Source of the DNA: Xanthobacter agilis
GTDB taxonomy: Bacteria; Pseudomonadota; Alphaproteobacteria; Rhizobiales; Xanthobacteraceae
Direction of reading: 5' to 3'
DNA length: 64,000 bases
NCBI RefSeq assembly: GCF_021730435.1
Contig: NZ_JABWGX010000001.1
Coordinates: forward strand, 1-64,000
Below the pieces are notes generated by a model that ran no database searches, had not been told where the DNA came from, and saw only the letters and a list, made by a program, of their open reading frames with translations. The position numbers were made by a program, and so were the translations under genes. Shown in pieces: positions 1-64,000 of the stretch; position 1 is the stretch's first letter, and each line of letters starts with the position of its first letter.

Positions 1-1372
1 CCACCGGGAACGAGAAGCTGACACCGCCGGACATGCTGAATCCGCCGCCCGATCCATACTCGAAATTGCCCCAGCCGCTCATGCCGCCGCCGCCAAGACT
101 ACTCCCACCGCCCGAAGGCGCCGCATAGCCGGGCACGTAGCCGCCAAGGTTCGGACCGGTGGAGGAGATATTCGAAAGGTCAGAGAACGAACCGTAGCCG
201 AGCGCGGAATTTACGGCGTCCGGGGAGATGTAGGACTCAACGTTCGGCGACGACCAGTCGATGCTGCTCGTCACATCCCCACCCCAGGAGGATGTGAAGG
301 TGAGTTCAACGGCGTTGGTGCCGCTCAGTATAGCATCAACATAATTATAAACCGCGTTAAAAGAATATCCATTCGCAAACCGATCAAAATAATTATAATA
401 CATATATCCTTCGAGTTCAGATTGACCAACGACACCATTGCCAAAGCCCGCGTGCAAAATTGCCGCTGCAACCAACCTCAGCACGTCAACGGATGTTCTC
501 GCGGCCGGTTCAGTTGATATTAAATCATATAATGTTACATCATCTCCGGTTAGATGAATTTCTCCAGGCTCGATCGGCCGGCCGAACGACGCGTTCATCG
601 CCTCCAGAGCAGATACCATGGAATCGATACCATGGCCCTTTAGCGCTTCTGAAGCAGCCAATGAATAATCGGAAGCCGCCAATGAATAAGCAAAATTATT
701 AAACGTACCATAATTTGCATATGACGTTGCGGCCTGAATTTTTTCGGCTATGTAACGCGGATCTGCACCCGTCGCCACATAATTAACTTCACCGGGAAAC
801 GAATATCCAAGCGCTGCAGTAACCGCGGATACAGGATCAGCGGACGACACGATATTGTATATATTAAAGTATTTTTGTCCATCGAAATAGCTTGAATTCA
901 TAAATGGCGCATCAAAAGCCACAGCACTAACCCTAGATCCGAGATCCAATTTAGATGCCACGGCTCCACTATCTAATAGAAATTCATTCAATGCGGATGC
1001 AGCCACGGCTGCATGCGCGCCACCGAGCGAATGCCCGATAAGAATAACACTACCGCCCCCGTCGAGCGCAGATTTTGCTTCTATTCCATAATATTTTGCA
1101 TTCAATAACGACTGCGCATCATCTCGGCCGAGAAATATTTTCGCATCATCTCTCAATTGATCCCGCGCAGACGCCCCATTAACATCCGTCCCCGTGAAAA
1201 CAAATATAGTATTATTATCTCGCCAAGATGAGAACGCAGTGACAGTCATTCCGTCTTTTGAAAAAGTAAATTTTTCATTCTTACTATACCCAAATGGCAG
1301 CTCAATGCGTCGACCCGAGTACACAGATGCACTAAGCTTCGCAAGTGCGACGGTGGATATTTTTGCAGGCAT
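1..1372 (-). CDS. Lipase-like alpha/beta hydrolase, C-terminus cut by window edge
   Basis: Seen: an open frame from ATG at 1372 to the left edge without a stop (about 457 codons). The start is preceded by a GGAG ribosome site 8 bases upstream and lies 14 bases after the stop of the upstream gene. Around residues 113-119 is the nucleophile elbow GHSLGGA typical of class 3 (fungal-type) lipases; AFDAPF about 35 residues later may carry the acid. The last 50 or so residues in the window are rich in Gly, Ser and Tyr. There is no N-terminal signal peptide. The gene is AT-rich compared with its surroundings. Inference: with no signal peptide, a Gly-rich tail and a type I secretion fragment upstream, it may be a type I secretion substrate, but no calcium-binding RTX nonapeptide is visible in this part. 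Substrate unknown. Confidence 0.75.
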   Translation of the reverse strand, partial: MPAKISTVALAKLSASVYSGRRIELPFGYSKNEKFTFSKDGMTVTAFSSWRDNNTIFVFTGTDVNGASARDQLRDDAKIFLGRDDAQSLLNAKYYGIEAKSALDGGGSVILIGHSLGGAHAAVAASALNEFLLDSGAVASKLDLGSRVSAVAFDAPFMNSSYFDGQKYFNIYNIVSSADPVSAVTAALGYSFPGEVNYVATGADPRYIAEKIQAATSYANYGTFNNFAYSLAASDYSLAASEALKGHGIDSMVSALEAMNASFGRPIEPGEIHLTGDDVTLYDLISTEPAARTSVDVLRLVAAAILHAGFGNGVVGQSELEGYMYYNYFDRFANGYSFNAVYNYVDAILSGTNAVELTFTSSWGGDVTSSIDWSSPNVESYISPDAVNSALGYGSFSDLSNISSTGPNLGGYVPGYAAPSGGGSSLGGGGMSGWGNFEYGSGGGFSMSGGVSFSFPV

Positions 1373-1386
1373 ATGGAAGCTCCGAC

Positions 1387-2553
1387 CTAAATGTTAACAT
1401 CATAGACATTAAGCGTGTTTCCCGTAATCGTAGTCAGTACAAGACCCGATTTCGAAAACATTGGAAGCCAAACATTTCGCGCCACATCCAAACGCTGTAG
1501 GGCTTCACCGGTACGAAGATCCCATAAAGTCACCAGTCCACCGGAAAACAAACCCTGATTCGTGGATGCAGATGCAGTTGTCACTGCGACGGGCTTTTGC
1601 GGGTGAACATAAAATCCATTTATATGGTTTCCCTCGATCGCTCCATAGCCTCCAAATTTAGATATTAATTTTTTTTCGTCATCATATACAAATATAGATG
1701 AATCCAGTGAATAATCCACCTTTCTCGAATCTAGAATTACACCCGATCCAAAAAAAACAACATATAAATTATGAGGAATAGAATGCATACAATTATCGGG
1801 AATTTGGCGCATTATACCAGAATTATTTACGCCATTAACCATATCAACCTTGAGCTCTAGATCAAACCTGCGAACACCTTCTTTTGAAAAATCAACAAAA
1901 TTTGCATATAAAATTTTCTCATGCCTACCCTCGGCACGACTCGTGCGCCACGAAATGGTGGAAAAACCGGTGAAATCACCAGAGAAATAAAAACACCCGC
2001 CATAACTTTCAATGTCCTTAGGATTTTTATATGCAATAATGTCTATTTTATCTTCACGCAACGACATCGAACCCAATATATAGTCGGCACTGGAAATCAA
2101 AGGCGAAAAATAAATATTTTTTAAATCAGCCGATATTTGAGATGAATACTTTATGCGAATATTATTTTTAATATAAAATTCATTTACTATATTAAGTGCT
2201 TTAATATCATATATAGATACATGCTGTCCGGATGCATAACATAGCGCATCTCCGCCCATGCTCCAGCTCAGCGTGCTGTTAACGCCGCGCCCTACAATGC
2301 CAGTATTATACGCATCACCAGATTCTAAATTGATAACATATATTTCTTTATGTGAATCAAATACAAGCGCGATCATGCGTCCATCTGGGCTTAATGAGCA
2401 AATAATAGGCTGCCCATCAAGATTTATTTTTCTTCTCGATATTATATACTCATTTTTATTTTTTCTCTTATCATTCAGAATCATGGCAGCTATCCCCCCC
2501 GAAAACATTGTTGCCGCGGAAAGTCCCAACAGGACACGCCGTGTGTATCTCAT
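1387..2553 (-). CDS. Membrane-anchored WD40-like beta-propeller protein
   Basis: A 388-residue protein. Residues 5-25 form a hydrophobic signal or anchor preceded by RRVLLG, so the rest should face the periplasm. The body shows repeated propeller-like strands: SLSPDGRMIALVF near residue 55, LSWSMGGDALCYA near 95, and a last blade with VTLWDLRTGEALQRL near 345. The number of blades is unclear. It is AT-rich like the lipase-like gene 14 bases downstream, so the two are probably one transcription unit and one acquisition. No catalytic motif is seen. The family (quinoprotein or WD40-like) is recognised only by repeat character. A role as partner or chaperone of the lipase-like protein is speculation. 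Confidence 0.6.
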   Translation of the reverse strand: MRYTRRVLLGLSAATMFSGGIAAMILNDKRKNKNEYIISRRKINLDGQPIICSLSPDGRMIALVFDSHKEIYVINLESGDAYNTGIVGRGVNSTLSWSMGGDALCYASGQHVSIYDIKALNIVNEFYIKNNIRIKYSSQISADLKNIYFSPLISSADYILGSMSLREDKIDIIAYKNPKDIESYGGCFYFSGDFTGFSTISWRTSRAEGRHEKILYANFVDFSKEGVRRFDLELKVDMVNGVNNSGIMRQIPDNCMHSIPHNLYVVFFGSGVILDSRKVDYSLDSSIFVYDDEKKLISKFGGYGAIEGNHINGFYVHPQKPVAVTTASASTNQGLFSGGLVTLWDLRTGEALQRLDVARNVWLPMFSKSGLVLTTITGNTLNVYDVNI

Positions 2554-2597
2554 TTGCCGCTCCAGTCCTATTATCTATTGAATCCAACATTTCGATT

Positions 2598-3000
2598 TCA
2601 CCTCTCCCTTCCCCCTTCATGGGCATATCTGAGGAGGGGGGAGAGGAGGAAGTCGAGGATGCGGCGGCGGCCGGTCTTGATCTCGGCGGTCACGGACATG
2701 CCCGCCTCCAGGGGGCGGAAGCCCTGTTCCGTCTCAAGGCCGCTCTCCCGCACCGAAAGCCGCGCCACATAAGTGGGCTGGCGCGCCTGGCGGACCGTCT
2801 CGTCGGCGGCGGCTTCGCCCGGGCGCGGCGCCGGCCCGCCGGTCACCGCGTCCCGGCTCACGCTCTCCACAACCCCATGCAGCAGCCCGTAGCGGGTGTA
2901 GGTGAAGGCTTCCACCTTCACTTCCGCCTCCTGCCCCGCGTGCACAAACCCCACGTCCCGGTTCATCAGCTCCGCCTCGATCTCCAGCCGCCCTTGGTGT
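2598..3000 (-). pseudogene. Type I secretion membrane-fusion protein (HlyD family), C-terminal stub
   Basis: About 130 codons read as the C-terminal beta-barrel and tail of a HlyD-type adaptor: RLEIEAELMNRDVGFVHAGQ, then TRYGLLHG and VESVSRDAV, ending ILDFLLSPLLRYAHEGGRER. In the family this part links the inner-membrane ABC exporter to TolC. The N-terminal three quarters (membrane helix, coiled coil, lipoyl parts) are absent. The frame runs straight into IS481-family sequence at about position 3000, so the stub is an insertion breakpoint. A start in the transposon-derived part is possible (ATG at 3059) but the product would not work as an adaptor. The stub lies just upstream of the propeller and lipase-like genes, suggesting these once sat behind a type I secretion operon. 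Confidence 0.8.
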
Positions 3001-3814
3001 TTAGTTCCGGCATTTGATGGATTGGATTGATGATGAATCTCTCGGGTTCTATTGTCCATCGTTTGCAGATGAATTCGTAGGGCGTAAGCCCCTTCAGGGT
3101 CTTGAGGCGGCGGGCGAAGTTTTAGGCGGCAACGACGCTTTGGAGATGGGCTCGAAGCTGTTCGTGGTCGTGATAGTGGAAGCGCTTGACGCTCGCCTCC
3201 TTGAGCTTGCGGTTCAGCCGCTCAACCTGCCCATTGGTCCAGGGATGCCTGGGCTTTGTCAGCCGGTGTTCGATGCCATGAGCCTGACACGCGCGATCAA
3301 CGGGATGCCCGCGCCACATGGCGGTCGGACCGGATCGGTTCTTCGGCAGGTCCGCGAACTGGATGCCGGTGTCGCTCAGAACGATCTCGGTCCTGTAGGG
3401 AACGCCGACCACCAGCGCATCGAGGAAAGCGCGTGCCGTCGCCGTGGTGGCCTTGTCGACGAGTTGGGCAAAGGCGCACTTCGAGGTGCGGTCGATGCCG
3501 ACATACAGATACAATTTGCCTTGCGCCGTCTGCACCTTAAGCGATGTCGATGTGGAAGAAGCCGATCGGGCAGCCTTGAACTTGCCTTCGGCCGGCTTGT
3601 CGCCCGCCACATCGGGGAGCTTTGAAATGCGGTGGCGTTGCAGGCATCGATGCAGCGACGAGCGGGTCAGGTGGGGGATCGTCGCCTGCAGGGCGTAGAG
3701 GCAGTCGTCGAGCGGCAACAAGGTGTGCCTGCGGAAGGCGACGACGATCGCCTCATCCTCCAGGGACAGGACCGTCAACCTGGGGTCCTTCGGGCCGGTC
3801 GGGACGGTCGCTCC
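2994..3814 (-). mobile_element. IS481-family insertion sequence, truncated and inactive
   Basis: The element interrupts a HlyD gene at about 2994-3000. That end starts on the plus strand with TGTTTAGTTCCGGCATTTG, which is also the end of the transposase reading frame (NPIHQMPELNT), as expected for an IS481-type terminus. The other end is missing: sequence homologous to the transposase stops at about 3814, exactly at the start codon of an ABC-permease fragment, and no matching inverted repeat is seen there. The boundaries are therefore one real terminus and one deletion joint. Confidence 0.7.
3001..3814 (-). pseudogene. IS481-family DDE transposase, degraded
   Basis: The reading frame follows the IS481-type transposase from PTGPKDPR near 3790 through SSLHRCLQRHRIS, YVGIDRTSK, VLSDTGIQF and NGQVERLNRKLKEASVKRF to NPIHQMPELNT near 3000. 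Three lesions are visible. The N-terminal DNA-binding part (roughly 40 residues) is missing. A one-base loss near 3570 and a one-base gain near 3540 shift about 14 codons out of frame, turning the expected PIGFFHIDIA into ARSASSTSTS and removing the first catalytic Asp. A TAA at 3122-3124 replaces the Tyr codon of the expected AAYNFARRLK. The longest intact frame is 3122-3778, from a TTG. Confidence 0.85.
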
Positions 3815-3985
3815 ATGAGCGCGCTGGACCGCAGCCGCTATCTCCTCGACTTCGCGGTCTCCTCATTGCTGCGGCGCAAGGGGCGGACCTTCGGCCTGCT
3901 CCTGGTCTTTTCGGCTCTCGTCGCGCTGGTCGGTTCCGTGCTTCTCTTTGGCGCCGCGTTTCGCCGAGAGGCCTTCGCGGCGTGA
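3815..3985 (+). pseudogene. FtsX-like ABC transporter permease, N-terminal fragment
   Basis: Starts with ATG at 3815, directly at the deletion joint of the IS481 element. It encodes 56 residues with a first membrane helix (FGLLLVFSALVALVGSVLLF) after the sequence SSLLRRKGRT, typical of the N-terminus of MacB/FtsX-type permeases. It then stops at TGA after REAFAA, where the full family continues for several hundred residues. Traces of downstream protein (for example KAQARLWGDLRG at about 3987) occur in other frames. No ribosome site of its own remains, because the IS remnant lies immediately upstream. Confidence 0.6.
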
Positions 3986-4139
3986 GAAAGGCGCAGGCGC
4001 GGCTCTGGGGCGACCTCCGCGGCTGCCAATTGCACCTTGATGGCGGACGCCGACGTCCCGCCCGCAGAAGCGTCGGTGGGGGCCGGGGGCGCAGGCCGGG
4101 AACCTTGCCCCCGGCCGTTTCCTCTTTCTGGTCGATGTT

Positions 4140-4425
4140 CGACGCAAGACCTTCGGCTTCGTCTTTCAGCGCTTCAACCCGGTGCGTGGGCATCACGGCG
4201 CTGGAAAACGTGATGCTGCCCGCCGATCCGACGGACCAGCCCTATCGCAGGCTCAAGGAGCGGGCCATGGGCCTTCTCGGTGAATTCGGGGTGGAACATC
4301 GCGCCGGCTTTCCGGTGGAAATGGTGTCGGGAGGCGAGGTTCAGCGGATCGCCATTGTGCGCGCTCATCAACGACCCGCAGGTGGTCATCGCCGCGGATG
4401 CCAGGGTTGCGCTATCGCCTGACGC
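4140..4425 (+). pseudogene. ABC transporter ATP-binding protein (LolD/MacB type), frameshifted fragment
   Basis: Pieces of an ABC ATPase are readable: the Q-loop region KTFGFVFQRFN in one frame at about 4148-4180, then after a shift ALENVMLPAD, the helical region LKERAMGLLGEFGVEHR and the signature-like SGGEVQRIAI up to about 4360. A further shift leads into ALINDPQVVIAADA at about 4367-4410, the degenerate Walker B region. Walker A and the N-terminus are missing. With the permease fragment just upstream this is a decayed two-part exporter of the MacB/LolD class. It cannot be functional. Confidence 0.7.
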
Positions 4426-4505
4426 TGCTCGCCGGCGGCGGGTTTGCCGTTTTCGGCGGCTTGTCCTTGTGGGCCATGTGGTCGTCGCGGCTGGTGCTGC
4501 TGTAG
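4398..4505 (+). other. Short frame with one membrane helix, likely debris
   Basis: A 35-codon ATG frame carrying a single hydrophobic stretch (LTLLAGGGFAVFGGLSLWAM). It overlaps the end of the decayed ABC ATPase and lacks a clear ribosome site. It may be a remnant of the permease rather than a gene. Confidence 0.25.
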
Positions 4506-4690
4506 CGGCAGCCGGCCCATGTGTCGTATCGCGCCCGTGGGTACGAACGGCGGGGCGGGGGCGCAAGGCCGGGACCTGACGAGCGGTGCGGCTCCCCGCC
4601 AACATCGTCGGCGGTGGAACTTTTTTGCATGCGGGCGCCAAATGTGGTTTTTGAATATGAGCACATGCTGACGCGTGAGGTGGAACGGCG

Positions 4691-5074
4691 GTGACTGGCC
4701 AACGACAAGGGCGGAGCTTGGGACGGGGTGCATTGAGCATCGCGATAGCCTATGCGCTCCTGCTGCAGGTCGTGCTCACCGGGTTCGCCGCCGAGCGCAT
4801 GGCGTTTGCGTCGTCGGCCGCCAATGCCCTGTGCCTGACCGCCAACAGCGCGAGCGGGGACGGGGGAGACGACGGCGGAACGGCGGATCATGCGGTATGC
4901 TGCGTCCTCTGCGCGTTCGCCCACCTTACCCCCACGCTCCCCGAAAGAGTGTTCCTCGCGAACCGCTCGGTTGGGATCGCCTCCCGTGTCGAGGTGCCCC
5001 GCGCGTCCGTTTTCATCGCCGGGGATGGCCGTCGCGAGCCCCGTTGCTCCCAAGGCCCTCCGCGCGCGGCCTGA
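4691..5074 (+). CDS. DUF2946-like small Cys/His protein
   Basis: A 127-residue protein from GTG at 4691. Residues 13-33 form a membrane helix or signal segment (LSIAIAYALLLQVVLTGFAA), followed by an extracytoplasmic part with Cys at NALCL and a paired-Cys motif HAVCCVLCAF near residue 75. This layout matches DUF2946 proteins, often found beside copper-handling genes; the family's biochemical role is not established. The C-terminal 30 residues are low-complexity, so the true end may be altered. A similar Cys-rich exported protein lies at 22104. Confidence 0.55.
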   Translation: MTGQRQGRSLGRGALSIAIAYALLLQVVLTGFAAERMAFASSAANALCLTANSASGDGGDDGGTADHAVCCVLCAFAHLTPTLPERVFLANRSVGIASRVEVPRASVFIAGDGRREPRCSQGPPRAA

Positions 5075-5350
5075 CCCCAGTCCGCATCTCGCACCGAGGC
5101 CGCCCCAGAGGCCTGCCGTGCCCCGAGTGTCAGTGCGCGCTTGGATGGTGCCGGATCTGTTCGTCTCGATTCCATGTGCAGCGTACCCATGCTGCCGCGT
5201 CGCCATGTGCAGCCGTCGCTCAGCGTCCGGTTGATCTGTTCCCTATTGTCGTCCCGTACTCAAGACGTCGGACAAAATGACCAAGTCCAAATGCGCTTTG
5301 AGGGGTAGAGCGGCGATCTGGATCAGCACTAGGACAGGCACGTTGACCTG
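5075..5350. other. Gene-free stretch before the CRISPR remnant
   Basis: No frame here resembles a known family on either strand. The minus strand is open from about 5494 to 5243 across the two CRISPR repeats, but its translation is unrecognised and probably fortuitous. A third repeat would be expected to end near 5315 but none is visible. Confidence 0.4.
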
Positions 5351-5447
5351 GTCGTCTCCGGTTGGGGACGTGGATCGAAACGAGGGACTCTGTGACGACG
5401 TGGACTGTCCTGTTGCCGCATCCCACAAGGGACGCGTGGATTGAAAC
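5351..5447 (+). CRISPR. Two-repeat degenerate type I-C-like CRISPR
   Basis: Two copies of a repeat end in CGTGGAT(C/T)GAAAC, the conserved 3' tail of type I-C repeats: copy 1 at 5351-5381 and copy 2 at 5415-5447, 66 bases apart, leaving one 33-base spacer (5382-5414). The tails match at 12 of 13 bases. The 5' halves differ but each can still pair: GTCTCC with GGGGAC in copy 1, and GCATCCC with GGGACGC (one mismatch) in copy 2. Hairpin potential and period are as in a real array. It lies 380 bases upstream of cas5. No further repeat is visible on either side, so this is an array remnant. Confidence 0.65.
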
Positions 5448-5830
5448 TCCTTCATACAAAGCTGTGCGCTTGATGAATAAGACACACGTTCCACCCGCCT
5501 CGCCGATCGCGGCCGGTGGAACGTGTGCGGCCATCTGAGGCGCGCCCGCGCGTCTCAGTGTCTTCAATCCGCCTCGATCTCCACCCGCCTCGGGTGCCCG
5601 TCGGCGGGCGGCGCGTGGAGCGGTGGTCAATGTCGGCCTCTTTCCATGCGCATTCGACAGAGCTTCGGCATGTTTGTCCAAACCGGTGATGACGTTGAAG
5701 ATTCGACCTGCCGCCGCCCGTGTGGCCGCGATCGTGCTGCGGGCGTGGGGCCGGTTCGCGCCCTCCGGGGCCGGCGCGCGACGGTTTCGCGGCGCCCATT
5801 GGCGCACGCGCACATTAGGGAGGCCTGACT
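5448..5830. other. Gene-free stretch upstream of cas5
   Basis: In complete type I-C loci the cas3 helicase-nuclease gene lies directly upstream of cas5. I found no HD, DEAD/H or helicase motif here on either strand. A local inverted repeat, TTCCACCCGCC with GGCGGGTGGAA-like bases, is only partial. A good ribosome site (AGGGAGG at 5816-5822) ends the stretch and serves cas5. Confidence 0.5.
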
Positions 5831-6520
5831 ATGGGATTCGGGGTTCGCCTGAAGGTCAGGGGTGAACGGGCATGCTTCACCCGGCCGGAAATGAAGGTCG
5901 AGCGGGTGTCCTATGACGTCATGACGCCTTCGGCTGCCCGCGGGATTCTGGAGGCCATCCACTGGAAGCCCGCCATCTGCTGGGTGGTGGACGAGATCCA
6001 CGTGTTGAAGCCCATCCGGTTCCAGTCCATCCGCCGCAACGAGGTGGGTGCGAAGATGCAGATGCGGGCCGTGGCGAGCGCCCTGCGGAAGGATGACCTT
6101 TCCGACCTCATGCTGGTGGTGGAGGAGCATCGCCAGCAACGCGCCGCCATGGTGCTGAGCGACGTCAGCTACATCATCTGTGCTCATTTCGAGATGACCG
6201 CGCGCGCGGGACCCGGGGACAATTCCGCTAAGCATTTAGATACCTTCAGCCGCCGGGCGCGGCGGGGGCAGTGCTTTCATCAGCCCTGCCTGGGCATGCG
6301 CGAATTTCCGGCGGATTTCGAACTGATCGAGCCCGATGCGCCGCTGGAGGCGCCGCGGCTGCGAACGGCGGACCTGGGCTTCGGCCATGCGCGGGACCTT
6401 GGCTGCATGCTCTACGACATCGATCACGCGGGTGACCGGGGGCCATTGTTCTTTCGCGCCGTGCTGCACGACGGGGTGCTGCGGATTCCCGCCCCCGACT
6501 CTCCGGAGGTGCTGCGATGA
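5831..6520 (+). CDS. cas5: Type I-C CRISPR-associated protein Cas5
   Basis: A 229-residue protein with the Cas5d/Cas5c N-terminus: VRLKVRGERACFTRPEMKVE, then YDVMTPSAARGILEAIHWKP and VLKPIRFQSIRRNEV. In type I-C systems, which have no Cas6, this RAMP protein cuts the pre-crRNA and caps the 5' handle within Cascade. Length is normal and no lesion is seen. ATG at 5831 follows AGGGAGG by 8 bases. The stop overlaps the start of cas8c (ATGA), so cas5-cas8c-cas7 are translationally coupled. Processing by the family is established; activity of this copy is unknown. Confidence 0.95.
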   Translation: MGFGVRLKVRGERACFTRPEMKVERVSYDVMTPSAARGILEAIHWKPAICWVVDEIHVLKPIRFQSIRRNEVGAKMQMRAVASALRKDDLSDLMLVVEEHRQQRAAMVLSDVSYIICAHFEMTARAGPGDNSAKHLDTFSRRARRGQCFHQPCLGMREFPADFELIEPDAPLEAPRLRTADLGFGHARDLGCMLYDIDHAGDRGPLFFRAVLHDGVLRIPAPDSPEVLR

Positions 6521-8253
6521 GCGCGCTTGCCGCTTTGGTTCGGGCCTATGAGCGCATGGCGGCCCGTGGAGAGGTGCCGGCGTTCGGCTTTTCCCAGGAG
6601 AAAATCGGCTTTCTCATTTGCCTCGACGCGACCGGCATGCCGGTCGGCGCACCGATTGATCTGCGTCAGGGAACGGGAAATCGGCGGGTGGCGGGGCTGA
6701 TGGCGGTGCCCCAGCCGGGCAAGCGGACCTCTGCGATTGCCCCTAACTTCTTGTGGGACAAGACAGCCTACACGCTCGGTGTCACCGCCGGCGCGGGGAG
6801 GCGCGTCGCGCAGGAGCACGAGGCGTTTGCCCAGCGGCACCGCGCGTGGCTCGGCGGAAGTGACGATGCCGGGCTGCGCGCGTTTCTGGGCTTCATCGCC
6901 TGGTGGCGGCCCCCGCTGTTCGCGGAACTGGGGTGGCCGCAAGAGATGATGGACCACAACGTGGTCTTTGCCCTCGACCGTGACCGCGCCGCCGGCCTCC
7001 ACCTCCACGACCGCCCCGCTGCCCGCGAGGCTTGGGCGCGCCTGTGCCTGAGCGACGACCGCCCGCAGGGGCTATGCCTCATCACTGGGCGGCGCGGGCC
7101 GGTGGCCCGCCTGCATCCCACCATCAAGGGCGTGTGGGGCGCGCAGTCCTCCGGGGCGTCCATCGTGTCGTTCAACCTCGATGCCTTCACCTCCTACGGC
7201 CACGAGCAGGGGGACAACGCCCCGATATCGGAAGCCGCCGCTTTCGCCTATTGCACGGCGTTGAACCACTTTCTGGAACCGGACAGCGGCCATCGCATCC
7301 AGATCGGCGACGCTTCGACCGTGTTCTGGGCGGAGGCCGAGGACAGCGCGGCCGCCGCTGCGGCCGAGGCTTTCACGGCCTCGGTCTTCGGCCTCGACGA
7401 CACGGCAGGGACGCCGGCGGGAACGGCGGCCCTCGAGGCGTTCGCCACAGGCGCGCTTCGCGCGGTTCCGGAAGGGGTGCGCCTGCATGTCATCGGCCTT
7501 GCGCCGAATGCCGCGCGCCTGTCCCTCCGCTTTTATGTGCAGGAGGACTTCGCGGTCATCCTGCACCGCTTCGCAGCGCACCATGCGCGCTTGCGGATCC
7601 TGCCGGGACCGAAGGATGCGGCGCCCTCCATGTGGCGCTTGCTGGTGGAAACCGCGGTGCTGCGCAAATCGGAGAACATCCAGCCCAACCTTGCGGGGGA
7701 GTGGATGCGCGCCATCCTCACCGGCGCGCCCTATCCCCTGACCCTGCTGTCGTCCCTCATCACGCGCCTGCGCGCCGATCACGACGTCAATGCGCTGCGC
7801 GTGGCCATTCTGAAGTCGATTCTCATCAAGAATTTCCGCATGGAGGCTCCCATGTCGCTCGATCACGCATGCAAGGATTCCGGCTATCTTCTCGGGCGTC
7901 TGTTCGCGGTTTATGAACAGATCCAGTTGGCGGCGCTGGGGCCGGGGCTGCACGCCACCGTCAAGGACAAGTTCTATGGCACTGCCTCGGCCCAGCCGCG
8001 CAAGGTGTTTCCATATATTGATTCGAGTGCGGTCAATCATCTGGCCAGGGTCGGCAAGCACAATCCCGCGCGCCGCTTTGACTTCGAGCGGCAGATCGGT
8101 GGGATCATGGAATTGATGGCCCCCGGAGAAAATCCGTTTCCCGTCAGCCTGCCGGACCGCAGCCAGGCGCTGTTTGCCCTCGGCTACTATCACCAGCGCC
8201 ATGACGCGATCCACGCACCCGCGGACATGCCGTTCGCCGAGGCGGCGGAATGA
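6517..8253 (+). CDS. cas8c: Type I-C CRISPR-associated large subunit Cas8c (Csd1)
   Basis: A 578-residue protein of normal length for Csd1/Cas8c, with LVRAYERMAARGEVPAFGFS at the N-terminus, PNFLWDKTAYTLGV near residue 75, GAQSSGASIVSFNLDAFTSY near 210 and SLDHACKDSGYLLGRLFAVY near 445. In the family it recognises the PAM and recruits Cas3. It overlaps cas5 by ATGA upstream and cas7 by ATGA downstream. The frame is uninterrupted. Since no cas3 is present here, DNA cleavage would need a Cas3 encoded elsewhere. Confidence 0.95.
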   Translation: MSALAALVRAYERMAARGEVPAFGFSQEKIGFLICLDATGMPVGAPIDLRQGTGNRRVAGLMAVPQPGKRTSAIAPNFLWDKTAYTLGVTAGAGRRVAQEHEAFAQRHRAWLGGSDDAGLRAFLGFIAWWRPPLFAELGWPQEMMDHNVVFALDRDRAAGLHLHDRPAAREAWARLCLSDDRPQGLCLITGRRGPVARLHPTIKGVWGAQSSGASIVSFNLDAFTSYGHEQGDNAPISEAAAFAYCTALNHFLEPDSGHRIQIGDASTVFWAEAEDSAAAAAAEAFTASVFGLDDTAGTPAGTAALEAFATGALRAVPEGVRLHVIGLAPNAARLSLRFYVQEDFAVILHRFAAHHARLRILPGPKDAAPSMWRLLVETAVLRKSENIQPNLAGEWMRAILTGAPYPLTLLSSLITRLRADHDVNALRVAILKSILIKNFRMEAPMSLDHACKDSGYLLGRLFAVYEQIQLAALGPGLHATVKDKFYGTASAQPRKVFPYIDSSAVNHLARVGKHNPARRFDFERQIGGIMELMAPGENPFPVSLPDRSQALFALGYYHQRHDAIHAPADMPFAEAAE

Positions 8254-9200
8254 CGGCGCTCGCGAACCGCTACGACATCGTATTCCTGTTCGATGTCACC
8301 AACGGCAATCCCAATGGCGACCCCGACGCGGGCAACTTGCCGCGCATCGATCCGGAGACGGGCCACGGTCTCGTGTCCGACGTGTCCTTGAAGCGCAAGA
8401 TCCGCAACTACACGGAGCTCGCCAGGGGCGACGAACCCGGCTACCGCATTTATGTGCAGGAAGGCGCCGTCCTCAATCAGCGGCACCGGGAAGCCTACCG
8501 GGCGGTGCGCCCTAACGACGCCAAGGTGGACAAGGACACGCGCCTCAATCCCAAGGGGGAAGAGGAAAGCCGGGCCTTGACACGCTTCATGTGCGAGAAC
8601 TTCTTCGACGTCCGCACGTTTGGTGCGGTGATGAGCACCGGCGTCAATGCCGGACAGGTGCGCGGGCCGGTACAGGTCACCTTCGCCACCTCGGTGGACA
8701 AGATCCTGCCGCTGGAAATCTCCATCACCCGCATGGCCGCGACCAGCGAGAAGGAGTTCGGCGACCGTGACCGGAGTCTCGGCGACGCGCGCACCGAGCA
8801 CCGCACCATGGGCCGTAAGCATATGGTGCCCTACGGCCTTTACCGCGCCCATCTCTTCATCAATGCGAAGCTCGCCGAACGCACCGGTTTTGATGCGGGG
8901 GACCTTGAGCATCTGTTCGAGGCGCTGAAGGTGATGTTCGAGCACGACCGCTCCGCCGCGCGGGGCGAGATGGAAAGCCGGAGGGTCATCGCCTTCCGGC
9001 ATGCATGTGCCCTCGGCAATGCGCCGGCCGCCCGCCTGTTCGAACGCGTCACGGTCCAACGCCGCTTCGAGGGCGCCCTCTACGACCTCGACGATCCGCG
9101 AACATCCAATTTCCCCCCCACCCGCAAGTTCGCGGACTATGAGGTGATCCTGCAACAGGACGGTCTGCCTGCCGGCGTCGAGGTGGTGGACGTCCTATGA
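8250..9200 (+). CDS. cas7: Type I-C CRISPR-associated backbone protein Cas7 (Csd2)
   Basis: A 316-residue Cas7 with the family start YDIVFLFDVTNGNPNGDPDA, the segment VSDVSLKRKIRNY, FFDVRTFGAVMSTG near residue 120 and KHMVPYGLYRAHLFIN near 190. Cas7 polymerises along the crRNA spacer in Cascade. The end, FADYEVILQQDGLPAGVEVV, matches the usual C-terminus, so the gene is complete. In complete loci cas4, cas1 and cas2 follow; here only non-coding sequence and an att site follow. A short ATG frame overlapping the stop (8 codons) may be the trace of the next gene. Confidence 0.95.
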   Translation: MTALANRYDIVFLFDVTNGNPNGDPDAGNLPRIDPETGHGLVSDVSLKRKIRNYTELARGDEPGYRIYVQEGAVLNQRHREAYRAVRPNDAKVDKDTRLNPKGEEESRALTRFMCENFFDVRTFGAVMSTGVNAGQVRGPVQVTFATSVDKILPLEISITRMAATSEKEFGDRDRSLGDARTEHRTMGRKHMVPYGLYRAHLFINAKLAERTGFDAGDLEHLFEALKVMFEHDRSAARGEMESRRVIAFRHACALGNAPAARLFERVTVQRRFEGALYDLDDPRTSNFPPTRKFADYEVILQQDGLPAGVEVVDVL

Positions 9201-9432
9201 TCGGCGCCCGCGGCATGTCGTGAGAGCCGATGGGAGGCCGTCGGTAGGCGGAAAGCTGATGCGCGGATCCAAAGCCGACCGTGCACGCCGTCCGCCACAT
9301 GGCATGGAGCGATTTGCCACGCCACATCCGCCATTGGCCGTCACGGTCCTACCGGAAGTGACAATCGGAATCCGCAAAGCCCGGAACACCCCGGAGGATG
9401 CCGGCTGGGAGCCTAATTTTCTTTTTGAAATT
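9201..9432. other. Non-coding stretch between cas7 and the att site
   Basis: No Cas4, Cas1 or Cas2 motif is readable on either strand, and no gene-like frame is present. The adaptation genes expected here are absent, perhaps removed by a deletion before or during integration of the neighbouring element. Confidence 0.45.
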
Positions 9433-9477
9433 TGGAGCGGGCGATGGGATTCGAACCCACGACCCCAACCTTGGCAA
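9433..9477 (-). repeat. 3' half of a tRNA-Gly gene: attachment site of the integrated element
   Basis: Read on the minus strand, the bases give the anticodon-loop and 3' half of a tRNA: TTGCCAAGGTTGGGGTC, the T-loop GGGTTCGAATCCC and the acceptor CGCCCGCTCCA. TTGCCAA around a GCC anticodon and the acceptor fit alphaproteobacterial tRNA-Gly(GCC). The 5' half (D arm and acceptor partner) is not present to the right, so this is a duplicated att core and not a gene. Its 3' end points left. If the intact tRNA has the same orientation, the element must lie to the right, between this copy and the full tRNA. Confidence 0.8.
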
Positions 9478-9650
9478 AATTGGAGAGGGGGTTATCCGGG
9501 GTTTTCCTCAGTTGGACGGAGTTGTGAAAGTCAATATTATTCAGTGACTTATTGATATTGGCCTTTCTGGCATGGTATGAGATTTTCCGTCACGGTGGTC
9601 ACCAGGTGGTCACCAACTTCGATGGCATCGACCTATCGAAAGGCACGGGA

Positions 9651-10961
9651 ATGGCAAGAGAAAACGCCGTCAGGCTCACAAAGAAGGTGGTCGACAGCAT
9701 CGTCTCGAACGGTGAGCGTTGCTTCGTTTGGGACAGCGAGTTATCCGGGTTTGGGGTCCGAACGGACCCGAGCGGATCGAAGACGTTCATCATTCGATAC
9801 CGCGCCAACGGCGGCGGGCGGAACGCGCCGAAGCGTTTCCAGACAGTCGGCCGCTATGGAAACTTGACCGTCGACGAGGCACGCAAGAAGGCGAAGATTC
9901 TGCTCGGCGCAGCCGCGAAAGGTGAGGATCCTGCTGGCGAGCTTCAGACAAAGCGTCGCGAAATGCTGATGGCCGAGCTGATCGACCTTTACGAAGAAGA
10001 AGGCTGCTTCGTTCAGCGCGGCATTCGGCAGGGCGAGGCCATGAAGCCCCGCACCAAGGCTTACACGATCGCGCGTTTACGGCACCATGTCGTGCCGCTG
10101 CTCGGACGAAAGCGCGTGTCGGAGGTTGGTGCTGGTGAGATCGAACGCTTCGTGCGGGATGTGACCAACGGCAAGACCGCCAAGGATGAGAAAATCGGGT
10201 TTCGCAAACGCATCATCGTTCGCGGCGGCGAGGGAGCCGCGCGGAAGGTCGTAAAGGATCTCTCCGCCGTTTTTAGCTTTGCTGTGCGGCGCAAGATCGT
10301 GTCCTCCAATCCTTGCGACATCGCTGCTGTGAAAAAATCCGACAACAGGCGCGATAGGTATTTGACGCTCGAGGAGGTCAGTCGTCTCGGCAAGGCGTTC
10401 GACGCGCTGGAACTGGAGGGAGTCAACGCCAAAGCATTGAACATTGCACGCCTGTGGGCTTTGACCGGCTGTCGTCGCGACGAGATCGCCGCGCTGCGAT
10501 GGAATGAGGTGAGTTTCGAGCACGGCCTTCTCGTTTTGGACGACAGCAAGACTGGAAAGTCCATTCGGCCGCTCGGCGCGGCTGCAATCGTGCTGCTGCG
10601 TGGCATTACAAGGAAGCCGGGTTCCGACTTCGTATTCCCGGCGGAACGGGGAGATGGCCATTTTCAGGGAACAAAGGGCGTTTGGACCAGGGTCGTCGCG
10701 AAAGCGGAACTACCTGGCGTTACCCCCCATACGCTGAGGCATACTATGGGGTCCACCGCCGTCTCCTATGGCGAAGGGTTACCCCTGACAGGAGCCATCC
10801 TTGGCCATGCGAATGCACGCTCAACGGCGATCTACGCGCATGTGCAACATGATCCTTCGCGTCGCGCGGCCAATCGGATTTCGGGAAAGATTGCTGAAGC
10901 ACTGGCAGGCCGGAGTGAGGTGTCAGCTCAGAGCGAACAATCGGATGCACATGAACACTAG
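9651..10961 (+). CDS. Tyrosine-type site-specific integrase
   Basis: A 436-residue integrase of the tRNA-targeting P4-like class. An N-terminal arm-binding domain (residues 1-95, with FGVRTDPSGSKTFIIRYR and GRYGNLTVDEAR) is followed by a core-binding domain and the catalytic domain. Catalytic residues seen: Arg275 in TGCRRDEIAALRW, His360 and Arg363 in PHTLRHT, His386 in ILGHANARST and the nucleophile Tyr395 in IYAHV. ATG at 9651 is preferred over the upstream start at 9552, because AAGG lies 7 bases before it and the family begins near this residue. It reads away from the tRNA-Gly fragment 170 bases to its left, the usual layout of an integrase at an island end. Confidence 0.93.
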   Translation: MARENAVRLTKKVVDSIVSNGERCFVWDSELSGFGVRTDPSGSKTFIIRYRANGGGRNAPKRFQTVGRYGNLTVDEARKKAKILLGAAAKGEDPAGELQTKRREMLMAELIDLYEEEGCFVQRGIRQGEAMKPRTKAYTIARLRHHVVPLLGRKRVSEVGAGEIERFVRDVTNGKTAKDEKIGFRKRIIVRGGEGAARKVVKDLSAVFSFAVRRKIVSSNPCDIAAVKKSDNRRDRYLTLEEVSRLGKAFDALELEGVNAKALNIARLWALTGCRRDEIAALRWNEVSFEHGLLVLDDSKTGKSIRPLGAAAIVLLRGITRKPGSDFVFPAERGDGHFQGTKGVWTRVVAKAELPGVTPHTLRHTMGSTAVSYGEGLPLTGAILGHANARSTAIYAHVQHDPSRRAANRISGKIAEALAGRSEVSAQSEQSDAHEH

Positions 10962-10988
10962 CCTGCCAAAACTGAAGTTGAACCAATT

Positions 10989-12134
10989 ATGGAAGCGCAG
11001 ATTTATCTCAGGAAATTATCTCGGCATCTTTCATATCTGTTGGCGTTCGCTCGGAGAATCAACGAACTCGACTTTGCCGCTTCGCTCGGCGGAGAATTCC
11101 GCGGCATGCAGGACGCCGGCTGGGCTACTACGATCACAGCGCACGAAGTGTTCGAGGAAATTTCCGCTCACCCCGCACAGAGCCGCCCACGGTCGAAGGC
11201 CGAAATTCGTATCCTGCTGTTTCTCTATTGTCAGCTCGCTGAGGCGGGCGGCGTCTATGAGACCCTCAAGAATATGATGGGGATTGTCACGCTAAAACCT
11301 TATTTGCTTTGGCCATTTCAAGATCTTGTTCGAGTAAGGCAGCAACCATCTAGGGTCATTGGGCCGAATGCAAATGCGACGTTCAGAGATCTAGCTAGAA
11401 CTGCGCATGCGATTGGCATGCCGGGTCTTGCATCGGTGCTGGAAGAGGCCTTTAGAGACGATATTCGTAATGGAATTTATCATGCCGATTACGTTATCTG
11501 GGAGGATGGCTTGCGTCTCAGGCGTCGTAACGGCGGTCATGCGACACGGCTGACTTTCGATGAGGTCAATGTGGCTCTTACAAAAGGCGTTGGTTTTTTT
11601 GACATCCATAGATCCTATATGTCCGAAGCCACCCGCTCTTTTCATCCGGCACGTACAATCATCGGCCGCTTTAGTGCAAATTTTCCAGCACCCTGGACTA
11701 TCCATGCCGATCCAGAGCGGCACACATTCTCAATATCCGGTTCAGCGCCAGCCCCGGTAACAACGCCCGAATTTCAACGACAGGAAGCGATCAATGGTCA
11801 GCTTGGCGGAAAGGTATTGGCGGTGTTCACGGCTCAAGCCGCCGGACAGCCTGCGGAATTTCTTGCTTACATGTGGGATGCCGGGTTCGCGCCTAACGAG
11901 ATTGTTTTGCCCGAGGATCGAATGCTCAAACTCTTGGAACAAGTCGAGCGTGATGGACTGTGGGATCCTCGTTTCGAGCAACCGGCTCGGAGGAGCCTGC
12001 TCCTTCTAAGCCCGTGGGGTTTCCGATATCTCACCGAACCCGCTGATTTTGATAGTTTGCTCGACATTCCATTTATGGAGATCAATGTCGGGACAGGTGA
12101 TGCATCCGAAAGTTCGGTGAGCGAGCAACCGTGA
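10989..12134 (+). CDS. Hypothetical protein with HEPN-like RX4H motif
   Basis: A 381-residue soluble protein starting 27 bases after the integrase stop and probably cotranscribed with it. No family is recognised with certainty. Residues 150-168 read LEEAFRDDIRNGIYHADYVI; Arg160 and His165 form the R-x4-H spacing of HEPN ribonucleases and the wording resembles the (R)NxxxHxDY motif of HEPN-like proteins. The flanks are predicted helical (RKLSRHLSYLLAFARRI, KAEIRILLFLYCQLAEAGG). Base composition is lower in GC than the cas genes. Its position beside an integrase fits an element-encoded defence or exclusion function, but that is inference. Confidence 0.6.
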   Translation: MEAQIYLRKLSRHLSYLLAFARRINELDFAASLGGEFRGMQDAGWATTITAHEVFEEISAHPAQSRPRSKAEIRILLFLYCQLAEAGGVYETLKNMMGIVTLKPYLLWPFQDLVRVRQQPSRVIGPNANATFRDLARTAHAIGMPGLASVLEEAFRDDIRNGIYHADYVIWEDGLRLRRRNGGHATRLTFDEVNVALTKGVGFFDIHRSYMSEATRSFHPARTIIGRFSANFPAPWTIHADPERHTFSISGSAPAPVTTPEFQRQEAINGQLGGKVLAVFTAQAAGQPAEFLAYMWDAGFAPNEIVLPEDRMLKLLEQVERDGLWDPRFEQPARRSLLLLSPWGFRYLTEPADFDSLLDIPFMEINVGTGDASESSVSEQP

Positions 12135-12182
12135 TCGTTTTTCCAATCGTGATATCTCGGAGGCTTAACCCCCTAGGCACAA

Positions 12183-13250
12183 TCACCGAACTAGCCGGAG
12201 AGACGAACCACCGACGGATGGCGGATTCACATCCCCGGTAAGCCCGAACAGAAGATTGTCGAGTTCTGCCTCAGGAATATCCAGGCGGGCCGCCACGTGC
12301 CGGCGCGTCACGCCTTCCCGCCAAAGTTCTGTGAGGACACGCTGCCATATTGCAGATCGTTCTGGCGGGAGACCGTCAGGCTCGTTGATGCCGAACCGCT
12401 TGTTTATCTGGATGCAGAAAGTCCGGTAGTTCCAATCGGAGATCCGGCCGATCCGGTGGAGGCGATGCGCAAGCGCAGCGACGGACACGCCCCACCGCCT
12501 CTTTGCGAGCACCAATTGATCGAGGCTTCGGACGAATGGGATCGTCGCCACGACGTCGTCGTGAGGCATCAGGAACGACGATGCAAACGCATGTGCCTCC
12601 AGTTCGGCAGCGCGCCCTTGATTGGGACCGCCATGCTTGTGCAGGACAAGGTGCGCCAGCTCATGAGCAGCGTCGAACCGACTGCGCTCCGTGGTCTTGA
12701 AGGTGTTGAGGAAGACATACGGTTCACCATCATGCCAGCAGGAAAAGGCATCCACATTCTTCGTGTTCTCGGCCAGCGAGAAGACGCGGACGCCCTTCGT
12801 CTCAAGCAGCTTGATCATATGGGAGATCGGCCGCTCGCCGATCGCCCAATGCTGGCGTAGCGCACGTGCGGCTCCGGCGGGATCGCGTTCATGGCTGAGG
12901 TCGAGCAGGTCCGGCTGCGGCAGAACGAACCTTTCCCGCACCCAGGCTGACATCTCGAAGGCCAATGAGCCGGCGGCGAGCGCCGCATCGCGCTCTCGCG
13001 CCGACATCGCCGTCAGGCTCCGGAAGCTGGCGGCATCAGCGCTGATCGGGGCCGCGTCGTCCCGGAAGAAGAACTCCCGCGGAAATCCCAGCGCACGCAC
13101 CAAGCCGTCGACAGTGTCTTCATCCGGAACCTGCTGCCCGTTGACGACACGCGACAGGGTGACCGGCGATATGCCGGCTTGCTCGGCGAGAGCCTTGGCG
13201 GTCAACCGCTGCCGCTTCCGCGCGAGCTCCATTCTGCCAATGTTGAACAT
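12183..13250 (-). CDS. XRE-family regulator fused to ImmA/IrrE-type metallopeptidase
   Basis: A 355-residue two-domain protein. Residues 8-60 form an XRE helix-turn-helix (LTAKALAEQAGISPVTLSRV). Residues 140-230 form the peptidase, with zinc motif HELAH at 196-200 and LEAHAFASSFLMP supplying the likely third ligand. ImmA/IrrE proteins cleave partner repressors and release stress or mobile-element genes; XRE-ImmA fusions can do both tasks. A C-terminal extension (270-355) may be another helix-turn-helix (EGVTRRHVAARLDIPEAEL). It begins 3 bases after the stop of the partner gene and is convergent with the HEPN-like gene. Confidence 0.88.
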   Translation of the reverse strand: MFNIGRMELARKRQRLTAKALAEQAGISPVTLSRVVNGQQVPDEDTVDGLVRALGFPREFFFRDDAAPISADAASFRSLTAMSARERDAALAAGSLAFEMSAWVRERFVLPQPDLLDLSHERDPAGAARALRQHWAIGERPISHMIKLLETKGVRVFSLAENTKNVDAFSCWHDGEPYVFLNTFKTTERSRFDAAHELAHLVLHKHGGPNQGRAAELEAHAFASSFLMPHDDVVATIPFVRSLDQLVLAKRRWGVSVAALAHRLHRIGRISDWNYRTFCIQINKRFGINEPDGLPPERSAIWQRVLTELWREGVTRRHVAARLDIPEAELDNLLFGLTGDVNPPSVGGSSLRLVR

Positions 13251-13253
13251 GGC

Positions 13254-13928
13254 CTAGCGACGCAAAACAGCAGGCTCGAACTGAATGCCGTCCGGACGAT
13301 CGCTATCAAGGATGGCATCCGCCGGCCATTCACCACCGCCGAGGATGAAGATGCGCTCGATGAAGCCCTCGAAATTGCCGCCGGAAATGCCCGAAGGCAG
13401 AGAGAGCTCGGCGCGGATCTCATCACCTTGAACCGACACGCAGAAGAACCATACGCCGGTCCGGAGCTCCGCCAGCCCCTGATCTCGCGCCGCGGACATT
13501 TCTTCCTCGGGGAACAGCCCGGTCTGTCCCACCGCAATGATACGGTCGGCGCCGGAGCCTTTCCCGGAAACCGCTTGCGGCCTGTGCAACTTGTCGGCGG
13601 CATGGTCGACACTTTGATAGACCACCTTGAGCGGGCTATCCGGATGCTTGACGGATTCGACGTTGTTCTCGCGATAATTGACCCAGCCGATCGCCCGGAA
13701 AAGTTGCCGCACATACCGGGTGCCGTAGATGTAGGCGAGCAGCCCCTCAGCAGAAGCGGGATCATCGGCGATCGCGTCGGCACGCGCAGCGACCACGCCG
13801 CGCACGACCTCGAGCAGCGCCTGGCGCGTGACACCGAACTCGGCGAGGCGAGCATCAACTTCAGGATGATCGGCAAGCACGCGAACCGCAGCCATCGAAT
13901 CGCTCCACGATAATTTTCTTGACCTCAT
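13254..13928 (-). CDS. Hypothetical partner gene of the XRE/ImmA protein
   Basis: A 224-residue protein (GTG or ATG starts possible; an internal ATG at 13892 gives MAAVRVLADHPEV). It is predicted alpha/beta, without signal or membrane segments. Motifs such as YGTRYVRQLFRAIGWVNYRE and RTGVWFFCVSVQGDEIRAEL are not from a family I recognise. The stop lies 3 bases before the XRE/ImmA start, so the two form an operon. Such two-gene pairs (unknown protein plus XRE-ImmA) are often toxin-antitoxin-like or element-control modules, which would make this the possible toxin or protected target; there is no direct evidence in the sequence. Confidence 0.65.
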   Translation of the reverse strand: MRSRKLSWSDSMAAVRVLADHPEVDARLAEFGVTRQALLEVVRGVVAARADAIADDPASAEGLLAYIYGTRYVRQLFRAIGWVNYRENNVESVKHPDSPLKVVYQSVDHAADKLHRPQAVSGKGSGADRIIAVGQTGLFPEEEMSAARDQGLAELRTGVWFFCVSVQGDEIRAELSLPSGISGGNFEGFIERIFILGGGEWPADAILDSDRPDGIQFEPAVLRR

Positions 13929-13943
13929 TTGTGGAGGAAAAAA

Positions 13944-14147
13944 TTATCGCGTGCAACTGTCTTGGTTGGGTGGTTGGGGGCGGCGGATGATCGAAGAAGA
14001 GTTCTGTATGAAGGTATGCTCCGCCATGGCCTGCCACTGAGCGCAATAGCGGGCCTGATCTTCGCGGGCAGCTTCATATTCGTAACCGCCGTGCTTACAA
14101 AGATCTGAAGCAAGAAACTCGCGCGCTGAGCTGCCAAGGTCTGGCAT
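13944..14147 (-). CDS. Possible small hypothetical protein
   Basis: A 67-codon frame with a plausible soluble helical N-terminus (SSAREFLASDLCKHGGYEYE) in the 245-base space between the partner gene and the ATPase gene. The C-terminus is Pro/Gln-rich and unconvincing. Another overlapping minus-strand frame exists (13925-14137). Low confidence that either is translated. Confidence 0.3.
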   Translation of the reverse strand: MPDLGSSAREFLASDLCKHGGYEYEAAREDQARYCAQWQAMAEHTFIQNSSSIIRRPQPPNQDSCTR

Positions 14148-14173
14148 GAAGTGCCGGGGCTTCGCTGCGAGGC

Positions 14174-16468
14174 TCAGGCCGCTACGTTCTCGTAGATGTC
14201 CTCCTCCTGCGCGTTATGCATGCGCACCAGTGCCTCGATGGATTCCACCATGCGCTGCGCGTCGCGGATAAGATAGCGGTCTGCATCGTCCGCGCCGAGG
14301 CCGTCCGCCAGGCGCCTCAGAAGCCGCGCGAGATGGAGGATCTCGCGGTGGGCGCGGCTCATGGCGGCGAGACCATCCCCGTCATGCAGGACTTCGCGCA
14401 ACTGCGGGTAGATGCTCTCCTCGTCCAGCCGCTCGTGGGCTGCGATCTGTGTCGTCACCAGCGTGCTCGCCTCCTGGATCAAGGCGACGGCGGCCGCGCC
14501 GGTGGTATCGTCGAGACTGTCGGCGATCTCCCGCATCCGGTCGAGGGTTGCCTCCAGCTCCCGGTGATCCTGCTGAAGGGCGAGGGTGAACCCCGGCTTC
14601 AGCGCATGATGGCCGAAGCCGTGACCCGCCGTCAAAGCGCGCAGGGCATTGAGGATGACGGCGAAATCGATGGCCTCCTGGGTCAGCGCACCGGCGACCG
14701 GCGACAGCCAGCCGAAGGCGGCCGCGATCATGGCGAGGCAAGACAGCCCCATGCCGACGCCGATGCTCTCGAGCGCGATGCGCCGCGTGCGCTTGGCGAT
14801 CGTCACGGCGTCCGACACCCGGTCCAGCTGATCCACGAGGATGACCACATCGGCCGCTTCGGACGAAGCGCTGGCGCCGTGCGCACCCATGGCGATGCCC
14901 ACGTCGGCGGCGGCGAGGGCGGGCGCGTCGTTGATGCCGTCGCCCACCATCAGCGTGGGGTTGAGCCGCTGCTCCACCGCGACCGCTTCCAGCTTGTCGC
15001 CCGGGGTTCGGTTGGCGAGGACGCAATCGAGGTCCAAAGCGGCGCCGATGGTCTCCGCCGCCTCCGCATTGTCGCCGGTCAGCATGACGATGCGCGCCAC
15101 GCCCGCGGCCCGCAGCGACTGGACCGCGCGCGGCGTCTCCCGCCGCAGCTCGTCGGCCAGCAGGATGGCGCCCTTCAGCTGCCCATCCACGGAGACGAAG
15201 ACGCTGAGGGCGGATCGCCAGGCGGCGCGCCGCAGGGCCCGCAGCGCCCACGGCTCGGGATGACGGGCGCCGCAGACGAGCTCATACGATCCCGCCTTCA
15301 CCAGGCGCCTGTCGACCCGGCCCTCCAGGCCTGATCCCATGGCTTCGCGAACCGCGTCGGGCGGATCAAGCGCGACGCCGCGCCCGCGAGCCGCACGGAC
15401 GATGGCCTCCGCCACCACATGGTGCGAGGCCTGCTCCAGCGACGCCGCGAGCCGCAGGATCTCATCCGGACTTTCGCCGGGCGCCGTCTCCACGGCGACG
15501 AGACGGGCGCCGCCCACGGTCAGCGTGCCGGTCTTGTCGAACAGGACGGTGTGGGTGCGCGCCAGCGCCTCCAGCGCGCTTCCGCCTTTGACAAGAATGC
15601 CAAGCCGCGCCGCCCGGGAGATGCCGGCGATGAAGGCCACTGGCGCCGCCAGGATCAACGGACAGGGCGTCGAGGCGACCAGCACGGCGAGGGCGCGGAT
15701 CTTATCGCCCGACAGCGCCCAGGCCAGGCCCGCGAGGGCGAGTGTTGCCGGCAGCAGCAGCAGCGCATAGCGGTCGGCGAGCCGGATGAACGGGGCCTTC
15801 GCCGTCTGTGCCGCCGTCACCATGCGCACGATGCCGGCATAGGTGCTGTCGCCGGCTGCTGCGGTGGCGCGGATCTCGAAGGTTTCGCCGGCATTGACGG
15901 TGCCGCTGAACACCGGTGCGCCGCGCACTTTCGCGACCGGCATGGGCTCTCCGGTCAGGGCCGCCTCGTCCAAAGCGGCTGCATTGGCAATTAGGAGGCC
16001 GTCCACCGGCACCACCTCGCCGGCCCGCACCACCAGCACGTCGCCCACCGCGACGGTCTCGATGGCAATGTCCGCAATCGTCTCTCCGGTGCGGCGATGG
16101 GCGATGTGGGGCGCCCGATCGACCAGCGATCGCAGATCCCGCTCTGCCCGCGCAATGGCGATGTCCTCAAGGAGGTTTCCGCCGGCATACATCACCGCGA
16201 TGACCGAACCTGCGAGGCTCTCGCCGAGCGCTATGGCGCCGCTCATGGAGAGGAGCGCCACCGCATCGACGCCCATGCGTCCGGCGACAAGGTCCCGCAC
16301 GATGGAGACGGTGAGCCAGGCGACGACGGGAATGGTGCCGGCCGTCCAGATCAGGCCGGCGACGGCCCCATGGCCCAGCGCCCACGCGGCAAGGCCACCG
16401 AGAAGCCCAACCAGGGCCGTCCCCGCGAGGGCCCTGCGCAAAAAGCGCTCGTCGAGCAAACGTCCCAT
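14174..16468 (-). CDS. P1B-5-type metal ATPase with C-terminal hemerythrin domain (Nia-like, Fe/Ni efflux)
   Basis: A 764-residue heavy-metal P-type ATPase. Actuator motif TGEP at 172-175; the transmembrane metal motif is TPCP at 267-270 in place of the CPC of copper pumps; phosphorylation site DKTGT at 311-315; TGDN and GDGINDAP follow. From about residue 615 a hemerythrin-like four-helix domain carries the ligand pattern QQDHRELE, AAHERLDEESIYP, AHREILH and HNAQEEDIYE. TPC plus hemerythrin is the signature of P1B-5 ATPases; the Sinorhizobium Nia protein of this class exports Fe(II) and Ni(II). There is no N-terminal metal-binding domain. ATG at 16468 follows AGGGGGACC; a longer frame from 16582 is unlikely because it lacks such a site and family resemblance. 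Confidence 0.9.
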   Translation of the reverse strand: MGRLLDERFLRRALAGTALVGLLGGLAAWALGHGAVAGLIWTAGTIPVVAWLTVSIVRDLVAGRMGVDAVALLSMSGAIALGESLAGSVIAVMYAGGNLLEDIAIARAERDLRSLVDRAPHIAHRRTGETIADIAIETVAVGDVLVVRAGEVVPVDGLLIANAAALDEAALTGEPMPVAKVRGAPVFSGTVNAGETFEIRATAAAGDSTYAGIVRMVTAAQTAKAPFIRLADRYALLLLPATLALAGLAWALSGDKIRALAVLVASTPCPLILAAPVAFIAGISRAARLGILVKGGSALEALARTHTVLFDKTGTLTVGGARLVAVETAPGESPDEILRLAASLEQASHHVVAEAIVRAARGRGVALDPPDAVREAMGSGLEGRVDRRLVKAGSYELVCGARHPEPWALRALRRAAWRSALSVFVSVDGQLKGAILLADELRRETPRAVQSLRAAGVARIVMLTGDNAEAAETIGAALDLDCVLANRTPGDKLEAVAVEQRLNPTLMVGDGINDAPALAAADVGIAMGAHGASASSEAADVVILVDQLDRVSDAVTIAKRTRRIALESIGVGMGLSCLAMIAAAFGWLSPVAGALTQEAIDFAVILNALRALTAGHGFGHHALKPGFTLALQQDHRELEATLDRMREIADSLDDTTGAAAVALIQEASTLVTTQIAAHERLDEESIYPQLREVLHDGDGLAAMSRAHREILHLARLLRRLADGLGADDADRYLIRDAQRMVESIEALVRMHNAQEEDIYENVAA

Positions 16469-16634
16469 CCTGGTCCCCCTGGCGATGCTCGCCTGACCGG
16501 GCTGGACGTTAGTCCGATGGTCCGTCACATGCCACCGCGCCGGGGCTGCGCAACTCGCTTCCTGAAGACATGCCCTGAGCACTCACCAGCAGCGTGATGG
16601 CGCCATCCAGATTGCCCTGATGACCTCGTTTCGG

Positions 16635-17627
16635 TCATGCGCGGCTGGCGCGGAAATACTGGTAGAGCGTGTCGAATACTCCAGCGCCCTTGGTGAGGCG
16701 CTGGGCATCGTCGGGTTCGCTCAAGACGATGCCGGTGATGAGGCTGGCGATGCCGCCGGCTTCCTCGCGGCCGAACTTGCTGTCCTTGAGGTCGATGTCG
16801 TGCACGATCTCACCGACGGCCTGTAGTGCGGGATCAGCAAGGCCGGTGCGGCCGAGCAGCACCTCGAAGCTGCAGCGATCGCCCTCATGGGTGATCTCGC
16901 CCTCGTACATGTCGAAGCGCAGCTCTTCGGGTTTGGGCACATAGCCCTTGCCAGGAACGAAACGGATCTGAGCATCTGGATCGATGAAGCGCCGGATCAG
17001 CCAGCCGCAGGCGATGCGGTCCACATGCACGTCGCGCCGCGTCACCCACACATGCCCCTTGAGGCCGGCGAGAGGATCGAAAATGGCCGGGACGGCGGCA
17101 GGCGGGGATGCCATGGGTGTGTCCTCCGCGGTTCGGGTTTCAAGCTCGGCGATGAGCCCCTCGGCAACCAGCCGCCCCGTGGCGCTGAAGAAATCGAGCG
17201 CGGCGATATCCGTGAGCCGCCGTCGCAGGCGGCCGGTCTGGGTGCGCACCTCGGCGCGCTTCTCGGCCCCAGCGTCCGCATCGAGCGTGGCAGCGATGCC
17301 GCGGGCCTCCTCCGAGATCGCGGTGTAGTCCGTGTCCCGCGCCGCGTCGAACAGGGCCCGCACCTGGGCGTCGGTCAGGCCGTCCACGAGCCTCGCCTCG
17401 CAGACCATCGCCTCACCGCCGCCGGCCGCGATCTCCTTCACGAGCCACTGGAAATCCTCCTGGGTCTCGGCCGAGGCCGGCAGGGCATAGACCGAGCTCT
17501 TTACGGCCACGGCGCCGATGCCTTGCAGCCGCCGCCAGATCTTCACGCGGAAGTAGGCCGGCTTGGTCGGGAGCTGGTGGATCAGCAGCAGCCAAAGCTG
17601 CCCGGAAGTGGCGTCATCGTCGCTCAT
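16635..17627 (-). CDS. chrB: Chromate resistance protein ChrB (chromate-responsive regulator)
   Basis: A 330-residue full-length ChrB. The N-terminal half (WLLLIHQLPTKPAYFRVKIW, VYALPASAETQEDFQWLVKE) is the DNA-binding/regulatory part; the C-terminal half (VDRIACGWLIRRFIDPDAQI, GDRCSFEVLLGRTGL, IVHDIDLKD) is the ChrB domain. In Ochrobactrum, ChrB senses chromate and controls chrA expression. It is divergent from the ChrB-domain gene at 17748, with the shared promoter between them. Together with the chrA gene at 19860 this is a chromate-resistance cluster, though regulator and pump are separated by three genes. Confidence 0.92.
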   Translation of the reverse strand: MSDDDATSGQLWLLLIHQLPTKPAYFRVKIWRRLQGIGAVAVKSSVYALPASAETQEDFQWLVKEIAAGGGEAMVCEARLVDGLTDAQVRALFDAARDTDYTAISEEARGIAATLDADAGAEKRAEVRTQTGRLRRRLTDIAALDFFSATGRLVAEGLIAELETRTAEDTPMASPPAAVPAIFDPLAGLKGHVWVTRRDVHVDRIACGWLIRRFIDPDAQIRFVPGKGYVPKPEELRFDMYEGEITHEGDRCSFEVLLGRTGLADPALQAVGEIVHDIDLKDSKFGREEAGGIASLITGIVLSEPDDAQRLTKGAGVFDTLYQYFRASRA

Positions 17628-17747
17628 GAGAAAACCGTATCACTCCAATATTGAAATGCAACACTTGTATCATTAATTATGCAGGCGTAGCGTCTCCGTG
17701 TGGCCGGTGGTGATCAGAAGCCGCCGCGCCAGGCAAGGAGACGGCTC
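17628..17747. promoter_or_regulatory. Divergent promoter between chrB and the ChrB-domain gene
   Basis: A 120-base space between divergent starts. Its chrB-proximal half is AT-rich in a GC-rich setting and contains GTATCA twice in the same orientation, at 17637-17642 and 17667-17672, 30 bases apart (about three helical turns). These are candidate ChrB binding sites. An AAGGAG ribosome site precedes the ATG at 17748. Confidence 0.45.
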
Positions 17748-18194
17748 ATGAAATGGATCACCCGCGCCCGCCCGGTCATCGACCGCGTCGCCTGCCCCTG
17801 GCTGATCGCGCGCTTCATCGACGCGGCGCCCGAATTCCTGTTCACGCCGCCTGAGGATGTGATCCGCCAGGCCGAGGAGACCGGCGCTACGCCGTTCGAC
17901 GTGCCCGGCGTCGCGTTCGGCCATGCGGGCGACAAGTGCAGCTTCGACGCCTTCGTGACGCACTACGGCCTTCAGAGCGATCCGGCCATCGTCGCCCTCG
18001 CCGACATCGTGCGCGGCGCCGACACCAGCCGGCTGGACCTCACGCCCCAGTCGGCGGGCCTGCTCGCCATCTCCAAGGGGCTGCGTGAGGTGACGCCGGA
18101 CGACCATGACCTCCTGAAGCGCGGCTTCGTCATTTACGACGCGCTCTACGCCTGGGCCGGCGGAAAGAGTGCAACGTATCCGGCTGCGGCCTGA
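17748..18194 (+). CDS. Stand-alone ChrB C-terminal-domain protein
   Basis: A 148-residue protein that corresponds only to the C-terminal ChrB domain: VIDRVACPWLIARFIDAAPE at residues 10-29, GHAGDKCSFDAFVTHYGL near 65 and ADIVRGADTSRLDL near 95. It lacks the N-terminal regulatory half found in the full ChrB at 16635-17627. ATG at 17748 has AAGGAG 8 bases upstream. The exact role of the domain (metal or chromate binding, or chromate-linked chemistry) is not settled. It is followed by an MFS gene, with which it overlaps or is very closely spaced. Confidence 0.88.
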   Translation: MKWITRARPVIDRVACPWLIARFIDAAPEFLFTPPEDVIRQAEETGATPFDVPGVAFGHAGDKCSFDAFVTHYGLQSDPAIVALADIVRGADTSRLDLTPQSAGLLAISKGLREVTPDDHDLLKRGFVIYDALYAWAGGKSATYPAAA

Positions 18195-18210
18195 AGAGGG
18201 AGCGGCTGCC

Positions 18211-19440
18211 GTGTCCCAAGTCCTGAACAGTCCGGCGGCAGAGGGCCGCGGCCTTTTCTCCCCCGTCTCCTCTCTCTATGCGGCGCGGGCCCTTCGGGAT
18301 TTCGGCGACGGCTTCGTCGCCGTGCTGTTGCCGGTCTATCTCTCGGCCCTCGGGCTCGGCGCGTTCGAGATCGGCGTGGTGGCAACCACCGCGCTCCTCG
18401 GCTCGGCGCTGATGACCCTCGCCATCGGCTTCCTTGGCCATCGCATCGACCCGCGCACTCTGCTGATCGCCGCGTCGGGCCTCATGGTGGCGACGGGGCT
18501 CGTCTTCACCCAGTCGGCGAGCTACGGGGCCGTGCTGCTGGTGGCCTTCTGCGGCACCATCAACCCGTCGTCCGGCTCGGTCAGCATCTTCGTGCCCATC
18601 GAGCACGCGACGCTGTCCCATCTGGTGGCCGACAAGGCGCGGACCTCGGCCTTCGCGCACTACAGCCTCGTGGGGGCCCTCGCCGCCGCCGTGGGCGCAC
18701 TGGCGGCCATGAGCCCGGACCTGATGGCCGAGTTCGGCATCTCACGCCTCGGCGCGCTGGAAGCCATGTTCACGCTCTATGCGCTGCTAGGCGTGGCCGG
18801 CGGTCTCTTCTATGCCCGCATCCCGCGTGCCTCCGCCACCGAAGATAAGCCTGCCGCGGCCCTCGGTCCGTCGCGCGGCATCGTCTACCGGCTTGCGGCG
18901 CTGTTCTCCATCGATGCGTTTGCCGGCGGGCTCGCGGTGCAGTCGCTTCTCGCGCTCTGGCTGTTCACGCGCTTCGGCCTGTCGCTCGCCGAAGCCGGCA
19001 CGTTCTTCTTTATCTCCGGCGTGCTGTCCGCCTTCTCCTTCCCGGTCGCGGCGTGGCTCGCGCGACGCATCGGGCTCGTGAACACCATGGTGTTCACCCA
19101 CATTCCCTCCAGCCTCTGCCTGATCGGCGCGGCGGTGGTGCCGAGCCTTGAGGTGGCCCTCGTCCTGCTGCTGGTGCGCTCCGCTCTGTCGCAGATGGAT
19201 GTTCCGACCCGCTCCTCCTATGTGATGGCAGTGGTGACGCCGCCCGAGCGCGCGGCGGCGGCGAGCATCACCTCGGTGCCGCGCAGCCTTGCCGCGGCCT
19301 TGAGCCCGGCCATGGCCGGCGCCCTGTTCGCCGCCGGCCATGAGGCCTGGCCATTCATTCTCTGCGGGGTGCTGAAGATCCTCTATGATTTCGGTCTGCT
19401 CTGGGCCTTCCGGCACATCAGGCCGCCGGAAGAGCGGTGA
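18211..19440 (+). CDS. MFS transporter in the chromate cluster
   Basis: A 409-residue, roughly 12-helix major facilitator. The N-terminal half shows AARALRDFGDGFVAVLLPVY and the loop GFLGHRIDPRTLL; the C-terminal half shows SVPRSLAAALSPAMAGALFA. GTG at 18211 follows GAGGGAG by about 9 bases; ATG at 18169 inside the previous gene is an alternative. MFS genes of this type recur next to chrB-domain genes, so it may help chromate or oxyanion export, but the substrate is unknown. Confidence 0.85.
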   Translation: MSQVLNSPAAEGRGLFSPVSSLYAARALRDFGDGFVAVLLPVYLSALGLGAFEIGVVATTALLGSALMTLAIGFLGHRIDPRTLLIAASGLMVATGLVFTQSASYGAVLLVAFCGTINPSSGSVSIFVPIEHATLSHLVADKARTSAFAHYSLVGALAAAVGALAAMSPDLMAEFGISRLGALEAMFTLYALLGVAGGLFYARIPRASATEDKPAAALGPSRGIVYRLAALFSIDAFAGGLAVQSLLALWLFTRFGLSLAEAGTFFFISGVLSAFSFPVAAWLARRIGLVNTMVFTHIPSSLCLIGAAVVPSLEVALVLLLVRSALSQMDVPTRSSYVMAVVTPPERAAAASITSVPRSLAAALSPAMAGALFAAGHEAWPFILCGVLKILYDFGLLWAFRHIRPPEER

Positions 19441-19489
19441 CCTCTTGGCCAACCCTTCGGCGCGGGTGTTGACCGCTCCGCCCGGATAA

Positions 19490-19518
19490 TCGAATATCGA
19501 TATCGAAATTCGATTTCG
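19490..19518. promoter_or_regulatory. Putative PadR operator
   Basis: Two adjacent palindromes lie directly before the PadR gene: ATATCGATAT at 19494-19503 and ATCGAA-A-TTCGAT at 19502-19514. Together they form an AT-rich island in a GC-rich context, as expected of an autoregulatory site. Confidence 0.5.
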
Positions 19519-19524
19519 TATGAG

Positions 19525-19863
19525 ATGGAAGGGTGGATGGAGCATCAGGAGCTTCTGTCCGGCCTCGTTCGCCTGCACATCCTCCATCATGCGGTGGAAG
19601 GCGAGGTCTATGGCCAGTGGATGATCGAGGAACTCGCCCGCCACGGCTACCGGCTGAGCCCGGGGACCCTTTACCCGATGCTCCATGCCATGGAGCGCAA
19701 AGGCTATCTCGCCGTGCGGGAAGAGCGCCACGGACGTGCCCTCCGCCGGCTCTATTGCGCGACGCCGCTCGGCCGCAAGGCCCTGGAGACGGCGCGGCAG
19801 AAGGTGAGCGAGCTCTTCAAAGAAATGCGGCCCAGCCCACCAGCGGGGACCACGAAGCCATGA
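19525..19863 (+). CDS. PadR-family transcriptional regulator
   Basis: A 112-residue PadR winged-helix protein: LSGLVRLHILHHAVEGEVYG, then the recognition region LARHGYRLSPGTLYPMLHAME and wing GYLAVREERHGRALRRLYCA. The start may be ATG 19525 or, better matching the family, ATG 19537 (MEHQELL). The stop overlaps chrA by ATGA, so the two are coupled and PadR probably controls chrA together with ChrB. The inverted repeats immediately upstream suggest autorepression. Ligand unknown. Confidence 0.9.
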   Translation: MEGWMEHQELLSGLVRLHILHHAVEGEVYGQWMIEELARHGYRLSPGTLYPMLHAMERKGYLAVREERHGRALRRLYCATPLGRKALETARQKVSELFKEMRPSPPAGTTKP

Positions 19864-21155
19864 GCCAGGAAACCTGGGCCGGGAAGCATGAGCGGGGAAA
19901 CATGAGCCGGGACGACGTCGCCGATGCCGCCATTCCTGCAACTCCGACGCGGGGCACGCCGCTCGAGGTTCTCGTCGCCTTCCTGAAGCTTGGATTCACC
20001 TGCTTCGGGGGGCCGATCGCCCATCTCGGCTATTTCCGGGATGAGCTGGTGCTGCGCCGCCGCTGGCTCGATGACGAGGCCTATGCCGATCTCGTGGCCC
20101 TGTGCCAGTTCCTGCCTGGCCCCGCCTCCAGCCAGCTGGGCTTCGCGCTGGGACTGATCCGCGGCGGCGGGTTCCTTGGCGGCATCGCCGCATGGGCTGG
20201 CTTCACCCTTCCATCGGCCATCGCGCTCGTGGCGGTCGCGCTGGGCGCCGCCGTCCTCGCAGGGCCCGCGGCCGAAGGCATTCTGCACGGGTTGAAGCTC
20301 GTCGCCGTCGCCGTGGTGGCCCAGGCGGTCTGGGGCATGGTGCGCACGCTCACCCCCGATCGGCCACGGGCCGGCATCGCCCTCGCATCGGTCGCCCTGG
20401 TGGTGTTTGCCGGCGGCGCCTTCGGACAGATCGCGGCTATTGCCGCGGGGGCGCTGGCGGGCCTGGTGCTGTGCCGCGACCAGAGCGCAGGGGGACGTGG
20501 CGCGCAGATCCCGTTCCACGCCCCGCCGGTGCCCCTGTCCCGCCGGACGGGGGTGCTGCTACTCGCCGCCTTCGCGGCGCTGCTGGTGGTGCCGCCGATC
20601 CTGGCGCCGGCGACCGGATTCCAGGGGCTGGCCCTCTTCGACGCCTTCTACCGCTCGGGCGCCCTGGTGTTCGGCGGCGGCCACGTGGTTCTGCCGCTGC
20701 TGCAGGCCGAGGTGGTGGCGCCGGGCTGGGTCTCGCCCGACGACTTCCTCGCCGGCTACGGCCTCGTCCAGGCGGTGCCGGGTCCGCTCTTCACCTTCGC
20801 GGCATGGCTCGGCGCCGTGATGCGGCCGGAACCGAACGGCATCGCCGGCGCCGCCATCGCCCTCGTGGCGGTGTTCCTGCCGGGCACCCTGCTGGTGACG
20901 GGCATGCTGCCGTTCTGGGACACGCTGCGGCGCAAGACCCTGGCCCAGGCCGCCATGCGCGGCGCGAACGCGGCGGTCGTTGGCATCCTCGGGGCCGCGC
21001 TCTACAGCCCCGTCTTCACCGGCGCGGTGTTCGATGCCCCGGATTTCGTGGTGGCGCTGGCGGGCTTCCTGCTGCTCACCGTGTGGCGCGTCCCGCCGCT
21101 CGTCGTGGTGCTTCTGCTCGCCGCGGCCGGAGGCCTGCGGCATACCTTGACCTGA
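19860..21155 (+). CDS. chrA: Chromate efflux transporter ChrA
   Basis: A 431-residue long-chain ChrA with two homologous halves. Half 1: FLKLGFTCFGGPIAHLGYFR and the motif CQFLPGPASSQLGFALGL. Half 2: FYRSGALVFGGGHVVLPLLQ and GLVQAVPGPLFTFAAWLGAV. The FGGP and FGGGH plus PGP motifs are the ChrA signature. The family exports chromate across the inner membrane using proton motive force. The start ATG at 19860 overlaps the padR stop. The N-terminal 35 residues (repeated Met starts) are not conserved in character; ATG at 19902 is an alternative start. Confidence 0.93.
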   Translation: MSQETWAGKHERGNMSRDDVADAAIPATPTRGTPLEVLVAFLKLGFTCFGGPIAHLGYFRDELVLRRRWLDDEAYADLVALCQFLPGPASSQLGFALGLIRGGGFLGGIAAWAGFTLPSAIALVAVALGAAVLAGPAAEGILHGLKLVAVAVVAQAVWGMVRTLTPDRPRAGIALASVALVVFAGGAFGQIAAIAAGALAGLVLCRDQSAGGRGAQIPFHAPPVPLSRRTGVLLLAAFAALLVVPPILAPATGFQGLALFDAFYRSGALVFGGGHVVLPLLQAEVVAPGWVSPDDFLAGYGLVQAVPGPLFTFAAWLGAVMRPEPNGIAGAAIALVAVFLPGTLLVTGMLPFWDTLRRKTLAQAAMRGANAAVVGILGAALYSPVFTGAVFDAPDFVVALAGFLLLTVWRVPPLVVVLLLAAAGGLRHTLT

Positions 21156-21175
21156 CGCCGATCCGGGGGATGTCC

Positions 21176-21985
21176 ATGTCACAGGATCCGGTCATCGCGC
21201 CTTCGGCCCTGGCGTTTCTCGGCGCCTTCCATCTCCTCGACGTCCGTTCCCCGGACGCGTTTGAAAAGGGCCATGCGCCGGGCGCCGTCCGCGTGCCCAT
21301 CGCGGCGTGGGAGGCGGCGGCACGGGCCGCCGAGACCACCCTCGATACGTCCACCTATTGGGAAGGCGCCATCCGCGGGCTCGGTCTCGATCCGGCGGCT
21401 CCGGTGGTGGTGAGCGATGACGGCCGGATGACGGACGCGGCCCGTGTCTGGTTCATCCTGCAATATTTCGGGGTAAAGACCCTGGTCCTGAACGGTGGCT
21501 GGCCGACCCTGTCCGGGTTTCCGGATCGCGTCGCCGGCATTCGCCCGGCGGTCCCCACCGCGGCGTTCCGGGCCCATCCCGGCACCGGACCGGTCGGACT
21601 CGTCGACCGCACCGAATTGAGGGGCGGGCTGGGCAGGGCCCACATTCTCGATGCCCGGACCTCGGCGGAATTCATCGGCGAGGACCTGCGCCGCAACGCG
21701 CGGGGCGGACATCTGCCCGGTGCCCGGCTTCTGCCGCATGCCGACCTCGTCGGTTCGGGCGGTCTGAAGCCGGCCGGCGACCTGCACGCGCTGCTGTCCG
21801 CTGCCGGGTTCGGCCCCGGCGACCACATCGTCACCCATTGCGATGGCGGCGGGCGCGCGGCCCTTGCGGCTCTCGCCGCCTTGCGGGCGGGCTATGACGA
21901 CGTCCAGGTCTACTATTTGAGCTTTGCCGACTGGGCGAAGGACGAGAGTTGCCCGATCGTGCGGGACGAACAAGGACCCGCCTGA
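21176..21985 (+). CDS. Sulfurtransferase with two rhodanese domains
   Basis: A 269-residue protein with tandem rhodanese domains. Domain 1 (residues 1-120; FHLLDVRSPDAFEKGHAPGA) has Asp in place of the catalytic Cys (VVSDDGRMTDAARV) and is the usual inactive half. Domain 2 (130-265) holds the active loop HCDGGGRA with Cys near residue 220. Such enzymes move sulfane sulfur from thiosulfate or 3-mercaptopyruvate to thiophilic acceptors. ATG at 21176 has GGGGG 6 bases upstream; ATG at 21170 is an alternative. It follows chrA by 20 bases and may belong to the same operon, perhaps in thiol or oxidative repair after chromate reduction (inference). Confidence 0.88.
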   Translation: MSQDPVIAPSALAFLGAFHLLDVRSPDAFEKGHAPGAVRVPIAAWEAAARAAETTLDTSTYWEGAIRGLGLDPAAPVVVSDDGRMTDAARVWFILQYFGVKTLVLNGGWPTLSGFPDRVAGIRPAVPTAAFRAHPGTGPVGLVDRTELRGGLGRAHILDARTSAEFIGEDLRRNARGGHLPGARLLPHADLVGSGGLKPAGDLHALLSAAGFGPGDHIVTHCDGGGRAALAALAALRAGYDDVQVYYLSFADWAKDESCPIVRDEQGPA

Positions 21986-22103
21986 TAGTGGTTCAGGGAA
22001 AACCAATGCGCGCACAGGTGACCTCGTCGGCGCGCACATTGATCCTGCTCAAGGCGGTCCTTTCATGCGCACCTACGATGAGGCATAGTTCGCCGGTGAG
22101 GCG

Positions 22104-22499
22104 ATGGGGCATATGATTAGGCTCAGATCCGCAGCGGGGTGGGTGAAAGTGCTGCCAGCGATCCTGGTGGCAATGGCCATGCTGTTCGGACCCATCGCCA
22201 GCGCCTATTCCGCGCCATGCCACGACGACGGGGACCCGGCATACGCCGCTGCGGCGGATCATCCGCATCAGGTCGCCTCGCCCGATCCCGCGGATCATCA
22301 TCCGGACGAGCCGACCCAAACCGCTGACCACGGAAAATGCTGCAGCGTCTCCTGCAGCGTCTATGTGCCCGTGGCAAACGGCGTGGACCTCCACGTTCTG
22401 GATCTGGTCTTTGTGCGACAGCCCTTTGATCTCGCCAACCAGGCCGGGGACGGCCTGGCGGTCTTGCCCGGCCTCGATCCCCCTCGTTTCCAGAGCTGA
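22104..22499 (+). CDS. Exported Cys/His-rich small protein
   Basis: A 131-residue protein with a signal peptide (KVLPAILVAMAMLFGPIASA, cleavage near residue 35), a His/Asp-rich stretch (PHQVASPDPADHHPDEP) and a motif GKCCSVSCSV near residue 78. The paired Cys resemble DUF2946-like proteins around copper genes (compare 4691-5074). A metal-binding periplasmic role is likely but unproven. ATG at 22113 is an alternative start. Confidence 0.6.
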   Translation: MGHMIRLRSAAGWVKVLPAILVAMAMLFGPIASAYSAPCHDDGDPAYAAAADHPHQVASPDPADHHPDEPTQTADHGKCCSVSCSVYVPVANGVDLHVLDLVFVRQPFDLANQAGDGLAVLPGLDPPRFQS

Positions 22500-22636
22500 T
22501 AGCGGTCTCAACGCATTCCAGGCGTGAGGCGGACGCGCGAAGCGGCACCCGTTGAGGGTTCCGACGCGTCGACGCGCCGGAAGATGCCCCGACATCAGCG
22601 TCGGCCTTGTGCCGATGGGGAAACAAGGACCTTTCC

Positions 22637-24535
22637 ATGCACGGTCGCGACACGCTTGCCGAGCCTATGGCCGGCACGGCTGCACCTGGGCAATCCGGAC
22701 TGACTGGCACCGGAGCCCGGCAGCAAACCCGCGATGCCCAGGGGGGCGCCTTCTCCAGCGATCCCGGAACGTTCGCTCGCGATTTTCTGTCTTATGGCAG
22801 AGACGCGGCCGAGCGCTGGATCCTGTTCTGGGACACGCTGCGCCAGCGGGCTGACAACATGCTGGCGCACGAGCGCGCCGGAAAGCCGCCGCTGCTCGAC
22901 TTCGACTACGAGGTCGTGCTCGATGCCCGCCGGTTCGAGCATCCGACAAACTATGCGCTCCTGCGCGTGACCCGCGTCGGGGACGAATGTTTGGAAGACT
23001 GCCTGGACGCGGCCAAGCCACCCGTGGTGATCCTCGACCCGCGCGCCGGCCACGGCCCCGGCATCGGCGGCTTCAAGCAGGAATCCGAGGTCGGCATCGC
23101 CCTGCACCAAGGTCACCCGGTCTATTTCGTCACCTTCTCTCCCGAGCCTGCCGCAGGGCAGACGCTCGCCGACGTGCTTCACGCGCTGCGGCGGTTCGTC
23201 GAGGAGGTGTCACGCCGGCATTCCGGCGCCGCGCCGGTGCTCTATGGAAACTGCCAGGCCGGCTGGGCGGTGACGCTGCTCGCCGCAGACTGCGCCGGGC
23301 TGACAGGTCCCGTCGTCCTCAACGGGACCCCTTTGTCCTACTGGGCCGGCGAGAGCGGCATCAACCCCATGCGCATCGCCGCCGGCTTCGAGGGCGGGGC
23401 CTGGCTGACGCACCTTGTCTCCGACCTCGGCGACGGCCGTTTCGACGGCGCCTTCCTGGTGCAGAACTTCGAGGGGCTGAAGCCCGAGGCCGTGTGGGAG
23501 AAGTACGCGAACCTCTATGCCCACATGGATACGGAGCGGGAGCGGTTCCTCGCCTTCGAGCGCTGGTGGGGCGGCTACTACTTCCTGAGCCGGGAGGAGA
23601 TCCTCGCCATCGTGGAGAATTTCTTCGTCGGCAACCGGCTGGAGCAGGGCCGCGTCCAGATCTGCGAAGGGTGCCATGCGGACCTCAGGCGCATCCGAAA
23701 TCCGCTCGTGATCTTCGCCTCCTACGGCGACAACATCACGCCGCCCCATCAGGCGCTCGGCTGGATACCGGCCGTGTACAAGGATACGGACGACCTGAAG
23801 GCGGCGGGCCAGCGCATCGTTTATCTCATCAACCGCCATGTGGGTCACCTCGGCATCTTCGTTTCCGCAAAGGTTGCGCGGCTGGAGCATCGGGCCATCC
23901 TCGAGAGCCTGCCGCGGATCGAGACGCTCCCGCCCGGCCTCTACGAGATGAAGATCGACAATCCGTCCGGCGATCCCGATTGCCGTGAGGGCGCCTATCA
24001 GGTCCTCTTCGAGGCGCGCGAGGTGTCAGACATCCGCTTCGCCCGGCAGGACCCTGCCTTCGAGCGCGTGCGCGACCTGTCGGAGCGCAACGAAGCCTTC
24101 TACCGCACGTTCGTCAGCCCCTGGGTACGGGCGCTGACGACGCCCTGGTCGGCGGCGATGCTTGAGACGCTGCACCCCATGCGCACCAGCCGCTACCTGT
24201 TGTCGGAAGGCTTTATGCCCTGGATGCGCGGTGTCCGATGGCTCGCGGAGCAGGTCGCCGCCGACCGGCATCTGGCCGCAGCGGACAACCCCTTCAAGGT
24301 CGAGGAGGAGCACGTCGTCTCGCGCGTCGCCAAGGGGATCGAGCAGGGGCGGCGCCTGCGGGACGCCCTGTGGGAGCGCCTCTTCGACAGCCTCTATGGC
24401 GGCGCAGGCAATGCCCGCCCCGTCGTGCCGGAACACCGGGGCGCGATCGATGAAGCACTGCCGCAAGACACACGGAGCGGTTTGGATTTCCAGGCGGCCG
24501 GCATCAGCCGGGCCGCACCGATAGGAGGGAACTGA
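22637..24535 (+). CDS. DUF3141 alpha/beta-hydrolase-fold protein
   Basis: A 632-residue protein of the DUF3141 family, related in fold to PHB synthases. Nucleophile elbow-like GNCQAGW near residue 205 with Cys as probable nucleophile; FDYEVVLDARRFEHPTNYAL near 95, PVVILDPRAGHGPGIGG near 137 and the late HVGHLGIFVS near 405 that may supply the His. Its true reaction is not established; some relatives are annotated as poly(3-hydroxyalkanoate) synthetases. ATG at 22637 follows AAGGA by 7 bases and is preferred over ATG 22607. It starts the run that leads into the copper genes. Confidence 0.85.
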   Translation: MHGRDTLAEPMAGTAAPGQSGLTGTGARQQTRDAQGGAFSSDPGTFARDFLSYGRDAAERWILFWDTLRQRADNMLAHERAGKPPLLDFDYEVVLDARRFEHPTNYALLRVTRVGDECLEDCLDAAKPPVVILDPRAGHGPGIGGFKQESEVGIALHQGHPVYFVTFSPEPAAGQTLADVLHALRRFVEEVSRRHSGAAPVLYGNCQAGWAVTLLAADCAGLTGPVVLNGTPLSYWAGESGINPMRIAAGFEGGAWLTHLVSDLGDGRFDGAFLVQNFEGLKPEAVWEKYANLYAHMDTERERFLAFERWWGGYYFLSREEILAIVENFFVGNRLEQGRVQICEGCHADLRRIRNPLVIFASYGDNITPPHQALGWIPAVYKDTDDLKAAGQRIVYLINRHVGHLGIFVSAKVARLEHRAILESLPRIETLPPGLYEMKIDNPSGDPDCREGAYQVLFEAREVSDIRFARQDPAFERVRDLSERNEAFYRTFVSPWVRALTTPWSAAMLETLHPMRTSRYLLSEGFMPWMRGVRWLAEQVAADRHLAAADNPFKVEEEHVVSRVAKGIEQGRRLRDALWERLFDSLYGGAGNARPVVPEHRGAIDEALPQDTRSGLDFQAAGISRAAPIGGN

Positions 24536-24537
24536 CC

Positions 24538-25128
24538 ATGACGACGTTTCGCAATCTGATGCTCGCCGGCGCGCTGCTGCTCGCCACGCCAGGCTTCGCC
24601 GAGGACGCGCACCATCCGCCGGAGGCCCAGCCTGCTGCGCCCCAGGCTGCCGCGCCAGCTCCACAACCCTCTCAGGCTGCACCGATGCCCGGTGGTCCCC
24701 AAGGCATGATGGGGCCGGGCATGATGGGCCAGGGTGGCATGGGCATGATGGGCGGCGGAAACGCAGGGGCCGGCATGGGGATGAGCCAGATGATGGACCC
24801 CGGCCGCATCGCAGGGCGCATCGCCTTCCTGAAGGCCGAACTGAAGATCACTGACGCCCAGCAGCCCCTATGGAATGCGTTCGTCGAGGCGCTCAAGGCC
24901 AACCGCGCGATGATGGGCGACATGCAGGAGATGATGATGGCTGCGCAGGGGGGCGCCGCCCCGACCCTCATCCAGCGGATTGAGGGCCATGAGCGCATGC
25001 TCGCCACCCGTCTCGAAGCGGTGCGCCGCCTCAAGACTGCGCTCGGGCCGCTCTACGCGTCGTTCGACGAAGCGCAAAAGCGCACGGCGGACCAGCTCAT
25101 GATGCCGGGTGGAATGGGCCCCATGTGA
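24538..25128 (+). CDS. Met-rich periplasmic LTXXQ/Spy-like protein
   Basis: A 196-residue exported protein with signal peptide (LAGALLLATPGFAEDA). Residues 30-60 are Pro/Ala/Gln-rich, followed by a methionine-rich block of GMMGPGMM-type repeats (residues 52-85). The C-terminal half is helical with the LKITDAQQPLWNAF segment typical of LTXXQ (Spy/CpxP) proteins. Met clusters suggest Cu(I) binding. It lies 2 bases after the DUF3141 gene and upstream of DUF2933, ICMT-like and copper ATPase genes, so it is probably a periplasmic copper buffer or chaperone (inference). Confidence 0.8.
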   Translation: MTTFRNLMLAGALLLATPGFAEDAHHPPEAQPAAPQAAAPAPQPSQAAPMPGGPQGMMGPGMMGQGGMGMMGGGNAGAGMGMSQMMDPGRIAGRIAFLKAELKITDAQQPLWNAFVEALKANRAMMGDMQEMMMAAQGGAAPTLIQRIEGHERMLATRLEAVRRLKTALGPLYASFDEAQKRTADQLMMPGGMGPM

Positions 25129-25195
25129 GCGTCGAACCTCGCTGGCAGGTCGGCGATCGCGGCCGGCCTGCTCGGATCAGGTGGAGGAGGACCAA

Positions 25196-25489
25196 ATGTC
25201 CTGGCATGACGACACCGGCCATATGCCGCGGCCCGGCAACGACACCGGCACGCGCGCCCCGCACCGAAGCTTCTGGCGCTCACCCGGCGGCATCGTCGCC
25301 ATCGGCTTTCTTCTCGCGGTGGCCTTTCTTTTGTTCTCGGAGCACCGCGCCCATGCGCTGGGGTATCTGCCCTTCCTCCTGCTGCTCGCCTGCCCGCTGA
25401 TGCACATGTTCATGCATCACGGCCACGGCCATCATGCGGGACACCAACCAGGCGAACGGACGCCGGGCCCCGATGGGGGTAACCGATGA
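25196..25489 (+). CDS. DUF2933 small membrane protein
   Basis: A 97-residue protein with helices GGIVAIGFLLAVAFLLFS and ALGYLPFLLLLACPLMHMFM, followed by HHGHGHHAGH, the DUF2933 layout (two helices, C-terminal MHMFMHHGHGHH). These proteins are common in copper and heavy-metal clusters and the His-rich tail probably binds metal; function unproven. ATG at 25196 has GGAGGAGG upstream. It overlaps the next gene by ATGA. Confidence 0.85.
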   Translation: MSWHDDTGHMPRPGNDTGTRAPHRSFWRSPGGIVAIGFLLAVAFLLFSEHRAHALGYLPFLLLLACPLMHMFMHHGHGHHAGHQPGERTPGPDGGNR

Positions 25490-26152
25490 CCGAGACTCCC
25501 GCTTATGGCCTGTGGGGCCTCGTGATCATCAACTCGTTGGTCTTCATCCTGTTTGCGGCAAGCTTCACCCGGCTGCAGACACCGCGGGACTGGCGCACGC
25601 TCGGGGCGTTCTCGGCTTTCATCCTCGCCCTGTTCACCGAGATGTACGGCTTTCCGCTGACCATCTATCTCGTGTCGGGATGGCTCGGCCGGCAGTTTCC
25701 CGGCGTCGATTTCTGGTCCCACGACGCCGGCCATCTGCTGGAGACCCTGTTCGGGTGGCGCGTGAACCCGCATTTCGGGCCGTTCCACATCCTCAGCAAC
25801 ATTCTGATCTTCGGCGGCTTCTGGCTGCTCGCGGTAAGCTGGAACGTGCTTTATGCGGCCCAGCGCGATCATCGCCTTGCGACCGAAGGCCCGTACGCCC
25901 GGGTCCGGCATCCCCAGTACGCCGCCTTCGTCGTCATCATGTTCGGCTTCCTGCTGCAGTGGCCGACGCTGGTCACGCTCGCCATGTTCCCGATCCTGGT
26001 CTGGGTCTATGTCCGGCTGGCGCGGCAGGAGGAAGCGGCTGCCCGCACCGAGTTCGGGCCCCTGTGGGACGACTACGCGCGTCGCGTTCCCGCCTTTCTC
26101 CCTCGTATCGCAATTTCATCCCCATACGCCCCTCGCCCCGGAGACGGTCCTC

Positions 26153-26160
<8 letters not shown>
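25486..26160 (+). CDS. Isoprenylcysteine carboxyl methyltransferase-like membrane protein
   Basis: A 224-residue integral membrane protein with five to six helices. It carries the ICMT/PEMT-type methyl-donor motif [20 protein letters not shown] near residues 128-147 and a late acidic motif [21 protein letters not shown]. In eukaryotes the fold methylates prenylcysteine; bacterial substrates are unknown. Relatives are frequent in copper resistance clusters. It overlaps DUF2933 upstream and the copper ATPase downstream (8 bases), so it is part of the operon. Confidence 0.82.
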
Positions 26161-28534
<2,374 letters not shown>

Positions 28535-28586
28535 GGCGTCCTCGTTCGTGGACTGCAGAGACGGCTCCGGCTCCAGGGAGGGAACC

Positions 28587-28706
28587 ATGATGAATCTCGA
28601 CGGCATGATGGGCTCCGGCATGTGGGGGATGTGGCTGTTCGGCCTCCTGATCCTGGTACTGGTCGTCCTCGGGATCGCGGCGCTCATCAAGTATCTCGGT
28701 CGATGA
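28587..28706 (+). CDS. Small Met-rich single-helix membrane protein
   Basis: 39 residues: a methionine-rich head (MMNLDGMMGSGMWGMW) followed by one helix (LFGLLILVLVVLGIAALIKY). ATG at 28587 follows GGGAGGG by 4-8 bases. Located 52 bases after copA at the end of the copper run. Similar tiny proteins often close copper operons; function unknown, perhaps membrane partner of a pump. Confidence 0.65.
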   Translation: MMNLDGMMGSGMWGMWLFGLLILVLVVLGIAALIKYLGR

Positions 28707-28770
28707 GACCGCGTCCCTCCGGTCGGACGCCGTGGACATGCGTTTCGCGACGATGATCGGCGGGACCGCT

Positions 28771-30000
28771 TCAGGACTTCGGGCTGAGATCGAACGTGAT
28801 CACGAGCGCGGATGCGAGGAGGGCGAAGACGGCTCCGGCGATGAACGTCGTCCGGGCGCCGCTGACGTCCCACAGGAGACCGGCGGCGAGGCTCGCTGCC
28901 AGCGTCGCGAGGCCGGTGGCGAGATTGAACAGGCCGAAGGCTGATCCGCGCAGCGTCGCCGGGGCGTTCTGGGCCACGAGCTTGGCGAGGAGGCCCTGGG
29001 TGAGCGCCATGTGCACGCCCCACAGGCCGATGCCGAGGAATGCTCCCCACAGGCCCGGGACGAAGGCGAGGGTGAGGTCGGCCGCCACCAGCACGGCAAG
29101 GCCGCTGAGCAAAAGCCGCTCCGGCGGAGCCTGATCCGACCAGGCGCCGGCGGGATAGGCGCCGAGGGAATAGACGACATTCATCGCGACGAGCACGAAC
29201 GGAGCGAACGCCAGCGGCAGTCCCTCGTCGTGGGCCTTCAGGACGAGGAAGGCCTCGCTGAAGCGCGCGAGCGTGAAGACGACACCGATGGTCACAACGA
29301 CAAGGAAGGGACGTTCGAGGCGCCTGAGATCCGCGATCCGCACCGGCGGAGGTCGGCCTGTTCCAACCGTGCCCACGGACCGATCCTCGACGCCGAGGAC
29401 GACGCAGAGCACGGCAAGAGAGCCGGGAACGAGAGCGACCCAGAAGACCGCCCGCATGTCGTCGGCGAACAGCGCCATCAGCGCGACGGCAAGCAGCGGC
29501 CCGACGAAGGCGCCCACCGTGTCGAGGGCCTGGCGCAAGCCGTAGGCGCGTCCGCGGATCCCAGGCGGGGTGACGTCGGCCACGAGCGCATCGCGGGGCG
29601 CACCCCGGATGCCCTTGCCGATGCGGTCGGCGAAGCGCGCGGCGAACACCATCGCCGGAGCGCCGGCCAGGGCAAAGAACGGCTTGGATGCGGCGCCGAG
29701 CCCGTAACCGAGCAGGATCAGAGGCTTGCGCCGACCGAAGCGGTCCGACAAATAGCCCGAGAAGACCTTCGCGATCTGCGCCGTGGATTCCCCGACGCCC
29801 TCGATCAGGCCCACCATGGCGACGCTCGCACCGAGCGTGCCGGTGAGAAAGAGCGGCAGCAGCGCGTGAATCATCTCGGACGAGATGTCCATGAACATGC
29901 TGACCAAGCCGAGGGCCCAGACGGTCCTCGGGATGGGGGGGCGCGGACCTGCAGCCTCCGGGCGGCTTTCCGGCAGGGCCCCGTCCGCGTCGTGCATCAC
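28771..30000 (-). CDS. MFS transporter at the end of the metal-resistance run
   Basis: A 409-residue, 12-helix major facilitator with MDISSEMIHALLPLFL near residue 39, the motif SGYLSDRFGRRKPLILLGYG near 82 and the repeat DRIGKGIRGAPRDALVAD near 130. The last motif is typical of a subgroup found beside copper and silver genes. The start is GTG 30000 or ATG 29997 and overlaps the stop of the multicopper oxidase gene, so they are coupled. Substrate unknown. Convergent with the small membrane gene at 28587. Confidence 0.87.
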   Translation of the reverse strand: MMHDADGALPESRPEAAGPRPPIPRTVWALGLVSMFMDISSEMIHALLPLFLTGTLGASVAMVGLIEGVGESTAQIAKVFSGYLSDRFGRRKPLILLGYGLGAASKPFFALAGAPAMVFAARFADRIGKGIRGAPRDALVADVTPPGIRGRAYGLRQALDTVGAFVGPLLAVALMALFADDMRAVFWVALVPGSLAVLCVVLGVEDRSVGTVGTGRPPPVRIADLRRLERPFLVVVTIGVVFTLARFSEAFLVLKAHDEGLPLAFAPFVLVAMNVVYSLGAYPAGAWSDQAPPERLLLSGLAVLVAADLTLAFVPGLWGAFLGIGLWGVHMALTQGLLAKLVAQNAPATLRGSAFGLFNLATGLATLAASLAAGLLWDVSGARTTFIAGAVFALLASALVITFDLSPKS

Positions 30001-31559
30001 GCCACCTTCACCACGGCCATCATTCCCGCGGCCATATGATAGAGGTGGTGGCAGTGCAGGAACCAGTCCCCTTTCGGCCCGGCGTCGAACGCGATGGTCA
30101 CCGGCGTGTGCGGCGGCACCATCACCGTGTCGCGCAACGCGCCGGAGAAGCGGCGTCCACCGAGGCCCACCACCTGGAAATGGTGGCCGTGCAGGTGCAT
30201 GGGATGCCCCATGCTGGTGGGGTTCATGAAGGTCATCTCCACCCGCTCGCCTTGCGTCACGGTGAAGGGTTCGGCCTCGCCGGAGACGCGGCCGTTGATA
30301 GTCCAGCGATAGCCCGGCTCCTCGCCCAGCATGACCGGAAAGACCCTGTCGGCCTTACGCACAGCGAGCGGCTTCGTCGCCGCGAGGCGCCCCTCGAAGG
30401 TCAGGTCGAGGAGGCCCGCTGGCGCTTCCGCCGCCTCGGCGATGCGGACAACAGAGGCGCCAGGCGTCGCCAGCACGAGGCCGGTGCGGCGGGTCGAGGC
30501 CTCCACCTGCGCCAGCACCGGGAAGGCGCCCCCGCTCGCCGGAACCTCCACCAAAAGGTCGATGCGCTGGCCCTGGGCGAGGGGAAAGGCCTCCGCCTCC
30601 ACCGGCGCGCAGGGCGTGCCGTCGACGGCGATGCAGCGGGGCTTCAGGCCGGGCACGGTGATGAAGAAGGCTGTGGCCGTGCCGCCATTGATGATGCGCA
30701 GCCGCACCCGGCCGCCTTTCTCCACCCGCACGACGTCCGGATCGGCGAGGGTGCGGCGGTTGGCGAGGAAGGCGTCGTAGGCGACGTCATTGGCGTGCGC
30801 CATGGGCATGCCGCCGCCCGGAGCGCCGGTTCCGGCCGTGCCCATGCTGTAGCCGGCGCTGCCCATCGCGCTGCCCGGCATGGCTCCGCCCACCGGAGCC
30901 ATGCCGTTCATGGCGTGGCCCGCATGGTTCATGCCCGGCATCGCCATTCCCTGCATCGGCGCGCCCTGCGTTTCCATACCCTGCATCTGCTGGCCCATGG
31001 CGTGGCCACCTTGAGCACCCGCGCCGCCGAGCCCGGCGAGGATCTCCTCCGGGCTGCGGAAGGAGAAGTCGTGCAACATCACCACCACGTCCTGCACGTC
31101 CCCGGCATCCGCCTCGCGGGTGACGAGAGGCGCCGCGAGCAATTGCTGCTCGCTCAAAGTGTGGGAGTGCATCCAGTGGGTGCCGGGGGTGAGGCGAAAA
31201 TCCACCTGGTCCATTCCGCCGACGGCCAGCTCACCCCCGTTCGGGCGGGCGCGATCCTGGTCCGGCGGGATAAAGATCTGGCCGTGCCAGTGCAGCACCG
31301 CCGGGCTCTGCGAGGCGTTGAGCACCGCGCCGGTGAGCCGGTCGCCTTCTTTCGCGAACAAGCCTTCGCCGGAAGGGCCCTTCACGGCGAAGGCCTTCGC
31401 CGCCTTGCCGTTCACGTCGAGGCTGAGGCTTTCTACCGTGAGCAACGGGGCGGCAAGGGCCTGCTGCCAGCCGCCGGAGAAGGCGAGCGCGCCGAGTGCC
31501 GCGCCACCGGCCAGAACGGTGCGGCGGGAGGGAGCAGGTTCAAACATGGGTCGGGTCAT
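29997..31559 (-). CDS. Tat-exported multicopper oxidase (CopA/CueO type)
   Basis: A 520-residue multicopper oxidase. The Tat signal is SRRTVLAGGAALGALAFSGG (residues 11-30). Copper ligand motifs: HWHG at 90-93, HWMHSH at 128-133, HPMHLHGHH near 450 and HCHHLYHMAAGM near 505. A long Met/His-rich insert (residues 183-255, rich in GM and HAM) resembles the Cu(I)-binding loop of CueO and PcoA. The likely function is periplasmic oxidation of Cu(I). ATG at 31559 has GAGG upstream; a longer frame from 31625 adds 22 residues before the Tat motif. It overlaps the MFS gene downstream. Confidence 0.92.
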   Translation of the reverse strand: MTRPMFEPAPSRRTVLAGGAALGALAFSGGWQQALAAPLLTVESLSLDVNGKAAKAFAVKGPSGEGLFAKEGDRLTGAVLNASQSPAVLHWHGQIFIPPDQDRARPNGGELAVGGMDQVDFRLTPGTHWMHSHTLSEQQLLAAPLVTREADAGDVQDVVVMLHDFSFRSPEEILAGLGGAGAQGGHAMGQQMQGMETQGAPMQGMAMPGMNHAGHAMNGMAPVGGAMPGSAMGSAGYSMGTAGTGAPGGGMPMAHANDVAYDAFLANRRTLADPDVVRVEKGGRVRLRIINGGTATAFFITVPGLKPRCIAVDGTPCAPVEAEAFPLAQGQRIDLLVEVPASGGAFPVLAQVEASTRRTGLVLATPGASVVRIAEAAEAPAGLLDLTFEGRLAATKPLAVRKADRVFPVMLGEEPGYRWTINGRVSGEAEPFTVTQGERVEMTFMNPTSMGHPMHLHGHHFQVVGLGGRRFSGALRDTVMVPPHTPVTIAFDAGPKGDWFLHCHHLYHMAAGMMAVVKVA

Positions 31560-31621
31560 GATCGGCCTCTTTGGCTCGTCGCCGGGCAGACGAGGCGAAG
31601 CGAAGGGGTTTCGGGCAGTCT

Positions 31622-31996
31622 TCAATATTTGGCCTGCGCGGAGGCGCCGTCGGGCGCGGAGATCTGGACCACGCCCTTCACGCCCCTGGGGATGGCAACC
31701 GCCGCCGTCCCGGCGAGCCGGTTGCCGCCGGCGGGCGAGAGGGGAAAGCGCTGGGCCTTGCCATCTACTACCATTATGGCACTGGCCTTGAAGCCCTCGG
31801 CCGCCACCGGCTTGTCGGCGCCATCGCTCAGATAGAGCGAGATGGCGGGCGTGCCGTCGGCCACCAGCTCCGCGTGGTAATGGCTGGCATCCACCCGCAC
31901 TCCGCCGTTCGCCCCCACGCCGGGCTCGTGGGCGAAGGCAGGCAAGGCGACCAGCGGGAGACTGAGGACGGCCATCAGAAAGTGGCGAGAGATCAT
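31622..31996 (-). CDS. Small exported protein of the RND-oxidase operon
   Basis: A 124-residue protein with a signal peptide (LMAVLSLPLVALPAFAHEPG). The mature part begins HEPGVGANGGVRVDASHYHA and continues as beta-rich sequence (AISLYLSDGADKPV, GNRLAGTAAVAI). A His-rich N-terminus after cleavage suggests metal binding, like other small proteins between CusA-type pumps and oxidases. Not assigned to a named family. It starts 12 bases after the pump stop. Confidence 0.7.
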   Translation of the reverse strand: MISRHFLMAVLSLPLVALPAFAHEPGVGANGGVRVDASHYHAELVADGTPAISLYLSDGADKPVAAEGFKASAIMVVDGKAQRFPLSPAGGNRLAGTAAVAIPRGVKGVVQISAPDGASAQAKY

Positions 31997-32008
31997 GACA
32001 GGCTCCGA

Positions 32009-35000
32009 TCAGAAGGCGTCCGCGCGAGCAGCGGCAATGGAGGGGGGCGTCTCCCGCGCCGCCGTCACCAGCCGCTCCAGAGGGCGGCGGCCATGGCGCA
32101 GGACGAGGACGGGGGTGAGAATGGCGTCGAGCAGCGTGGCGCTGACGAGGCCGCCGAAGATGGTGACGGCCACCGGGTGCAGGATCTCCTTGCCCGGCAC
32201 CTCGGCCCCGCTCATGAGCGGCAGCAAGGCGATGCCGGCGGAGGCGGCCGTCATCAGCACCGGGGTCAGCCGCTCAAGGCTCCCGCGCGCCACCAGCGCG
32301 GGACCGAACGGCAGGCCTTCGGCGATGGCGAGGTTGATGATGTGGCTGATCTTCAGGATGCCGTTGCGCGCGGCGATGCCGGTGAGCGTCACGAAACCGA
32401 TCATGCTCGCCACCGAGAGCGGCTGCCCGGCGATCCACAGCGCCACCACCGCGCCGATGAGCGCCAGCGGCACGCTGCCCATGATGATGGCGGCGAACAA
32501 CGCCGAGCGGTAGCGGCTGTAGAGGAGCGCGAACACGAGCAGCGCCGACACCGCGGAGAGGCCGCCGATGGTGCGCATGGACTCTTCCTGCGCAGCGAAG
32601 GTGCCTTCAAGACTCGCGGAGACCCCGGCCGGCAGGGTGGTCGTCGCGATCACCCGGCGCATGTCGGCGACTACGGCCGCCACGTCGCGCCCGCCGGCGG
32701 TGTTGGCCAGCACGACAATGCGCCGGCGCCCGCCCTCGCGCAGGATCTGGTTCGGCCCGTCGGTCTCCTTCACCTCCGCGACCTGCGAGAGCGGCACCCA
32801 GCCCGCAGGCGTCTCGATGAGAAGGCCGGAGAGGCCCTGCGTGGTGCGGGCCGCATCGGGCAGGCGGACCACCACGTCGAAGCGCCGCGCGCCGTCCACG
32901 AGGCGGGAGACCACGCGACCGTTGGACAGCCGCTCCAGCGCGTCGGTGACCTGCGCGGGCTGGAGGCCGTGGAGGGCGGCGCGGCCATAGTCCACGCGCA
33001 CCGTCACTTCCGGCACGCGCACCTGCCGCTCCACCTGCAGGTCGGCAAGGCCGGAAATGCCGGCGAGGCGCCCCCGCAGGTCGTCCGCCGTGGTGCGCAG
33101 GGTATCGAGGTCGTCGCCGAACAGCTTCAGGGCGATCTCGGCCCGCACGCCGGAGAGCATGTGGTCGAGCCGGTGCGAGATGGGCTGGCCAACGTTGATG
33201 GCGGCCGGCAGCACCGAGAGGCGGTCGCGGATGTCGGCGGTGATCTCGGCCCGGCTGCGATCGGAGGGGGTGAGGTCCACCTCGATCTCGGAGGCATGGA
33301 CGCCCTCGGCATGCTCGTCCAGCTCGGCCCGACCGGTGCGCCGGCCCACCGCCTTTACCTCCGGCACCTCCAGGATGAGCTTTTCCGCGACAAGGCCCAT
33401 GCGGTGGCTCTCGGCCAGCGAGAGGCCGGGCCGGAACGACATGGAAATGGTGAGCGAGCCCTCGTTGAACGGCGGCAGGAAGGCGCGCGGCAGGCCCGCG
33501 GCGGCCACCACCGCCGCGAGGAAGAGAAGCGCGGTGGCGCCCATCACGAGGCGGGGGTGGCGGAAGGCGGCGGCGAGCAGGCCGGCGTATCCGCGCTTCA
33601 CGCCGCGCACCAGCGCGCCCTCCCGCTCCCCATGGCGGCTGAGCGCTGGCAGCAGGTAAAACGCGAGCACCGGCGTGAGCGTGATGGAGGTGGCAAGGCT
33701 CGCGAGGATCGAGACGATGTAGGCCTGCCCCAACGGCGCGAACAAGCGCCCCTCGATGCCCGGCAGAGCGAACAAGGGCACGAACACCAGCACGATGATG
33801 GCTGTGGCATAGACAATGCCCGAGCGCACCTCCCGGCTCGCCGCCACCACCACGTCGAATACCGGCTTAGGCGCCGCAGCGGCGGCGTTCTCGCGCAGGC
33901 GGCGAAAGATGTTCTCCACGTCCACCACCGCGTCGTCCACCAGTTCGCCGATGGCGATGGCGAGGCCGCCCAGCGTCATGGTGTTGATGGACAGGCCGAA
34001 GGCGTGGAACACGATGGCCGTGGCGAGGATCGACACCGGGATGGCGGTGAGCGAGATGAAGGTGGTGCGCCAGTTGAGCAGAAACGCGAACAGCACCACC
34101 CCCACCACCGCCATGGCCTCCAGCAGCACCTTTTCCACGTTGCCGACGGACGCTGAGATGAAGTCCGCCTGCCGGAACACCGGCGGCGCGATGCGGATGC
34201 CGTCGGGCAGCGTGCGGTTGAGGTCGGTCACCGCGTCCTCCACCGCGCGGGTGAGGGCGATCGTGTCCACCTCCGGCTGCTTCTCCACCGAGACGATCAC
34301 TGCCGGCCGGCCCATGTAGCCGGCATCGCCCCGCTTCATGCGGGCCGCATAATCCACCTGCGCCACCTGGTGCAGGAAGACGGTGCCGCCGGCGGGGCGG
34401 GCCAGCACCAGCCCCTTCAGGTCGTCGAGGCTGAGGGTGCGGCCGATGTTGCGGATCAGGAACTCACGCCCACCATGGTCGGCAAAGCCACCGCCGGAAT
34501 TGGTGCCGAACTGCGCCACCGCCTGTTCCAGCGCATCGAGGGAGATGCCATGGGCGCGCATGGCTGCCGGGTCCGGCGAAACGCGGAACTGCCGCACTTC
34601 CCCGCCCATGGGGATGACCTGTGCGATGCCGGGAATGGCGAGCAGCCGCGGACGGATGATGAAGTCCGCCGCCTCGCGCACCGCCATGGGAGACGCGGTG
34701 TCGCTCGTCACCGCGAACATCAGGATCTGCCCCATGATGGAGCTGATGGGTCCCATCTGCGGGGCAACGTTCGCCGGCAGCCGGTCGCGCACCAGAGCGA
34801 GGCGCTCGGCGATCTGCTGGCGGTCGCGGAAGATGTCGGTGCCGAAATCAAACTCCACATAGAGGACGGAGAGCCCCACCCCCGAGACCGAGCGCAGGCG
34901 GATGAGGCCCGGAAGGCCGTTCATGGCCGTCTCCAGCGGGAAGGTGACGAGCTGTTCCACCTCGGCCGGGGCAAGGCCCTCCGCCTCGGTCATGATGGTG

Positions 35001-35140
35001 ACGGTGGGCCGGTTGAGGTCGGGCAGCACATCCACCGGCAGGCGGGTGACCGCAAAGGTGCCGGTGAGCACCAGCACGAGGGACAGCGCCAGCACCAGCA
35101 GGCGGTTTTTGAGGGACTGGGTGACGAGGAAGCTGAACAT
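32009..35140 (-). CDS. Heavy-metal efflux RND pump (CusA/CzcA family)
   Basis: A 1043-residue RND inner-membrane pump of normal length with two halves. It opens with MFSFLVTQSLKNRLLVLALS and RLPVDVLPDLNRPTVTIMTE, typical of the heavy-metal branch. The helix-4 region reads LAIAIGELVDDAVVDVENIF, with an acidic VDDAVVDVEN motif. CusA of E. coli instead has VDAAIVMIEN here, so copper specificity cannot be assumed. The porter domain and the second half (AALIIMGSVPLALIGAVV-like) are intact. Works with the fusion protein at 35150 and an outer-membrane factor not found in this window. Confidence 0.9.
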   Translation of the reverse strand: MFSFLVTQSLKNRLLVLALSLVLVLTGTFAVTRLPVDVLPDLNRPTVTIMTEAEGLAPAEVEQLVTFPLETAMNGLPGLIRLRSVSGVGLSVLYVEFDFGTDIFRDRQQIAERLALVRDRLPANVAPQMGPISSIMGQILMFAVTSDTASPMAVREAADFIIRPRLLAIPGIAQVIPMGGEVRQFRVSPDPAAMRAHGISLDALEQAVAQFGTNSGGGFADHGGREFLIRNIGRTLSLDDLKGLVLARPAGGTVFLHQVAQVDYAARMKRGDAGYMGRPAVIVSVEKQPEVDTIALTRAVEDAVTDLNRTLPDGIRIAPPVFRQADFISASVGNVEKVLLEAMAVVGVVLFAFLLNWRTTFISLTAIPVSILATAIVFHAFGLSINTMTLGGLAIAIGELVDDAVVDVENIFRRLRENAAAAAPKPVFDVVVAASREVRSGIVYATAIIVLVFVPLFALPGIEGRLFAPLGQAYIVSILASLATSITLTPVLAFYLLPALSRHGEREGALVRGVKRGYAGLLAAAFRHPRLVMGATALLFLAAVVAAAGLPRAFLPPFNEGSLTISMSFRPGLSLAESHRMGLVAEKLILEVPEVKAVGRRTGRAELDEHAEGVHASEIEVDLTPSDRSRAEITADIRDRLSVLPAAINVGQPISHRLDHMLSGVRAEIALKLFGDDLDTLRTTADDLRGRLAGISGLADLQVERQVRVPEVTVRVDYGRAALHGLQPAQVTDALERLSNGRVVSRLVDGARRFDVVVRLPDAARTTQGLSGLLIETPAGWVPLSQVAEVKETDGPNQILREGGRRRIVVLANTAGGRDVAAVVADMRRVIATTTLPAGVSASLEGTFAAQEESMRTIGGLSAVSALLVFALLYSRYRSALFAAIIMGSVPLALIGAVVALWIAGQPLSVASMIGFVTLTGIAARNGILKISHIINLAIAEGLPFGPALVARGSLERLTPVLMTAASAGIALLPLMSGAEVPGKEILHPVAVTIFGGLVSATLLDAILTPVLVLRHGRRPLERLVTAARETPPSIAAARADAF

Positions 35141-35149
35141 CGGCCGGCC

Positions 35150-36802
35150 TCAGCGGATCTGGTCGATGAGTTCGGCACCCTCGGTGACCACGCGGCGATC
35201 GGGCGGCAGGCCGGCCACCACCAGCACGCGGCCGGCATCGAGGGGTTCCGTCCTCACGTCGCGCGCAACGAAGCGCTCGGCGCTGACATGTTCGTAGACG
35301 ATGGCCTGACCGTTCGCCCCGCGCACCACCGCCGTGCGGGGGATGGCGATGCCCGTGCGCGGGGCGCCGGCCTCCGCGAGGACCGTGAGAAACTGACCGG
35401 GGCGTAGCCCCTCAACACCCCCGGTGACGGAAAACTGCAGCGGAAGGGTCTGGCTGCGGTCGGACATCCCGGCGCCAAGGAAGGCGAGCGTGACGGAACG
35501 GCCATCGGGCAGCCGGCCTGAAGCGCCTGACCTGCCGACATCCGGCGAGAAACCCAGCGCTTCCACCCACAGCCGATCCGGGTCGATGATGCGAAACACC
35601 ACCGTGTTCGGGTCCGCCATCTGCCCGGCCACCGCGTCCGAGGTGGCGATGACGCCGGCAACGGGCGCGCGCAGCGCCTCCGGCTCGCGCTGCACCCGCT
35701 CCAGCGTGGCGCGGCGGGTCTGGAGGCCCTTCAGTTCAATCTCCGTCTCCTCCACCTCGCGGCGGGTGACGGCATTCTGGATGGCGGACAGGCGCTCATA
35801 GCGGCGCTTCACGATGGCGATCTGCTGGTCCAGCTCAAAGCCCTGCTGCTCCAGGTCCTTGAGGTCCGAGGCGCCGATGGGCGGGTGGACGTAGGCGAGG
35901 ATGTCGCCCGCCGCGACCCTCGCGCCGAGCGGCCAGAAGCCGCCCAGCGGCGGCGCGATGCGCCCGCCCACCGCCGTCTGTACGAGGCCGCTGGCATTGG
36001 CATCCGGCACCACGCGTCCGGGCAATTCCACGACACCGACGTGGCTGGCTGACGCGGTGACGATGGTGCGCACGCCGAGGATGCGCTGGCTCGGCTTCGG
36101 CAGGATTACCGAGCCGTCGGGCAGGCGCTGGGCGGCATCGCGGACGGGAGGCTTCGGCGTGTCCGCGGCTCGTGCGCCCTGCGGTGCTCCGGCGAGCGTG
36201 ACGCCGAGTGTTCCGAGGACGAGGAGGGCGCCCGCCCGCCGCCGGGACATGACGAGCGCCCCCGCTAGAAAGCCGATGAGAAGACCCGCCAGAGCGCCCA
36301 CCGGCAGGCCGCCGAACTGCGCCAGCGCCGCAGGCGCTGGCGTCTGCGTGTCGGATGATGCTGCCGCGGCGGGAACGGTCAAAGTACCGGCGAGCACGTC
36401 TACCGTATCGCCTGCCGTGACGGTGAAGGCGAGGTCGTGCGCGCCCGGCCTCGCGGCGAACGGCGCCGGCACCACATAGGTGCCGGGCGCCACGGGTTTC
36501 GCGGCCTGCGAGCCTTCGGGCGTGTCCATTTCGATGGTCGCGCCGTCCACCGGCGCATTGTCTGCGAAGCGGTCGAGGTGGAGGGTGAGCGTGCCGTCGC
36601 GCAGCACCGCCACCAGCTCGAAATTGGCGGAAACCGCCTCGGCGCGGGGGGCGAGGGTCGTTACCTGGGGCGTGGCGGGCGCACCGTGGTCATGGCCCTC
36701 GTGCGCCCTCGCGCCCGTCGCCAGCACGAGGCCGGCGAGCCCGAGGCCGACGAGAAGGCCGCACGGACCAAGGCTCTCCCTCCGCACCAAATGGCATGCC
36801 AT
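35150..36802 (-). CDS. RND membrane-fusion protein with extra N-terminal domain
   Basis: A 550-residue adaptor, longer than CusB (about 400). Residues 1-33 form a signal ending at ATGARAHEGHDHG; 40-150 is a beta-rich domain (TLTLHLDRFADNAPVDGA); 165-185 is a helix (LPVGALAGLLIGFLAGALVM), and a second hydrophobic stretch ends near 212. From about 225 the adaptor core follows: barrel (GVVELPGRVVPDANASGLVQ), coiled coil (IAIVKRRYERLSAIQNAVTR) and lipoyl half (LRAPVAGVIATSDAVAGQMA). The extra His-headed domain may hold metal. It lies 9 bases upstream of the pump gene. Confidence 0.88.
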   Translation of the reverse strand: MACHLVRRESLGPCGLLVGLGLAGLVLATGARAHEGHDHGAPATPQVTTLAPRAEAVSANFELVAVLRDGTLTLHLDRFADNAPVDGATIEMDTPEGSQAAKPVAPGTYVVPAPFAARPGAHDLAFTVTAGDTVDVLAGTLTVPAAAASSDTQTPAPAALAQFGGLPVGALAGLLIGFLAGALVMSRRRAGALLVLGTLGVTLAGAPQGARAADTPKPPVRDAAQRLPDGSVILPKPSQRILGVRTIVTASASHVGVVELPGRVVPDANASGLVQTAVGGRIAPPLGGFWPLGARVAAGDILAYVHPPIGASDLKDLEQQGFELDQQIAIVKRRYERLSAIQNAVTRREVEETEIELKGLQTRRATLERVQREPEALRAPVAGVIATSDAVAGQMADPNTVVFRIIDPDRLWVEALGFSPDVGRSGASGRLPDGRSVTLAFLGAGMSDRSQTLPLQFSVTGGVEGLRPGQFLTVLAEAGAPRTGIAIPRTAVVRGANGQAIVYEHVSAERFVARDVRTEPLDAGRVLVVAGLPPDRRVVTEGAELIDQIR

Positions 36803-36880
36803 GCTTCAACCCGTCCGTTGGTAAATCCGGTACGGGAGCCAGATAGCGCACGGGGTGTCACGCCGCGTATCGCTTCTGTA

Positions 36881-38203
36881 TCAGTTTGTTTCAGCAAGGC
36901 CCCGGGGCAGGCGCACAGTCGCGACCAGCTCGCCGCCTTCGCCATTGGCGAGGGTCAGCGTGCCGCCATGGACGGCTGCCACCGCGCGGGCAATGGAGAG
37001 GCCGAGTCCCACCCCGCCGGTGGAGCGGCTGCGGGAGGATTCGAGCCGGACGAAGGGTTCGAGCACGGCGGTCAGCTGCGCCTCCGGAATGCCGGGGCCC
37101 TCGTCCCGCACCGTCAGCACGGCCTCGCCCCCCTCCTCCGCGAGCACGACATGCGCGGCGCCGCCATAGAGAATGGCATTCTCCAGCAGGTTCGACACCA
37201 TCCGCTTCAGGCTGACGAGGCGGCCCGCCACCACCAAGTGCGGCGGGGCGGCAAGATCGGCGGCGCGGCCCCGGTCACGGGCGTCGTCCACCAGCGTCTC
37301 CACCAGCGCCACCAGGTCGAGCGGGCGCACCGGCTCCTCGCTGGCCTCGCCACGCAGGTAGGAGAGGGTAGCGTCCACCATCTGCTCCATCTCCGCCACG
37401 TCCGCCGCCATGGCCGCGCGCAGGACGGGATCGGCCACATCCTCCATGCGGAAACGCAGGCGCGTCATGGGCGTGCGCAGGTCGTGGGAGACTGCGGCGA
37501 GGGCCTGGGTGCGCCGCTCCATCAGCTCGGCGATGCGGGCCTGCATGCCGTTGAAGGCGTGGGCCAGCTCCCGCACCTCCTTGGGGCCTGTCTCCGGGAG
37601 CCGCGCGAGAGGGGCGGCCGGAGGCAAGGTCGCGACGGTCCGCGCCATGGCCCTGAGCGGCCGCGTCAGCCAGGCGGCGATGGCCAGCGACAGCAGCAGC
37701 ACGCCCGTCGCCATGAGCGTGGTGGACAGAAACGACCCGTGCGTGCCGGTCGCCGGCGGGACGGAGGCGAACAGGCGGGCATTCAGCCAGCTGCCGTCCG
37801 GAAGGCGCACGGCGACGAGGCTGAGGTGCGGGTCGGTGCCCGCGCCCACCAGCACATCCTGCGGCCCGAGGTCGGGCGCCAGCGTGCGCACGTCGTCGGC
37901 GAGGCGCTGCCATCCCTCCACGGCATGGGAGCCGGGCGCAGCCATGGCCTCCCGGCTCCAGTGCGCGTCGATGGCGCCGCCGGACAGCTCATGGGCCACA
38001 TCCTCCCGCTTTTCCGGCGCCGCCGCCGCGAGCGACCGGCGGAACGCGACGATCTGGTCGGCGAGGCGGATGGCATGGGCCGCATGGCGCTCGCGCTCCA
38101 TGGCGTGCTCGTAGGTCCACAAGCTCAGCACATGCACGACGACGATGCCCAGCACCGCCACCACGGCGGTGCGCACGGCGAGGCTGTCCATGGCGCGGAT
38201 CAC
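36881..38203 (-). CDS. Sensor histidine kinase of the metal-efflux run
   Basis: A 440-residue kinase: helix near residues 10-28, a periplasmic sensor of about 130 residues, helix LMATGVLLLSLAIAAWLTRP, HAMP, H-box AVSHDLRTPMTRLRFRMEDV, N-box MVSNLLENAILYG, G1 DEGPGI and G2 GGVGLGLSIARAV. GTG start overlaps the response regulator stop by 4 bases. The signal is probably a periplasmic metal ion, judged from the RND/MFP genes immediately downstream. Confidence 0.9.
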   Translation of the reverse strand: MIRAMDSLAVRTAVVAVLGIVVVHVLSLWTYEHAMERERHAAHAIRLADQIVAFRRSLAAAAPEKREDVAHELSGGAIDAHWSREAMAAPGSHAVEGWQRLADDVRTLAPDLGPQDVLVGAGTDPHLSLVAVRLPDGSWLNARLFASVPPATGTHGSFLSTTLMATGVLLLSLAIAAWLTRPLRAMARTVATLPPAAPLARLPETGPKEVRELAHAFNGMQARIAELMERRTQALAAVSHDLRTPMTRLRFRMEDVADPVLRAAMAADVAEMEQMVDATLSYLRGEASEEPVRPLDLVALVETLVDDARDRGRAADLAAPPHLVVAGRLVSLKRMVSNLLENAILYGGAAHVVLAEEGGEAVLTVRDEGPGIPEAQLTAVLEPFVRLESSRSRSTGGVGLGLSIARAVAAVHGGTLTLANGEGGELVATVRLPRGLAETN

Positions 38204-38913
38204 GAGCGCTCCACCTCCGGAGCGAAGAAATAGCCGGCGCCGCGCACGGTCTTCACCATCTCGGGTCCGCCATGGGACTCGAGCTTCTTGCGCAGCCGGC
38301 TGACCTGGATGTCGATGGCGCGGTCGAAGCCTGTGGCGGTGCGGTTCTTGGCGGCGTCCATCAGCTGGTCGCGGGTCAGCACCCTTTGGGGGTGTTCGAG
38401 AAAGGTCAGGAGCAGGTCGTATTCGCCAGTGGAGAGATCCACCACGACCCCTTCAGGATTGGTCAGCTCCCGCCGGCGGGTGTCGAGCGTCCAGCCGGAA
38501 AAGGCGAGCAGCGTGCCCGCGGCGGCCGTCGCACCGCCTGAAGGCCGCATCCGCCGCAGCACCGCATGGATGCGCGCGAGCAGCTCCCGCGGATTGAACG
38601 GCTTCGCCAGATAGTCGTCCGCGCCGAGCTCCAGCCCGACGATCCGGTCCACGTCGCTGCCGCGCGCGGTGAGCATGATGATGGGCACGTTTGAGGTGCG
38701 GCGGATGTCCCGGCACAAATCGAGCCCGCTCACGCCGGGCAGCATGACGTCGAGGATGACGAGGTCCACGGGGCCTGTCGCCATGATCTCCCGCATCTCG
38801 CGGGCATCCTGCGCCGCAGTGACCTTGTGCCCGTGCTCGCGCAGGAACTTGCCGGCGAGGCGTCGGATCTCGGCATCGTCGTCGACAATCAGGATATGGC
38901 CTTCGGGGGACAC
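38200..38913 (-). CDS. OmpR-family response regulator of the metal-efflux run
   Basis: A 237-residue regulator from GTG 38913: receiver with HILIVDDDAEIRRLAGKFL, phosphoacceptor Asp in VDLVILDVMLPGVSGLDL, Lys in YLAKPFNPRELL; winged helix with DLSTGEYDLLLTFLEHPQRV and DIQVSRLRKKLE. GTG 38913 is chosen because the receiver starts there and AGGAG lies upstream; a frame extended to TTG 38970 adds 19 unconserved residues. Probably activates the downstream membrane-fusion, pump and oxidase genes. Confidence 0.9.
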   Translation of the reverse strand: MSPEGHILIVDDDAEIRRLAGKFLREHGHKVTAAQDAREMREIMATGPVDLVILDVMLPGVSGLDLCRDIRRTSNVPIIMLTARGSDVDRIVGLELGADDYLAKPFNPRELLARIHAVLRRMRPSGGATAAAGTLLAFSGWTLDTRRRELTNPEGVVVDLSTGEYDLLLTFLEHPQRVLTRDQLMDAAKNRTATGFDRAIDIQVSRLRKKLESHGGPEMVKTVRGAGYFFAPEVERS

Positions 38914-38976
38914 GGGGTGACGGACTCCTGAAAGGCAGTCCTGCGCGCGCGACTGCTGCTCCACGGACAAGCCCTT

Positions 38977-40182
38977 TTATCCCAGCCTGCGTGCTTCGCG
39001 ATACGCCGACGGCGCAGGCAACAGATCGCCCCGCCCCGGCGCTTGCTGCGCTCTCAGGCCCGGCCGCGCCGCGCCCGCGCTGATGCCCGCCGATGGGGCG
39101 TGCTCCCGTGAAAGACCATGCCAGCCAAGCCAGCCGGTATAAAGGCCGACCATCAGGATCAGCGCAGCGGAGGCATAGGGCGCACGCCGGGCGAAGGCGC
39201 TGAAGCCCGACCAGCGTTGCGAGACATGCCGGACGCTGAGCGCGGCGAGCACGCCGGCCGACACCAGCGTGAGCGCCAGGCCGATGCTGAAGCACAGGAC
39301 CAGCACGAAGCCGAGGCTGAACGCCTTCAGCTGCATGCAGATCAGCAGCACGGTGATCGCCGCCGGGCACGGGATCAGCCCGCCCGTCAGTCCGAAGATG
39401 ATGATCTGCCAGGTCGTCACCGGGCGGCCGGCAAAGCGATTGCGGATATCGGCGGCGTGGGCGCGTGCATGGGCGTCGTCCTCGTCGCCGAGATTCATGT
39501 GAGCATGGTCATGCTCCTCGAACGCGAGGGCATGGACCTCCTCCCCTCCATCGGCGCGGCGCAGTCGCAGCTCCACTGAAAAGGCATGGGGCTCGGGAAT
39601 GTCATGCGCGCTCTCGATGAACTCGTCCCGGTTCACGAACGGGAAGACCTGACGGCCGCCGCCGGGCCTCAGGATTTCGAGAAAGACGCGGTCGGCGTCG
39701 GGAAGCGCGCATCCGGCGGGGCTGGAGATGCGCCAGCGCGGCGGCACGCCGTCCTCGAAGATGTTGAGCGCCAGCTCCCCCTCCGAGGTCGGGACGAGAC
39801 GCGTCTCCTCCTCATGGTGGTGGTGATGCTCGTCGCTCTGCTCGCGCCACGTCCGCCAGGCCATCCAGGCGGCGATGGCGATGATCGCCACGGCCGAAGC
39901 CAGCTGAAAATAGGGTTCGCTGGCCTCTCCACCCCATTGCTGTCCGAAATACAGCCCTCCGATGGCAATGAGCCAGACCACCGCCGTGTGCGAGGTCGTT
40001 GCGGCGAGGCCCAGCAGGACGGCCTGGGTGAGCGTGCCGCGGATGGCGATGATGAAGGCCGCCATCATCGTCTTGGAATGGCCCGGCTCGAGCCCGTGCA
40101 GGGCGCCCAGCAGGATTGCCGAGGGGATGAACAGCCAGGCGTGCGCGGCCCCCTGCTGGAGCAGGTCTGTAAACGCAGTCAT
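38977..40182 (-). CDS. rcnA: Nickel/cobalt efflux protein RcnA (NicO family)
   Basis: A 401-residue NicO transporter. N-terminal helices with GALHGLEPGHSKTMMAAFII (His and Asp/Glu ligand motif) at residues 22-41, then ATTSHTAVVWLIAI near 60. A large extramembrane insert (115-245) begins with the His tract DEHHHHHEEE and ends HDHAHMNLGDEDDAHARAHA. Later helices contain GGLIPCPAAITVLLICMQLK. Exports Ni(II) and Co(II). The C-terminal 35 residues (after SREHAPSAG) are low-complexity. Preceded 12 bases upstream by rcnR, forming an operon. Confidence 0.9.
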   Translation of the reverse strand: MTAFTDLLQQGAAHAWLFIPSAILLGALHGLEPGHSKTMMAAFIIAIRGTLTQAVLLGLAATTSHTAVVWLIAIGGLYFGQQWGGEASEPYFQLASAVAIIAIAAWMAWRTWREQSDEHHHHHEEETRLVPTSEGELALNIFEDGVPPRWRISSPAGCALPDADRVFLEILRPGGGRQVFPFVNRDEFIESAHDIPEPHAFSVELRLRRADGGEEVHALAFEEHDHAHMNLGDEDDAHARAHAADIRNRFAGRPVTTWQIIIFGLTGGLIPCPAAITVLLICMQLKAFSLGFVLVLCFSIGLALTLVSAGVLAALSVRHVSQRWSGFSAFARRAPYASAALILMVGLYTGWLGWHGLSREHAPSAGISAGAARPGLRAQQAPGRGDLLPAPSAYREARRLG

Positions 40183-40194
40183 CTTGCTCTCAGA

Positions 40195-40473
40195 TCACTT
40201 GAGGTAGGTCCGGACGACCTCGATCAGGTCGGCGGCGCCTTTGGCACGCTCGGGATCGGGCTCGGCGTCCGGGTTCACGACGTGATGCCGGATGTGGTCT
40301 TCCATGAGCTCCGCCGTCAGTCCGGTGATGGCGCCGCGCATGGAGGCGACCAGCATCAGCACGTCGGTGCAGCCGAGCTCGGCTTCCAGCGCGCGCTCCA
40401 CGGCTTCGGCCTGCCCCTTGATCCGGCGAATGCGGGCGAGAAGCTTGGCCTTGTGCTTGATCGTGTGTGCCAT
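40195..40473 (-). CDS. rcnR: RcnR-like nickel/cobalt-responsive repressor
   Basis: A 92-residue CsoR/RcnR-family (DUF156) repressor. It has the residues that mark RcnR: His3 after Met-Ala, a Cys near position 35 (GCTDVLM) and DHIRHHVV near 60, with the helix RIRRIKGQAEAVERALEAEL. RcnR binds Ni(II) or Co(II) and leaves its operator, freeing rcnA. rcnA lies 12 bases downstream. The G-tract palindrome just upstream of its start (40488-40504) is the expected operator. Confidence 0.92.
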   Translation of the reverse strand: MAHTIKHKAKLLARIRRIKGQAEAVERALEAELGCTDVLMLVASMRGAITGLTAELMEDHIRHHVVNPDAEPDPERAKGAADLIEVVRTYLK

Positions 40474-40487
40474 TACGGATTTATAAT

Positions 40488-40504
40488 ATAGGGGGGTACC
40501 CTAT
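40488..40504. promoter_or_regulatory. Putative RcnR operator
   Basis: ATAGGG and CCCTAT form a perfect dyad around GGGTA, and GGGTACCC inside it is itself palindromic. A six-G tract next to an AT-rich flank is the hallmark of RcnR/CsoR operators. It lies 15 bases upstream of the rcnR start. Confidence 0.75.
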
Positions 40505-40783
40505 GTAAACCACTCCCCTTCGTCTGCCGGACCATTCTGGGCCTATGTCGAGGCCGGGAGCCCGGTGACCCTCGATCGATGTGGGGACTTGAACGGGGCT
40601 AACAGCTTGGCGCCGTGGGCCCGACCTGTCATCCGCTGACGCAACATCGGATGACGATGCCGGTCCCTCGGACGGTGTCGTCAAGTGTTTCTGCCAAGGG
40701 AATGTCCCGTTTCCCGAGTTTTCGACCCGAGAGCGGGCCTAACATTCCAGACATTGCCCACATTTGGCCACAGCCGAGAATGT
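40505..40783. other. Gene-free stretch right of rcnR
   Basis: 279 bases with no recognisable gene on either strand. The AT-rich part close to 40505 should hold the rcnR promoter; the rest contains only short frames of unnatural composition. Confidence 0.4.
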
Positions 40784-41206
40784 TCATTCGACCAAGATCG
40801 AGAGATTCTTGAGCGTAGATTGCAACCCGGCGTCGTGGTCTTCCTGCCGTATCCCTTCCGGAACATTTTCGCAGGTGATAGTCACCCTGGCTCCTCCGGG
40901 AACGGGCGAAAGGCTCCACTTCATCTTCATCTCGCCCGCGAAGGCCGGATCGTTTGATTCGAACCTAACAAGATGGACGATCTGCTCGTCCGGAGCCAAC
41001 TCCAGGAAACACCCTTCGACGCCATCGGTGTCTTCCGAGGTCTTACCGCGGGTAGATCGATCCCCTTTGGCATAGGTCAGCGCCATCCCGTAGGCTCCGC
41101 CCTGGCGCGGTTCGAATTTGTAGATGTGTCCCGTCATTCCCTCGGGCGGGAGCCACTTCACCCATGCCTCCGAGTCAGTCCTTCGTCCTCCCGATACGCC
41201 TTTCAT
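40784..41206 (-). pseudogene. SRPBCC (AHSA1-like) protein, 5' truncated
   Basis: The frame from about 41206 gives SEAWVKWLPPEGMTGHIYKF, ending QEDHDAGLQSTLKNLSILVE, the AHSA1-type SRPBCC fold that binds hydrophobic ligands. The first beta strand and helix expected before EAWVKWL (about 25 residues) are absent; instead the frame opens with MKGVSGGRRTD. Longer in-frame starts (41323, 41551) add unrelated sequence. Probably a truncated remnant; expression as a shorter protein cannot be excluded. Confidence 0.55.
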
Positions 41207-41526
41207 GAATCGGAATCCTTCGGCACCCCGTCCCCCACCGTGGACGGCTACAGCGATTTGGCCTGAATTCAAGTGCGCTGCCGACGTCGGCTCACACCCA
41301 TACCAGAAATCAAAACGCGACATTCGAAAGGCGCGTCTTTTCAGAGCGCGGTGGCAACCATGGGCATGACGAAGCCCCACTCGGGAGCGGGGGACCTCGT
41401 GAAGTGTCCGGCCCAGACCCAATCCATTCGAGGACGCAGGTGGGTGGCCAGCACGGAAATCGACAGGCGAGACCCAGCTCCGAGTTGACAAGCGCGGCGC
41501 GTTTTCCCGCCAACATTTCTTCCCTA
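41207..41526. other. Gene-free stretch upstream of the SRPBCC remnant
   Basis: No family could be recognised on either strand. The minus strand stays open here only as an extension of the SRPBCC frame and shows no conserved motif. This is probably where the missing 5' end of that gene was replaced by other DNA. Confidence 0.35.
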
Positions 41527-42222
41527 TCAGCCGAGAAGATGCGCCAGCCAATAGGCAGCACCTGCCGCGAGACCGCCAACCAACAAAGTCTGCACGGCGG
41601 ACCTGAAGGGGTTTACCCCCGTGAAGCGGCCTTTGATTGCACCGAAAATCGCCAGCGCGATCCCCGTAGTGAGCACGGACATCTTCAAGGCATCAGGGAT
41701 GTTCGATACGGCGATATAAGGCGCAAGCGGGATGGACCCGCCAACGAGATAAGCGATCGCGATGGTCGCAGCGCTCAGCGGAGCGCGTTTCGGATCCGGC
41801 TGTTCAAGGCCGAGCTCGAAGCGCATCATGAAATCCGTCCAGCGCCGGGGATTGGCGCTGATCGCGTCAACCACGTTCGTCAGAGCGGCGCCCTCAAGGC
41901 CGTAGGTTTCAAATATCTGCCTCACCTCGTTTACCTCGAAATCGCGCTTATGCTCGATTTCCCAAGTTTCACGCGCTTCCTCCGACTTGAAATGCTCAAT
42001 GTCCGTATGCGCGGCGAGATAACCGCCAAGCCCCATCGCGATGGCGCCGGCGGCGATCTCGGCAAGACCCGCAGTCACGATCACTCCGGTGTCACTGACG
42101 GCGGCAGACAAACCAGCGGCCAGGGCAAAAGGAACCGTCAGGCCGTCCGACATGCCGATGACGACGTCGCGGACGATCTCCGAGCCGCTAAAATGTTTTT
42201 CGATATGCGGAGTGGTCGGCAT
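41527..42222 (-). CDS. VIT1/CCC1-family metal transporter
   Basis: A 231-residue protein of the VIT1/CCC1 family: DVVIGMSDGLTVPFALAAGL at residues 19-38, EIAAGAIAMGLGGYLAAHTD near 55-74, the cytosolic metal-binding helix region FKSEEARETWEIEHKRDFEV near 78, and a final LLVGGLAAGAAYWLAHLLG helix. These proteins move Fe(II) or Mn(II) out of the cytosol. ATG at 42222 has AAGGA upstream; the longer frame to 42462 is not conserved. Fits an iron-handling role next to the rubrerythrin-like and P1B-5 genes of the same element. Confidence 0.9.
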   Translation of the reverse strand: MPTTPHIEKHFSGSEIVRDVVIGMSDGLTVPFALAAGLSAAVSDTGVIVTAGLAEIAAGAIAMGLGGYLAAHTDIEHFKSEEARETWEIEHKRDFEVNEVRQIFETYGLEGAALTNVVDAISANPRRWTDFMMRFELGLEQPDPKRAPLSAATIAIAYLVGGSIPLAPYIAVSNIPDALKMSVLTTGIALAIFGAIKGRFTGVNPFRSAVQTLLVGGLAAGAAYWLAHLLG

Positions 42223-42487
42223 CGATAAGGGTCCTTTTTGAGGGCTATCGAGAAAGCCCATCCGGTGGATGTGGCTTGACGTATTGGAACCTTCGACGGA
42301 GGTCGTGCCACTCGGCCAATCGCGGCTGCAATCTGGCAAACGAAGCTGACGGAAGACTGACGCAGCCCGTTTAGAATCGGCCATCAAGCGGCTTTTCGGC
42401 GATGAGGTATCGCAGGATTGTGCGCACAGTCCGTCGGCCCCGCCGGCGCACTGCATCTTCAAGCATGCGGAGGCTTGGAACGGCGGC
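42223..42487. other. Gene-free stretch
   Basis: 265 bases without recognisable features apart from the AAGGA ribosome site of the VIT1/CCC1 gene at its left end. Confidence 0.35.
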
Positions 42488-42874
42488 TCAAGGCTGTTCG
42501 GAAGAAACTGACGGCGACGGCCTGGTCTCGCGTTCTTGGCGCAGCCGGTACGAGACGGCGCCGTAGGTGGCGACGCAATAGGGGACCAGGAACGTCAAGC
42601 CTATCTTGGTCCAGTTGACCGAGCCGCCGCCCACGGCGGCATCGCCCTGGTTGATGAGATTGAGGATGGTGCCGACGACCACTGCCACCAGGAAGGAGCG
42701 GCACGGAATGCCGGACTGCGTTGCATAGGAAAGGAAACGCCGGATCATGCTGGTGCCGGATTTCTCGCCGCGCGAGCTGATGGGACACGTCACCCCGATA
42801 GCATTTGCATCAGGATTGCCGGCGCAATCCGGACCCTCGCACATCGTCGCCGTCGCATCAGTCGTCGTCTTCAT
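42488..42874 (-). CDS. NrtS-like small membrane protein
   Basis: A 128-residue protein whose C-terminal part matches NrtS-type proteins: YATQSGIPCRSFLVAVVVGT, ILNLINQGDAAVGGGSVNW and TKIGLTFLVPYCVATYGAVS, two membrane helices. The first 42 residues are Cys-containing and may not be translated; ATG at 42748 (MIRRFLSY) is an alternative start. NrtS proteins have been linked to nitrate/nitrite transport, but the basis here is only sequence resemblance. The stop is close to the PepSY-like gene start region on the same strand. Confidence 0.7.
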   Translation of the reverse strand: MKTTTDATATMCEGPDCAGNPDANAIGVTCPISSRGEKSGTSMIRRFLSYATQSGIPCRSFLVAVVVGTILNLINQGDAAVGGGSVNWTKIGLTFLVPYCVATYGAVSYRLRQERETRPSPSVSSEQP

Positions 42875-43145
42875 CGCCGTGCTTCCGCCGGATCTGTTCC
42901 AGGCTGGCGGGGTCGTACTTCGCCTTCAGGCTGTCGCCGCGCGCGTTGGTCGCCCTGACCTTGTAGCAGCCGTCGTCGGAGCGGATCGAGAGCACGGTCC
43001 ACCCCTCGCCCTCCAGCTTCTTCTGGAGCGCGTCGCGTGGCTGCCAGTCGGCCAGCGGCACGGTGCAGGCCCGATCGGCCGCCGCCGGTTCCGCGCCGAG
43101 GCACGCGGCGAAGACCACAATCGCGGCAACCCACGTGCGTCTCAC
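42858..43145 (-). CDS. Small exported PepSY-like protein
   Basis: A 95-residue protein from GTG 43145, which has GGAGGA 6 bases upstream. Signal peptide VAAIVVFAACLGAEPAAA, then a PepSY-like domain: LQKKLEGEGWTVLSIRSDDG followed by CYKVRATNARGDSLKAKYDP. It ends in an acidic tail. The longer frame running to 43781 is not conserved. Divergent from the response regulator gene at 43284; a paralogous design occurs at 54809-55084. PepSY domains of this kind accompany two-component systems and cytochrome or flavin membrane proteins; the function is unproven. Confidence 0.8.
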   Translation of the reverse strand: MRRTWVAAIVVFAACLGAEPAAADRACTVPLADWQPRDALQKKLEGEGWTVLSIRSDDGCYKVRATNARGDSLKAKYDPASLEQIRRKHGDEDDD

Positions 43146-43283
43146 CAAAGATCCTCCGAGGTGCGCAGCCCGCGAAATAGAAAGCACGCCCAACTGACGC
43201 CCACCTGAACGCTCATGCAAATTATCGGACCCCATCGGCTCGTCTCGCGCGCTAAATTGGCATGGAACACGCCGAGGCGACAC

Positions 43284-43955
43284 ATGCGGATCCTTCTCGT
43301 CGAAGATGACCCTGTCCTTGGGATGGCCGTGCGCGATCAGATCATCGCCGACGGGCATACGCCCGACTGGGTGACGCGTCTCGACGACGCCTCCGAGGCG
43401 ATCCATGCCGCCGCCTTCGAGCTGGTCCTGCTCGACCTGATGCTGCCGGACGGACGCGGACTCGATTTCCTGAAGCGCCTGAGGGTGGCGGGCGACGTCA
43501 CGCCCATCATCGTGCTGACGGCGCGGGACCAGATCTCGGACCGCATCGCGGCGCTCGATGCCGGCGCCGACGATTACCTGGTCAAGCCGTTCGACCTGTT
43601 CGAGCTCAGCGCGCGGATCCGGGCGGTGGGGCGGCGCTATGCCGGCAATCCCAACCCGCTCGTCACCCTCGGCGACATTGAGGTGGATCTTGCGGCCCGC
43701 TTGGTGCGGCGAGCGGGACGGCCTGTGGCGCTGACCGGCCGCGAATGGTCGCTGTTCGAGGCGTTCGTGCAACGGCCCCACCAGCTCATGTCGAAGCCGC
43801 AGCTCGAGGAGCGGCTCTATTCCTTCGACGCCGAGGTGGAGAGCAACACCATCGAGGTCTACATCGCCCGCCTGCGCAAGAAGCTCGGGGCGGAGGTGAT
43901 CGAGACGGTGCGCGGCATGGGCTATCGCCTCGGCCCGCCTGAGGCGGGCGCATGA
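43284..43955 (+). CDS. OmpR-family response regulator of the flavin redox cluster
   Basis: A 223-residue regulator: receiver HMRILLVEDDPVLGMAVRDQ, phosphoacceptor Asp in FELVLLDLMLPDGRGLDFLK, Lys in YLVKPFDLFELS; winged helix with LTGREWSLFEAFVQRPHQLM and VYIARLRKKLGAEVIETVRG. ATG at 43284 (MRILLVEDD) is the family start; the upstream extension from 43215 is unconserved. The stop overlaps the kinase gene (ATGA-type overlap at 43952). Divergent from the PepSY-like gene, sharing the 138-base promoter region. Confidence 0.92.
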   Translation: MRILLVEDDPVLGMAVRDQIIADGHTPDWVTRLDDASEAIHAAAFELVLLDLMLPDGRGLDFLKRLRVAGDVTPIIVLTARDQISDRIAALDAGADDYLVKPFDLFELSARIRAVGRRYAGNPNPLVTLGDIEVDLAARLVRRAGRPVALTGREWSLFEAFVQRPHQLMSKPQLEERLYSFDAEVESNTIEVYIARLRKKLGAEVIETVRGMGYRLGPPEAGA

Positions 43956-45319
43956 ACGAGGCGGTGGGCGACGGCCGCCGCGGTAGCGGGTGGAGCCTGC
44001 GCCTGCGCTTGGGATTGTGGCTGGCGCTGGCGGTCACCGCCCTGTGGCTCGCCGCCGCCACCGTGGCCGGGCTGGTGCTGCGCCGCGAGATCGGCGAGGT
44101 GTTCGACAGTGCCCTGCAGGAGGTGGCGCAGCGGGTGCTGCCGCTGGCCTATGCCGAACTGCTCTCGCGGGACGGAGGCAGCGCGACCCAGCACATGGCA
44201 CCTATCGGCCCCCACCGGGAATACATCACCTACGTGGTCCGCGACGCGGACGGCCGCGAGCTGCTCCAGTCGAGCGACGCCGACCTGATGCAGATCCCCC
44301 GCAGCCTCCCGCCGGGCTTCCACAGCACGGAGCGGCTGCGCACCTACACCGAGGCGGCCGTCAGGGGCACAATCCTGGTGACCACCGCCGAGGACCTCGG
44401 CCATCGCCGCGCGGCGGTCCGACGCGCGGTGGTCGCCCTGATCTGGCCCCTTGTCGCCCTGGTGCCCATCGCGCTCGTCGGGGTGTGGCTTTCCGTCCGC
44501 CTGTCCTTGAGGCCCGTCATCACCTTTCGCTCGGCGATCGAGGAACGGGGCCGCGGCAATCTCGCGCCGGTCGCAGCGGTGGGGCTGCCGGAGGAGATCG
44601 CACCCGTCGCGACATCGGTCAACGCCCTGCTGGAACGCCTGCGCGGTGCGCTCGAAGCCGAGCGCGGCTTCACCGCCAACAGCGCCCATGAGCTCCGGAC
44701 GCCCATCGCCGCCGCACTGGCGCAGACCCAGCGCCTCGTCGCTGAACTGCCGGGCGGCGCGCCCCGGGAACGGGCCCGTTCAGTGGCGGTCGCCCTGAAG
44801 CGTCTCTCGCGCTTGTCCGAGAAGCTGCTGCAGCTGGCCAAGGCCGAGGGCGGCGGCCTCCTCGCCGAAACCCCGACGCCCCTCGCGCCGGTGCTGCGCC
44901 ACGTGATCGCGGACATCGACCGGCTGACTGACCGGGGCGAGGACCTGATGGTCGAAATCCCGCCGGACAGCGGCCTTGTCTGCGACCTCGATCCGGACGC
45001 CTTCGCCATCCTCGCCCGCAATCTCATCGAGAATGCGTTGAAGCACGGCACGCCCGGCACGCCCGTGCGGGTGCGGCTGGCCGACGGCCTGTTCGAGGTC
45101 TCCAATGGCGGCCCCGTGGTGCCGGCCGACCGGCTGGCGCGCCTGATCCGCCCGTTCGAGCGCGGCCCGACGGGGGCGGAGGGCTCCGGCCTCGGCCTTG
45201 CCATCGTCGCCGCCATCTGCCGCGGCGCTGGCCTGACCCTCGACCTCGCCTCGCCGATCCCGGGCGAAGCCGACGGCTTCCGTGCCAGGGTGCGCTTCGC
45301 GGCCGTGCCTCAAGCCTGA
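43952..45319 (+). CDS. Sensor histidine kinase of the flavin redox cluster
   Basis: A 455-residue kinase: helix LGLWLALAVTALWLAAATVA, a periplasmic sensor of about 100 residues, second helix IWPLVALVPIALVGVWLSVR, HAMP, H-box ANSAHELRTPIAAALAQTQR, N-box ILARNLIENALKHG, then a degenerate G1 and G2 GSGLGLAIVAAI. The G1 Asp-x-Gly part is short. Overlaps its regulator. The location suggests that it senses a periplasmic redox or metal state and controls the downstream DUF2271-PepSY-ApbE genes. Confidence 0.9.
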   Translation: MNEAVGDGRRGSGWSLRLRLGLWLALAVTALWLAAATVAGLVLRREIGEVFDSALQEVAQRVLPLAYAELLSRDGGSATQHMAPIGPHREYITYVVRDADGRELLQSSDADLMQIPRSLPPGFHSTERLRTYTEAAVRGTILVTTAEDLGHRRAAVRRAVVALIWPLVALVPIALVGVWLSVRLSLRPVITFRSAIEERGRGNLAPVAAVGLPEEIAPVATSVNALLERLRGALEAERGFTANSAHELRTPIAAALAQTQRLVAELPGGAPRERARSVAVALKRLSRLSEKLLQLAKAEGGGLLAETPTPLAPVLRHVIADIDRLTDRGEDLMVEIPPDSGLVCDLDPDAFAILARNLIENALKHGTPGTPVRVRLADGLFEVSNGGPVVPADRLARLIRPFERGPTGAEGSGLGLAIVAAICRGAGLTLDLASPIPGEADGFRARVRFAAVPQA

Positions 45320-45412
45320 CGGGAAGCTGAACGCAGATCTGCATCGGCTTCAGGTGGCCGTCAGGTGCGAACGCGAGGGTGCTTCCGGTCAACACCAACC
45401 GGGAGATGGTCA

Positions 45413-45772
45413 ATGAAGACGCGCACCCTGATCGGAGCGGCGCTCCTGCTTTCCACCACGGGTATCGGCGTCGCACTGGCGGCGGCGGAGGCTGATCACC
45501 TGACCTCAAGCCATCACGAACGGCATGATGGCGCGACGTCATCCGCCATCGAGGGGCGCCCGATCCGCTTCGCCGAAGAGTCCCATGAGCGGCGTCGTGA
45601 CGGCGAGCATCGCGGACGCCGCCACCACGATGACGATGAGGATGATGGCGAAGACGACGAGGGTGGCCGCCGCGGCGCAATCCCGCAGGCCGGCCCGGCT
45701 GATCCCAATGCGCCGGTGCCCGACAACGGCTTCTTCAACGGCAAGGCCCGTCCCAAGGTCGAGGTGCAATGA
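45413..45772 (+). CDS. Exported His/Asp-rich small protein
   Basis: A 119-residue protein with signal peptide (TLIGAALLLSTTGIGVALAA). The mature part is His- and Asp-rich (SSHHERHDGATSS, RRHHDDDEDDGEDDEGG), then a Pro-rich tail. Low-complexity acidic and His stretches suggest metal (iron or calcium) binding. No family recognised. ATG at 45413 has GGGAGATGG upstream. It overlaps the extension of the next gene's frame but not its true start at 45817. Cotranscribed with the redox genes. Confidence 0.65.
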   Translation: MKTRTLIGAALLLSTTGIGVALAAAEADHLTSSHHERHDGATSSAIEGRPIRFAEESHERRRDGEHRGRRHHDDDEDDGEDDEGGRRGAIPQAGPADPNAPVPDNGFFNGKARPKVEVQ

Positions 45773-45816
45773 GCACCTCGCCGCGCCCGACCTTCTCTCC
45801 CTTGAGGAACAGACCG

Positions 45817-46287
45817 ATGAAATTCGTCCTCTCCGCTGTGGCCGCCACCACCGCCTTGATCGCCCCGGTGGTCGCCGAGGCCCGCCAAGTCACCTTCGAG
45901 ACCACCCTCAAGGCCTATGGCGGCAACGGCGCCTATGTGGTGCTCTACGTCACCGATGCCGCCGGCGTCTACAAGGGCACCTTGTGGATGGCCGGCGGCA
46001 AGGCGAAGTACTATCGCCACCTCAGCGACTGGCAGCGCGTCTCCGGCGGGCGACCGACCGAGATCGACGGCATCACCGGCGCCAGCATCGGCTCAGGCAG
46101 GACGCTGAAGATCAGCCTCGACCTCGCCGATGCCATGATCGACGCCGGATACAAGGTCCATGTCGACACCGCCGTGGAGGACGGCATGGACAATCCCTCC
46201 GAGGTGATCGTACCCCTCGATACCGCAGCCTCCGGCAAGCTGGCGCCGGGCAAGGGCTACGTCAAGTCCTTCACGGTCACCTTCTGA
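45817..46287 (+). CDS. Exported DUF2271 protein with apparent FMN-attachment motif
   Basis: A 156-residue protein with a signal peptide (LSAVAATTALIAPVVAEA, residues 4-21) and the DUF2271 domain (VVLYVTDAAGVYKGTLWMAG). At residues 84-90 it reads DGITGAS. This fits the ApbE-recognised motif D-x-x-(S/T)-G-A-(S/T), making Ser90 (codon 46084-46086) the candidate site for covalent FMN. The apbE gene lies two genes downstream. ATG at 45817 has GAGGAAC 7 bases upstream; the frame from 45769 adds 16 unconserved residues. Flavinylation here is inference from motif and neighbour genes. Confidence 0.82.
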   Translation: MKFVLSAVAATTALIAPVVAEARQVTFETTLKAYGGNGAYVVLYVTDAAGVYKGTLWMAGGKAKYYRHLSDWQRVSGGRPTEIDGITGASIGSGRTLKISLDLADAMIDAGYKVHVDTAVEDGMDNPSEVIVPLDTAASGKLAPGKGYVKSFTVTF

Positions 46288-46305
46288 AGCGATCGGACCT
46301 GATCC

Positions 46306-48492
46306 ATGCTTCGCCGCATTCATGCGCTGCCGGGCGTCGTGCTCGCGCTCGGCCTTACCGTCATGGCCCTCACCGGCGTGGCGCTTTCCGTGCAGCCGGC
46401 GCTCGACCGTCTCGCATCACCGGCGATTCCGGTCGGCACCAGCGTCGCCGCCCTCGCCGAGGCGGTGGCGGCGCGTCACCAGGGCATCGATTCGATCCGC
46501 GTGCGGCCGGACGGCGCCGTCACGGTCGCCTTCACCGACGGCGAAACGCGCGGCGTGGAGCGGGTCGATCCGGCGACCGGGGCCGGGCTTGGTCCCTACC
46601 ATGTCTCAGAAACGACACGCGTCATCACGAATCTGCATCGCGCGTTTCTGACCGGAGATGCGGGGCGGGCCGCCACCGGCGCCGGCGCGCTCGCCATGCT
46701 CGTGCTCACCGTCTCCGGCACCCTCCTCCTCGCCCGCCGCCTCGGCGGAGCGGGCGCGCTGCTGCAGTCCATCCGAGGCACACCGGCCCAGCGCTGGCAC
46801 GGCGAGCTCGGCCGTTTCGCTGCCGCTGGCCTCGTCCTCTCATCCCTCACGGGCGCGTGGATGTCGGCGAGCAGCTTCGGCCTCATCCCCGAACACGAAG
46901 CCGCCGCGCCCATGGTGTCGGCGAACGGCGGCGCGCCTGCTCCGGCCGGCACGCTGGCGGCGCTCAGGGCGACCGATGTGGCGAGCCTGCTCGAGCTGAC
47001 CTTCCCGGCACCCGACGATCCGACCGACACCTACGGCCTGCGGACAAGCCGGGGCGAGGCGCAGATCGATGCGGCGACGGGCGCGGAGCTGTCCTTCACC
47101 CCGGCGACGACGCTCGACCGCCTGAACGGCATGATCCGTACCCTCCACACCGGCCAGGGCGCCTGGGTGCTCGGGCTCGTGCTCGGCCTTTCGGCGGCGG
47201 CGGTTCCGGTGCTCGGCGCGACCGGCATCGCAATGTGGTGGCGCCGCCGCGCCGCCCGGCCGCGCATCGCGATGAACGCGCCCGCCCGTGCTGCCGACAC
47301 CGTCCTCCTGGTGGGCAGCGAAGGCAATTCCACCTGGGGCTTCGCCGCGACGCTGCACGACGCGCTGACTCGCGCCGGCCACCATGTCCACACCGCGGCC
47401 ATGAACGATCTTCAGCCGTTTTCCGCCGTCACCGAACGCCTGCTGCTCCTGGCCGCGACCCATGGCGACGGAGCGGCGCCCGCCTCGGCGACGGTGTTCC
47501 TGTCCCGGCTCGCGCGGCAGGAACGCCGCGTGCCGGTGGCGGTGCTCGGCTTCGGCGACCGCTGCTTTCCGCATTTCTGCGGCTACGCCGAGGAGGTGTC
47601 GGCTGCGCTCACGGCAAACGGCTGGCCGCAGCTCCTGCCGATGAAGCGCATCGATCGGCGTTCGGCGCAGGAGTTCGCCCAATGGGGCCGCGACCTCGGT
47701 ACCGTGCTCGGTCACGACCTCAAGCTCGAGCACGTCGCCGAGCCGCCGAAGACGGTCGCGCTCGAACTCGTCGAACGCGAGGACTATGGCGTGGCCGTCG
47801 GCGCGCCGGTGGCGATCCTGCGCTTCCGGAGGCCAGGAACGGACGGCAAGGCCGGACGCCTGCCGTCGTTCGAGCCCGGCGACCTCGTCGGTATCCTGCC
47901 GCCGGGCCATCCGATGCCGCGCTTCTATTCGCTGGCGTCGTCGTCGTGCTACGGGATGCTGGAGATCTGCGTCCGCCTGCGCGCAGGCGGGCTCTGCTCG
48001 ACCTTCCTGCACGCTCTCGCTCCCGGCGATCGCGTGGAGGCTTTCATCCGCGCCAACCCGACCTTCCGGCCGGCCGCGGGACGGGCGCCGCTCATCCTGA
48101 TCGGCGCCGGCGCCGGCATCGGTCCGCTCGCCGGCCTGGTGCGCGCCAATGCGGCCGGTCGCCCGGTCCACCTCTACTGGGGCGGCCGCAGCCCGTCGTC
48201 GGATTTTCTCTACGAGCACGAACTGGCCCAGCATCTCGCCGAGAAACGCCTGACCTCGCTCCAGACCGCCTTCTCACGCGGTCCGGATGGCGGCGCCTAT
48301 GTGCAGGATCGCATCGCCGCCGACGCGCCTCGCCTGCGCGAGCTGATCCGGCAGGGCGCGCAAATCCTGGTGTGCGGCGGCCGTGACATGGCCCAGGCCG
48401 TGACCTGGGCACTCGATCCGATCGTGCGGCCACTCGGCCTCGACCTTCCCACCCTCAAGTCGTCTGGACGCTATGTCGAAGATGTCTACTGA
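46306..48492 (+). CDS. PepSY membrane protein fused to flavodoxin and reductase domains (PiuB-like)
   Basis: A 728-residue fusion. The first 320 residues form a PepSY-associated membrane part (helices VVLALGLTVMALTGVALSVQ, GAGALAMLVLTVSGTLLLAR, ALGLVLGLSAAAVPVLGATG) with His residues suited to heme (ITNLHRAFL, LHTGQGAWVLG). Residues 335-460 form a flavodoxin-like FMN domain (LLVGSEGNSTWGFAATLHDA). From 470 a sulfite/cytochrome-P450-reductase-type FAD/NADPH module follows: RFYSLASSS, GAGAGIGPLAGLV and YWGGRSPSSDFLY. It resembles Pseudomonas PiuB-type oxidoreductases that move electrons from NADPH across the membrane. Ends overlapping apbE. Confidence 0.85.
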   Translation: MLRRIHALPGVVLALGLTVMALTGVALSVQPALDRLASPAIPVGTSVAALAEAVAARHQGIDSIRVRPDGAVTVAFTDGETRGVERVDPATGAGLGPYHVSETTRVITNLHRAFLTGDAGRAATGAGALAMLVLTVSGTLLLARRLGGAGALLQSIRGTPAQRWHGELGRFAAAGLVLSSLTGAWMSASSFGLIPEHEAAAPMVSANGGAPAPAGTLAALRATDVASLLELTFPAPDDPTDTYGLRTSRGEAQIDAATGAELSFTPATTLDRLNGMIRTLHTGQGAWVLGLVLGLSAAAVPVLGATGIAMWWRRRAARPRIAMNAPARAADTVLLVGSEGNSTWGFAATLHDALTRAGHHVHTAAMNDLQPFSAVTERLLLLAATHGDGAAPASATVFLSRLARQERRVPVAVLGFGDRCFPHFCGYAEEVSAALTANGWPQLLPMKRIDRRSAQEFAQWGRDLGTVLGHDLKLEHVAEPPKTVALELVEREDYGVAVGAPVAILRFRRPGTDGKAGRLPSFEPGDLVGILPPGHPMPRFYSLASSSCYGMLEICVRLRAGGLCSTFLHALAPGDRVEAFIRANPTFRPAAGRAPLILIGAGAGIGPLAGLVRANAAGRPVHLYWGGRSPSSDFLYEHELAQHLAEKRLTSLQTAFSRGPDGGAYVQDRIAADAPRLRELIRQGAQILVCGGRDMAQAVTWALDPIVRPLGLDLPTLKSSGRYVEDVY

Positions 48493-49429
48493 TTCAGCTC
48501 AAGGCGCGCTGGAGCCCCGCCGCCACGCCCTCAGCGGCCCCGCCATGGGCGCGCGCTGGTCGGCGGTGTTTTTCGCCGTAGGCGGCGTGGACGAGGGGGC
48601 GCTCACCCGCCGCCTTCAGGGCACCCTCGACCGTGTCGAGCGCCAGATGTCCACCTGGCGGCCGGATTCCGACCTGGAGCAGCTCAACGCCGCCCCCCTC
48701 GGCACCTGGGTGGCCATTCCCCGCGAGCTGATGGGCGTGCTCGCCGCGGCCCTTGAGATCGGCCGCCTGTCGGGGGGCGCGTTCGACATCGGCGTGGGCG
48801 ATCTGGTCCAGGCCTGGGGCTTCGGGTGCGGCACGCGCGTGCCCGACGGCGGACGCATCGCCGCGCTTGCGGGGCGTCCCTCCTTCGAGCCGCCGAAGAC
48901 CCTGCAGCTCGACCCGGCGGGCTACCGCGCGCGCCGGCTGGCGCCGCTGCGGCTCGATCTGTCCGGCATCGCCAAGGGCTTCGGCGTGGACGAGCTGGCG
49001 CGGGAGATGACGGAGGCGGGCCTGTCCTCTTGGCTCGTGGGCATCGACGGGGAGATGCGCGCGGCGGGCACGAAGCCGGATGGCCGACCCTGGGCGGTCG
49101 CCCACGAGACGCCAGTCCCCGGCGTGCGGGACGTCCTCGGGGTGCTGGAGCTGTCCGGTGCCGCCGTCGCAACCTCGGGCAGCTATCGCCATCAGGTGGA
49201 GGTGGCGGGCAGGAGGCTCTCCCACACCATGGACCCCTCGCGCGGCGCGCCATTGGAGAACGACCTCGCCGCCGTCACCGTGCTCAGCGACACCTGCATG
49301 GCCGCCGATGCCTGGGCGACGGCGCTGATGGTGCGCGGCGCGCAGGACGGCCCGGCCCTCGCCCGCCGGCTCGGCCTCGCCGCGCTGTTCGTCGGGAGCG
49401 AGGGAGAGGTGGTGGCGACGTGGCCGTGA
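48473..49429 (+). CDS. apbE: FAD:protein FMN transferase (ApbE)
   Basis: A 318-residue ApbE without a signal peptide, so probably cytoplasmic or anchored differently from the usual lipoprotein. Seen: FDIGVGDLVQAWGFGCG near residue 100, DLSGIAKGFGVDELA near 162, LVGIDGEMRAAG near 190, ATSGSYRHQ near 238, HTMDPSRGAPL near 254 and the magnesium-site region DTCMAADAWATALMV. ApbE moves FMN from FAD to Thr/Ser of target proteins; DUF2271 is the obvious target here. It overlaps the reductase gene by 20 bases; the family normally acts outside the membrane, so the missing signal is noteworthy. Confidence 0.9.
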   Translation: MSKMSTDSAQGALEPRRHALSGPAMGARWSAVFFAVGGVDEGALTRRLQGTLDRVERQMSTWRPDSDLEQLNAAPLGTWVAIPRELMGVLAAALEIGRLSGGAFDIGVGDLVQAWGFGCGTRVPDGGRIAALAGRPSFEPPKTLQLDPAGYRARRLAPLRLDLSGIAKGFGVDELAREMTEAGLSSWLVGIDGEMRAAGTKPDGRPWAVAHETPVPGVRDVLGVLELSGAAVATSGSYRHQVEVAGRRLSHTMDPSRGAPLENDLAAVTVLSDTCMAADAWATALMVRGAQDGPALARRLGLAALFVGSEGEVVATWP

Positions 49430-49587
49430 CCAGCCATGCCTCATGGACTGGCGGCGCAATCCTGCCTCGGGTCCATTCCCTTGCGTCCTCTCAATGCGGC
49501 CGCAGCCGTTTCCGGGTGTTCTTCCCGGTGGAGGTGCCCGCTCAGGATCAATGGCGAACCGTCGGGGTGTGAAAGGAAACCGGAGAC

Positions 49588-50940
49588 ATGAGACACATCA
49601 AGCAGGTCCTTGTTGGCCTCCTCGCCCTCGTATCGCTGCTGTGGGTCGCGGCCGAGCCCGGGGTGTTCCAGTCAGCCGGGTTCTTCGCGATTCGGGCGGT
49701 CGCCGTGCAGTACACGGGCGTGCTCGCCATCGCGCTCATGAGCGTGGCGATGATGCTGGCGCTGCGTCCGCGTTGGCCCGAGCGCTGGATGGGCGGCCTC
49801 GACAAGATGTACCGGCTCCACAAATGGCTCGGCATCACCGCGCTCATCGTTGCCATCATCCACTGGCTGTGGACGCAGGGGCCGAAGTGGGCCGTGGGCT
49901 GGGGTCTTCTGGAGCGGCCCGCCCGTGGGGACCGCCCGCCCATCGAAAACCAGGTGGAGGCCGCTTTCTCAAGCCTGCGCGGCACCGCCGAGGGAGTGGG
50001 CGAATGGGCTTTCTATGCAGTTGTGGCGCTGATCGCGCTGGCGCTGGTCCGGGCCTTTCCCTACCGCTTGTTCTATAAGACCCATCGCCTGCTGGCGCTC
50101 GCTTATCTGGTGCTGATGTTCCACTCGGTGGTGCTCCTGACCCTCGCCGACTGGATGACGCCGCTCGGCGCCGCGATGGCGGTGCTGCTGGCCGGCGGCA
50201 CCTTCTCGGCCGGGGTGGTGGTGGTGCGCCGCGTCGGCGCAGCGCGGCAGGTGAAGGGACGCATCGCCGAACTCACCTATTATCCGGGCGTGAAGGCGCT
50301 CGAGACCGTCATCGACGTGCCCGCCGGCTGGCCGGGCCACCGTCCCGGACAATTCGCCTTCGCCATGTCGGATGCCTCCGAAGGCGCGCATCCCTACACC
50401 ATCGCCTCGGGCTGGCACCCGGACCATCCGCGGATCACCTTCGTGACCAAGGAACTGGGCGACCACACCAGGGGGCTGAAGGAGCGGCTCAAGGTGGGCC
50501 AGGAGGTGCGGGTGGAGGGGCCATATGGCTGCTTCACCTTCGACGACGATTGCCGCAGCCAGATCTGGATCGGTGGCGGCATCGGTATCACGCCGTTCAT
50601 CGCCCGCATGAAGCACATGGCCTTGCGCGGCGAGGCGCCCGACTGGCCGCAGGGCCAGGTCGCCGATCTGTTCCACACCACCAGCGATGTGGACGAGGTG
50701 GCGCTTGCAAAGCTCGCCGAGGATGCCAGAGCTGCCCAGGTACAATTGCATCTGCTGATCGACGCGCGCGATGGCCGGCTGACCGGCGCCCGCATCCGCG
50801 ATGCCGTGCCGGACTGGCGTGACGCCAGCATCTGGTTCTGCGGCCCGGCCGGCTTCGGGGCGGCGCTGCGGGCCGATTTCGCCACCGAGGGCTTCCCGGT
50901 GGATAAGCGCTTCCACCAGGAACTCTTCGACATGCGGTGA
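49588..50940 (+). CDS. Ferric-reductase-like transmembrane flavoprotein
   Basis: A 450-residue protein. The membrane part (residues 1-205, about six helices) has ferric-reductase-type His ligands in YRLHKWLGITALIVAIIHWL and KTHRLLALAYLVLMFHSVVL. The C-terminal part (215-450) is an FAD/NAD(P)H module with HRPGQFAFAM, the dinucleotide motif GGGIGITPFIA near 330 and terminal PVDKRFHQELFDMR. It can pass electrons from NAD(P)H to hemes and the periplasmic side. With ApbE and the PepSY fusion it suggests two routes feeding one flavinylated periplasmic carrier. Start ATG 49588 follows GGAGAC. Confidence 0.88.
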   Translation: MRHIKQVLVGLLALVSLLWVAAEPGVFQSAGFFAIRAVAVQYTGVLAIALMSVAMMLALRPRWPERWMGGLDKMYRLHKWLGITALIVAIIHWLWTQGPKWAVGWGLLERPARGDRPPIENQVEAAFSSLRGTAEGVGEWAFYAVVALIALALVRAFPYRLFYKTHRLLALAYLVLMFHSVVLLTLADWMTPLGAAMAVLLAGGTFSAGVVVVRRVGAARQVKGRIAELTYYPGVKALETVIDVPAGWPGHRPGQFAFAMSDASEGAHPYTIASGWHPDHPRITFVTKELGDHTRGLKERLKVGQEVRVEGPYGCFTFDDDCRSQIWIGGGIGITPFIARMKHMALRGEAPDWPQGQVADLFHTTSDVDEVALAKLAEDARAAQVQLHLLIDARDGRLTGARIRDAVPDWRDASIWFCGPAGFGAALRADFATEGFPVDKRFHQELFDMR

Positions 50941-50981
50941 GGGGCCTCGGCACACTCGCAATGGATGCGTTCAGGCTCGTG

Positions 50982-51165
50982 TCACCGATCCGTCTTCGGA
51001 AAAACGAGGCGGATGCGCACACCGCGGCCGGGGGCGTCCTCGACGCGCACGGCTCCGCCGTGCAGCGTCATGATGGTGGAAACGATGGCGAGCCTCGGCC
51101 CGGCACCGTCGGGCCGGCTTCGGTCCAGGCGGTGGAAGCGATTGAGAAGACCGGCTCCGCGATCT
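50982..51165 (-). pseudogene. Histidine kinase C-terminal fragment
   Basis: About 58 codons read as the end of a kinase ATPase domain: FHRLDRSRPDGAG, then RLAIVSTIMTLHGGAVRVED and VRIRLVFPKTDR. They match the C-terminus of the complete kinase at 52145-53509 (FRRLDKSASDGAGLGLAIVS) except that the G2 motif is damaged (GAGPRLAIV for GAGLGLAIV). Nothing of the kinase core precedes it. A remnant of a duplicated or replaced two-component gene. Confidence 0.7.
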
Positions 51166-51360
51166 TCCGGTGTCCGATCCGCGAGCGCCCTGCGGCAACG
51201 ACATCGAGTCGCAGGGCGCCGCGATCGGCTGCACGAATTTCGCGGCTGCGCTCGATTAAGCGACTCCGCAATCTCTCAAGTCTTTCGGCAGACAGTGCCG
51301 GTACGCCAAATTCGGGCGGCAGGCTGATATCGGGAAAGGTCGTATGAGACCGTCCGTCTC
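51166..51360. other. Unassigned stretch right of the kinase fragment
   Basis: The minus strand reads as a short Arg-rich helical frame (RSRLIERSREIRAADRGALR) that I cannot place. It may be further kinase or regulator debris. No complete gene. Confidence 0.35.
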
Positions 51361-52020
51361 TTACTCTTTGACCCGCGTGAGCGTGCTGATATCGGTATGG
51401 GTGAATGGCTTACCATACACATGCAGGATCGTTTCCTGCGTGTATTGCATGGTATTTCCAGACAACTCATAAGTGACAGTGAATTTTTCCGTCTTGTCGT
51501 TTGCTGCCATATAGTCCGATTGGCCGATGCCCACGTTCTGGGCCGTCAGGGTAAGCGTGGTATCCGGTTTTCCCGTTGCCACAACGCACACAGCCCTGGG
51601 GATGCAAAACGAGTTATATATTGTCTGATTTGCCTTGTCGTAAATGAGATATCCGACTTGGTCGTGAAACTGTTTCTTGTCGCTCTTGCGGAAAACCATC
51701 TGGTGATAAAAAATTGCCGTCAGATGCTGGCTGCTCGCGTTTGTGGCATCGCCGGCTGGCGTGAATCTTATGGTCTCGTAATAAGGCGAAGCAGCACCGC
51801 CTCCTTTACCCACTTCGGAACCTTCCCGGCCGGGAGCCACGTCCAATCCTTCGTCGTCCTGAGTCTTCCAGGTCCCGACGAACTTGGCGAGTGGGCCGTA
51901 ATCCAGCCCGTTGATAACAGTTTCTGTCTCAGATGTAGCGGCAACGGCGTATAGTGCGGGGAGCATGAGGCCAGCAATCGCGCTGGCAACGAGGAGGCTT
52001 CGGGAGAATTTCACGATCAA
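51361..52020 (-). CDS. Exported heme-binding beta-barrel (nitrobindin-like) protein
   Basis: A 219-residue protein with a signal peptide (SLLVASAIAGLMLPALYAVA). The mature part reads LDYGPLAKFVGTWKTQDDEG, then YYETIRFTPAGDATNASSQH and YHQMVFRKSDKKQFHDQVGY, as in FABP/nitrobindin-like heme-binding barrels (DUF1794-like). The GTW motif and His near the end of the second stretch are consistent with such a fold. The sequence is lower in GC than its neighbours. Heme or fatty-acid binding is inferred; export is unusual for the family. It lies between the kinase remnant and a complete two-component system. Confidence 0.65.
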   Translation of the reverse strand: MIVKFSRSLLVASAIAGLMLPALYAVAATSETETVINGLDYGPLAKFVGTWKTQDDEGLDVAPGREGSEVGKGGGAASPYYETIRFTPAGDATNASSQHLTAIFYHQMVFRKSDKKQFHDQVGYLIYDKANQTIYNSFCIPRAVCVVATGKPDTTLTLTAQNVGIGQSDYMAANDKTEKFTVTYELSGNTMQYTQETILHVYGKPFTHTDISTLTRVKE

Positions 52021-52144
52021 TCTCCTGACTGGATATCAGCTTTCATCAGAACAACGGCTCATCGACAGCTCGATAGCATGAGCGCTCTGACAAAAGCCTG
52101 ACGATGGGCCGAACTCGGGGAGCTCTTCGCCAATGCGTTGAGGC

Positions 52145-53509
52145 TCACCCGCACGGGAAGATGAGACGCATGAGCGCCCCGCCGCCGGGTGCGTCCTCAA
52201 TCCGGACATCGCCGTTGTGCAGCTCCATGGTGGTGGAGACGATCGCGAGGCCCAGCCCCGCCCCGTCCGAAGCACTTTTGTCCAGGCGCCGAAAGCGTTC
52301 CAGCACGTCGCCGCGCCGCTCCGGGGGGATGCCGGGGCCATGGTCGCGCACCGCGCACTGGCCCCCAGGGCCCGTAGTCACCTCGACGGCGGTGCCCGCC
52401 GGCGTGTGGGCCAAAGCATTTTCCACGAGGTTCCGCAACGCCCGGCCGATGGCGTCGCCGTGGCCGTGCACGCGCGCCGCTCCCGCGTCCCGAAAGGCGA
52501 TGGTTCGACCGCGCATGACCGCGAGCGGCGTCAGCTCAGCCACCACCTCGCGGGCGATGGCGCCCAGATCGGCCTGGGCATCCGGCGCGAGTTCCAATGC
52601 GGTCGCGTGCGACATGTCGAGCATCTGGTCTACAAGGCGTTTCATGCGCTGCGCGTCGGCCACGAGCTTTGCCTTCTCGACGCTGTCCGGCAGCTTGCCG
52701 ATGCTCAGCATCATGATGGCGAGCGGAGTGCGCAGCTCATGGGCCGCATCCCCCGCGAAGTCCCTCAGGGCGCGCACGGAGCGCTCGATGCGCGCCAGCA
52801 TGGCGTTGACCGCCGTCACCAGCGCCTGCACCTCCCGCAGCGAGGGCTCCGCCCTGATCCGCGTGGACACCTGGGCCGGATCAATCCGGTCGATGGCGGC
52901 GATGGTGCTCTCGAGCGGCTTCAGCGTGGTGCGCACCACGCTGAAATTGAACAGGAGGAACATGAGCGAGAGCAGGATGAGCGGCAAGATCACGTGGAAG
53001 CGGATCTCGTTGAAGATGACCGGCACGAACGGCCGGAAGCCCTCGCCGGCGATGGCCACCGTGATCCAGTAGGGATGCCGTCCGACCTCGACGCGGCGGG
53101 TGCCGGTAAGCAGGAAGCGGCTGTCCCAGCTCTCGCGCTGGGTCCGGATGACCAGGAACGACAGGGGCGGCTCGTCGGCGATCTTCAGGCTGGCGTCGTC
53201 GAACCGCGCCACCACCGCGCCGCCGCGCTCGTGGATCAGGAAGGCCCGCCGTGTGCCGGAGGCGAGCGGATATTGCAGGTCTTCCGAAACCGGGTTGCCG
53301 GCGGCCCCCCTCATCTGCGGGATCTCCCGGGCGATCCGGTCCGCCTCCGCGGTCACGAGCAGGTGGTCGAGCTCGTTGGGATTGTTGACATACATCCGCA
53401 CGACGACGAGCAGCTCGACCACCAGGAAGACGAGCCCCACCAGAGCGAGGCGCACTGAGAGGCGAAAGAAGAGGCTGCGCGGCACGACGGGCAGGCGGCT
53501 CGCGGTCAT
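52145..53509 (-). CDS. Sensor histidine kinase of the cytochrome b module
   Basis: A 454-residue kinase: helix LFFRLSVRLALVGLVFLVVE, a periplasmic sensor of about 130 residues, helix ILPLILLSLMFLLFNFSVVR, HAMP, H-box GDAAHELRTPLAIMMLSIGK, N-box ALRNLVENALAHT, G1 DHGPGIPPE and G2 GAGLGLAIVSTTM, all intact. Overlaps the regulator by 4 bases. It resembles the broken kinase at 50982 in its C-terminus. Confidence 0.9.
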   Translation of the reverse strand: MTASRLPVVPRSLFFRLSVRLALVGLVFLVVELLVVVRMYVNNPNELDHLLVTAEADRIAREIPQMRGAAGNPVSEDLQYPLASGTRRAFLIHERGGAVVARFDDASLKIADEPPLSFLVIRTQRESWDSRFLLTGTRRVEVGRHPYWITVAIAGEGFRPFVPVIFNEIRFHVILPLILLSLMFLLFNFSVVRTTLKPLESTIAAIDRIDPAQVSTRIRAEPSLREVQALVTAVNAMLARIERSVRALRDFAGDAAHELRTPLAIMMLSIGKLPDSVEKAKLVADAQRMKRLVDQMLDMSHATALELAPDAQADLGAIAREVVAELTPLAVMRGRTIAFRDAGAARVHGHGDAIGRALRNLVENALAHTPAGTAVEVTTGPGGQCAVRDHGPGIPPERRGDVLERFRRLDKSASDGAGLGLAIVSTTMELHNGDVRIEDAPGGGALMRLIFPCG

Positions 53510-54225
53510 GGGGTTTCCCGTTCCGCGCCGGCATCGGCGGGATGCGGTACCGGCACCAGCATGTAGCCGACGCCGTGGGCGGTGTGCAGGATCACGTCCG
53601 CTCCGGCGGCGCCAAGGCGTCGGCGCAGGCGCGAGGCCGCCGCCTCCAGAGCGTTGGGCGTAACCTCGGACGAAAGGGCGTACATGGCCTCTTCGAGGCT
53701 GGTCTTGCTCACCACATGCCCGGCCCGCCGCATCAGGCGTTCCAACAGGTCCAGCTCCCGCGGTGGCACGTGGATCACGCGGCCGCCGACGCGCACCTCG
53801 CGGGCGACGGTGTCGAAATCGAGGTTCCCCAGGCTCAGGGTGATGCCGAGGCAGCCGCCGGGACGGCGCAGCAAAGCGCGGCAGCGCGCCGCCAGCTCCG
53901 CCATGTCGAACGGCTTCACCAGATAGTCGTCGGCTCCCGAATCGAGGCCGCCCACCCGGTCGCCGAGACCGTTGCGGGCGGTGATCACCAGGATGGGAGC
54001 GCCGCTCCCCGTCCGCCGGACGGCGCGGATGAAATCCACACCGTCGCCGTCCGGCATGCCGAGGTCGATGAGCAGGAGGTCATAAGGCGTCACGGCCATG
54101 CTTTCCCACGCGACGCTCAAGGAGGCGAAGCGGTCGAGCACGAAGCCCTCGGCCTCCAGGCCCTCTGCGATCAGGATCGCGAGCCGGGGGTTATCCTCCG
54201 CGAGCAGAACCCGCATGGTCGACAT
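53506..54225 (-). CDS. OmpR-family response regulator of the cytochrome b module
   Basis: A 239-residue regulator: receiver MRVLLAEDNPRLAILIAEGL, phosphoacceptor Asp in YDLLLIDLGMPDGDGVDFIR, Lys in YLVKPFDMAELAA; winged helix with VPPRELDLLERLMRRAGHVV and ending HTAHGVGYMLVPVPHP. Overlaps the kinase (downstream) by 4 bases and the cytochrome gene (upstream) by 35 bases. ATG at 54216 (MRVLLAED) is an alternative start. Confidence 0.9.
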   Translation of the reverse strand: MSTMRVLLAEDNPRLAILIAEGLEAEGFVLDRFASLSVAWESMAVTPYDLLLIDLGMPDGDGVDFIRAVRRTGSGAPILVITARNGLGDRVGGLDSGADDYLVKPFDMAELAARCRALLRRPGGCLGITLSLGNLDFDTVAREVRVGGRVIHVPPRELDLLERLMRRAGHVVSKTSLEEAMYALSSEVTPNALEAAASRLRRRLGAAGADVILHTAHGVGYMLVPVPHPADAGAERETP

Positions 54226-54805
54226 CCGTTCCGCGGGCGCGGCGCTTGCGCCCCGTGATCATGGCGAGCACCAGATTTTCCCGGTGTGCCAAGCTTTCTG
54301 CAATGGCGGCGAGCACGTGCACCGCCGCCATGGCGAGAATGAGGTTGGCGGCGATCTCATGGGCTTCCTCCACCCACTCCTTGCCCCAGAAAGCATCGAT
54401 GGTCTGCATCCAGCCGGTGAGGCAGGTGGCGGCGAGCAGACCCATGAGGAGGAGCATCATCACCGCCCCGGCGGGATTGTGGCCGACATAGCGTCGGTCA
54501 CGCCGGTCGAGCACCGCGCGCATATGGTCAGCGAAGGTCCGCGGGGACGGAACGAAATCGCGGAACCGTGCGTGAACGGTGCCGACGAAGCCCCACACCA
54601 CGCGAACGGCGAGCAGGGCGGCGACGGTGTAGCCTACGTAGCGGTGGAGCGCTTTGCCGTCCTCCAGCACGAAGCTGTTGAGCACGACGCCGAGCACCAC
54701 CGTCCAGTGGAAGATCCGCACCAGCGGATCCCACACCGGAACGGTATAGCGGACGTGCGCGGCGGCGCGCGCTGATGCCTCGGATCGAGGGGGCAGCATG
54801 GCCAT
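54191..54805 (-). CDS. Membrane b-type cytochrome (cytochrome b561-like)
   Basis: A 204-residue, four-helix membrane protein. Heme ligand candidates: His in VRIFHWTVVLGVV, in KALHRYVGYTVAALLAVRVV and in EAHEIAANLILAMAAVHVLA. The motif WDPLVRIFHW and VGYTVAALLAVRVVWGFVG are typical of the b561/Ni-Fe-hydrogenase-like cytochrome b family. Probably a quinone-linked electron carrier. Its end overlaps the response regulator, and it lies 3 bases downstream of the PepSY-like gene, so all are co-expressed. Confidence 0.88.
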   Translation of the reverse strand: MAMLPPRSEASARAAAHVRYTVPVWDPLVRIFHWTVVLGVVLNSFVLEDGKALHRYVGYTVAALLAVRVVWGFVGTVHARFRDFVPSPRTFADHMRAVLDRRDRRYVGHNPAGAVMMLLLMGLLAATCLTGWMQTIDAFWGKEWVEEAHEIAANLILAMAAVHVLAAIAESLAHRENLVLAMITGRKRRARGTDVDHAGSARGG

Positions 54806-54808
54806 GGT

Positions 54809-55084
54809 TCAGTCCACGTTGTTCTCGACGATCTCGGCGGTCACAGGATTGAAGTAGACTTCTGCCTTGCGTCCATCGGCATTGTATCCATAGATTTCGT
54901 AGCATCCCGAGATGGTCTTCTTGAACACCTTGATGTTCTTGAAGCCCATCTGGCCGATCTTCTGCTTCATGACCTCTTCGCTGAGCCACTTTTCCTGCGG
55001 CTCCTTGGTGCAGGTCGGGCTGGCAAGAGCCATGGAGGAGGCAAGGCTCAGGGCGACGGCAGCGACGAAAAGTCTGCGGATCAT
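54809..55084 (-). CDS. Small exported PepSY-like protein
   Basis: A 91-residue protein with signal peptide (RLFVAAVALSLASSMALA) and a PepSY domain: SEEVMKQKIGQMGFKNIKVF, then GCYEIYGYNADGRKAEVYFN. ATG at 55084 has GAGGA upstream; the longer frame to 55234 is unconserved. It starts the operon with the cytochrome and two-component genes. It parallels the PepSY-like gene at 42858 next to the other two-component system. Confidence 0.85.
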   Translation of the reverse strand: MIRRLFVAAVALSLASSMALASPTCTKEPQEKWLSEEVMKQKIGQMGFKNIKVFKKTISGCYEIYGYNADGRKAEVYFNPVTAEIVENNVD

Positions 55085-55314
55085 CAGGTTTTCCTCATGC
55101 TGCGGGAAGCGATGGACCAAGGCCATCCCGCCGGCACGTCTCTTAACGATCCCGGCTGACCAAAGCCTGACGGGCAAAGATGCGCGCGCATGCCGAAAAG
55201 GGGGCGCCCCCGATGCGCGCGAAGGATAGACCACGTCAGGACGTCGTCAGCCCGTCCGCGTATCGAAGGGCCGTCGCTCCTTAGGGCGACTGCATCCTTT
55301 CGAGAGACCGATCC

Positions 55315-55788
55315 ATGATCATCGTTCGCAGCCTTCTTGTCGCTGGCGTTCTCGCTTGCGCCTCGCTCGCCGCCCCGGGCTTTGCCGCCGACGCCCTCAA
55401 TCCGCAGACGAAGAAGAACCTGGAAGCGGCCATGCACGGCGAAGCCTTCGCCAACCTGAAATATCAGGCCTATGCCGAGCATGCCCGCAAGAGCGGCCAC
55501 CCCGCGATAGCCAAGCTGTTCGACGAAAACGCGAATGTCGAGGCCAACGAGCATTTCGCCCGCGAGGCAGACGCTCTTGCCCTCGTGAGCAGCGACGAGG
55601 CCAACCTGCTCAACGGCATGGCCGGCGAACACTACGAAAACACCAAGATGTACGTCGAGTTCGCCAACCAGGCCGATGCGGTCGGTGACAAGAAGGTGGC
55701 TGATCTTTTCCGTCAGATCGCCGCCGATGAAGGCGATCACTACGCCGCCTACAAGGCGGCCGTTGAGAAGCTGCGCGCCGGAAAATGA
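55315..55788 (+). CDS. Exported rubrerythrin-like (ferritin-like) protein
   Basis: A 157-residue protein with signal peptide (SLLVAGVLACASLAAPGFAA, residues 6-25). The four-helix ferritin-like core has diiron ligands in EAAMHGEAFANLKY, NVEANEHFAREAD, GMAGEHYENTKMY and IAADEGDHYAAY. There is no rubredoxin domain at the C-terminus. Cytosolic rubrerythrins detoxify peroxide; an exported ferritin-like form may do so in the periplasm using electrons from the neighbouring cytochrome or flavin proteins (inference). Divergent from the PepSY-cytochrome operon. Confidence 0.88.
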   Translation: MIIVRSLLVAGVLACASLAAPGFAADALNPQTKKNLEAAMHGEAFANLKYQAYAEHARKSGHPAIAKLFDENANVEANEHFAREADALALVSSDEANLLNGMAGEHYENTKMYVEFANQADAVGDKKVADLFRQIAADEGDHYAAYKAAVEKLRAGK

Positions 55789-55795
55789 GGTTTCT

Positions 55796-55827
55796 GAGTG
55801 GCGCGAAACTCCTTCTTCGCGCCGCTC
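55796..55827 (+). terminator. Hairpin after the rubrerythrin-like gene
   Basis: Left arm GAGTGGCGCGAA (55796-55807), loop ACTCCTTC, right arm TTCGCGCCGCTC (55816-55827), with one T-G pair and otherwise perfect pairing, 8 bases after the stop. No clear T-run follows, so termination may be inefficient or Rho-assisted. Confidence 0.5.
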
Positions 55828-56038
55828 GTAACGCGCTTCGATGTATCAGAATGTGTTGCAGGCAGTTTTATCGAAAATTCGGAGCATGATGAGATAATAT
55901 TCGATGGTTTAGCTTAGTGATGCCAGGTAAATACTTGCCACGTCTCAGTATTTAAGCTTTCGATTGCTGCGAATACGCCGAACATATATCAGTCCAGAGG
56001 GGGCATTCCTAACTCTTTTGATATCAACGGGAGCGGGA

Positions 56039-56926
56039 ATGGAGCTTCGTCATCTTCGGCATTTCGTGGCGGTTGCAGAAGAGCTCCATTTTACACGTGG
56101 CGCGCAACGCGCCGGCATCGAACAATCGCCATTGTCTCGATCGATCAGGACTCTCGAACGGCGCCTTGGCGTAGTATTATTCGAGCGCACACGGCGATCC
56201 ACGAAGCTAACGCCGGCCGGTGAACGCCTTCTCGTCCATGCGCGTGCGCTCCTCGCATCCGCCGACGAAGCACGCATAGACGTTCGCACTGCAGCAGCGA
56301 CAGGAGACACTATCAGCCATTTGCACATCGGCATTTGCGACGGCGTACCATTTGCGCGTCTCGCGCGACTGATTTCAGAAGTAAAGCGGGATAGTCCGCA
56401 AGTTGTCATTCATGTCCATGAAGCGTCAATGGCGCAGAACGTAGAGGGCTTGCGAAGCGGCTTTCTTGATGCGGCGCTCACGCCGGAGAGCGGATACGGC
56501 AAGGGGATTTTGTCCGAGGCAGTTTGGCGAGATCCGCCGATCGCCGTGATGCCGAGTGGTCATCCCCTGGCCGGAAAGAAGCGGATCAAACTATCTGAGA
56601 TTATTAAAGAGCCTCTCATTCTAAGTCGACCCGATACGGGTCTTAGCCAGCAATCCCAGATCGAACAGCTTGTTCGAACCGCAAGTTCGACCCCCAATAT
56701 TGTTAGTCGCACCACGACGCTTCCGGTGTTGGTTACGCTGGTTCTTGCGGGCTATGGCATCGGAATAGCGACCGCCGCTCAACTCGAGGCGGTCGAGGTG
56801 AATGGCATTGCCCTCCGGCCCCTGAGCGATGCGCCCACTGATCTGAAAACTTGGCTGATGGTGCGTGAGGGGACACTCAGCGAGCCACTATCTCGTTTCG
56901 TCGAGCGAGCTCGGACGATTATTTGA
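56039..56926 (+). CDS. LysR-family transcriptional regulator
   Basis: A 295-residue LysR protein: helix-turn-helix in ELRHLRHFVAVAEELHFTRG and QSPLSRSIRTLERRLGVVLF (residues 2-50), and a substrate domain from about 90 (LHIGICDGVPFARLARLISE). ATG at 56039 has GGGAGCGGG upstream. It faces the end of the trb operon and overlaps the DUF2274 gene tail by 39 bases. LysR genes are a common neighbour of trb operons in alphaproteobacterial elements; targets unknown. The effector is unknown. Confidence 0.9.
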   Translation: MELRHLRHFVAVAEELHFTRGAQRAGIEQSPLSRSIRTLERRLGVVLFERTRRSTKLTPAGERLLVHARALLASADEARIDVRTAAATGDTISHLHIGICDGVPFARLARLISEVKRDSPQVVIHVHEASMAQNVEGLRSGFLDAALTPESGYGKGILSEAVWRDPPIAVMPSGHPLAGKKRIKLSEIIKEPLILSRPDTGLSQQSQIEQLVRTASSTPNIVSRTTTLPVLVTLVLAGYGIGIATAAQLEAVEVNGIALRPLSDAPTDLKTWLMVREGTLSEPLSRFVERARTII

Positions 56927-57151
56927 AGAGCCTCTACGGCCAAGCCGCGCGGCACGGAATCCCTTGTCACGAGCAATAAAGGTTTCGAGCATGAGCGGGG
57001 CCAACGTCAAAGCATCGACAACCGTGCCATGAAGCTCGGAATGAAGAGCGGCATATCGATCGAGGTCGGCTCGAAGTTGCACCGATATGGTAATGGTGAG
57101 TTTGACGGTTTCGGCCTTTGGCACTGGTCCGAGGCAAAGTTTTCTGGTCAA
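56888..57151 (-). CDS. DUF2274 protein at the end of the trb operon
   Basis: An 87-residue soluble protein with the DUF2274 pattern (ETVKLTITISVQLRADLDRY, LAPLMLETFIARDKGFRAAR). Such genes follow trbI in many trb operons of alphaproteobacterial conjugative elements. Start overlaps the trbI stop by ATGA. It ends inside the convergent LysR gene. Function unknown; the strand-helix-helix look suggests a ribbon-helix-helix-like DNA-binding protein (inference). Confidence 0.85.
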   Translation of the reverse strand: MTRKLCLGPVPKAETVKLTITISVQLRADLDRYAALHSELHGTVVDALTLAPLMLETFIARDKGFRAARLGRRGSSNNRPSSLDETR

Positions 57152-58422
57152 TCATCCCTCCTGATGTCAGCCGTCATCGGTGTGGCGCGATAGGGTCGCA
57201 AGACGAGATCCTTATTGACGATGACGCGGACCGGAAAGCCCGGTCGCACCTTCAAGGTCGGCTGGATATTGAGATTTCGCCGCGTGATTTGCTGGCCGAC
57301 ATCGTTGATGGTGTCCTGGGCGCCGTCGCGCGTCGCGATGATGATCTGATCGCCGTTCGTCCCCTGATTTTGAGGCGCTGCCAACTCGGCGCCGATGCCG
57401 AGCAGCGAGGAGAGGACCGCGCCTCCGATCAGGCGGAACCAGTGATTGTCCACCTCATCTTCGAGGCCCGAATAGCCGGCGGTATCGACGCCGGAGAGAC
57501 GATCCAGCACGATGGAGGAGCCGTCCGGCATGACAAGGCGATTCCAGACCAGGAGCACACGGCTCTGGCCAAAGGCGACGCCGGAATCGTACTGGCCCAT
57601 CAGGCGGGTGCCCTGGGGGATAAGGAGATGCCTACCCGTCGCCGTGTCGTAGACATTCTCGGTGACGGTACCGATGATCTGGCCCGGAAGATCGGAATTG
57701 ATCCCCGTCACCAAGGCGGCCGGAATGATGGTGCCGGCCATCACCTGATAGGGCGAGCGCGGCGTCTGGAGAGTTCCAGATCCGTAGATTTTCTGGTCGG
57801 TTTCTCGGCTCGCGAACGCCTGCTTGCGGTCCTGCATGTTTTGCGTGGTCATTTCATCGACAGGCGGAGCAACGGTCGTTTCCGCACCGGTAGCGCGTAT
57901 GGCGGTAAGATCGAGCCGGTTTGGCTCCGGTGAGGCGGCCGCGGTTGCCGATACCTCCTGTTTCGGGCGCGTCGTCTGAAAGAACACGGCTGCCTTCGCT
58001 GCAGCTTCCGCTTCCTGCTGGGCACGAAGGCGCGCCGCGCGTTTGGCATCCTCTTCCGGATCGGCTCTGAAACTCGGTCGCTCGGGCATGGGCGGAATGC
58101 CCGCCTCCCGTTCGGTGCGCACGACTGGCCCGCCGAGCTCGCCGGGCAAGGGGGCACCGAGCTTCGGTGGTTGAACCTGCGTATAGTCGCGCGGCAACAT
58201 TTGCAGCCCCTCCGCCGGGTTGACGCGATCGGTGTTGTAGAGCTCCTCACCGGTCCGAGCTGATCTGTCCCGGCCTTGCAATGCCCAAATCATCGCGCCG
58301 AGCACTGCGGCCGAGACGGCGCCGGCGAGCGCCATCAAGGTCCAGCGATTGAGACGGGTCACGGGACGCGGCTTGGCGCGAATGGCGAGATCGGGCGGTG
58401 GGGATTTGGGTGGCACGGTCAT
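57148..58422 (-). CDS. trbI: Conjugal transfer protein TrbI (VirB10-like)
   Basis: A 424-residue VirB10 homologue: cytoplasmic N-terminus, one helix (LNRWTLMALAGAVSAAVLGA, residues 24-43), a Pro-rich periplasmic linker and a C-terminal beta domain with YQVMAGTIIPAALVTGINSD and ending FPVRVIVNKDLVLRPY. It spans the envelope and links energy to the outer-membrane part of the secretion channel. Overlaps trbG by 4 bases upstream and the DUF2274 gene downstream. Confidence 0.95.
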   Translation of the reverse strand: MTVPPKSPPPDLAIRAKPRPVTRLNRWTLMALAGAVSAAVLGAMIWALQGRDRSARTGEELYNTDRVNPAEGLQMLPRDYTQVQPPKLGAPLPGELGGPVVRTEREAGIPPMPERPSFRADPEEDAKRAARLRAQQEAEAAAKAAVFFQTTRPKQEVSATAAASPEPNRLDLTAIRATGAETTVAPPVDEMTTQNMQDRKQAFASRETDQKIYGSGTLQTPRSPYQVMAGTIIPAALVTGINSDLPGQIIGTVTENVYDTATGRHLLIPQGTRLMGQYDSGVAFGQSRVLLVWNRLVMPDGSSIVLDRLSGVDTAGYSGLEDEVDNHWFRLIGGAVLSSLLGIGAELAAPQNQGTNGDQIIIATRDGAQDTINDVGQQITRRNLNIQPTLKVRPGFPVRVIVNKDLVLRPYRATPMTADIRRDD

Positions 58423-59429
58423 AGCCCGAAAATCCCCCGCCGGTTGCCGTCGGTGCGCGAGATACGCACGATCTGCTGCTTCTCGCCTCCGAGACGAAGC
58501 TCGGCCGCACCGAACAAGCGATCGACGATGTAATAAGGCGGTTTTGCGCGGTAGTTGACGAGCTGGTTCTCCCCGGTGGGGCCGACAACGAACAGCGGCG
58601 GCAACTCGCCCTGGGCGATACCAGCGGGAAACTGGATATAGACCTTCTCACCGTCGTCGAAGACGCGGGTCGGCCGCCATGATGGATTGTCGCCCGTGAT
58701 CTCATAGCGGAACTGGACTCGCTCGAGCGCGACGGCATTTGCGACCGGCGTGACAGTCCCCGCACGATCGTTCTGACGTTGCAGCGCGAGGAGGCGGTCG
58801 TGTGGATAGTCCCAGGAGACCGACGCCATCCAGGTCTGGGGCGTCGATGTGAGTTCGAGAAGGTAGGTCCGGCGGTTGGTGTTGACCACCAGATTGGTCT
58901 TCAGATCCGGCCGCGTCGGTTTCACCAGGATGTGGGTCTGCTGGCTTCCGCCCCCACCGCTGGTCGTGTCACCGATCACCCATCGCACGGTGTCGCCGGC
59001 CGAGACGGAAATCAGCTCTTCGCCGCTCTGCAGGGCGATGTCCGTTACTTTTTCAGGCGCCGCATAAACCTGATAGAGCGCGCCGGCCATGTAGGGCCAG
59101 ACCTGCGTGGCGTTGACATAGCCGGTGCGGGTCGGCTGCACGCGGGCGGCATCATTGGCCGTCGTGACGCGCAGCTTCGGATCGGCAGGTTCAACTGTTC
59201 CGCCCTTGACCGGCATCGGCTTCAACTGGCCGGGCAGCGGCAACGGCTTCGGCAGCTCGACTATTTCGACGGGACCAGCCGCTTCGACGATCCGGCTCGC
59301 CTCGTAGGGGTCATCCAGGGAGATTTCCGGCGGCGGTGTTTTCCCGGCGCAACCCGCCAGCAACGTGACGGACGAGAGGAGGAGAATGCGGAATGGCAGC
59401 ATGCGGGTCATGATCCTTTTCTCCTTCAC
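58419..59429 (-). CDS. trbG: Conjugal transfer protein TrbG (VirB9-like)
   Basis: A 336-residue protein with a lipoprotein signal (ILLLSSVTLLAGCAG, lipobox LAGC near residue 25) and the VirB9/TrbG body: ALYQVYAAPEKVTDIALQSG near 120 and FRYEITGDNPSWRPTRVFDD near 240. Forms the outer-membrane-associated ring of the transfer channel. ATG at 59411 (MTRML) is an alternative start. Overlaps trbF and trbI by 4 bases each. Confidence 0.93.
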   Translation of the reverse strand: MKEKRIMTRMLPFRILLLSSVTLLAGCAGKTPPPEISLDDPYEASRIVEAAGPVEIVELPKPLPLPGQLKPMPVKGGTVEPADPKLRVTTANDAARVQPTRTGYVNATQVWPYMAGALYQVYAAPEKVTDIALQSGEELISVSAGDTVRWVIGDTTSGGGGSQQTHILVKPTRPDLKTNLVVNTNRRTYLLELTSTPQTWMASVSWDYPHDRLLALQRQNDRAGTVTPVANAVALERVQFRYEITGDNPSWRPTRVFDDGEKVYIQFPAGIAQGELPPLFVVGPTGENQLVNYRAKPPYYIVDRLFGAAELRLGGEKQQIVRISRTDGNRRGIFGL

Positions 59430-60121
59430 GACCCGCCGGCGCCGAGTTCACGGCTCCAGTTGATGCCGTTGACGAAAATGCCGAGAGGATTCTTACGCAG
59501 CCGATCCTCGGTGCGCGGTGGTTGCATGATGATGGTGAGGATGCCGGTCCAGCGATCCGTGCCGGCAAGCTGATTGTTCTCATAGCGCCGCTCGATCCAG
59601 CGGATCTGGAAGGAGCTGTCCGATGCGCGCACGACGCTGGTGACCTCGACGGCGACCGACATTTTGCCGACCTTGCCGAACGGATCGTTTGCACGCGCAT
59701 AGTCATTCAACCCGGCGCTGCCGCGATCGGTGGTGAAGTCGTAAGCCTCCAGCCAGTTCTGCCGCACCACGATGGGATCGGTGGGCAGTGCGCGCACATT
59801 CTGTATGAAGCGCGCGAGCGCGTAGGCAATCTGGGCGTCGGTCGGCCGATAGGCTTCCACGGCCGGGCCAATGGTCTTGACTTGACCGAGCTGATCGACC
59901 TCGACCACATAGGGCGTGACGGCGGAGCGGCCAGCCTGCCACAACAGACCGCCAGCCATGCCCACGGCAAGTGTCAGGCAGCCGAAGGACATGAGCCGCC
60001 AATTGCGTGCTTGAACGCGGGCAGAGCCTAGGCGTTCATCCCACAACTGGCCGGCGGCCTGATAGGGCGTGGCGGGTTCCGACGTCTGCGAATAGCGCAC
60101 GCCAGCGCGTTTGAAGCGCAT
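59426..60121 (-). CDS. trbF: Conjugal transfer protein TrbF (VirB8-like)
   Basis: A 231-residue VirB8 homologue: a short cytoplasmic head with WDERLGSARVQARNWRLMSF, one helix (FGCLTLAVGMAGGLLWQAGR) and a periplasmic NTF2-like domain (VEVDQLGQVKTIGPAVEAYR, FQIRWIERRYENNQLAGTDR). Scaffold of the channel's inner-membrane complex. Overlaps trbG by 4 bases and lies 3 bases after trbL. Confidence 0.95.
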   Translation of the reverse strand: MRFKRAGVRYSQTSEPATPYQAAGQLWDERLGSARVQARNWRLMSFGCLTLAVGMAGGLLWQAGRSAVTPYVVEVDQLGQVKTIGPAVEAYRPTDAQIAYALARFIQNVRALPTDPIVVRQNWLEAYDFTTDRGSAGLNDYARANDPFGKVGKMSVAVEVTSVVRASDSSFQIRWIERRYENNQLAGTDRWTGILTIIMQPPRTEDRLRKNPLGIFVNGINWSRELGAGGS

Positions 60122-60124
60122 TGT

Positions 60125-61480
60125 TCAATCCTCCTGTCGCAGGGATGGGTTGGCTCCCGAGCCGCCATGATCTCCCGAGCGAAGGGCGTGAGCCGCAGTG
60201 GTTGCTCCGTGGGAGACGTGCGAGTTGCGCGGTCCATGTCTCACGCGGCTGGCCCATGCGGGAGCACCGCCGGCACCGGCGAACGACGCATCGTTCCCAG
60301 CCTCACCCATCGCCCCCATGGGCTTGCCGCCGGTAGCCGTCCAGGCGCCACGGGCGCCAGCGGAAGCACGTGAGCCGACCGTGCCCGCGACGCGTGACAC
60401 GACACTGCGACCCGCCTGCATGACGGCGCCACCACCCGCTTGCGCCACGCCAGCAAGACCAGCTCCAACGGCTCCCATGCCCGATGCACCGGACGTCGCT
60501 GCACCAAGTTCGAAGGCGGCGCGCGCGCCGCCCGACATGGTGGATGCCGCCTTGACGCCGGAACCGATAGCGGCCCCACCAAGCCGTGCCGCGCCGATAG
60601 CTCCTGCGCCTGCCGCGACCGCCATGCCGCCGGCGGCGAGCGCGGTGCCGGCGACTGCACCCGCCCCGAGCTGCGGGGCTCCGGAGACGAGCCCCGTCGC
60701 GATCGACGGGCCGAAGATGCCCAACCCAAGCATGGCGAGCGACGCCAGCATGATCGCCAGCGCATGATCGATGGACGGCTCTGTTCCCGCCGAGGCGCGA
60801 AATTCCGCGAAGAGGCCGTTGCCGATGCCAACGATAACGGCAAGGACCAGGATCTTGATCCCGGACGACACGACATTGCCGAGCACGCGTTCGGCCAGGA
60901 AGGCGGTCTTGTTCCAAAATGCGAAGGGCACCAGCACGAAGCCGGCCAACGTGGTCAACTTGAACTCCAGCAACGTCACAAAGAGCTGCACCGCGAGCAC
61001 GAAGAAACTGACGATGACCACGAGCCAGGCGAGGAACAGGACGGCGATGGTGTCGATGTTGGAGAAGACGGAGGTGAAGCCGGACAAGTCGCCTATCTGC
61101 GCGAGGATCGGCCGGCCGGCGTCCATGCCGACGGAGGCGAGCTTACCGGGACGCAGGAAATCGTCCTGAGACAGGCCGGAGCCAGAGGCGGTCAGGCCGA
61201 GCCCGGCGAAGGATCTGAAGATGATGCCGGCCAGCGAATTGAAGTTTGTAATGATGTAGGCGAAGGCCCCGACATAGAGGACCTTCTTGATGAGCTTCGC
61301 CAGAATCTCATCATTGCCGGCTCCGAAGGCCCAGAACAGGCCGGCGAGCGTTATATCGATGGCGATGAGCGTCGCCGAAAGGTAAGCGATCTCACCGTGA
61401 AGCAGGCCAAACCCGCTGTCGATATATTGCGAGAAGGTGTCGGTGAAACGGTCGATGACGGAGAGATCGTCCATGGACAA
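60125..61480 (-). CDS. trbL: Conjugal transfer protein TrbL (VirB6-like)
   Basis: A 451-residue polytopic protein: IDRFTDTFSQYIDSGFGLLH at the N-terminus, then helices such as LAGLFWAFGAGNDEILAKL and AVLFLAWLVVIVSFFVLAVQ, followed by a long Gly/Ala-rich, weakly structured C-terminal region (from about 265). This layout is characteristic of TrbL. Inner-membrane channel component. Directly adjacent to trbK upstream and trbF downstream. Confidence 0.95.
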   Translation of the reverse strand: MSMDDLSVIDRFTDTFSQYIDSGFGLLHGEIAYLSATLIAIDITLAGLFWAFGAGNDEILAKLIKKVLYVGAFAYIITNFNSLAGIIFRSFAGLGLTASGSGLSQDDFLRPGKLASVGMDAGRPILAQIGDLSGFTSVFSNIDTIAVLFLAWLVVIVSFFVLAVQLFVTLLEFKLTTLAGFVLVPFAFWNKTAFLAERVLGNVVSSGIKILVLAVIVGIGNGLFAEFRASAGTEPSIDHALAIMLASLAMLGLGIFGPSIATGLVSGAPQLGAGAVAGTALAAGGMAVAAGAGAIGAARLGGAAIGSGVKAASTMSGGARAAFELGAATSGASGMGAVGAGLAGVAQAGGGAVMQAGRSVVSRVAGTVGSRASAGARGAWTATGGKPMGAMGEAGNDASFAGAGGAPAWASRVRHGPRNSHVSHGATTAAHALRSGDHGGSGANPSLRQED

Positions 61481-61786
61481 TCACTCCGCGTCCGGCGCGA
61501 TGGGGTCGGTCTTCTTCAGCGACGGGAACAGATCGACCGGATGTGGCGTGTACGGTGTTCTGCCTGAACCCATGAAGCGGCGCCGCTGCGCCTTGCTAGC
61601 CATGGTGCACAGCTCGTCGCCTGTCCCAACCCAGTCGTCCTTGCACAGCTTTTGCACCTCACGGAGCCGTTGCGGATCGGCGGCGAGGCTGTCCACCGTG
61701 TCGGCCGCCCGCGCGGATTGGGCGAGAAGTCCGGCGCCGATGGCAATCGCGGCCACGACAGAGAGACGGATAATTTGTCTGAGCAT
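61481..61786 (-). CDS. trbK: TrbK-like entry-exclusion or small transfer protein
   Basis: A 101-residue protein with a signal peptide (RLSVVAAIAIGAGLLAQSAR) and a mature part containing two Cys (VQKLCKDDWVGTGDELCTMA) and RRRFMGSGRTPYTPHPVD. Matches the small TrbK-alt-type gene found between trbJ and trbL in such operons; a role in entry exclusion is the usual annotation. ATG at 61786 is chosen as the family start; the frame upstream to 62062 overlaps trbJ and is not conserved. Confidence 0.8.
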   Translation of the reverse strand: MLRQIIRLSVVAAIAIGAGLLAQSARAADTVDSLAADPQRLREVQKLCKDDWVGTGDELCTMASKAQRRRFMGSGRTPYTPHPVDLFPSLKKTDPIAPDAE

Positions 61787-61796
61787 GGCGGGCCCC

Positions 61797-62525
61797 TCAA
61801 TCGCGGAACAACCGGACGGGTGCCGGCGCATAGCTGTTGCCATCGCCCATGAATCGGCGGCGAACCTCACGCGCCCGCTCTTCCTCAGCGACGGCACGGG
61901 CCTGTTCCGCGGCGACGGCGCGGTCCTGAGAGAGCTTGAGCCGGGACGCATCGATCGCCTGCTTAGCCTGAAGGGCAAGGAGCTGGTTGGTCGCCTGCGT
62001 CGCGTCGAGATTCCCCGTTGCTGACTGACTGCGAGTGACGAGATCGCTGAGAGTAGCCTCATCGGAAGCGAGGTTTTCGGAGACCTGCGCCTGCATCTTC
62101 ATGGCCGTTTCCAGAGCGGCCCGAGACTGCTCCCAGCGCTTTCGCACATCGGCGAGGATCTGGTCGCCCGATGCGGATGCCGCGTATTCCTTCGGGTAGA
62201 GCTGCTGGAATTGCTGTTCCATCGCCGATATGTCGAAGCTCAAGCCCTCGGCCTCTTTGATAAGGCGCTCCGTCTTGGCGACGGACTGCTTCATCTCGTT
62301 TAGTGCGGAGAAGTCGAGGCTCGTCAGGTTCTTTGTTTGATTGAGGAGCGACTGAGCTTCGTTTTGCAGGCTCTTGATCTGGTTGTTGACCTGGTCCAAG
62401 GCTCGGACCGCCGACAGCACATTCTGGCTGTAGTTGTTTGGATCGAAGACGATCTGCGCCGCGACCGGCGGCGCGAGAGCGATGCCAAGCGCGCAGGCGC
62501 CGGCAAGGCAAAGTGGTGTCCTCAT
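61797..62525 (-). CDS. trbJ: Conjugal transfer protein TrbJ (VirB5-like)
   Basis: A 242-residue secreted protein: signal peptide (LAGACALGIALAPPVAAQ), then the TrbJ start IVFDPNNYSQNVLSAVRALD and a long helical, coiled-coil body (KSLQNEAQSLLNQTKNLTSL, AAEQARAVAEEERAREVRRR). VirB5-like proteins are minor pilus components or pilus tip adhesins. Start ATG at 62525 overlaps the trbE stop by 4 bases. Ends with SYAPAPVRLFRD. Confidence 0.93.
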   Translation of the reverse strand: MRTPLCLAGACALGIALAPPVAAQIVFDPNNYSQNVLSAVRALDQVNNQIKSLQNEAQSLLNQTKNLTSLDFSALNEMKQSVAKTERLIKEAEGLSFDISAMEQQFQQLYPKEYAASASGDQILADVRKRWEQSRAALETAMKMQAQVSENLASDEATLSDLVTRSQSATGNLDATQATNQLLALQAKQAIDASRLKLSQDRAVAAEQARAVAEEERAREVRRRFMGDGNSYAPAPVRLFRD

Positions 62526-64000
62526 GATGCGGTCTCCTGATTTTGCGGAAGCGGGAATTGGCGGATGAGGTCGGCTGCCCAATCGAGCCCGCGCACGTCG
62601 AGCCATGCTGCGGCAAAGGCATCGCGCCCATAGGACAGGAGGACATCGTCCATCTGGCGATGATCCTCGGGGCGGCTGGCACCGGCGAAGGCGAGCGCCA
62701 CAGGCCCGAGATCGAGATCGAACAGCCGATTACCGAGACGGGATTGGTAGTAATAATCCCGCTTCGGCTGAGCCCGCGTGATGATATCGATCTGGCGGCT
62801 GTTGAGGCCAAATCCTTCATAGATCGTGCGGAGCTGCGGTTCGCTCGCCTGCGGCGACGGCAGGAAGATCCGGCTCGGGCAGCTCTCGACGATGGCCGGC
62901 GCGATGGCAGAACGCTGGATGTCGGCAAGCGACTGGGTGGCGAAGACGACGGCGACGTTCTTCTTGCGCAGCACCTTCAACCATTCACGGATGCGTGCAG
63001 CGAAGATGGGATCGTCGAGAAATACCCAGGCCTCATCGAGTACCAGCAGCGTGGGCGATCCGTCGAAACGCTCATCGAGACGATGTAAAAGATAGGTGAG
63101 TACCGGCGTCACGGCGCTCGCCGTGTGCATCAGCTCCTCCATTTCGAAGCCCTGCACGTCGCCGAAGCCAAGCCGATCGGAATCAGCGTCCAGCAACCGG
63201 CCATGCGGCCCCGACAGTGTGTAGGGTTGCAACGCTTGGCGTAGCCGGTTCGATTGCAACAGCGTGGAAAAGCCGGTGAGCGTTCGCTCCTCGCGCGGGG
63301 CGGACGCAAGGCTGGTCAGCGCCGACCAGACGGCGTCCTTCACATCGGGCGTGATCTCGACATGTTCGTGCCCGAGCAGGCCGGCGATCCAGTCGGCCGC
63401 CCACGAGCGGCTGTCGTCATCCTCAATGCGGGCGAGTGGCTGAAAGGCAATGGCGTCGGAGGATCCGAGATCGTAATACTCGCCGCCGAGGCCCAAGATG
63501 GTAGCACGGGCCGAGCCACCCTTGTCGAAGATGAAGATGCGAGAGCCGGCGTAGCGGCGGAATTGGAGCGCCAGCATTGCCAGCAGCACGGATTTGCCGG
63601 CACCGGTGGGGCCGACGATCAGGGTGTGACCGACATCGTCGACATGAGTGACGAGTCGGAACGGCGTGCCGCCGGCCGTGCGGGTGACGATCAGCGGCGG
63701 AGCATCGAGATGGCCGTTCTTCTCGGGGCCTGCCCAAACCGCCGAGACCGGCATCATGTGTGAGAGGTTCAGAGTCGAGATCAGCGGCTGGCGAACATTG
63801 GCGTAGGCATGTCCAGGGATCGAGGATAGCCATGCCTCCGTCGCGTTCAGCGTCTCCGGAATGGTGACGAAGCCACGCCCCTGGATGATCCGTTCGACGG
63901 CCTTCAGCTTCTCGTCGGCGAGGTCCGGACTTTTGTCCATGACCGTAACGGTGGCCGTGACATAGCCATAGGCCACGGCATCTGAGCCCAGCTCCTGCAA
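62522..64000 (-). CDS. trbE: Conjugal transfer ATPase TrbE (VirB4-like), N-terminus cut by window edge
   Basis: The C-terminal 492 residues of TrbE. Walker A GPTGAGKS at about residues 130-137 of this part, GGSARATILGLGGEYYDLGS nearby, Walker B LVLDEAWVFLDD near 330 and the DEAW-following ATQSLADIQRS. VirB4-family ATPases drive pilus assembly and substrate transfer. The residues before the Walker A (LSHMMPVSAVWAGPEKNGHL) fit the family. The gene continues past 64000; the reading start shown at the edge is not the real start. Confidence 0.95.
   Translation of the reverse strand: MQELGSDAVAYGYVTATVTVMDKSPDLADEKLKAVERIIQGRGFVTIPETLNATEAWLSSIPGHAYANVRQPLISTLNLSHMMPVSAVWAGPEKNGHLDAPPLIVTRTAGGTPFRLVTHVDDVGHTLIVGPTGAGKSVLLAMLALQFRRYAGSRIFIFDKGGSARATILGLGGEYYDLGSSDAIAFQPLARIEDDDSRSWAADWIAGLLGHEHVEITPDVKDAVWSALTSLASAPREERTLTGFSTLLQSNRLRQALQPYTLSGPHGRLLDADSDRLGFGDVQGFEMEELMHTASAVTPVLTYLLHRLDERFDGSPTLLVLDEAWVFLDDPIFAARIREWLKVLRKKNVAVVFATQSLADIQRSAIAPAIVESCPSRIFLPSPQASEPQLRTIYEGFGLNSRQIDIITRAQPKRDYYYQSRLGNRLFDLDLGPVALAFAGASRPEDHRQMDDVLLSYGRDAFAAAWLDVRGLDWAADLIRQFPLPQNQETAS

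Follow-up and report, generated by a model that had tools for sequence, protein, structure and literature searches.

Organization of the Gene Cluster

The window analyzed here, 64,000 nucleotides of a Xanthobacter agilis contig (NZ_JABWGX010000001.1), carries eight cluster genes at the positions that a preliminary description had given them, and the Pfam assignments concur. These genes, three operator boxes and an adjoining transporter gene are arranged as follows:

41527-42360, minus strand: VIT1-family transporter adjoining the cluster (Pfam PF01988, E 1.2e-67)
42858-43145, minus strand: small exported PepSY_2 protein, 95 aa, acidic C-terminus (Pfam PF13670, E 1.4e-25)
43194-43209, plus strand: operator box CTGACGCCCACCTGAA, between PepSY_2 and regulator genes, seen in aligned promoters
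43284-43955, plus strand: OmpR/PmrA/QseB-like response regulator (Pfam Response_reg and Trans_reg_C)
43952-45319, plus strand: QseC-like sensor histidine kinase (Pfam HisKA/HATPase), 4-nt overlap with the regulator gene
45316-45331, plus strand: operator box CTGACGGGAAGCTGAA, preceding the structural genes and sharing 4 nt at its start with the kinase gene end
45349-45364, minus strand: second operator box CTGACGGCCACCTGAA, on the opposite strand, 33 bp from CTGACGGGAAGCTGAA
45413-45772, plus strand: exported His/Asp-rich peptide with conserved tail GPADPNAPVPDNGFFNGKARPKVEVQ, start set by conservation
45817-46287, plus strand: DUF2271 protein (Pfam PF10029, E 2e-35), Sec-type leader, D84-G-I-T-G-A-S90
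46306-48492, plus strand: fusion of PepSY_TM, flavodoxin and FNR-type reductase, 728 aa (PepSY_TM, Flavodoxin_1 and NAD_binding_1 in one chain)
48473-49429, plus strand: ApbE FAD:protein FMN transferase, no signal peptide (Pfam E 1.3e-75 over 266/266 positions), 20-nt overlap with the fusion gene
49588-50940, plus strand: ferric-reductase/NOX-like membrane flavocytochrome (Pfam PF01794, E 2e-20), facultative member

The starts of the regulator (43284) and of DUF2271 (45817) are refined ones, and the PepSY_2 gene, which is divergent from the regulator gene, probably starts with the GTG at 43145, ahead of which GGAGG can be read. The top NCBIfam match of the regulator is PmrA, at 200.9 bits and thus under the PmrA cut-off of 330, and the kinase reaches 146.8 bits against the QseC-like family, likewise under that family's cut-off. 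The whole gene set was found again as a second copy in the same genome and in many relatives, which exceeds chance. The cluster sits in a metal-resistance region next to conjugation genes.

The comparisons rest on 160 loci, namely 87 with the fusion gene (fusion loci) and 73 others, L053 being excluded as a contig edge with no DUF2271; the window and the near-identical L037 and L039 are each counted in the 87. Neighboring genes were searched within 7 kb of DUF2271 using profiles from the window's own proteins, and absences mean little at several loci because these end at contig edges. Left out of the surveys were hits below the Pfam cut-off, four partial hits of 27-28 bits in the order survey, both G548 fragments, and G933 of the phylum survey, while the gene names at L197 and L198 and the transposases at L005 were read from translations, with no family search. 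A leader was defined as an 11-residue mean hydropathy of at least 1.7 anywhere from the first in-frame start up to the domain, a measure other than SignalP. As the loci are related by descent, Fisher values for locus counts overstate independence.

A Serine-Acceptor Clade of DUF2271

That ApbE acts on DUF2271, which receives electrons from PepSY membrane proteins, was put forward in 2021 (Meheust et al., PMC8238504; this and all sources below are cited from partial text), in a study that reported 1077 PepSY-like genes encoding an NAD-binding domain as well as 167 clusters containing VIT1, and that proposed iron reduction. With these systems the cluster shares a PepSY membrane protein, DUF2271 and ApbE: a PF03929 protein is encoded alongside ApbE/DUF2271, and of the proteins among which at least one is expected to have a signal peptide or lipidation (ApbE, FMN-bind, DUF2271, DUF3570) it is DUF2271 that has a leader, as judged by hydropathy (PMC8238504). 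Hence the core DUF2271-ApbE-PepSY idea is known; what is new here is the Ser-acceptor clade, the operator and the rule of a leaderless ApbE. The published systems are described as Fur-repressed in two species, and the DUF2271 tested there has a Thr acceptor as opposed to Ser in the cluster, while the available text describes no dedicated two-component system, operator, Ser-acceptor clade or cytosolic-ApbE rule (PMC8238504).

The substrate motif [S/T]GA[S/T] occurs at the conserved position as DGITGAS, residues 84-90, and Ser90, which had been proposed as the FMN site, is matched by Ser at the aligned position in 87/87 fusion-type loci. The motif is conserved at that position throughout, with Ser 87, G 87, A 86, T/S 87, and D 71 or N 13 among the 87 fusion loci, so the proposal has withstood the comparison that could have overturned it. 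In the tree, built from 156 different rows, DUF2271 falls into two deep clades (support 100/100 in this sample), and the fusion-type proteins fall in one of them, a clade of 88/156 rows (100/100); the window's clade has the invariant Ser acceptor and accompanies the PepSY-flavodoxin-FNR fusion. A hydrophobic leader precedes DUF2271 in 85/87 fusion loci at the 1.7 threshold and in 86 at 1.6. The idea that DUF2271 is exported through Tat, already folded and flavinylated, was rejected: a crude RR pattern matched 1/87 N-termini, and there it lies upstream of the likely start.

We know of no flavinylation test for a DUF2271 of the Ser clade; covalent flavinylation has been demonstrated for the Thr-acceptor DUF2271 of A. 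ursilacus (PMC8238504). DUF2271 could escape flavinylation here, with a structural role for the motif and another, cytosolic target for the cytosolic ApbE. Such a target is known from Klebsiella, where a cytosolic ApbE acts on soluble fumarate reductase (PMC12052999), and this reading would also fit the mismatch in compartment between ApbE and DUF2271. Nevertheless, we regard this as improbable, given that apbE is linked in 84/87 fusion loci and that the acceptor is invariant. A different target within the region was rejected, as [ST]GA[ST] is absent from the 12 other of its 13 proteins and the DUF2271 motif is the only one; the target search covered the region and FMN_bind, and no FMN_bind protein was found in this genome.

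Leaderless ApbE and the Site of Flavin Attachment

Most descriptions of ApbE are of a secreted enzyme bound to the membrane. The protein encoded here, which matches PDB 5mgy over residues 14-315 of 318 (E 7.6e-59), has neither the N-terminal signal peptide nor the lipobox of the canonical exported form. Its lack of a signal peptide had been noticed before and is borne out, as its ATG falls among the final codons of the gene ahead of it; a frame error concealing a leader was rejected, since the window has no start codon in the in-frame stretch upstream and the start inside the overlap is conserved. What had been called unusual is instead the rule in the group: a hydrophobic leader was found on 0/82 scored ApbEs linked to fusion loci at 1.7, and L114 alone reaches 1.6 (2/84 were unscored, L044 and L071). 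Of the 84 linked apbE genes, 70 begin within the conserved final codons of the fusion gene, sharing 20 or 17 nt with it. These shared nucleotides, which encode the end of the fusion protein (YVEDVY-stop), account for the conserved MSKMST(D/E) that opens ApbE, and the motif was rejected as a localization signal.

Among non-fusion ApbEs a leader was scored in 12/50 at 1.7 and in 14 at 1.6 (5 unscored). Judged by eye, 8 of these 14 are true and 6 are not; the former comprise seven single-chain ApbE-DUF2271 proteins and the lipoprotein-like L175, and the latter were read as leaderless (L122, L127, L137, L152, L164 and L171). The window's genome has two detected ApbEs, neither with a leader.

These observations bear on where FMN is attached. 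ApbE might leave the cytosol by an unrecognized route and flavinylate DUF2271 on the periplasmic side, which is the textbook arrangement: the canonical ApbE is a lipoprotein and its targets are secreted (PMC12052999). Speaking for this are G744 and G908, two genomes that have a fusion locus with a fusion-type DUF2271 and lack a linked apbE; the sole ApbE found in each has a lipoprotein-like leader, so that members of this same clade might also be flavinylated in the periplasm. We nevertheless consider such a route unlikely for the linked enzymes, since all 82 that were scored have no hydrophobic leader, their starts are embedded in the fusion gene, and the same reading does pick up leaders where apbE is unlinked (two of the lipoprotein type and three Tat-like). 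Judging from the sequences, FMN is probably attached to DUF2271 in the cytosol, prior to Sec export. A cytosolic ApbE likewise without signal peptide is known from Klebsiella pneumoniae, but its target is the soluble fumarate reductase, whereas the candidate target in the cluster has a leader (PMC12052999).

Predicted Membrane Electron Transfer Proteins

In the fusion protein, His 6, 111, 165 and 281 are each at least 95% conserved among 87 fusion proteins, and all four together with a terminal aromatic residue (Tyr in the window) are kept in 86/87. FoxB, HiuB and CrpH belong to the same PepSY_TM family and have conserved haem-ligand His (PMC13001220, PMC13038864), to which the four His of the fusion may correspond; for HiuB and CrpH, the same partial texts describe no flavodoxin-FNR fusion, DUF2271 or ApbE. 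A PDB sequence search with fusion residues 1-328 returned neither FoxB nor any other chain up to E 10.

The preliminary description had joined all these proteins in one extracytoplasmic redox chain. A chain leading to a flavinylated carrier is supported, but the ferric-reductase-like protein drops out as an obligate part, its gene being present at only 24/87 fusion loci and also occurring apart from the cluster: on Azospirillum and Sphingobium plasmids it is found at ~74% nucleotide identity with the rest of the cluster unmatched. The protein itself combines PF01794 with an FAD/NAD module, as expected of NOX/ferric reductases, and matches PDB 8qq7/8qt6 over residues 136-428 (E about 5e-25), with FAD_binding_8 below its cut-off (19.4 vs 22 bits).

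A Probable Dedicated Two-Component System and Its Predicted Operator

The cluster had been proposed to have its own two-component system, and a shared operator now argues for this. Direct repeats of the pattern CTGAC-N6-CTGAA are present at both promoters, with three exact copies in the window and eight in the 4.8-Mb genome, six of which lie at the two cluster copies (reversed control 0). The fusion loci hold 162 exact copies in 68/87 loci (reversed control 0/87) vs 4/73 non-fusion loci (reversed control 1/73), and two of these four, L107 and L166, fall within the fusion clade of the tree. None of the 162 copies lies inside a scored domain, and 160 fall between domains in the operon span extended by 400 bp; plus/minus pairs at 33-bp spacing number 43. 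When plasmid loci were fetched once the pattern had been fixed, 6/8 had an exact operator, and the two that did not are both from Burkholderiales; one exact copy, in L236, lies inside the kinase gene.

Regulator and kinase genes occur together within 7 kb at 77/87 fusion loci vs 10/73 others. The exact operator is absent in 11 of these 77, most of which retain a form with one mismatch, and it is kept in 2/10 fusion loci with no detected pair (L045 and L056). L056 is a short contig on which the kinase is retained. That the system is a mere neighbor with a regulon of its own and no specific control of the cluster is very improbable: PepSY-TCS modules are indeed widespread (PMC12714742) and one of the operator copies in the genome precedes an unrelated ORF, but a single operator serves both promoters, three quarters of its genomic copies are at the two clusters, and the box is also missing in 8/10 fusion loci with no detected regulator-kinase pair. 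The unrelated ORF is dioxygenase-like and directly follows one of the two off-cluster copies; this copy may be a real site, and the regulon may therefore be wider.

A similar layout of two pentamers 6 bp apart is found in BqsRS of Pseudomonas aeruginosa, where the pentamer differs (TTAAG-N6-TTAAG) and where the periplasmic domain of the kinase binds Fe(II) via Glu48 of E45xxE48 (PMC4682146, PMC12666569). The kinases of the fusion loci have E46 (77/78) xxE49 (61/78), located in the window's kinase after the first hydrophobic stretch, a likeness seen at the level of the motif. The BqsR-type box itself was rejected as the operator, with 6 occurrences vs 4.5 expected in the window at up to two mismatches and none in the cluster.

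A PepSY_2 gene lies within 7 kb of DUF2271 in 57/87 fusion loci vs 2/73 others, and its product is a candidate periplasmic modulator of the kinase. FeuN/FeuPQ was considered as the named relative and not adopted. The window has a small PepSY protein within four genes of regulator and kinase, the arrangement that defines PepSY-TCS modules, and DbfQRS of Vibrio cholerae and PA2658/2659-BqsRS likewise have a small periplasmic PepSY protein beside regulator and kinase, encoded in some species on opposite strands, as here (PMC12714742). DbfQRS is described for biofilm and envelope functions, with no flavinylation operon in the available text, and the family is Pfam PepSY_2 in the cluster, IPR025711 having been used in that study (PMC12714742). 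The His/Asp-rich peptide matches no Pfam family at E 0.01. Its tail, however, is common to PepSY_2 proteins, a feature missing from the preliminary description, and by this resemblance it is probably a PepSY_2 relative that has lost the domain.

The Metal Probably Reduced

The likely function of the cluster is extracytoplasmic reduction of Fe(III) or Cu(II) under metal stress, the metal being deduced from neighboring genes in a setting that fits copper, nickel or cobalt too. In comparisons directed at other questions, no sign came up of the peroxide removal that the preliminary description had also suggested. VIT1, described as a ferrous iron transporter family (PMC8238504), is present in the fetched stretch of 18/86 fusion loci vs 0/73 others (the window is excluded from these neighbor counts). 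A copper operon, which would generate Cu(I) from Cu(II) either for export or to supply oxidases, is a rather unlikely alternative. A CopA-like ATPase and a CusA/CzcA pump lie on the same stretch, P-type ATPases accompany 8/86 fusion loci vs 1/73 others and 4/7 annotated plasmid loci, the P-type ATPase gene on a Paracoccus plasmid is closely preceded by an exact copy of the operator, and CrpH, a PepSY_TM protein too, has been proposed as a copper reductase (PMC13038864). Against copper, the VIT1 association is the stronger one, CusA/CzcA is not enriched (2/86 vs 2/73), and an island effect may explain the metal genes of the window.

Proposed Mechanism and Implications

We propose, with a probability of roughly 0.6, a dedicated, signal-controlled transmembrane reductase operon, switched by its two-component system, in which the fusion protein reduces a DUF2271 carrier with FMN on Ser90 and the carrier in turn reduces a periplasmic metal. 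The kinase would respond to metal or to an envelope signal, the small periplasmic PepSY_2 protein probably acting as its modulator, and the phosphorylated regulator would bind CTGAC-N6-CTGAA, an operator predicted by comparison, at its own and the structural-gene promoters. Given the domains and the four conserved His, electrons from NAD(P)H would pass through FAD, FMN and two membrane haems of the fusion protein, which would hand them to the FMN that exported DUF2271 carries on Ser90. Cytosolic ApbE, probably translationally coupled to the fusion protein, would attach this FMN, and the DUF2271 precursor most likely receives it ahead of Sec export or in its course. The reduced carrier would then reduce most likely Fe(III), with Cu(II) in second place, and the ferric-reductase-like protein may provide an optional second entry point for electrons. 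A more tentative proposal, which we would not yet favor over its negation, extends this to the whole carrier clade, each member being FMN-tagged on its Sec precursor in the cytosol by an ApbE coupled to the redox partner, under a PepSY-tuned two-component system with its own operator.

An entry in the catalogue of PepSY-like flavinylation systems thereby becomes a regulon with a predicted operator, which can serve in the search for the inducing signal. A compartment problem emerges as well, with a leader on the substrate (85/87) and none on the linked ApbEs (0/82 scored). If flavin is indeed attached before Sec export, this would change the assembly site of extracytoplasmic flavoproteins and the way in which cells avoid FAD export, and the Sec pathway would export a polypeptide already bearing a covalent flavin.

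Conserved Fusion Marks a Clade of DUF2271 Loci

Published work (Meheust et al., 2021; PMC8238504) demonstrated that in Amantichitinum ursilacus a DUF2271 protein receives flavin on a Thr from its cognate ApbE. It also counted 3220 PepSY-like clusters, of which 2833 carry DUF2271 and 167 VIT1, and 1077 PepSY-like genes that include an NAD-binding domain. Because DUF2271 flavinylation and PepSY-like clusters are both described there, the central proposal of the preliminary description, a redox chain feeding a flavinylated carrier, was already in print. Its gene order and positions are borne out gene by gene, and residue numbering places DGITGAS at residues 84-90 of the DUF2271 protein with Ser90 as candidate acceptor, the sole [ST]GA[ST] among the 13 proteins of the region. 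The gene list also holds, with two starts to be moved:

42858-50940: cluster, with divergent PepSY_2 gene, then response regulator, kinase, His/Asp-rich peptide, DUF2271, fusion protein (PepSY_TM, flavodoxin and FNR-type reductase), ApbE and ferric-reductase-like genes
43145: probable GTG start of the divergent PepSY_2 gene, preceded by GGAGG; predicted product of 95 aa, probably exported
43194-43209, forward strand: CTGAC-N6-CTGAA
45316-45331, forward strand: CTGAC-N6-CTGAA
45349-45364, reverse strand: CTGAC-N6-CTGAA
45413: start of the His/Asp-rich peptide

The regulator and kinase genes overlap by 4 nt and the fusion and apbE genes by 20 nt, while gaps of 44 nt (His/Asp-rich peptide to DUF2271) and 18 nt (DUF2271 to fusion) fit a single transcript.

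DUF2271 (PF10029) scored above cut-off in overlapping genome sets drawn from the class (10 of 192), the order (60 of 397) and the phylum (75 of 397). The sample comprised 161 stretches (140 survey loci, 18 around relatives, the second cluster copy L005 of the same genome, the near-identical locus L037 and the window), 160 of them with DUF2271; in 87 of these 160 a PepSY_TM-flavodoxin-FNR chain is encoded no more than 7 kb away, in the same orientation as DUF2271. A midpoint-rooted tree of 156 different DUF2271 domains, whose inner forks are weak owing to few columns, divides into two sides with support 100/100. The larger, with 88 rows, contains every one of the 84 fusion-type rows together with three loci on short contigs (L064, L095, L107) and L166; the fusion is absent from all 68 rows of the smaller. 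Loss of the motif at the aligned position had been named as grounds for abandoning the proposal, and the motif is instead retained there: among the 87 fusion-type loci the acceptor column is Ser in 87, with G in 87, A in 86 and T/S in 87, and the residue six positions before it is D in 71 and N in 13. Among the 73 other loci, 67 have Thr at the acceptor position, and substitutions of G-A are frequent. In many ApbE-linked DUF2271 proteins from non-fusion loci (L057-L059, L116-L196), [ST]GA[ST] is replaced by T/S-G-P-T or S-S-A-T, so the flavinylation motif may be looser than published. Single-chain ApbE-DUF2271 proteins (L123, L131, L138, L139, L145, L178, L180) combine a leader with degenerate versions of the acceptor motif, SRPT, TRPT, SGPT, TKPS and ARET among them.

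In one surveyed locus (L050), a complete PepSY_2 protein has the tail of the His/Asp-rich peptide at its C-terminus. By a pattern that misses diverged tails, 37 of 87 fusion loci encode a protein bearing such a tail within 4.5 kb of DUF2271, and five of the 37 still have a recognised PepSY_2 domain. The likeliest reading of the peptide is a PepSY_2 relative that has lost the domain but retains leader, acidic linker and tail.

A Putative Operator Accompanies the Two-Component System

Regulator and kinase genes both lie near DUF2271 in 77/87 fusion loci vs. 10/73 others, and PepSY_2 in 57/87 vs. 2/73. Alignment of genus orthologues revealed the direct repeat CTGAC-N6-CTGAA in both intergenic regions. 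The window has three exact copies and, with up to one mismatch allowed, 13 matches in all (2.5 expected; 0 of 100 shuffles reach as many), and the 4.8-Mb genome has eight exact copies vs. none of the reversed control. Six of the eight sit at the two cluster copies, three at each; the seventh, within a frame read as trigger factor, looks like chance, and the eighth (L197, contig C24, 2013-2028), about 33 nt upstream of an open reading frame read as catechol-dioxygenase-like, may be chance or a further target.

Across the survey, 162 exact copies are spread over 68/87 fusion loci (none of the reversed control), whereas 4/73 non-fusion loci have six between them (reversed control one copy in one locus). 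Of those four loci, L107 and L166 fall inside the fusion clade. Scored protein domains contain none of the 162, and 160 fall between domains inside the operon span extended by 400 bp; 43 opposite-strand pairs at 33 bp were counted. The exact repeat was not found in 11 of the 77 fusion loci with both regulator and kinase; where both were not detected (10 fusion loci), it is absent in eight and present in two. L045 (genome G004) keeps two boxes, with no adjacent two-component genes detected. Eight plasmid loci were fetched once the pattern had been fixed, and six carry it, with 17 copies in all, 15 of them, by annotation, in gaps at regulator, PepSY or structural-gene promoters. One copy lies inside a kinase gene (L236), and another (L234, Paracoccus sp. 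TOH plasmid p3, 972-987) shortly before the gene for a cation-translocating P-type ATPase (1075-2946), a position suggesting that this ATPase is part of the regulon in that locus. The two Burkholderiales plasmid loci have no exact copy; in one of them a one-mismatch form stands between the regulator and PepSY genes.

The BqsR operator, TTAAG-N6-TTAAG (PMC4682146), has the same spacing as CTGAC-N6-CTGAA. BqsS is described as binding Fe(II) through Glu48 of E45xxE48 (PMC12666569), and the cluster kinase homologues have Glu46 in 77/78 and Glu49 in 61/78, a likeness by position numbers in unaligned kinases that may serve as a lead. In DbfQRS, a small PepSY protein beside a two-component system is reported, in the portion available, to tune the kinase directly (PMC12714742); by this precedent the divergent PepSY_2 protein likely tunes the adjacent kinase. 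Among the literature matches listed, with subscription papers mostly outside their scope, none was recognised as describing a two-component system dedicated to a cluster of this kind.

The window also contains a second PepSY_2-regulator-kinase module (52145-55234; PepSY_2 54809-55234, regulator 53506-54225, kinase 52145-53509), adjoined by a THAP4/nitrobindin-like gene (51361-52020). CTGAC-N6-CTGAC repeats at 52087, 55156 and 55235 are perhaps this module's own operator; with one more at 42346, the window has four exact copies vs. 0.09 expected.

Compartment of ApbE and Its Candidate Target

At a hydropathy threshold of at least 1.7, a leader was read on 85/87 fusion-type DUF2271 proteins and on 0/82 scored linked ApbEs, two of the 84 being unscored; lowering the threshold to 1.6 gives 86 and one. 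The preferred reading is that FMN would be put on the DUF2271 precursor in the cytosol. Signal-truncated DUF2271 and ApbE co-expressed in E. coli gave flavinylation, as far as the accessible text reports, so the reaction can run inside the cell without either leader (Meheust et al., PMC8238504). Alternatively, ApbE might exit the cytosol by an unrecognised route. The leader reading is able to detect leaders, since three further unlinked ApbEs show Tat-like ones; among 50 ApbEs of non-fusion loci, leaders were read on the seven single-chain proteins and one lipoprotein-like protein, and six others scored at least 1.6 without a leader-like appearance. The conserved ApbE N-terminus, MSKMST(D/E), is accounted for by overlap with the end codons of the fusion gene, by 20 or 17 nt in 70/84 loci.

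Another alternative would restrict DUF2271 modification to cells that have a periplasmic ApbE. A single ApbE occurs in 17 of the 25 fusion-locus genomes searched, and in 15 it is the operon's leaderless one; the other two (G744, G908), which have no linked apbE, have a sole ApbE with a lipoprotein-like leader. In the assembly studied here, two ApbEs were found, one per cluster copy and both leaderless, and no FMN_bind protein was found. Modification of the precursor in the cytosol stays the favoured reading.

Proposed Redox Chain and Its Optional Partner

In the fusion protein, His 6, 111, 165 and 281 and the FAD/NADP-type motif residues are conserved at 95% or more, a terminal aromatic residue occurs in 86/87, and the C-terminal half matches diflavin enzymes of the sulfite reductase/P450 reductase type. 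The four His would ligate haem as in FoxB; sequence search returned no PDB chain for residues 1-328. The ferric-reductase-like protein resembles PDB 8qq7/8qt6, presumably pneumococcal NOX. Its gene, part of the proposed chain, was rejected as an integral member, being present in 24/87 fusion loci (vs. 4/73 others) and matched away from the cluster on other plasmids; in three of seven annotated plasmid loci the operon includes a gene whose annotation reads ferric reductase-like or ferredoxin reductase family, and in another a cytochrome b occupies a comparable position. The protein is, judging from these distributions, an optional partner; as a whole the proposed interpretation holds in outline and is largely published for the family.

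Metal Setting and Probable Transfer

Iron reduction is the best guess for the function of the cluster and copper the second, nothing separating the two firmly. In the fetched stretches, fusion loci (of 86) vs. others (of 73) carry VIT1 in 18 vs. 0, P-type ATPases in 8 vs. 1, NicO in 5 vs. 0 and CusA/CzcA in 2 vs. 2. Beside the cluster, the window has VIT1, a Ni/Co efflux protein, a CusA/CzcA pump with CzcB-like adaptor and a CopA-like ATPase, and Trb/VirB conjugation genes lie at 57148-61480. Identity to Chelatococcus asaccharovorans (Chelatococcaceae in NCBI) is 98.2% over 41158-56485 and 92.2% over 38339-41176 (nt), whereas the fusion proteins of a genus member read as X. autotrophicus Py2 are 72-81% identical; recent horizontal transfer of this metal-resistance region is therefore likely, as judged from this stretch of the two genomes. 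Window positions 38339-56485 and L037, beside the Trb/VirB genes, probably represent an integrative conjugative element with metal-resistance genes, and 95 plasmid records encode a fusion-protein relative at E 1e-60 or better. L005 (contig C46, 12.3 kb), the second complete copy, has 57-91% protein identity, lacks the ferric-reductase-like gene and is flanked on both sides by open reading frames read as transposases. Beyond what is published for the family, the analysis contributes a DUF2271 clade, a putative operator and the question of the compartment in which ApbE acts.
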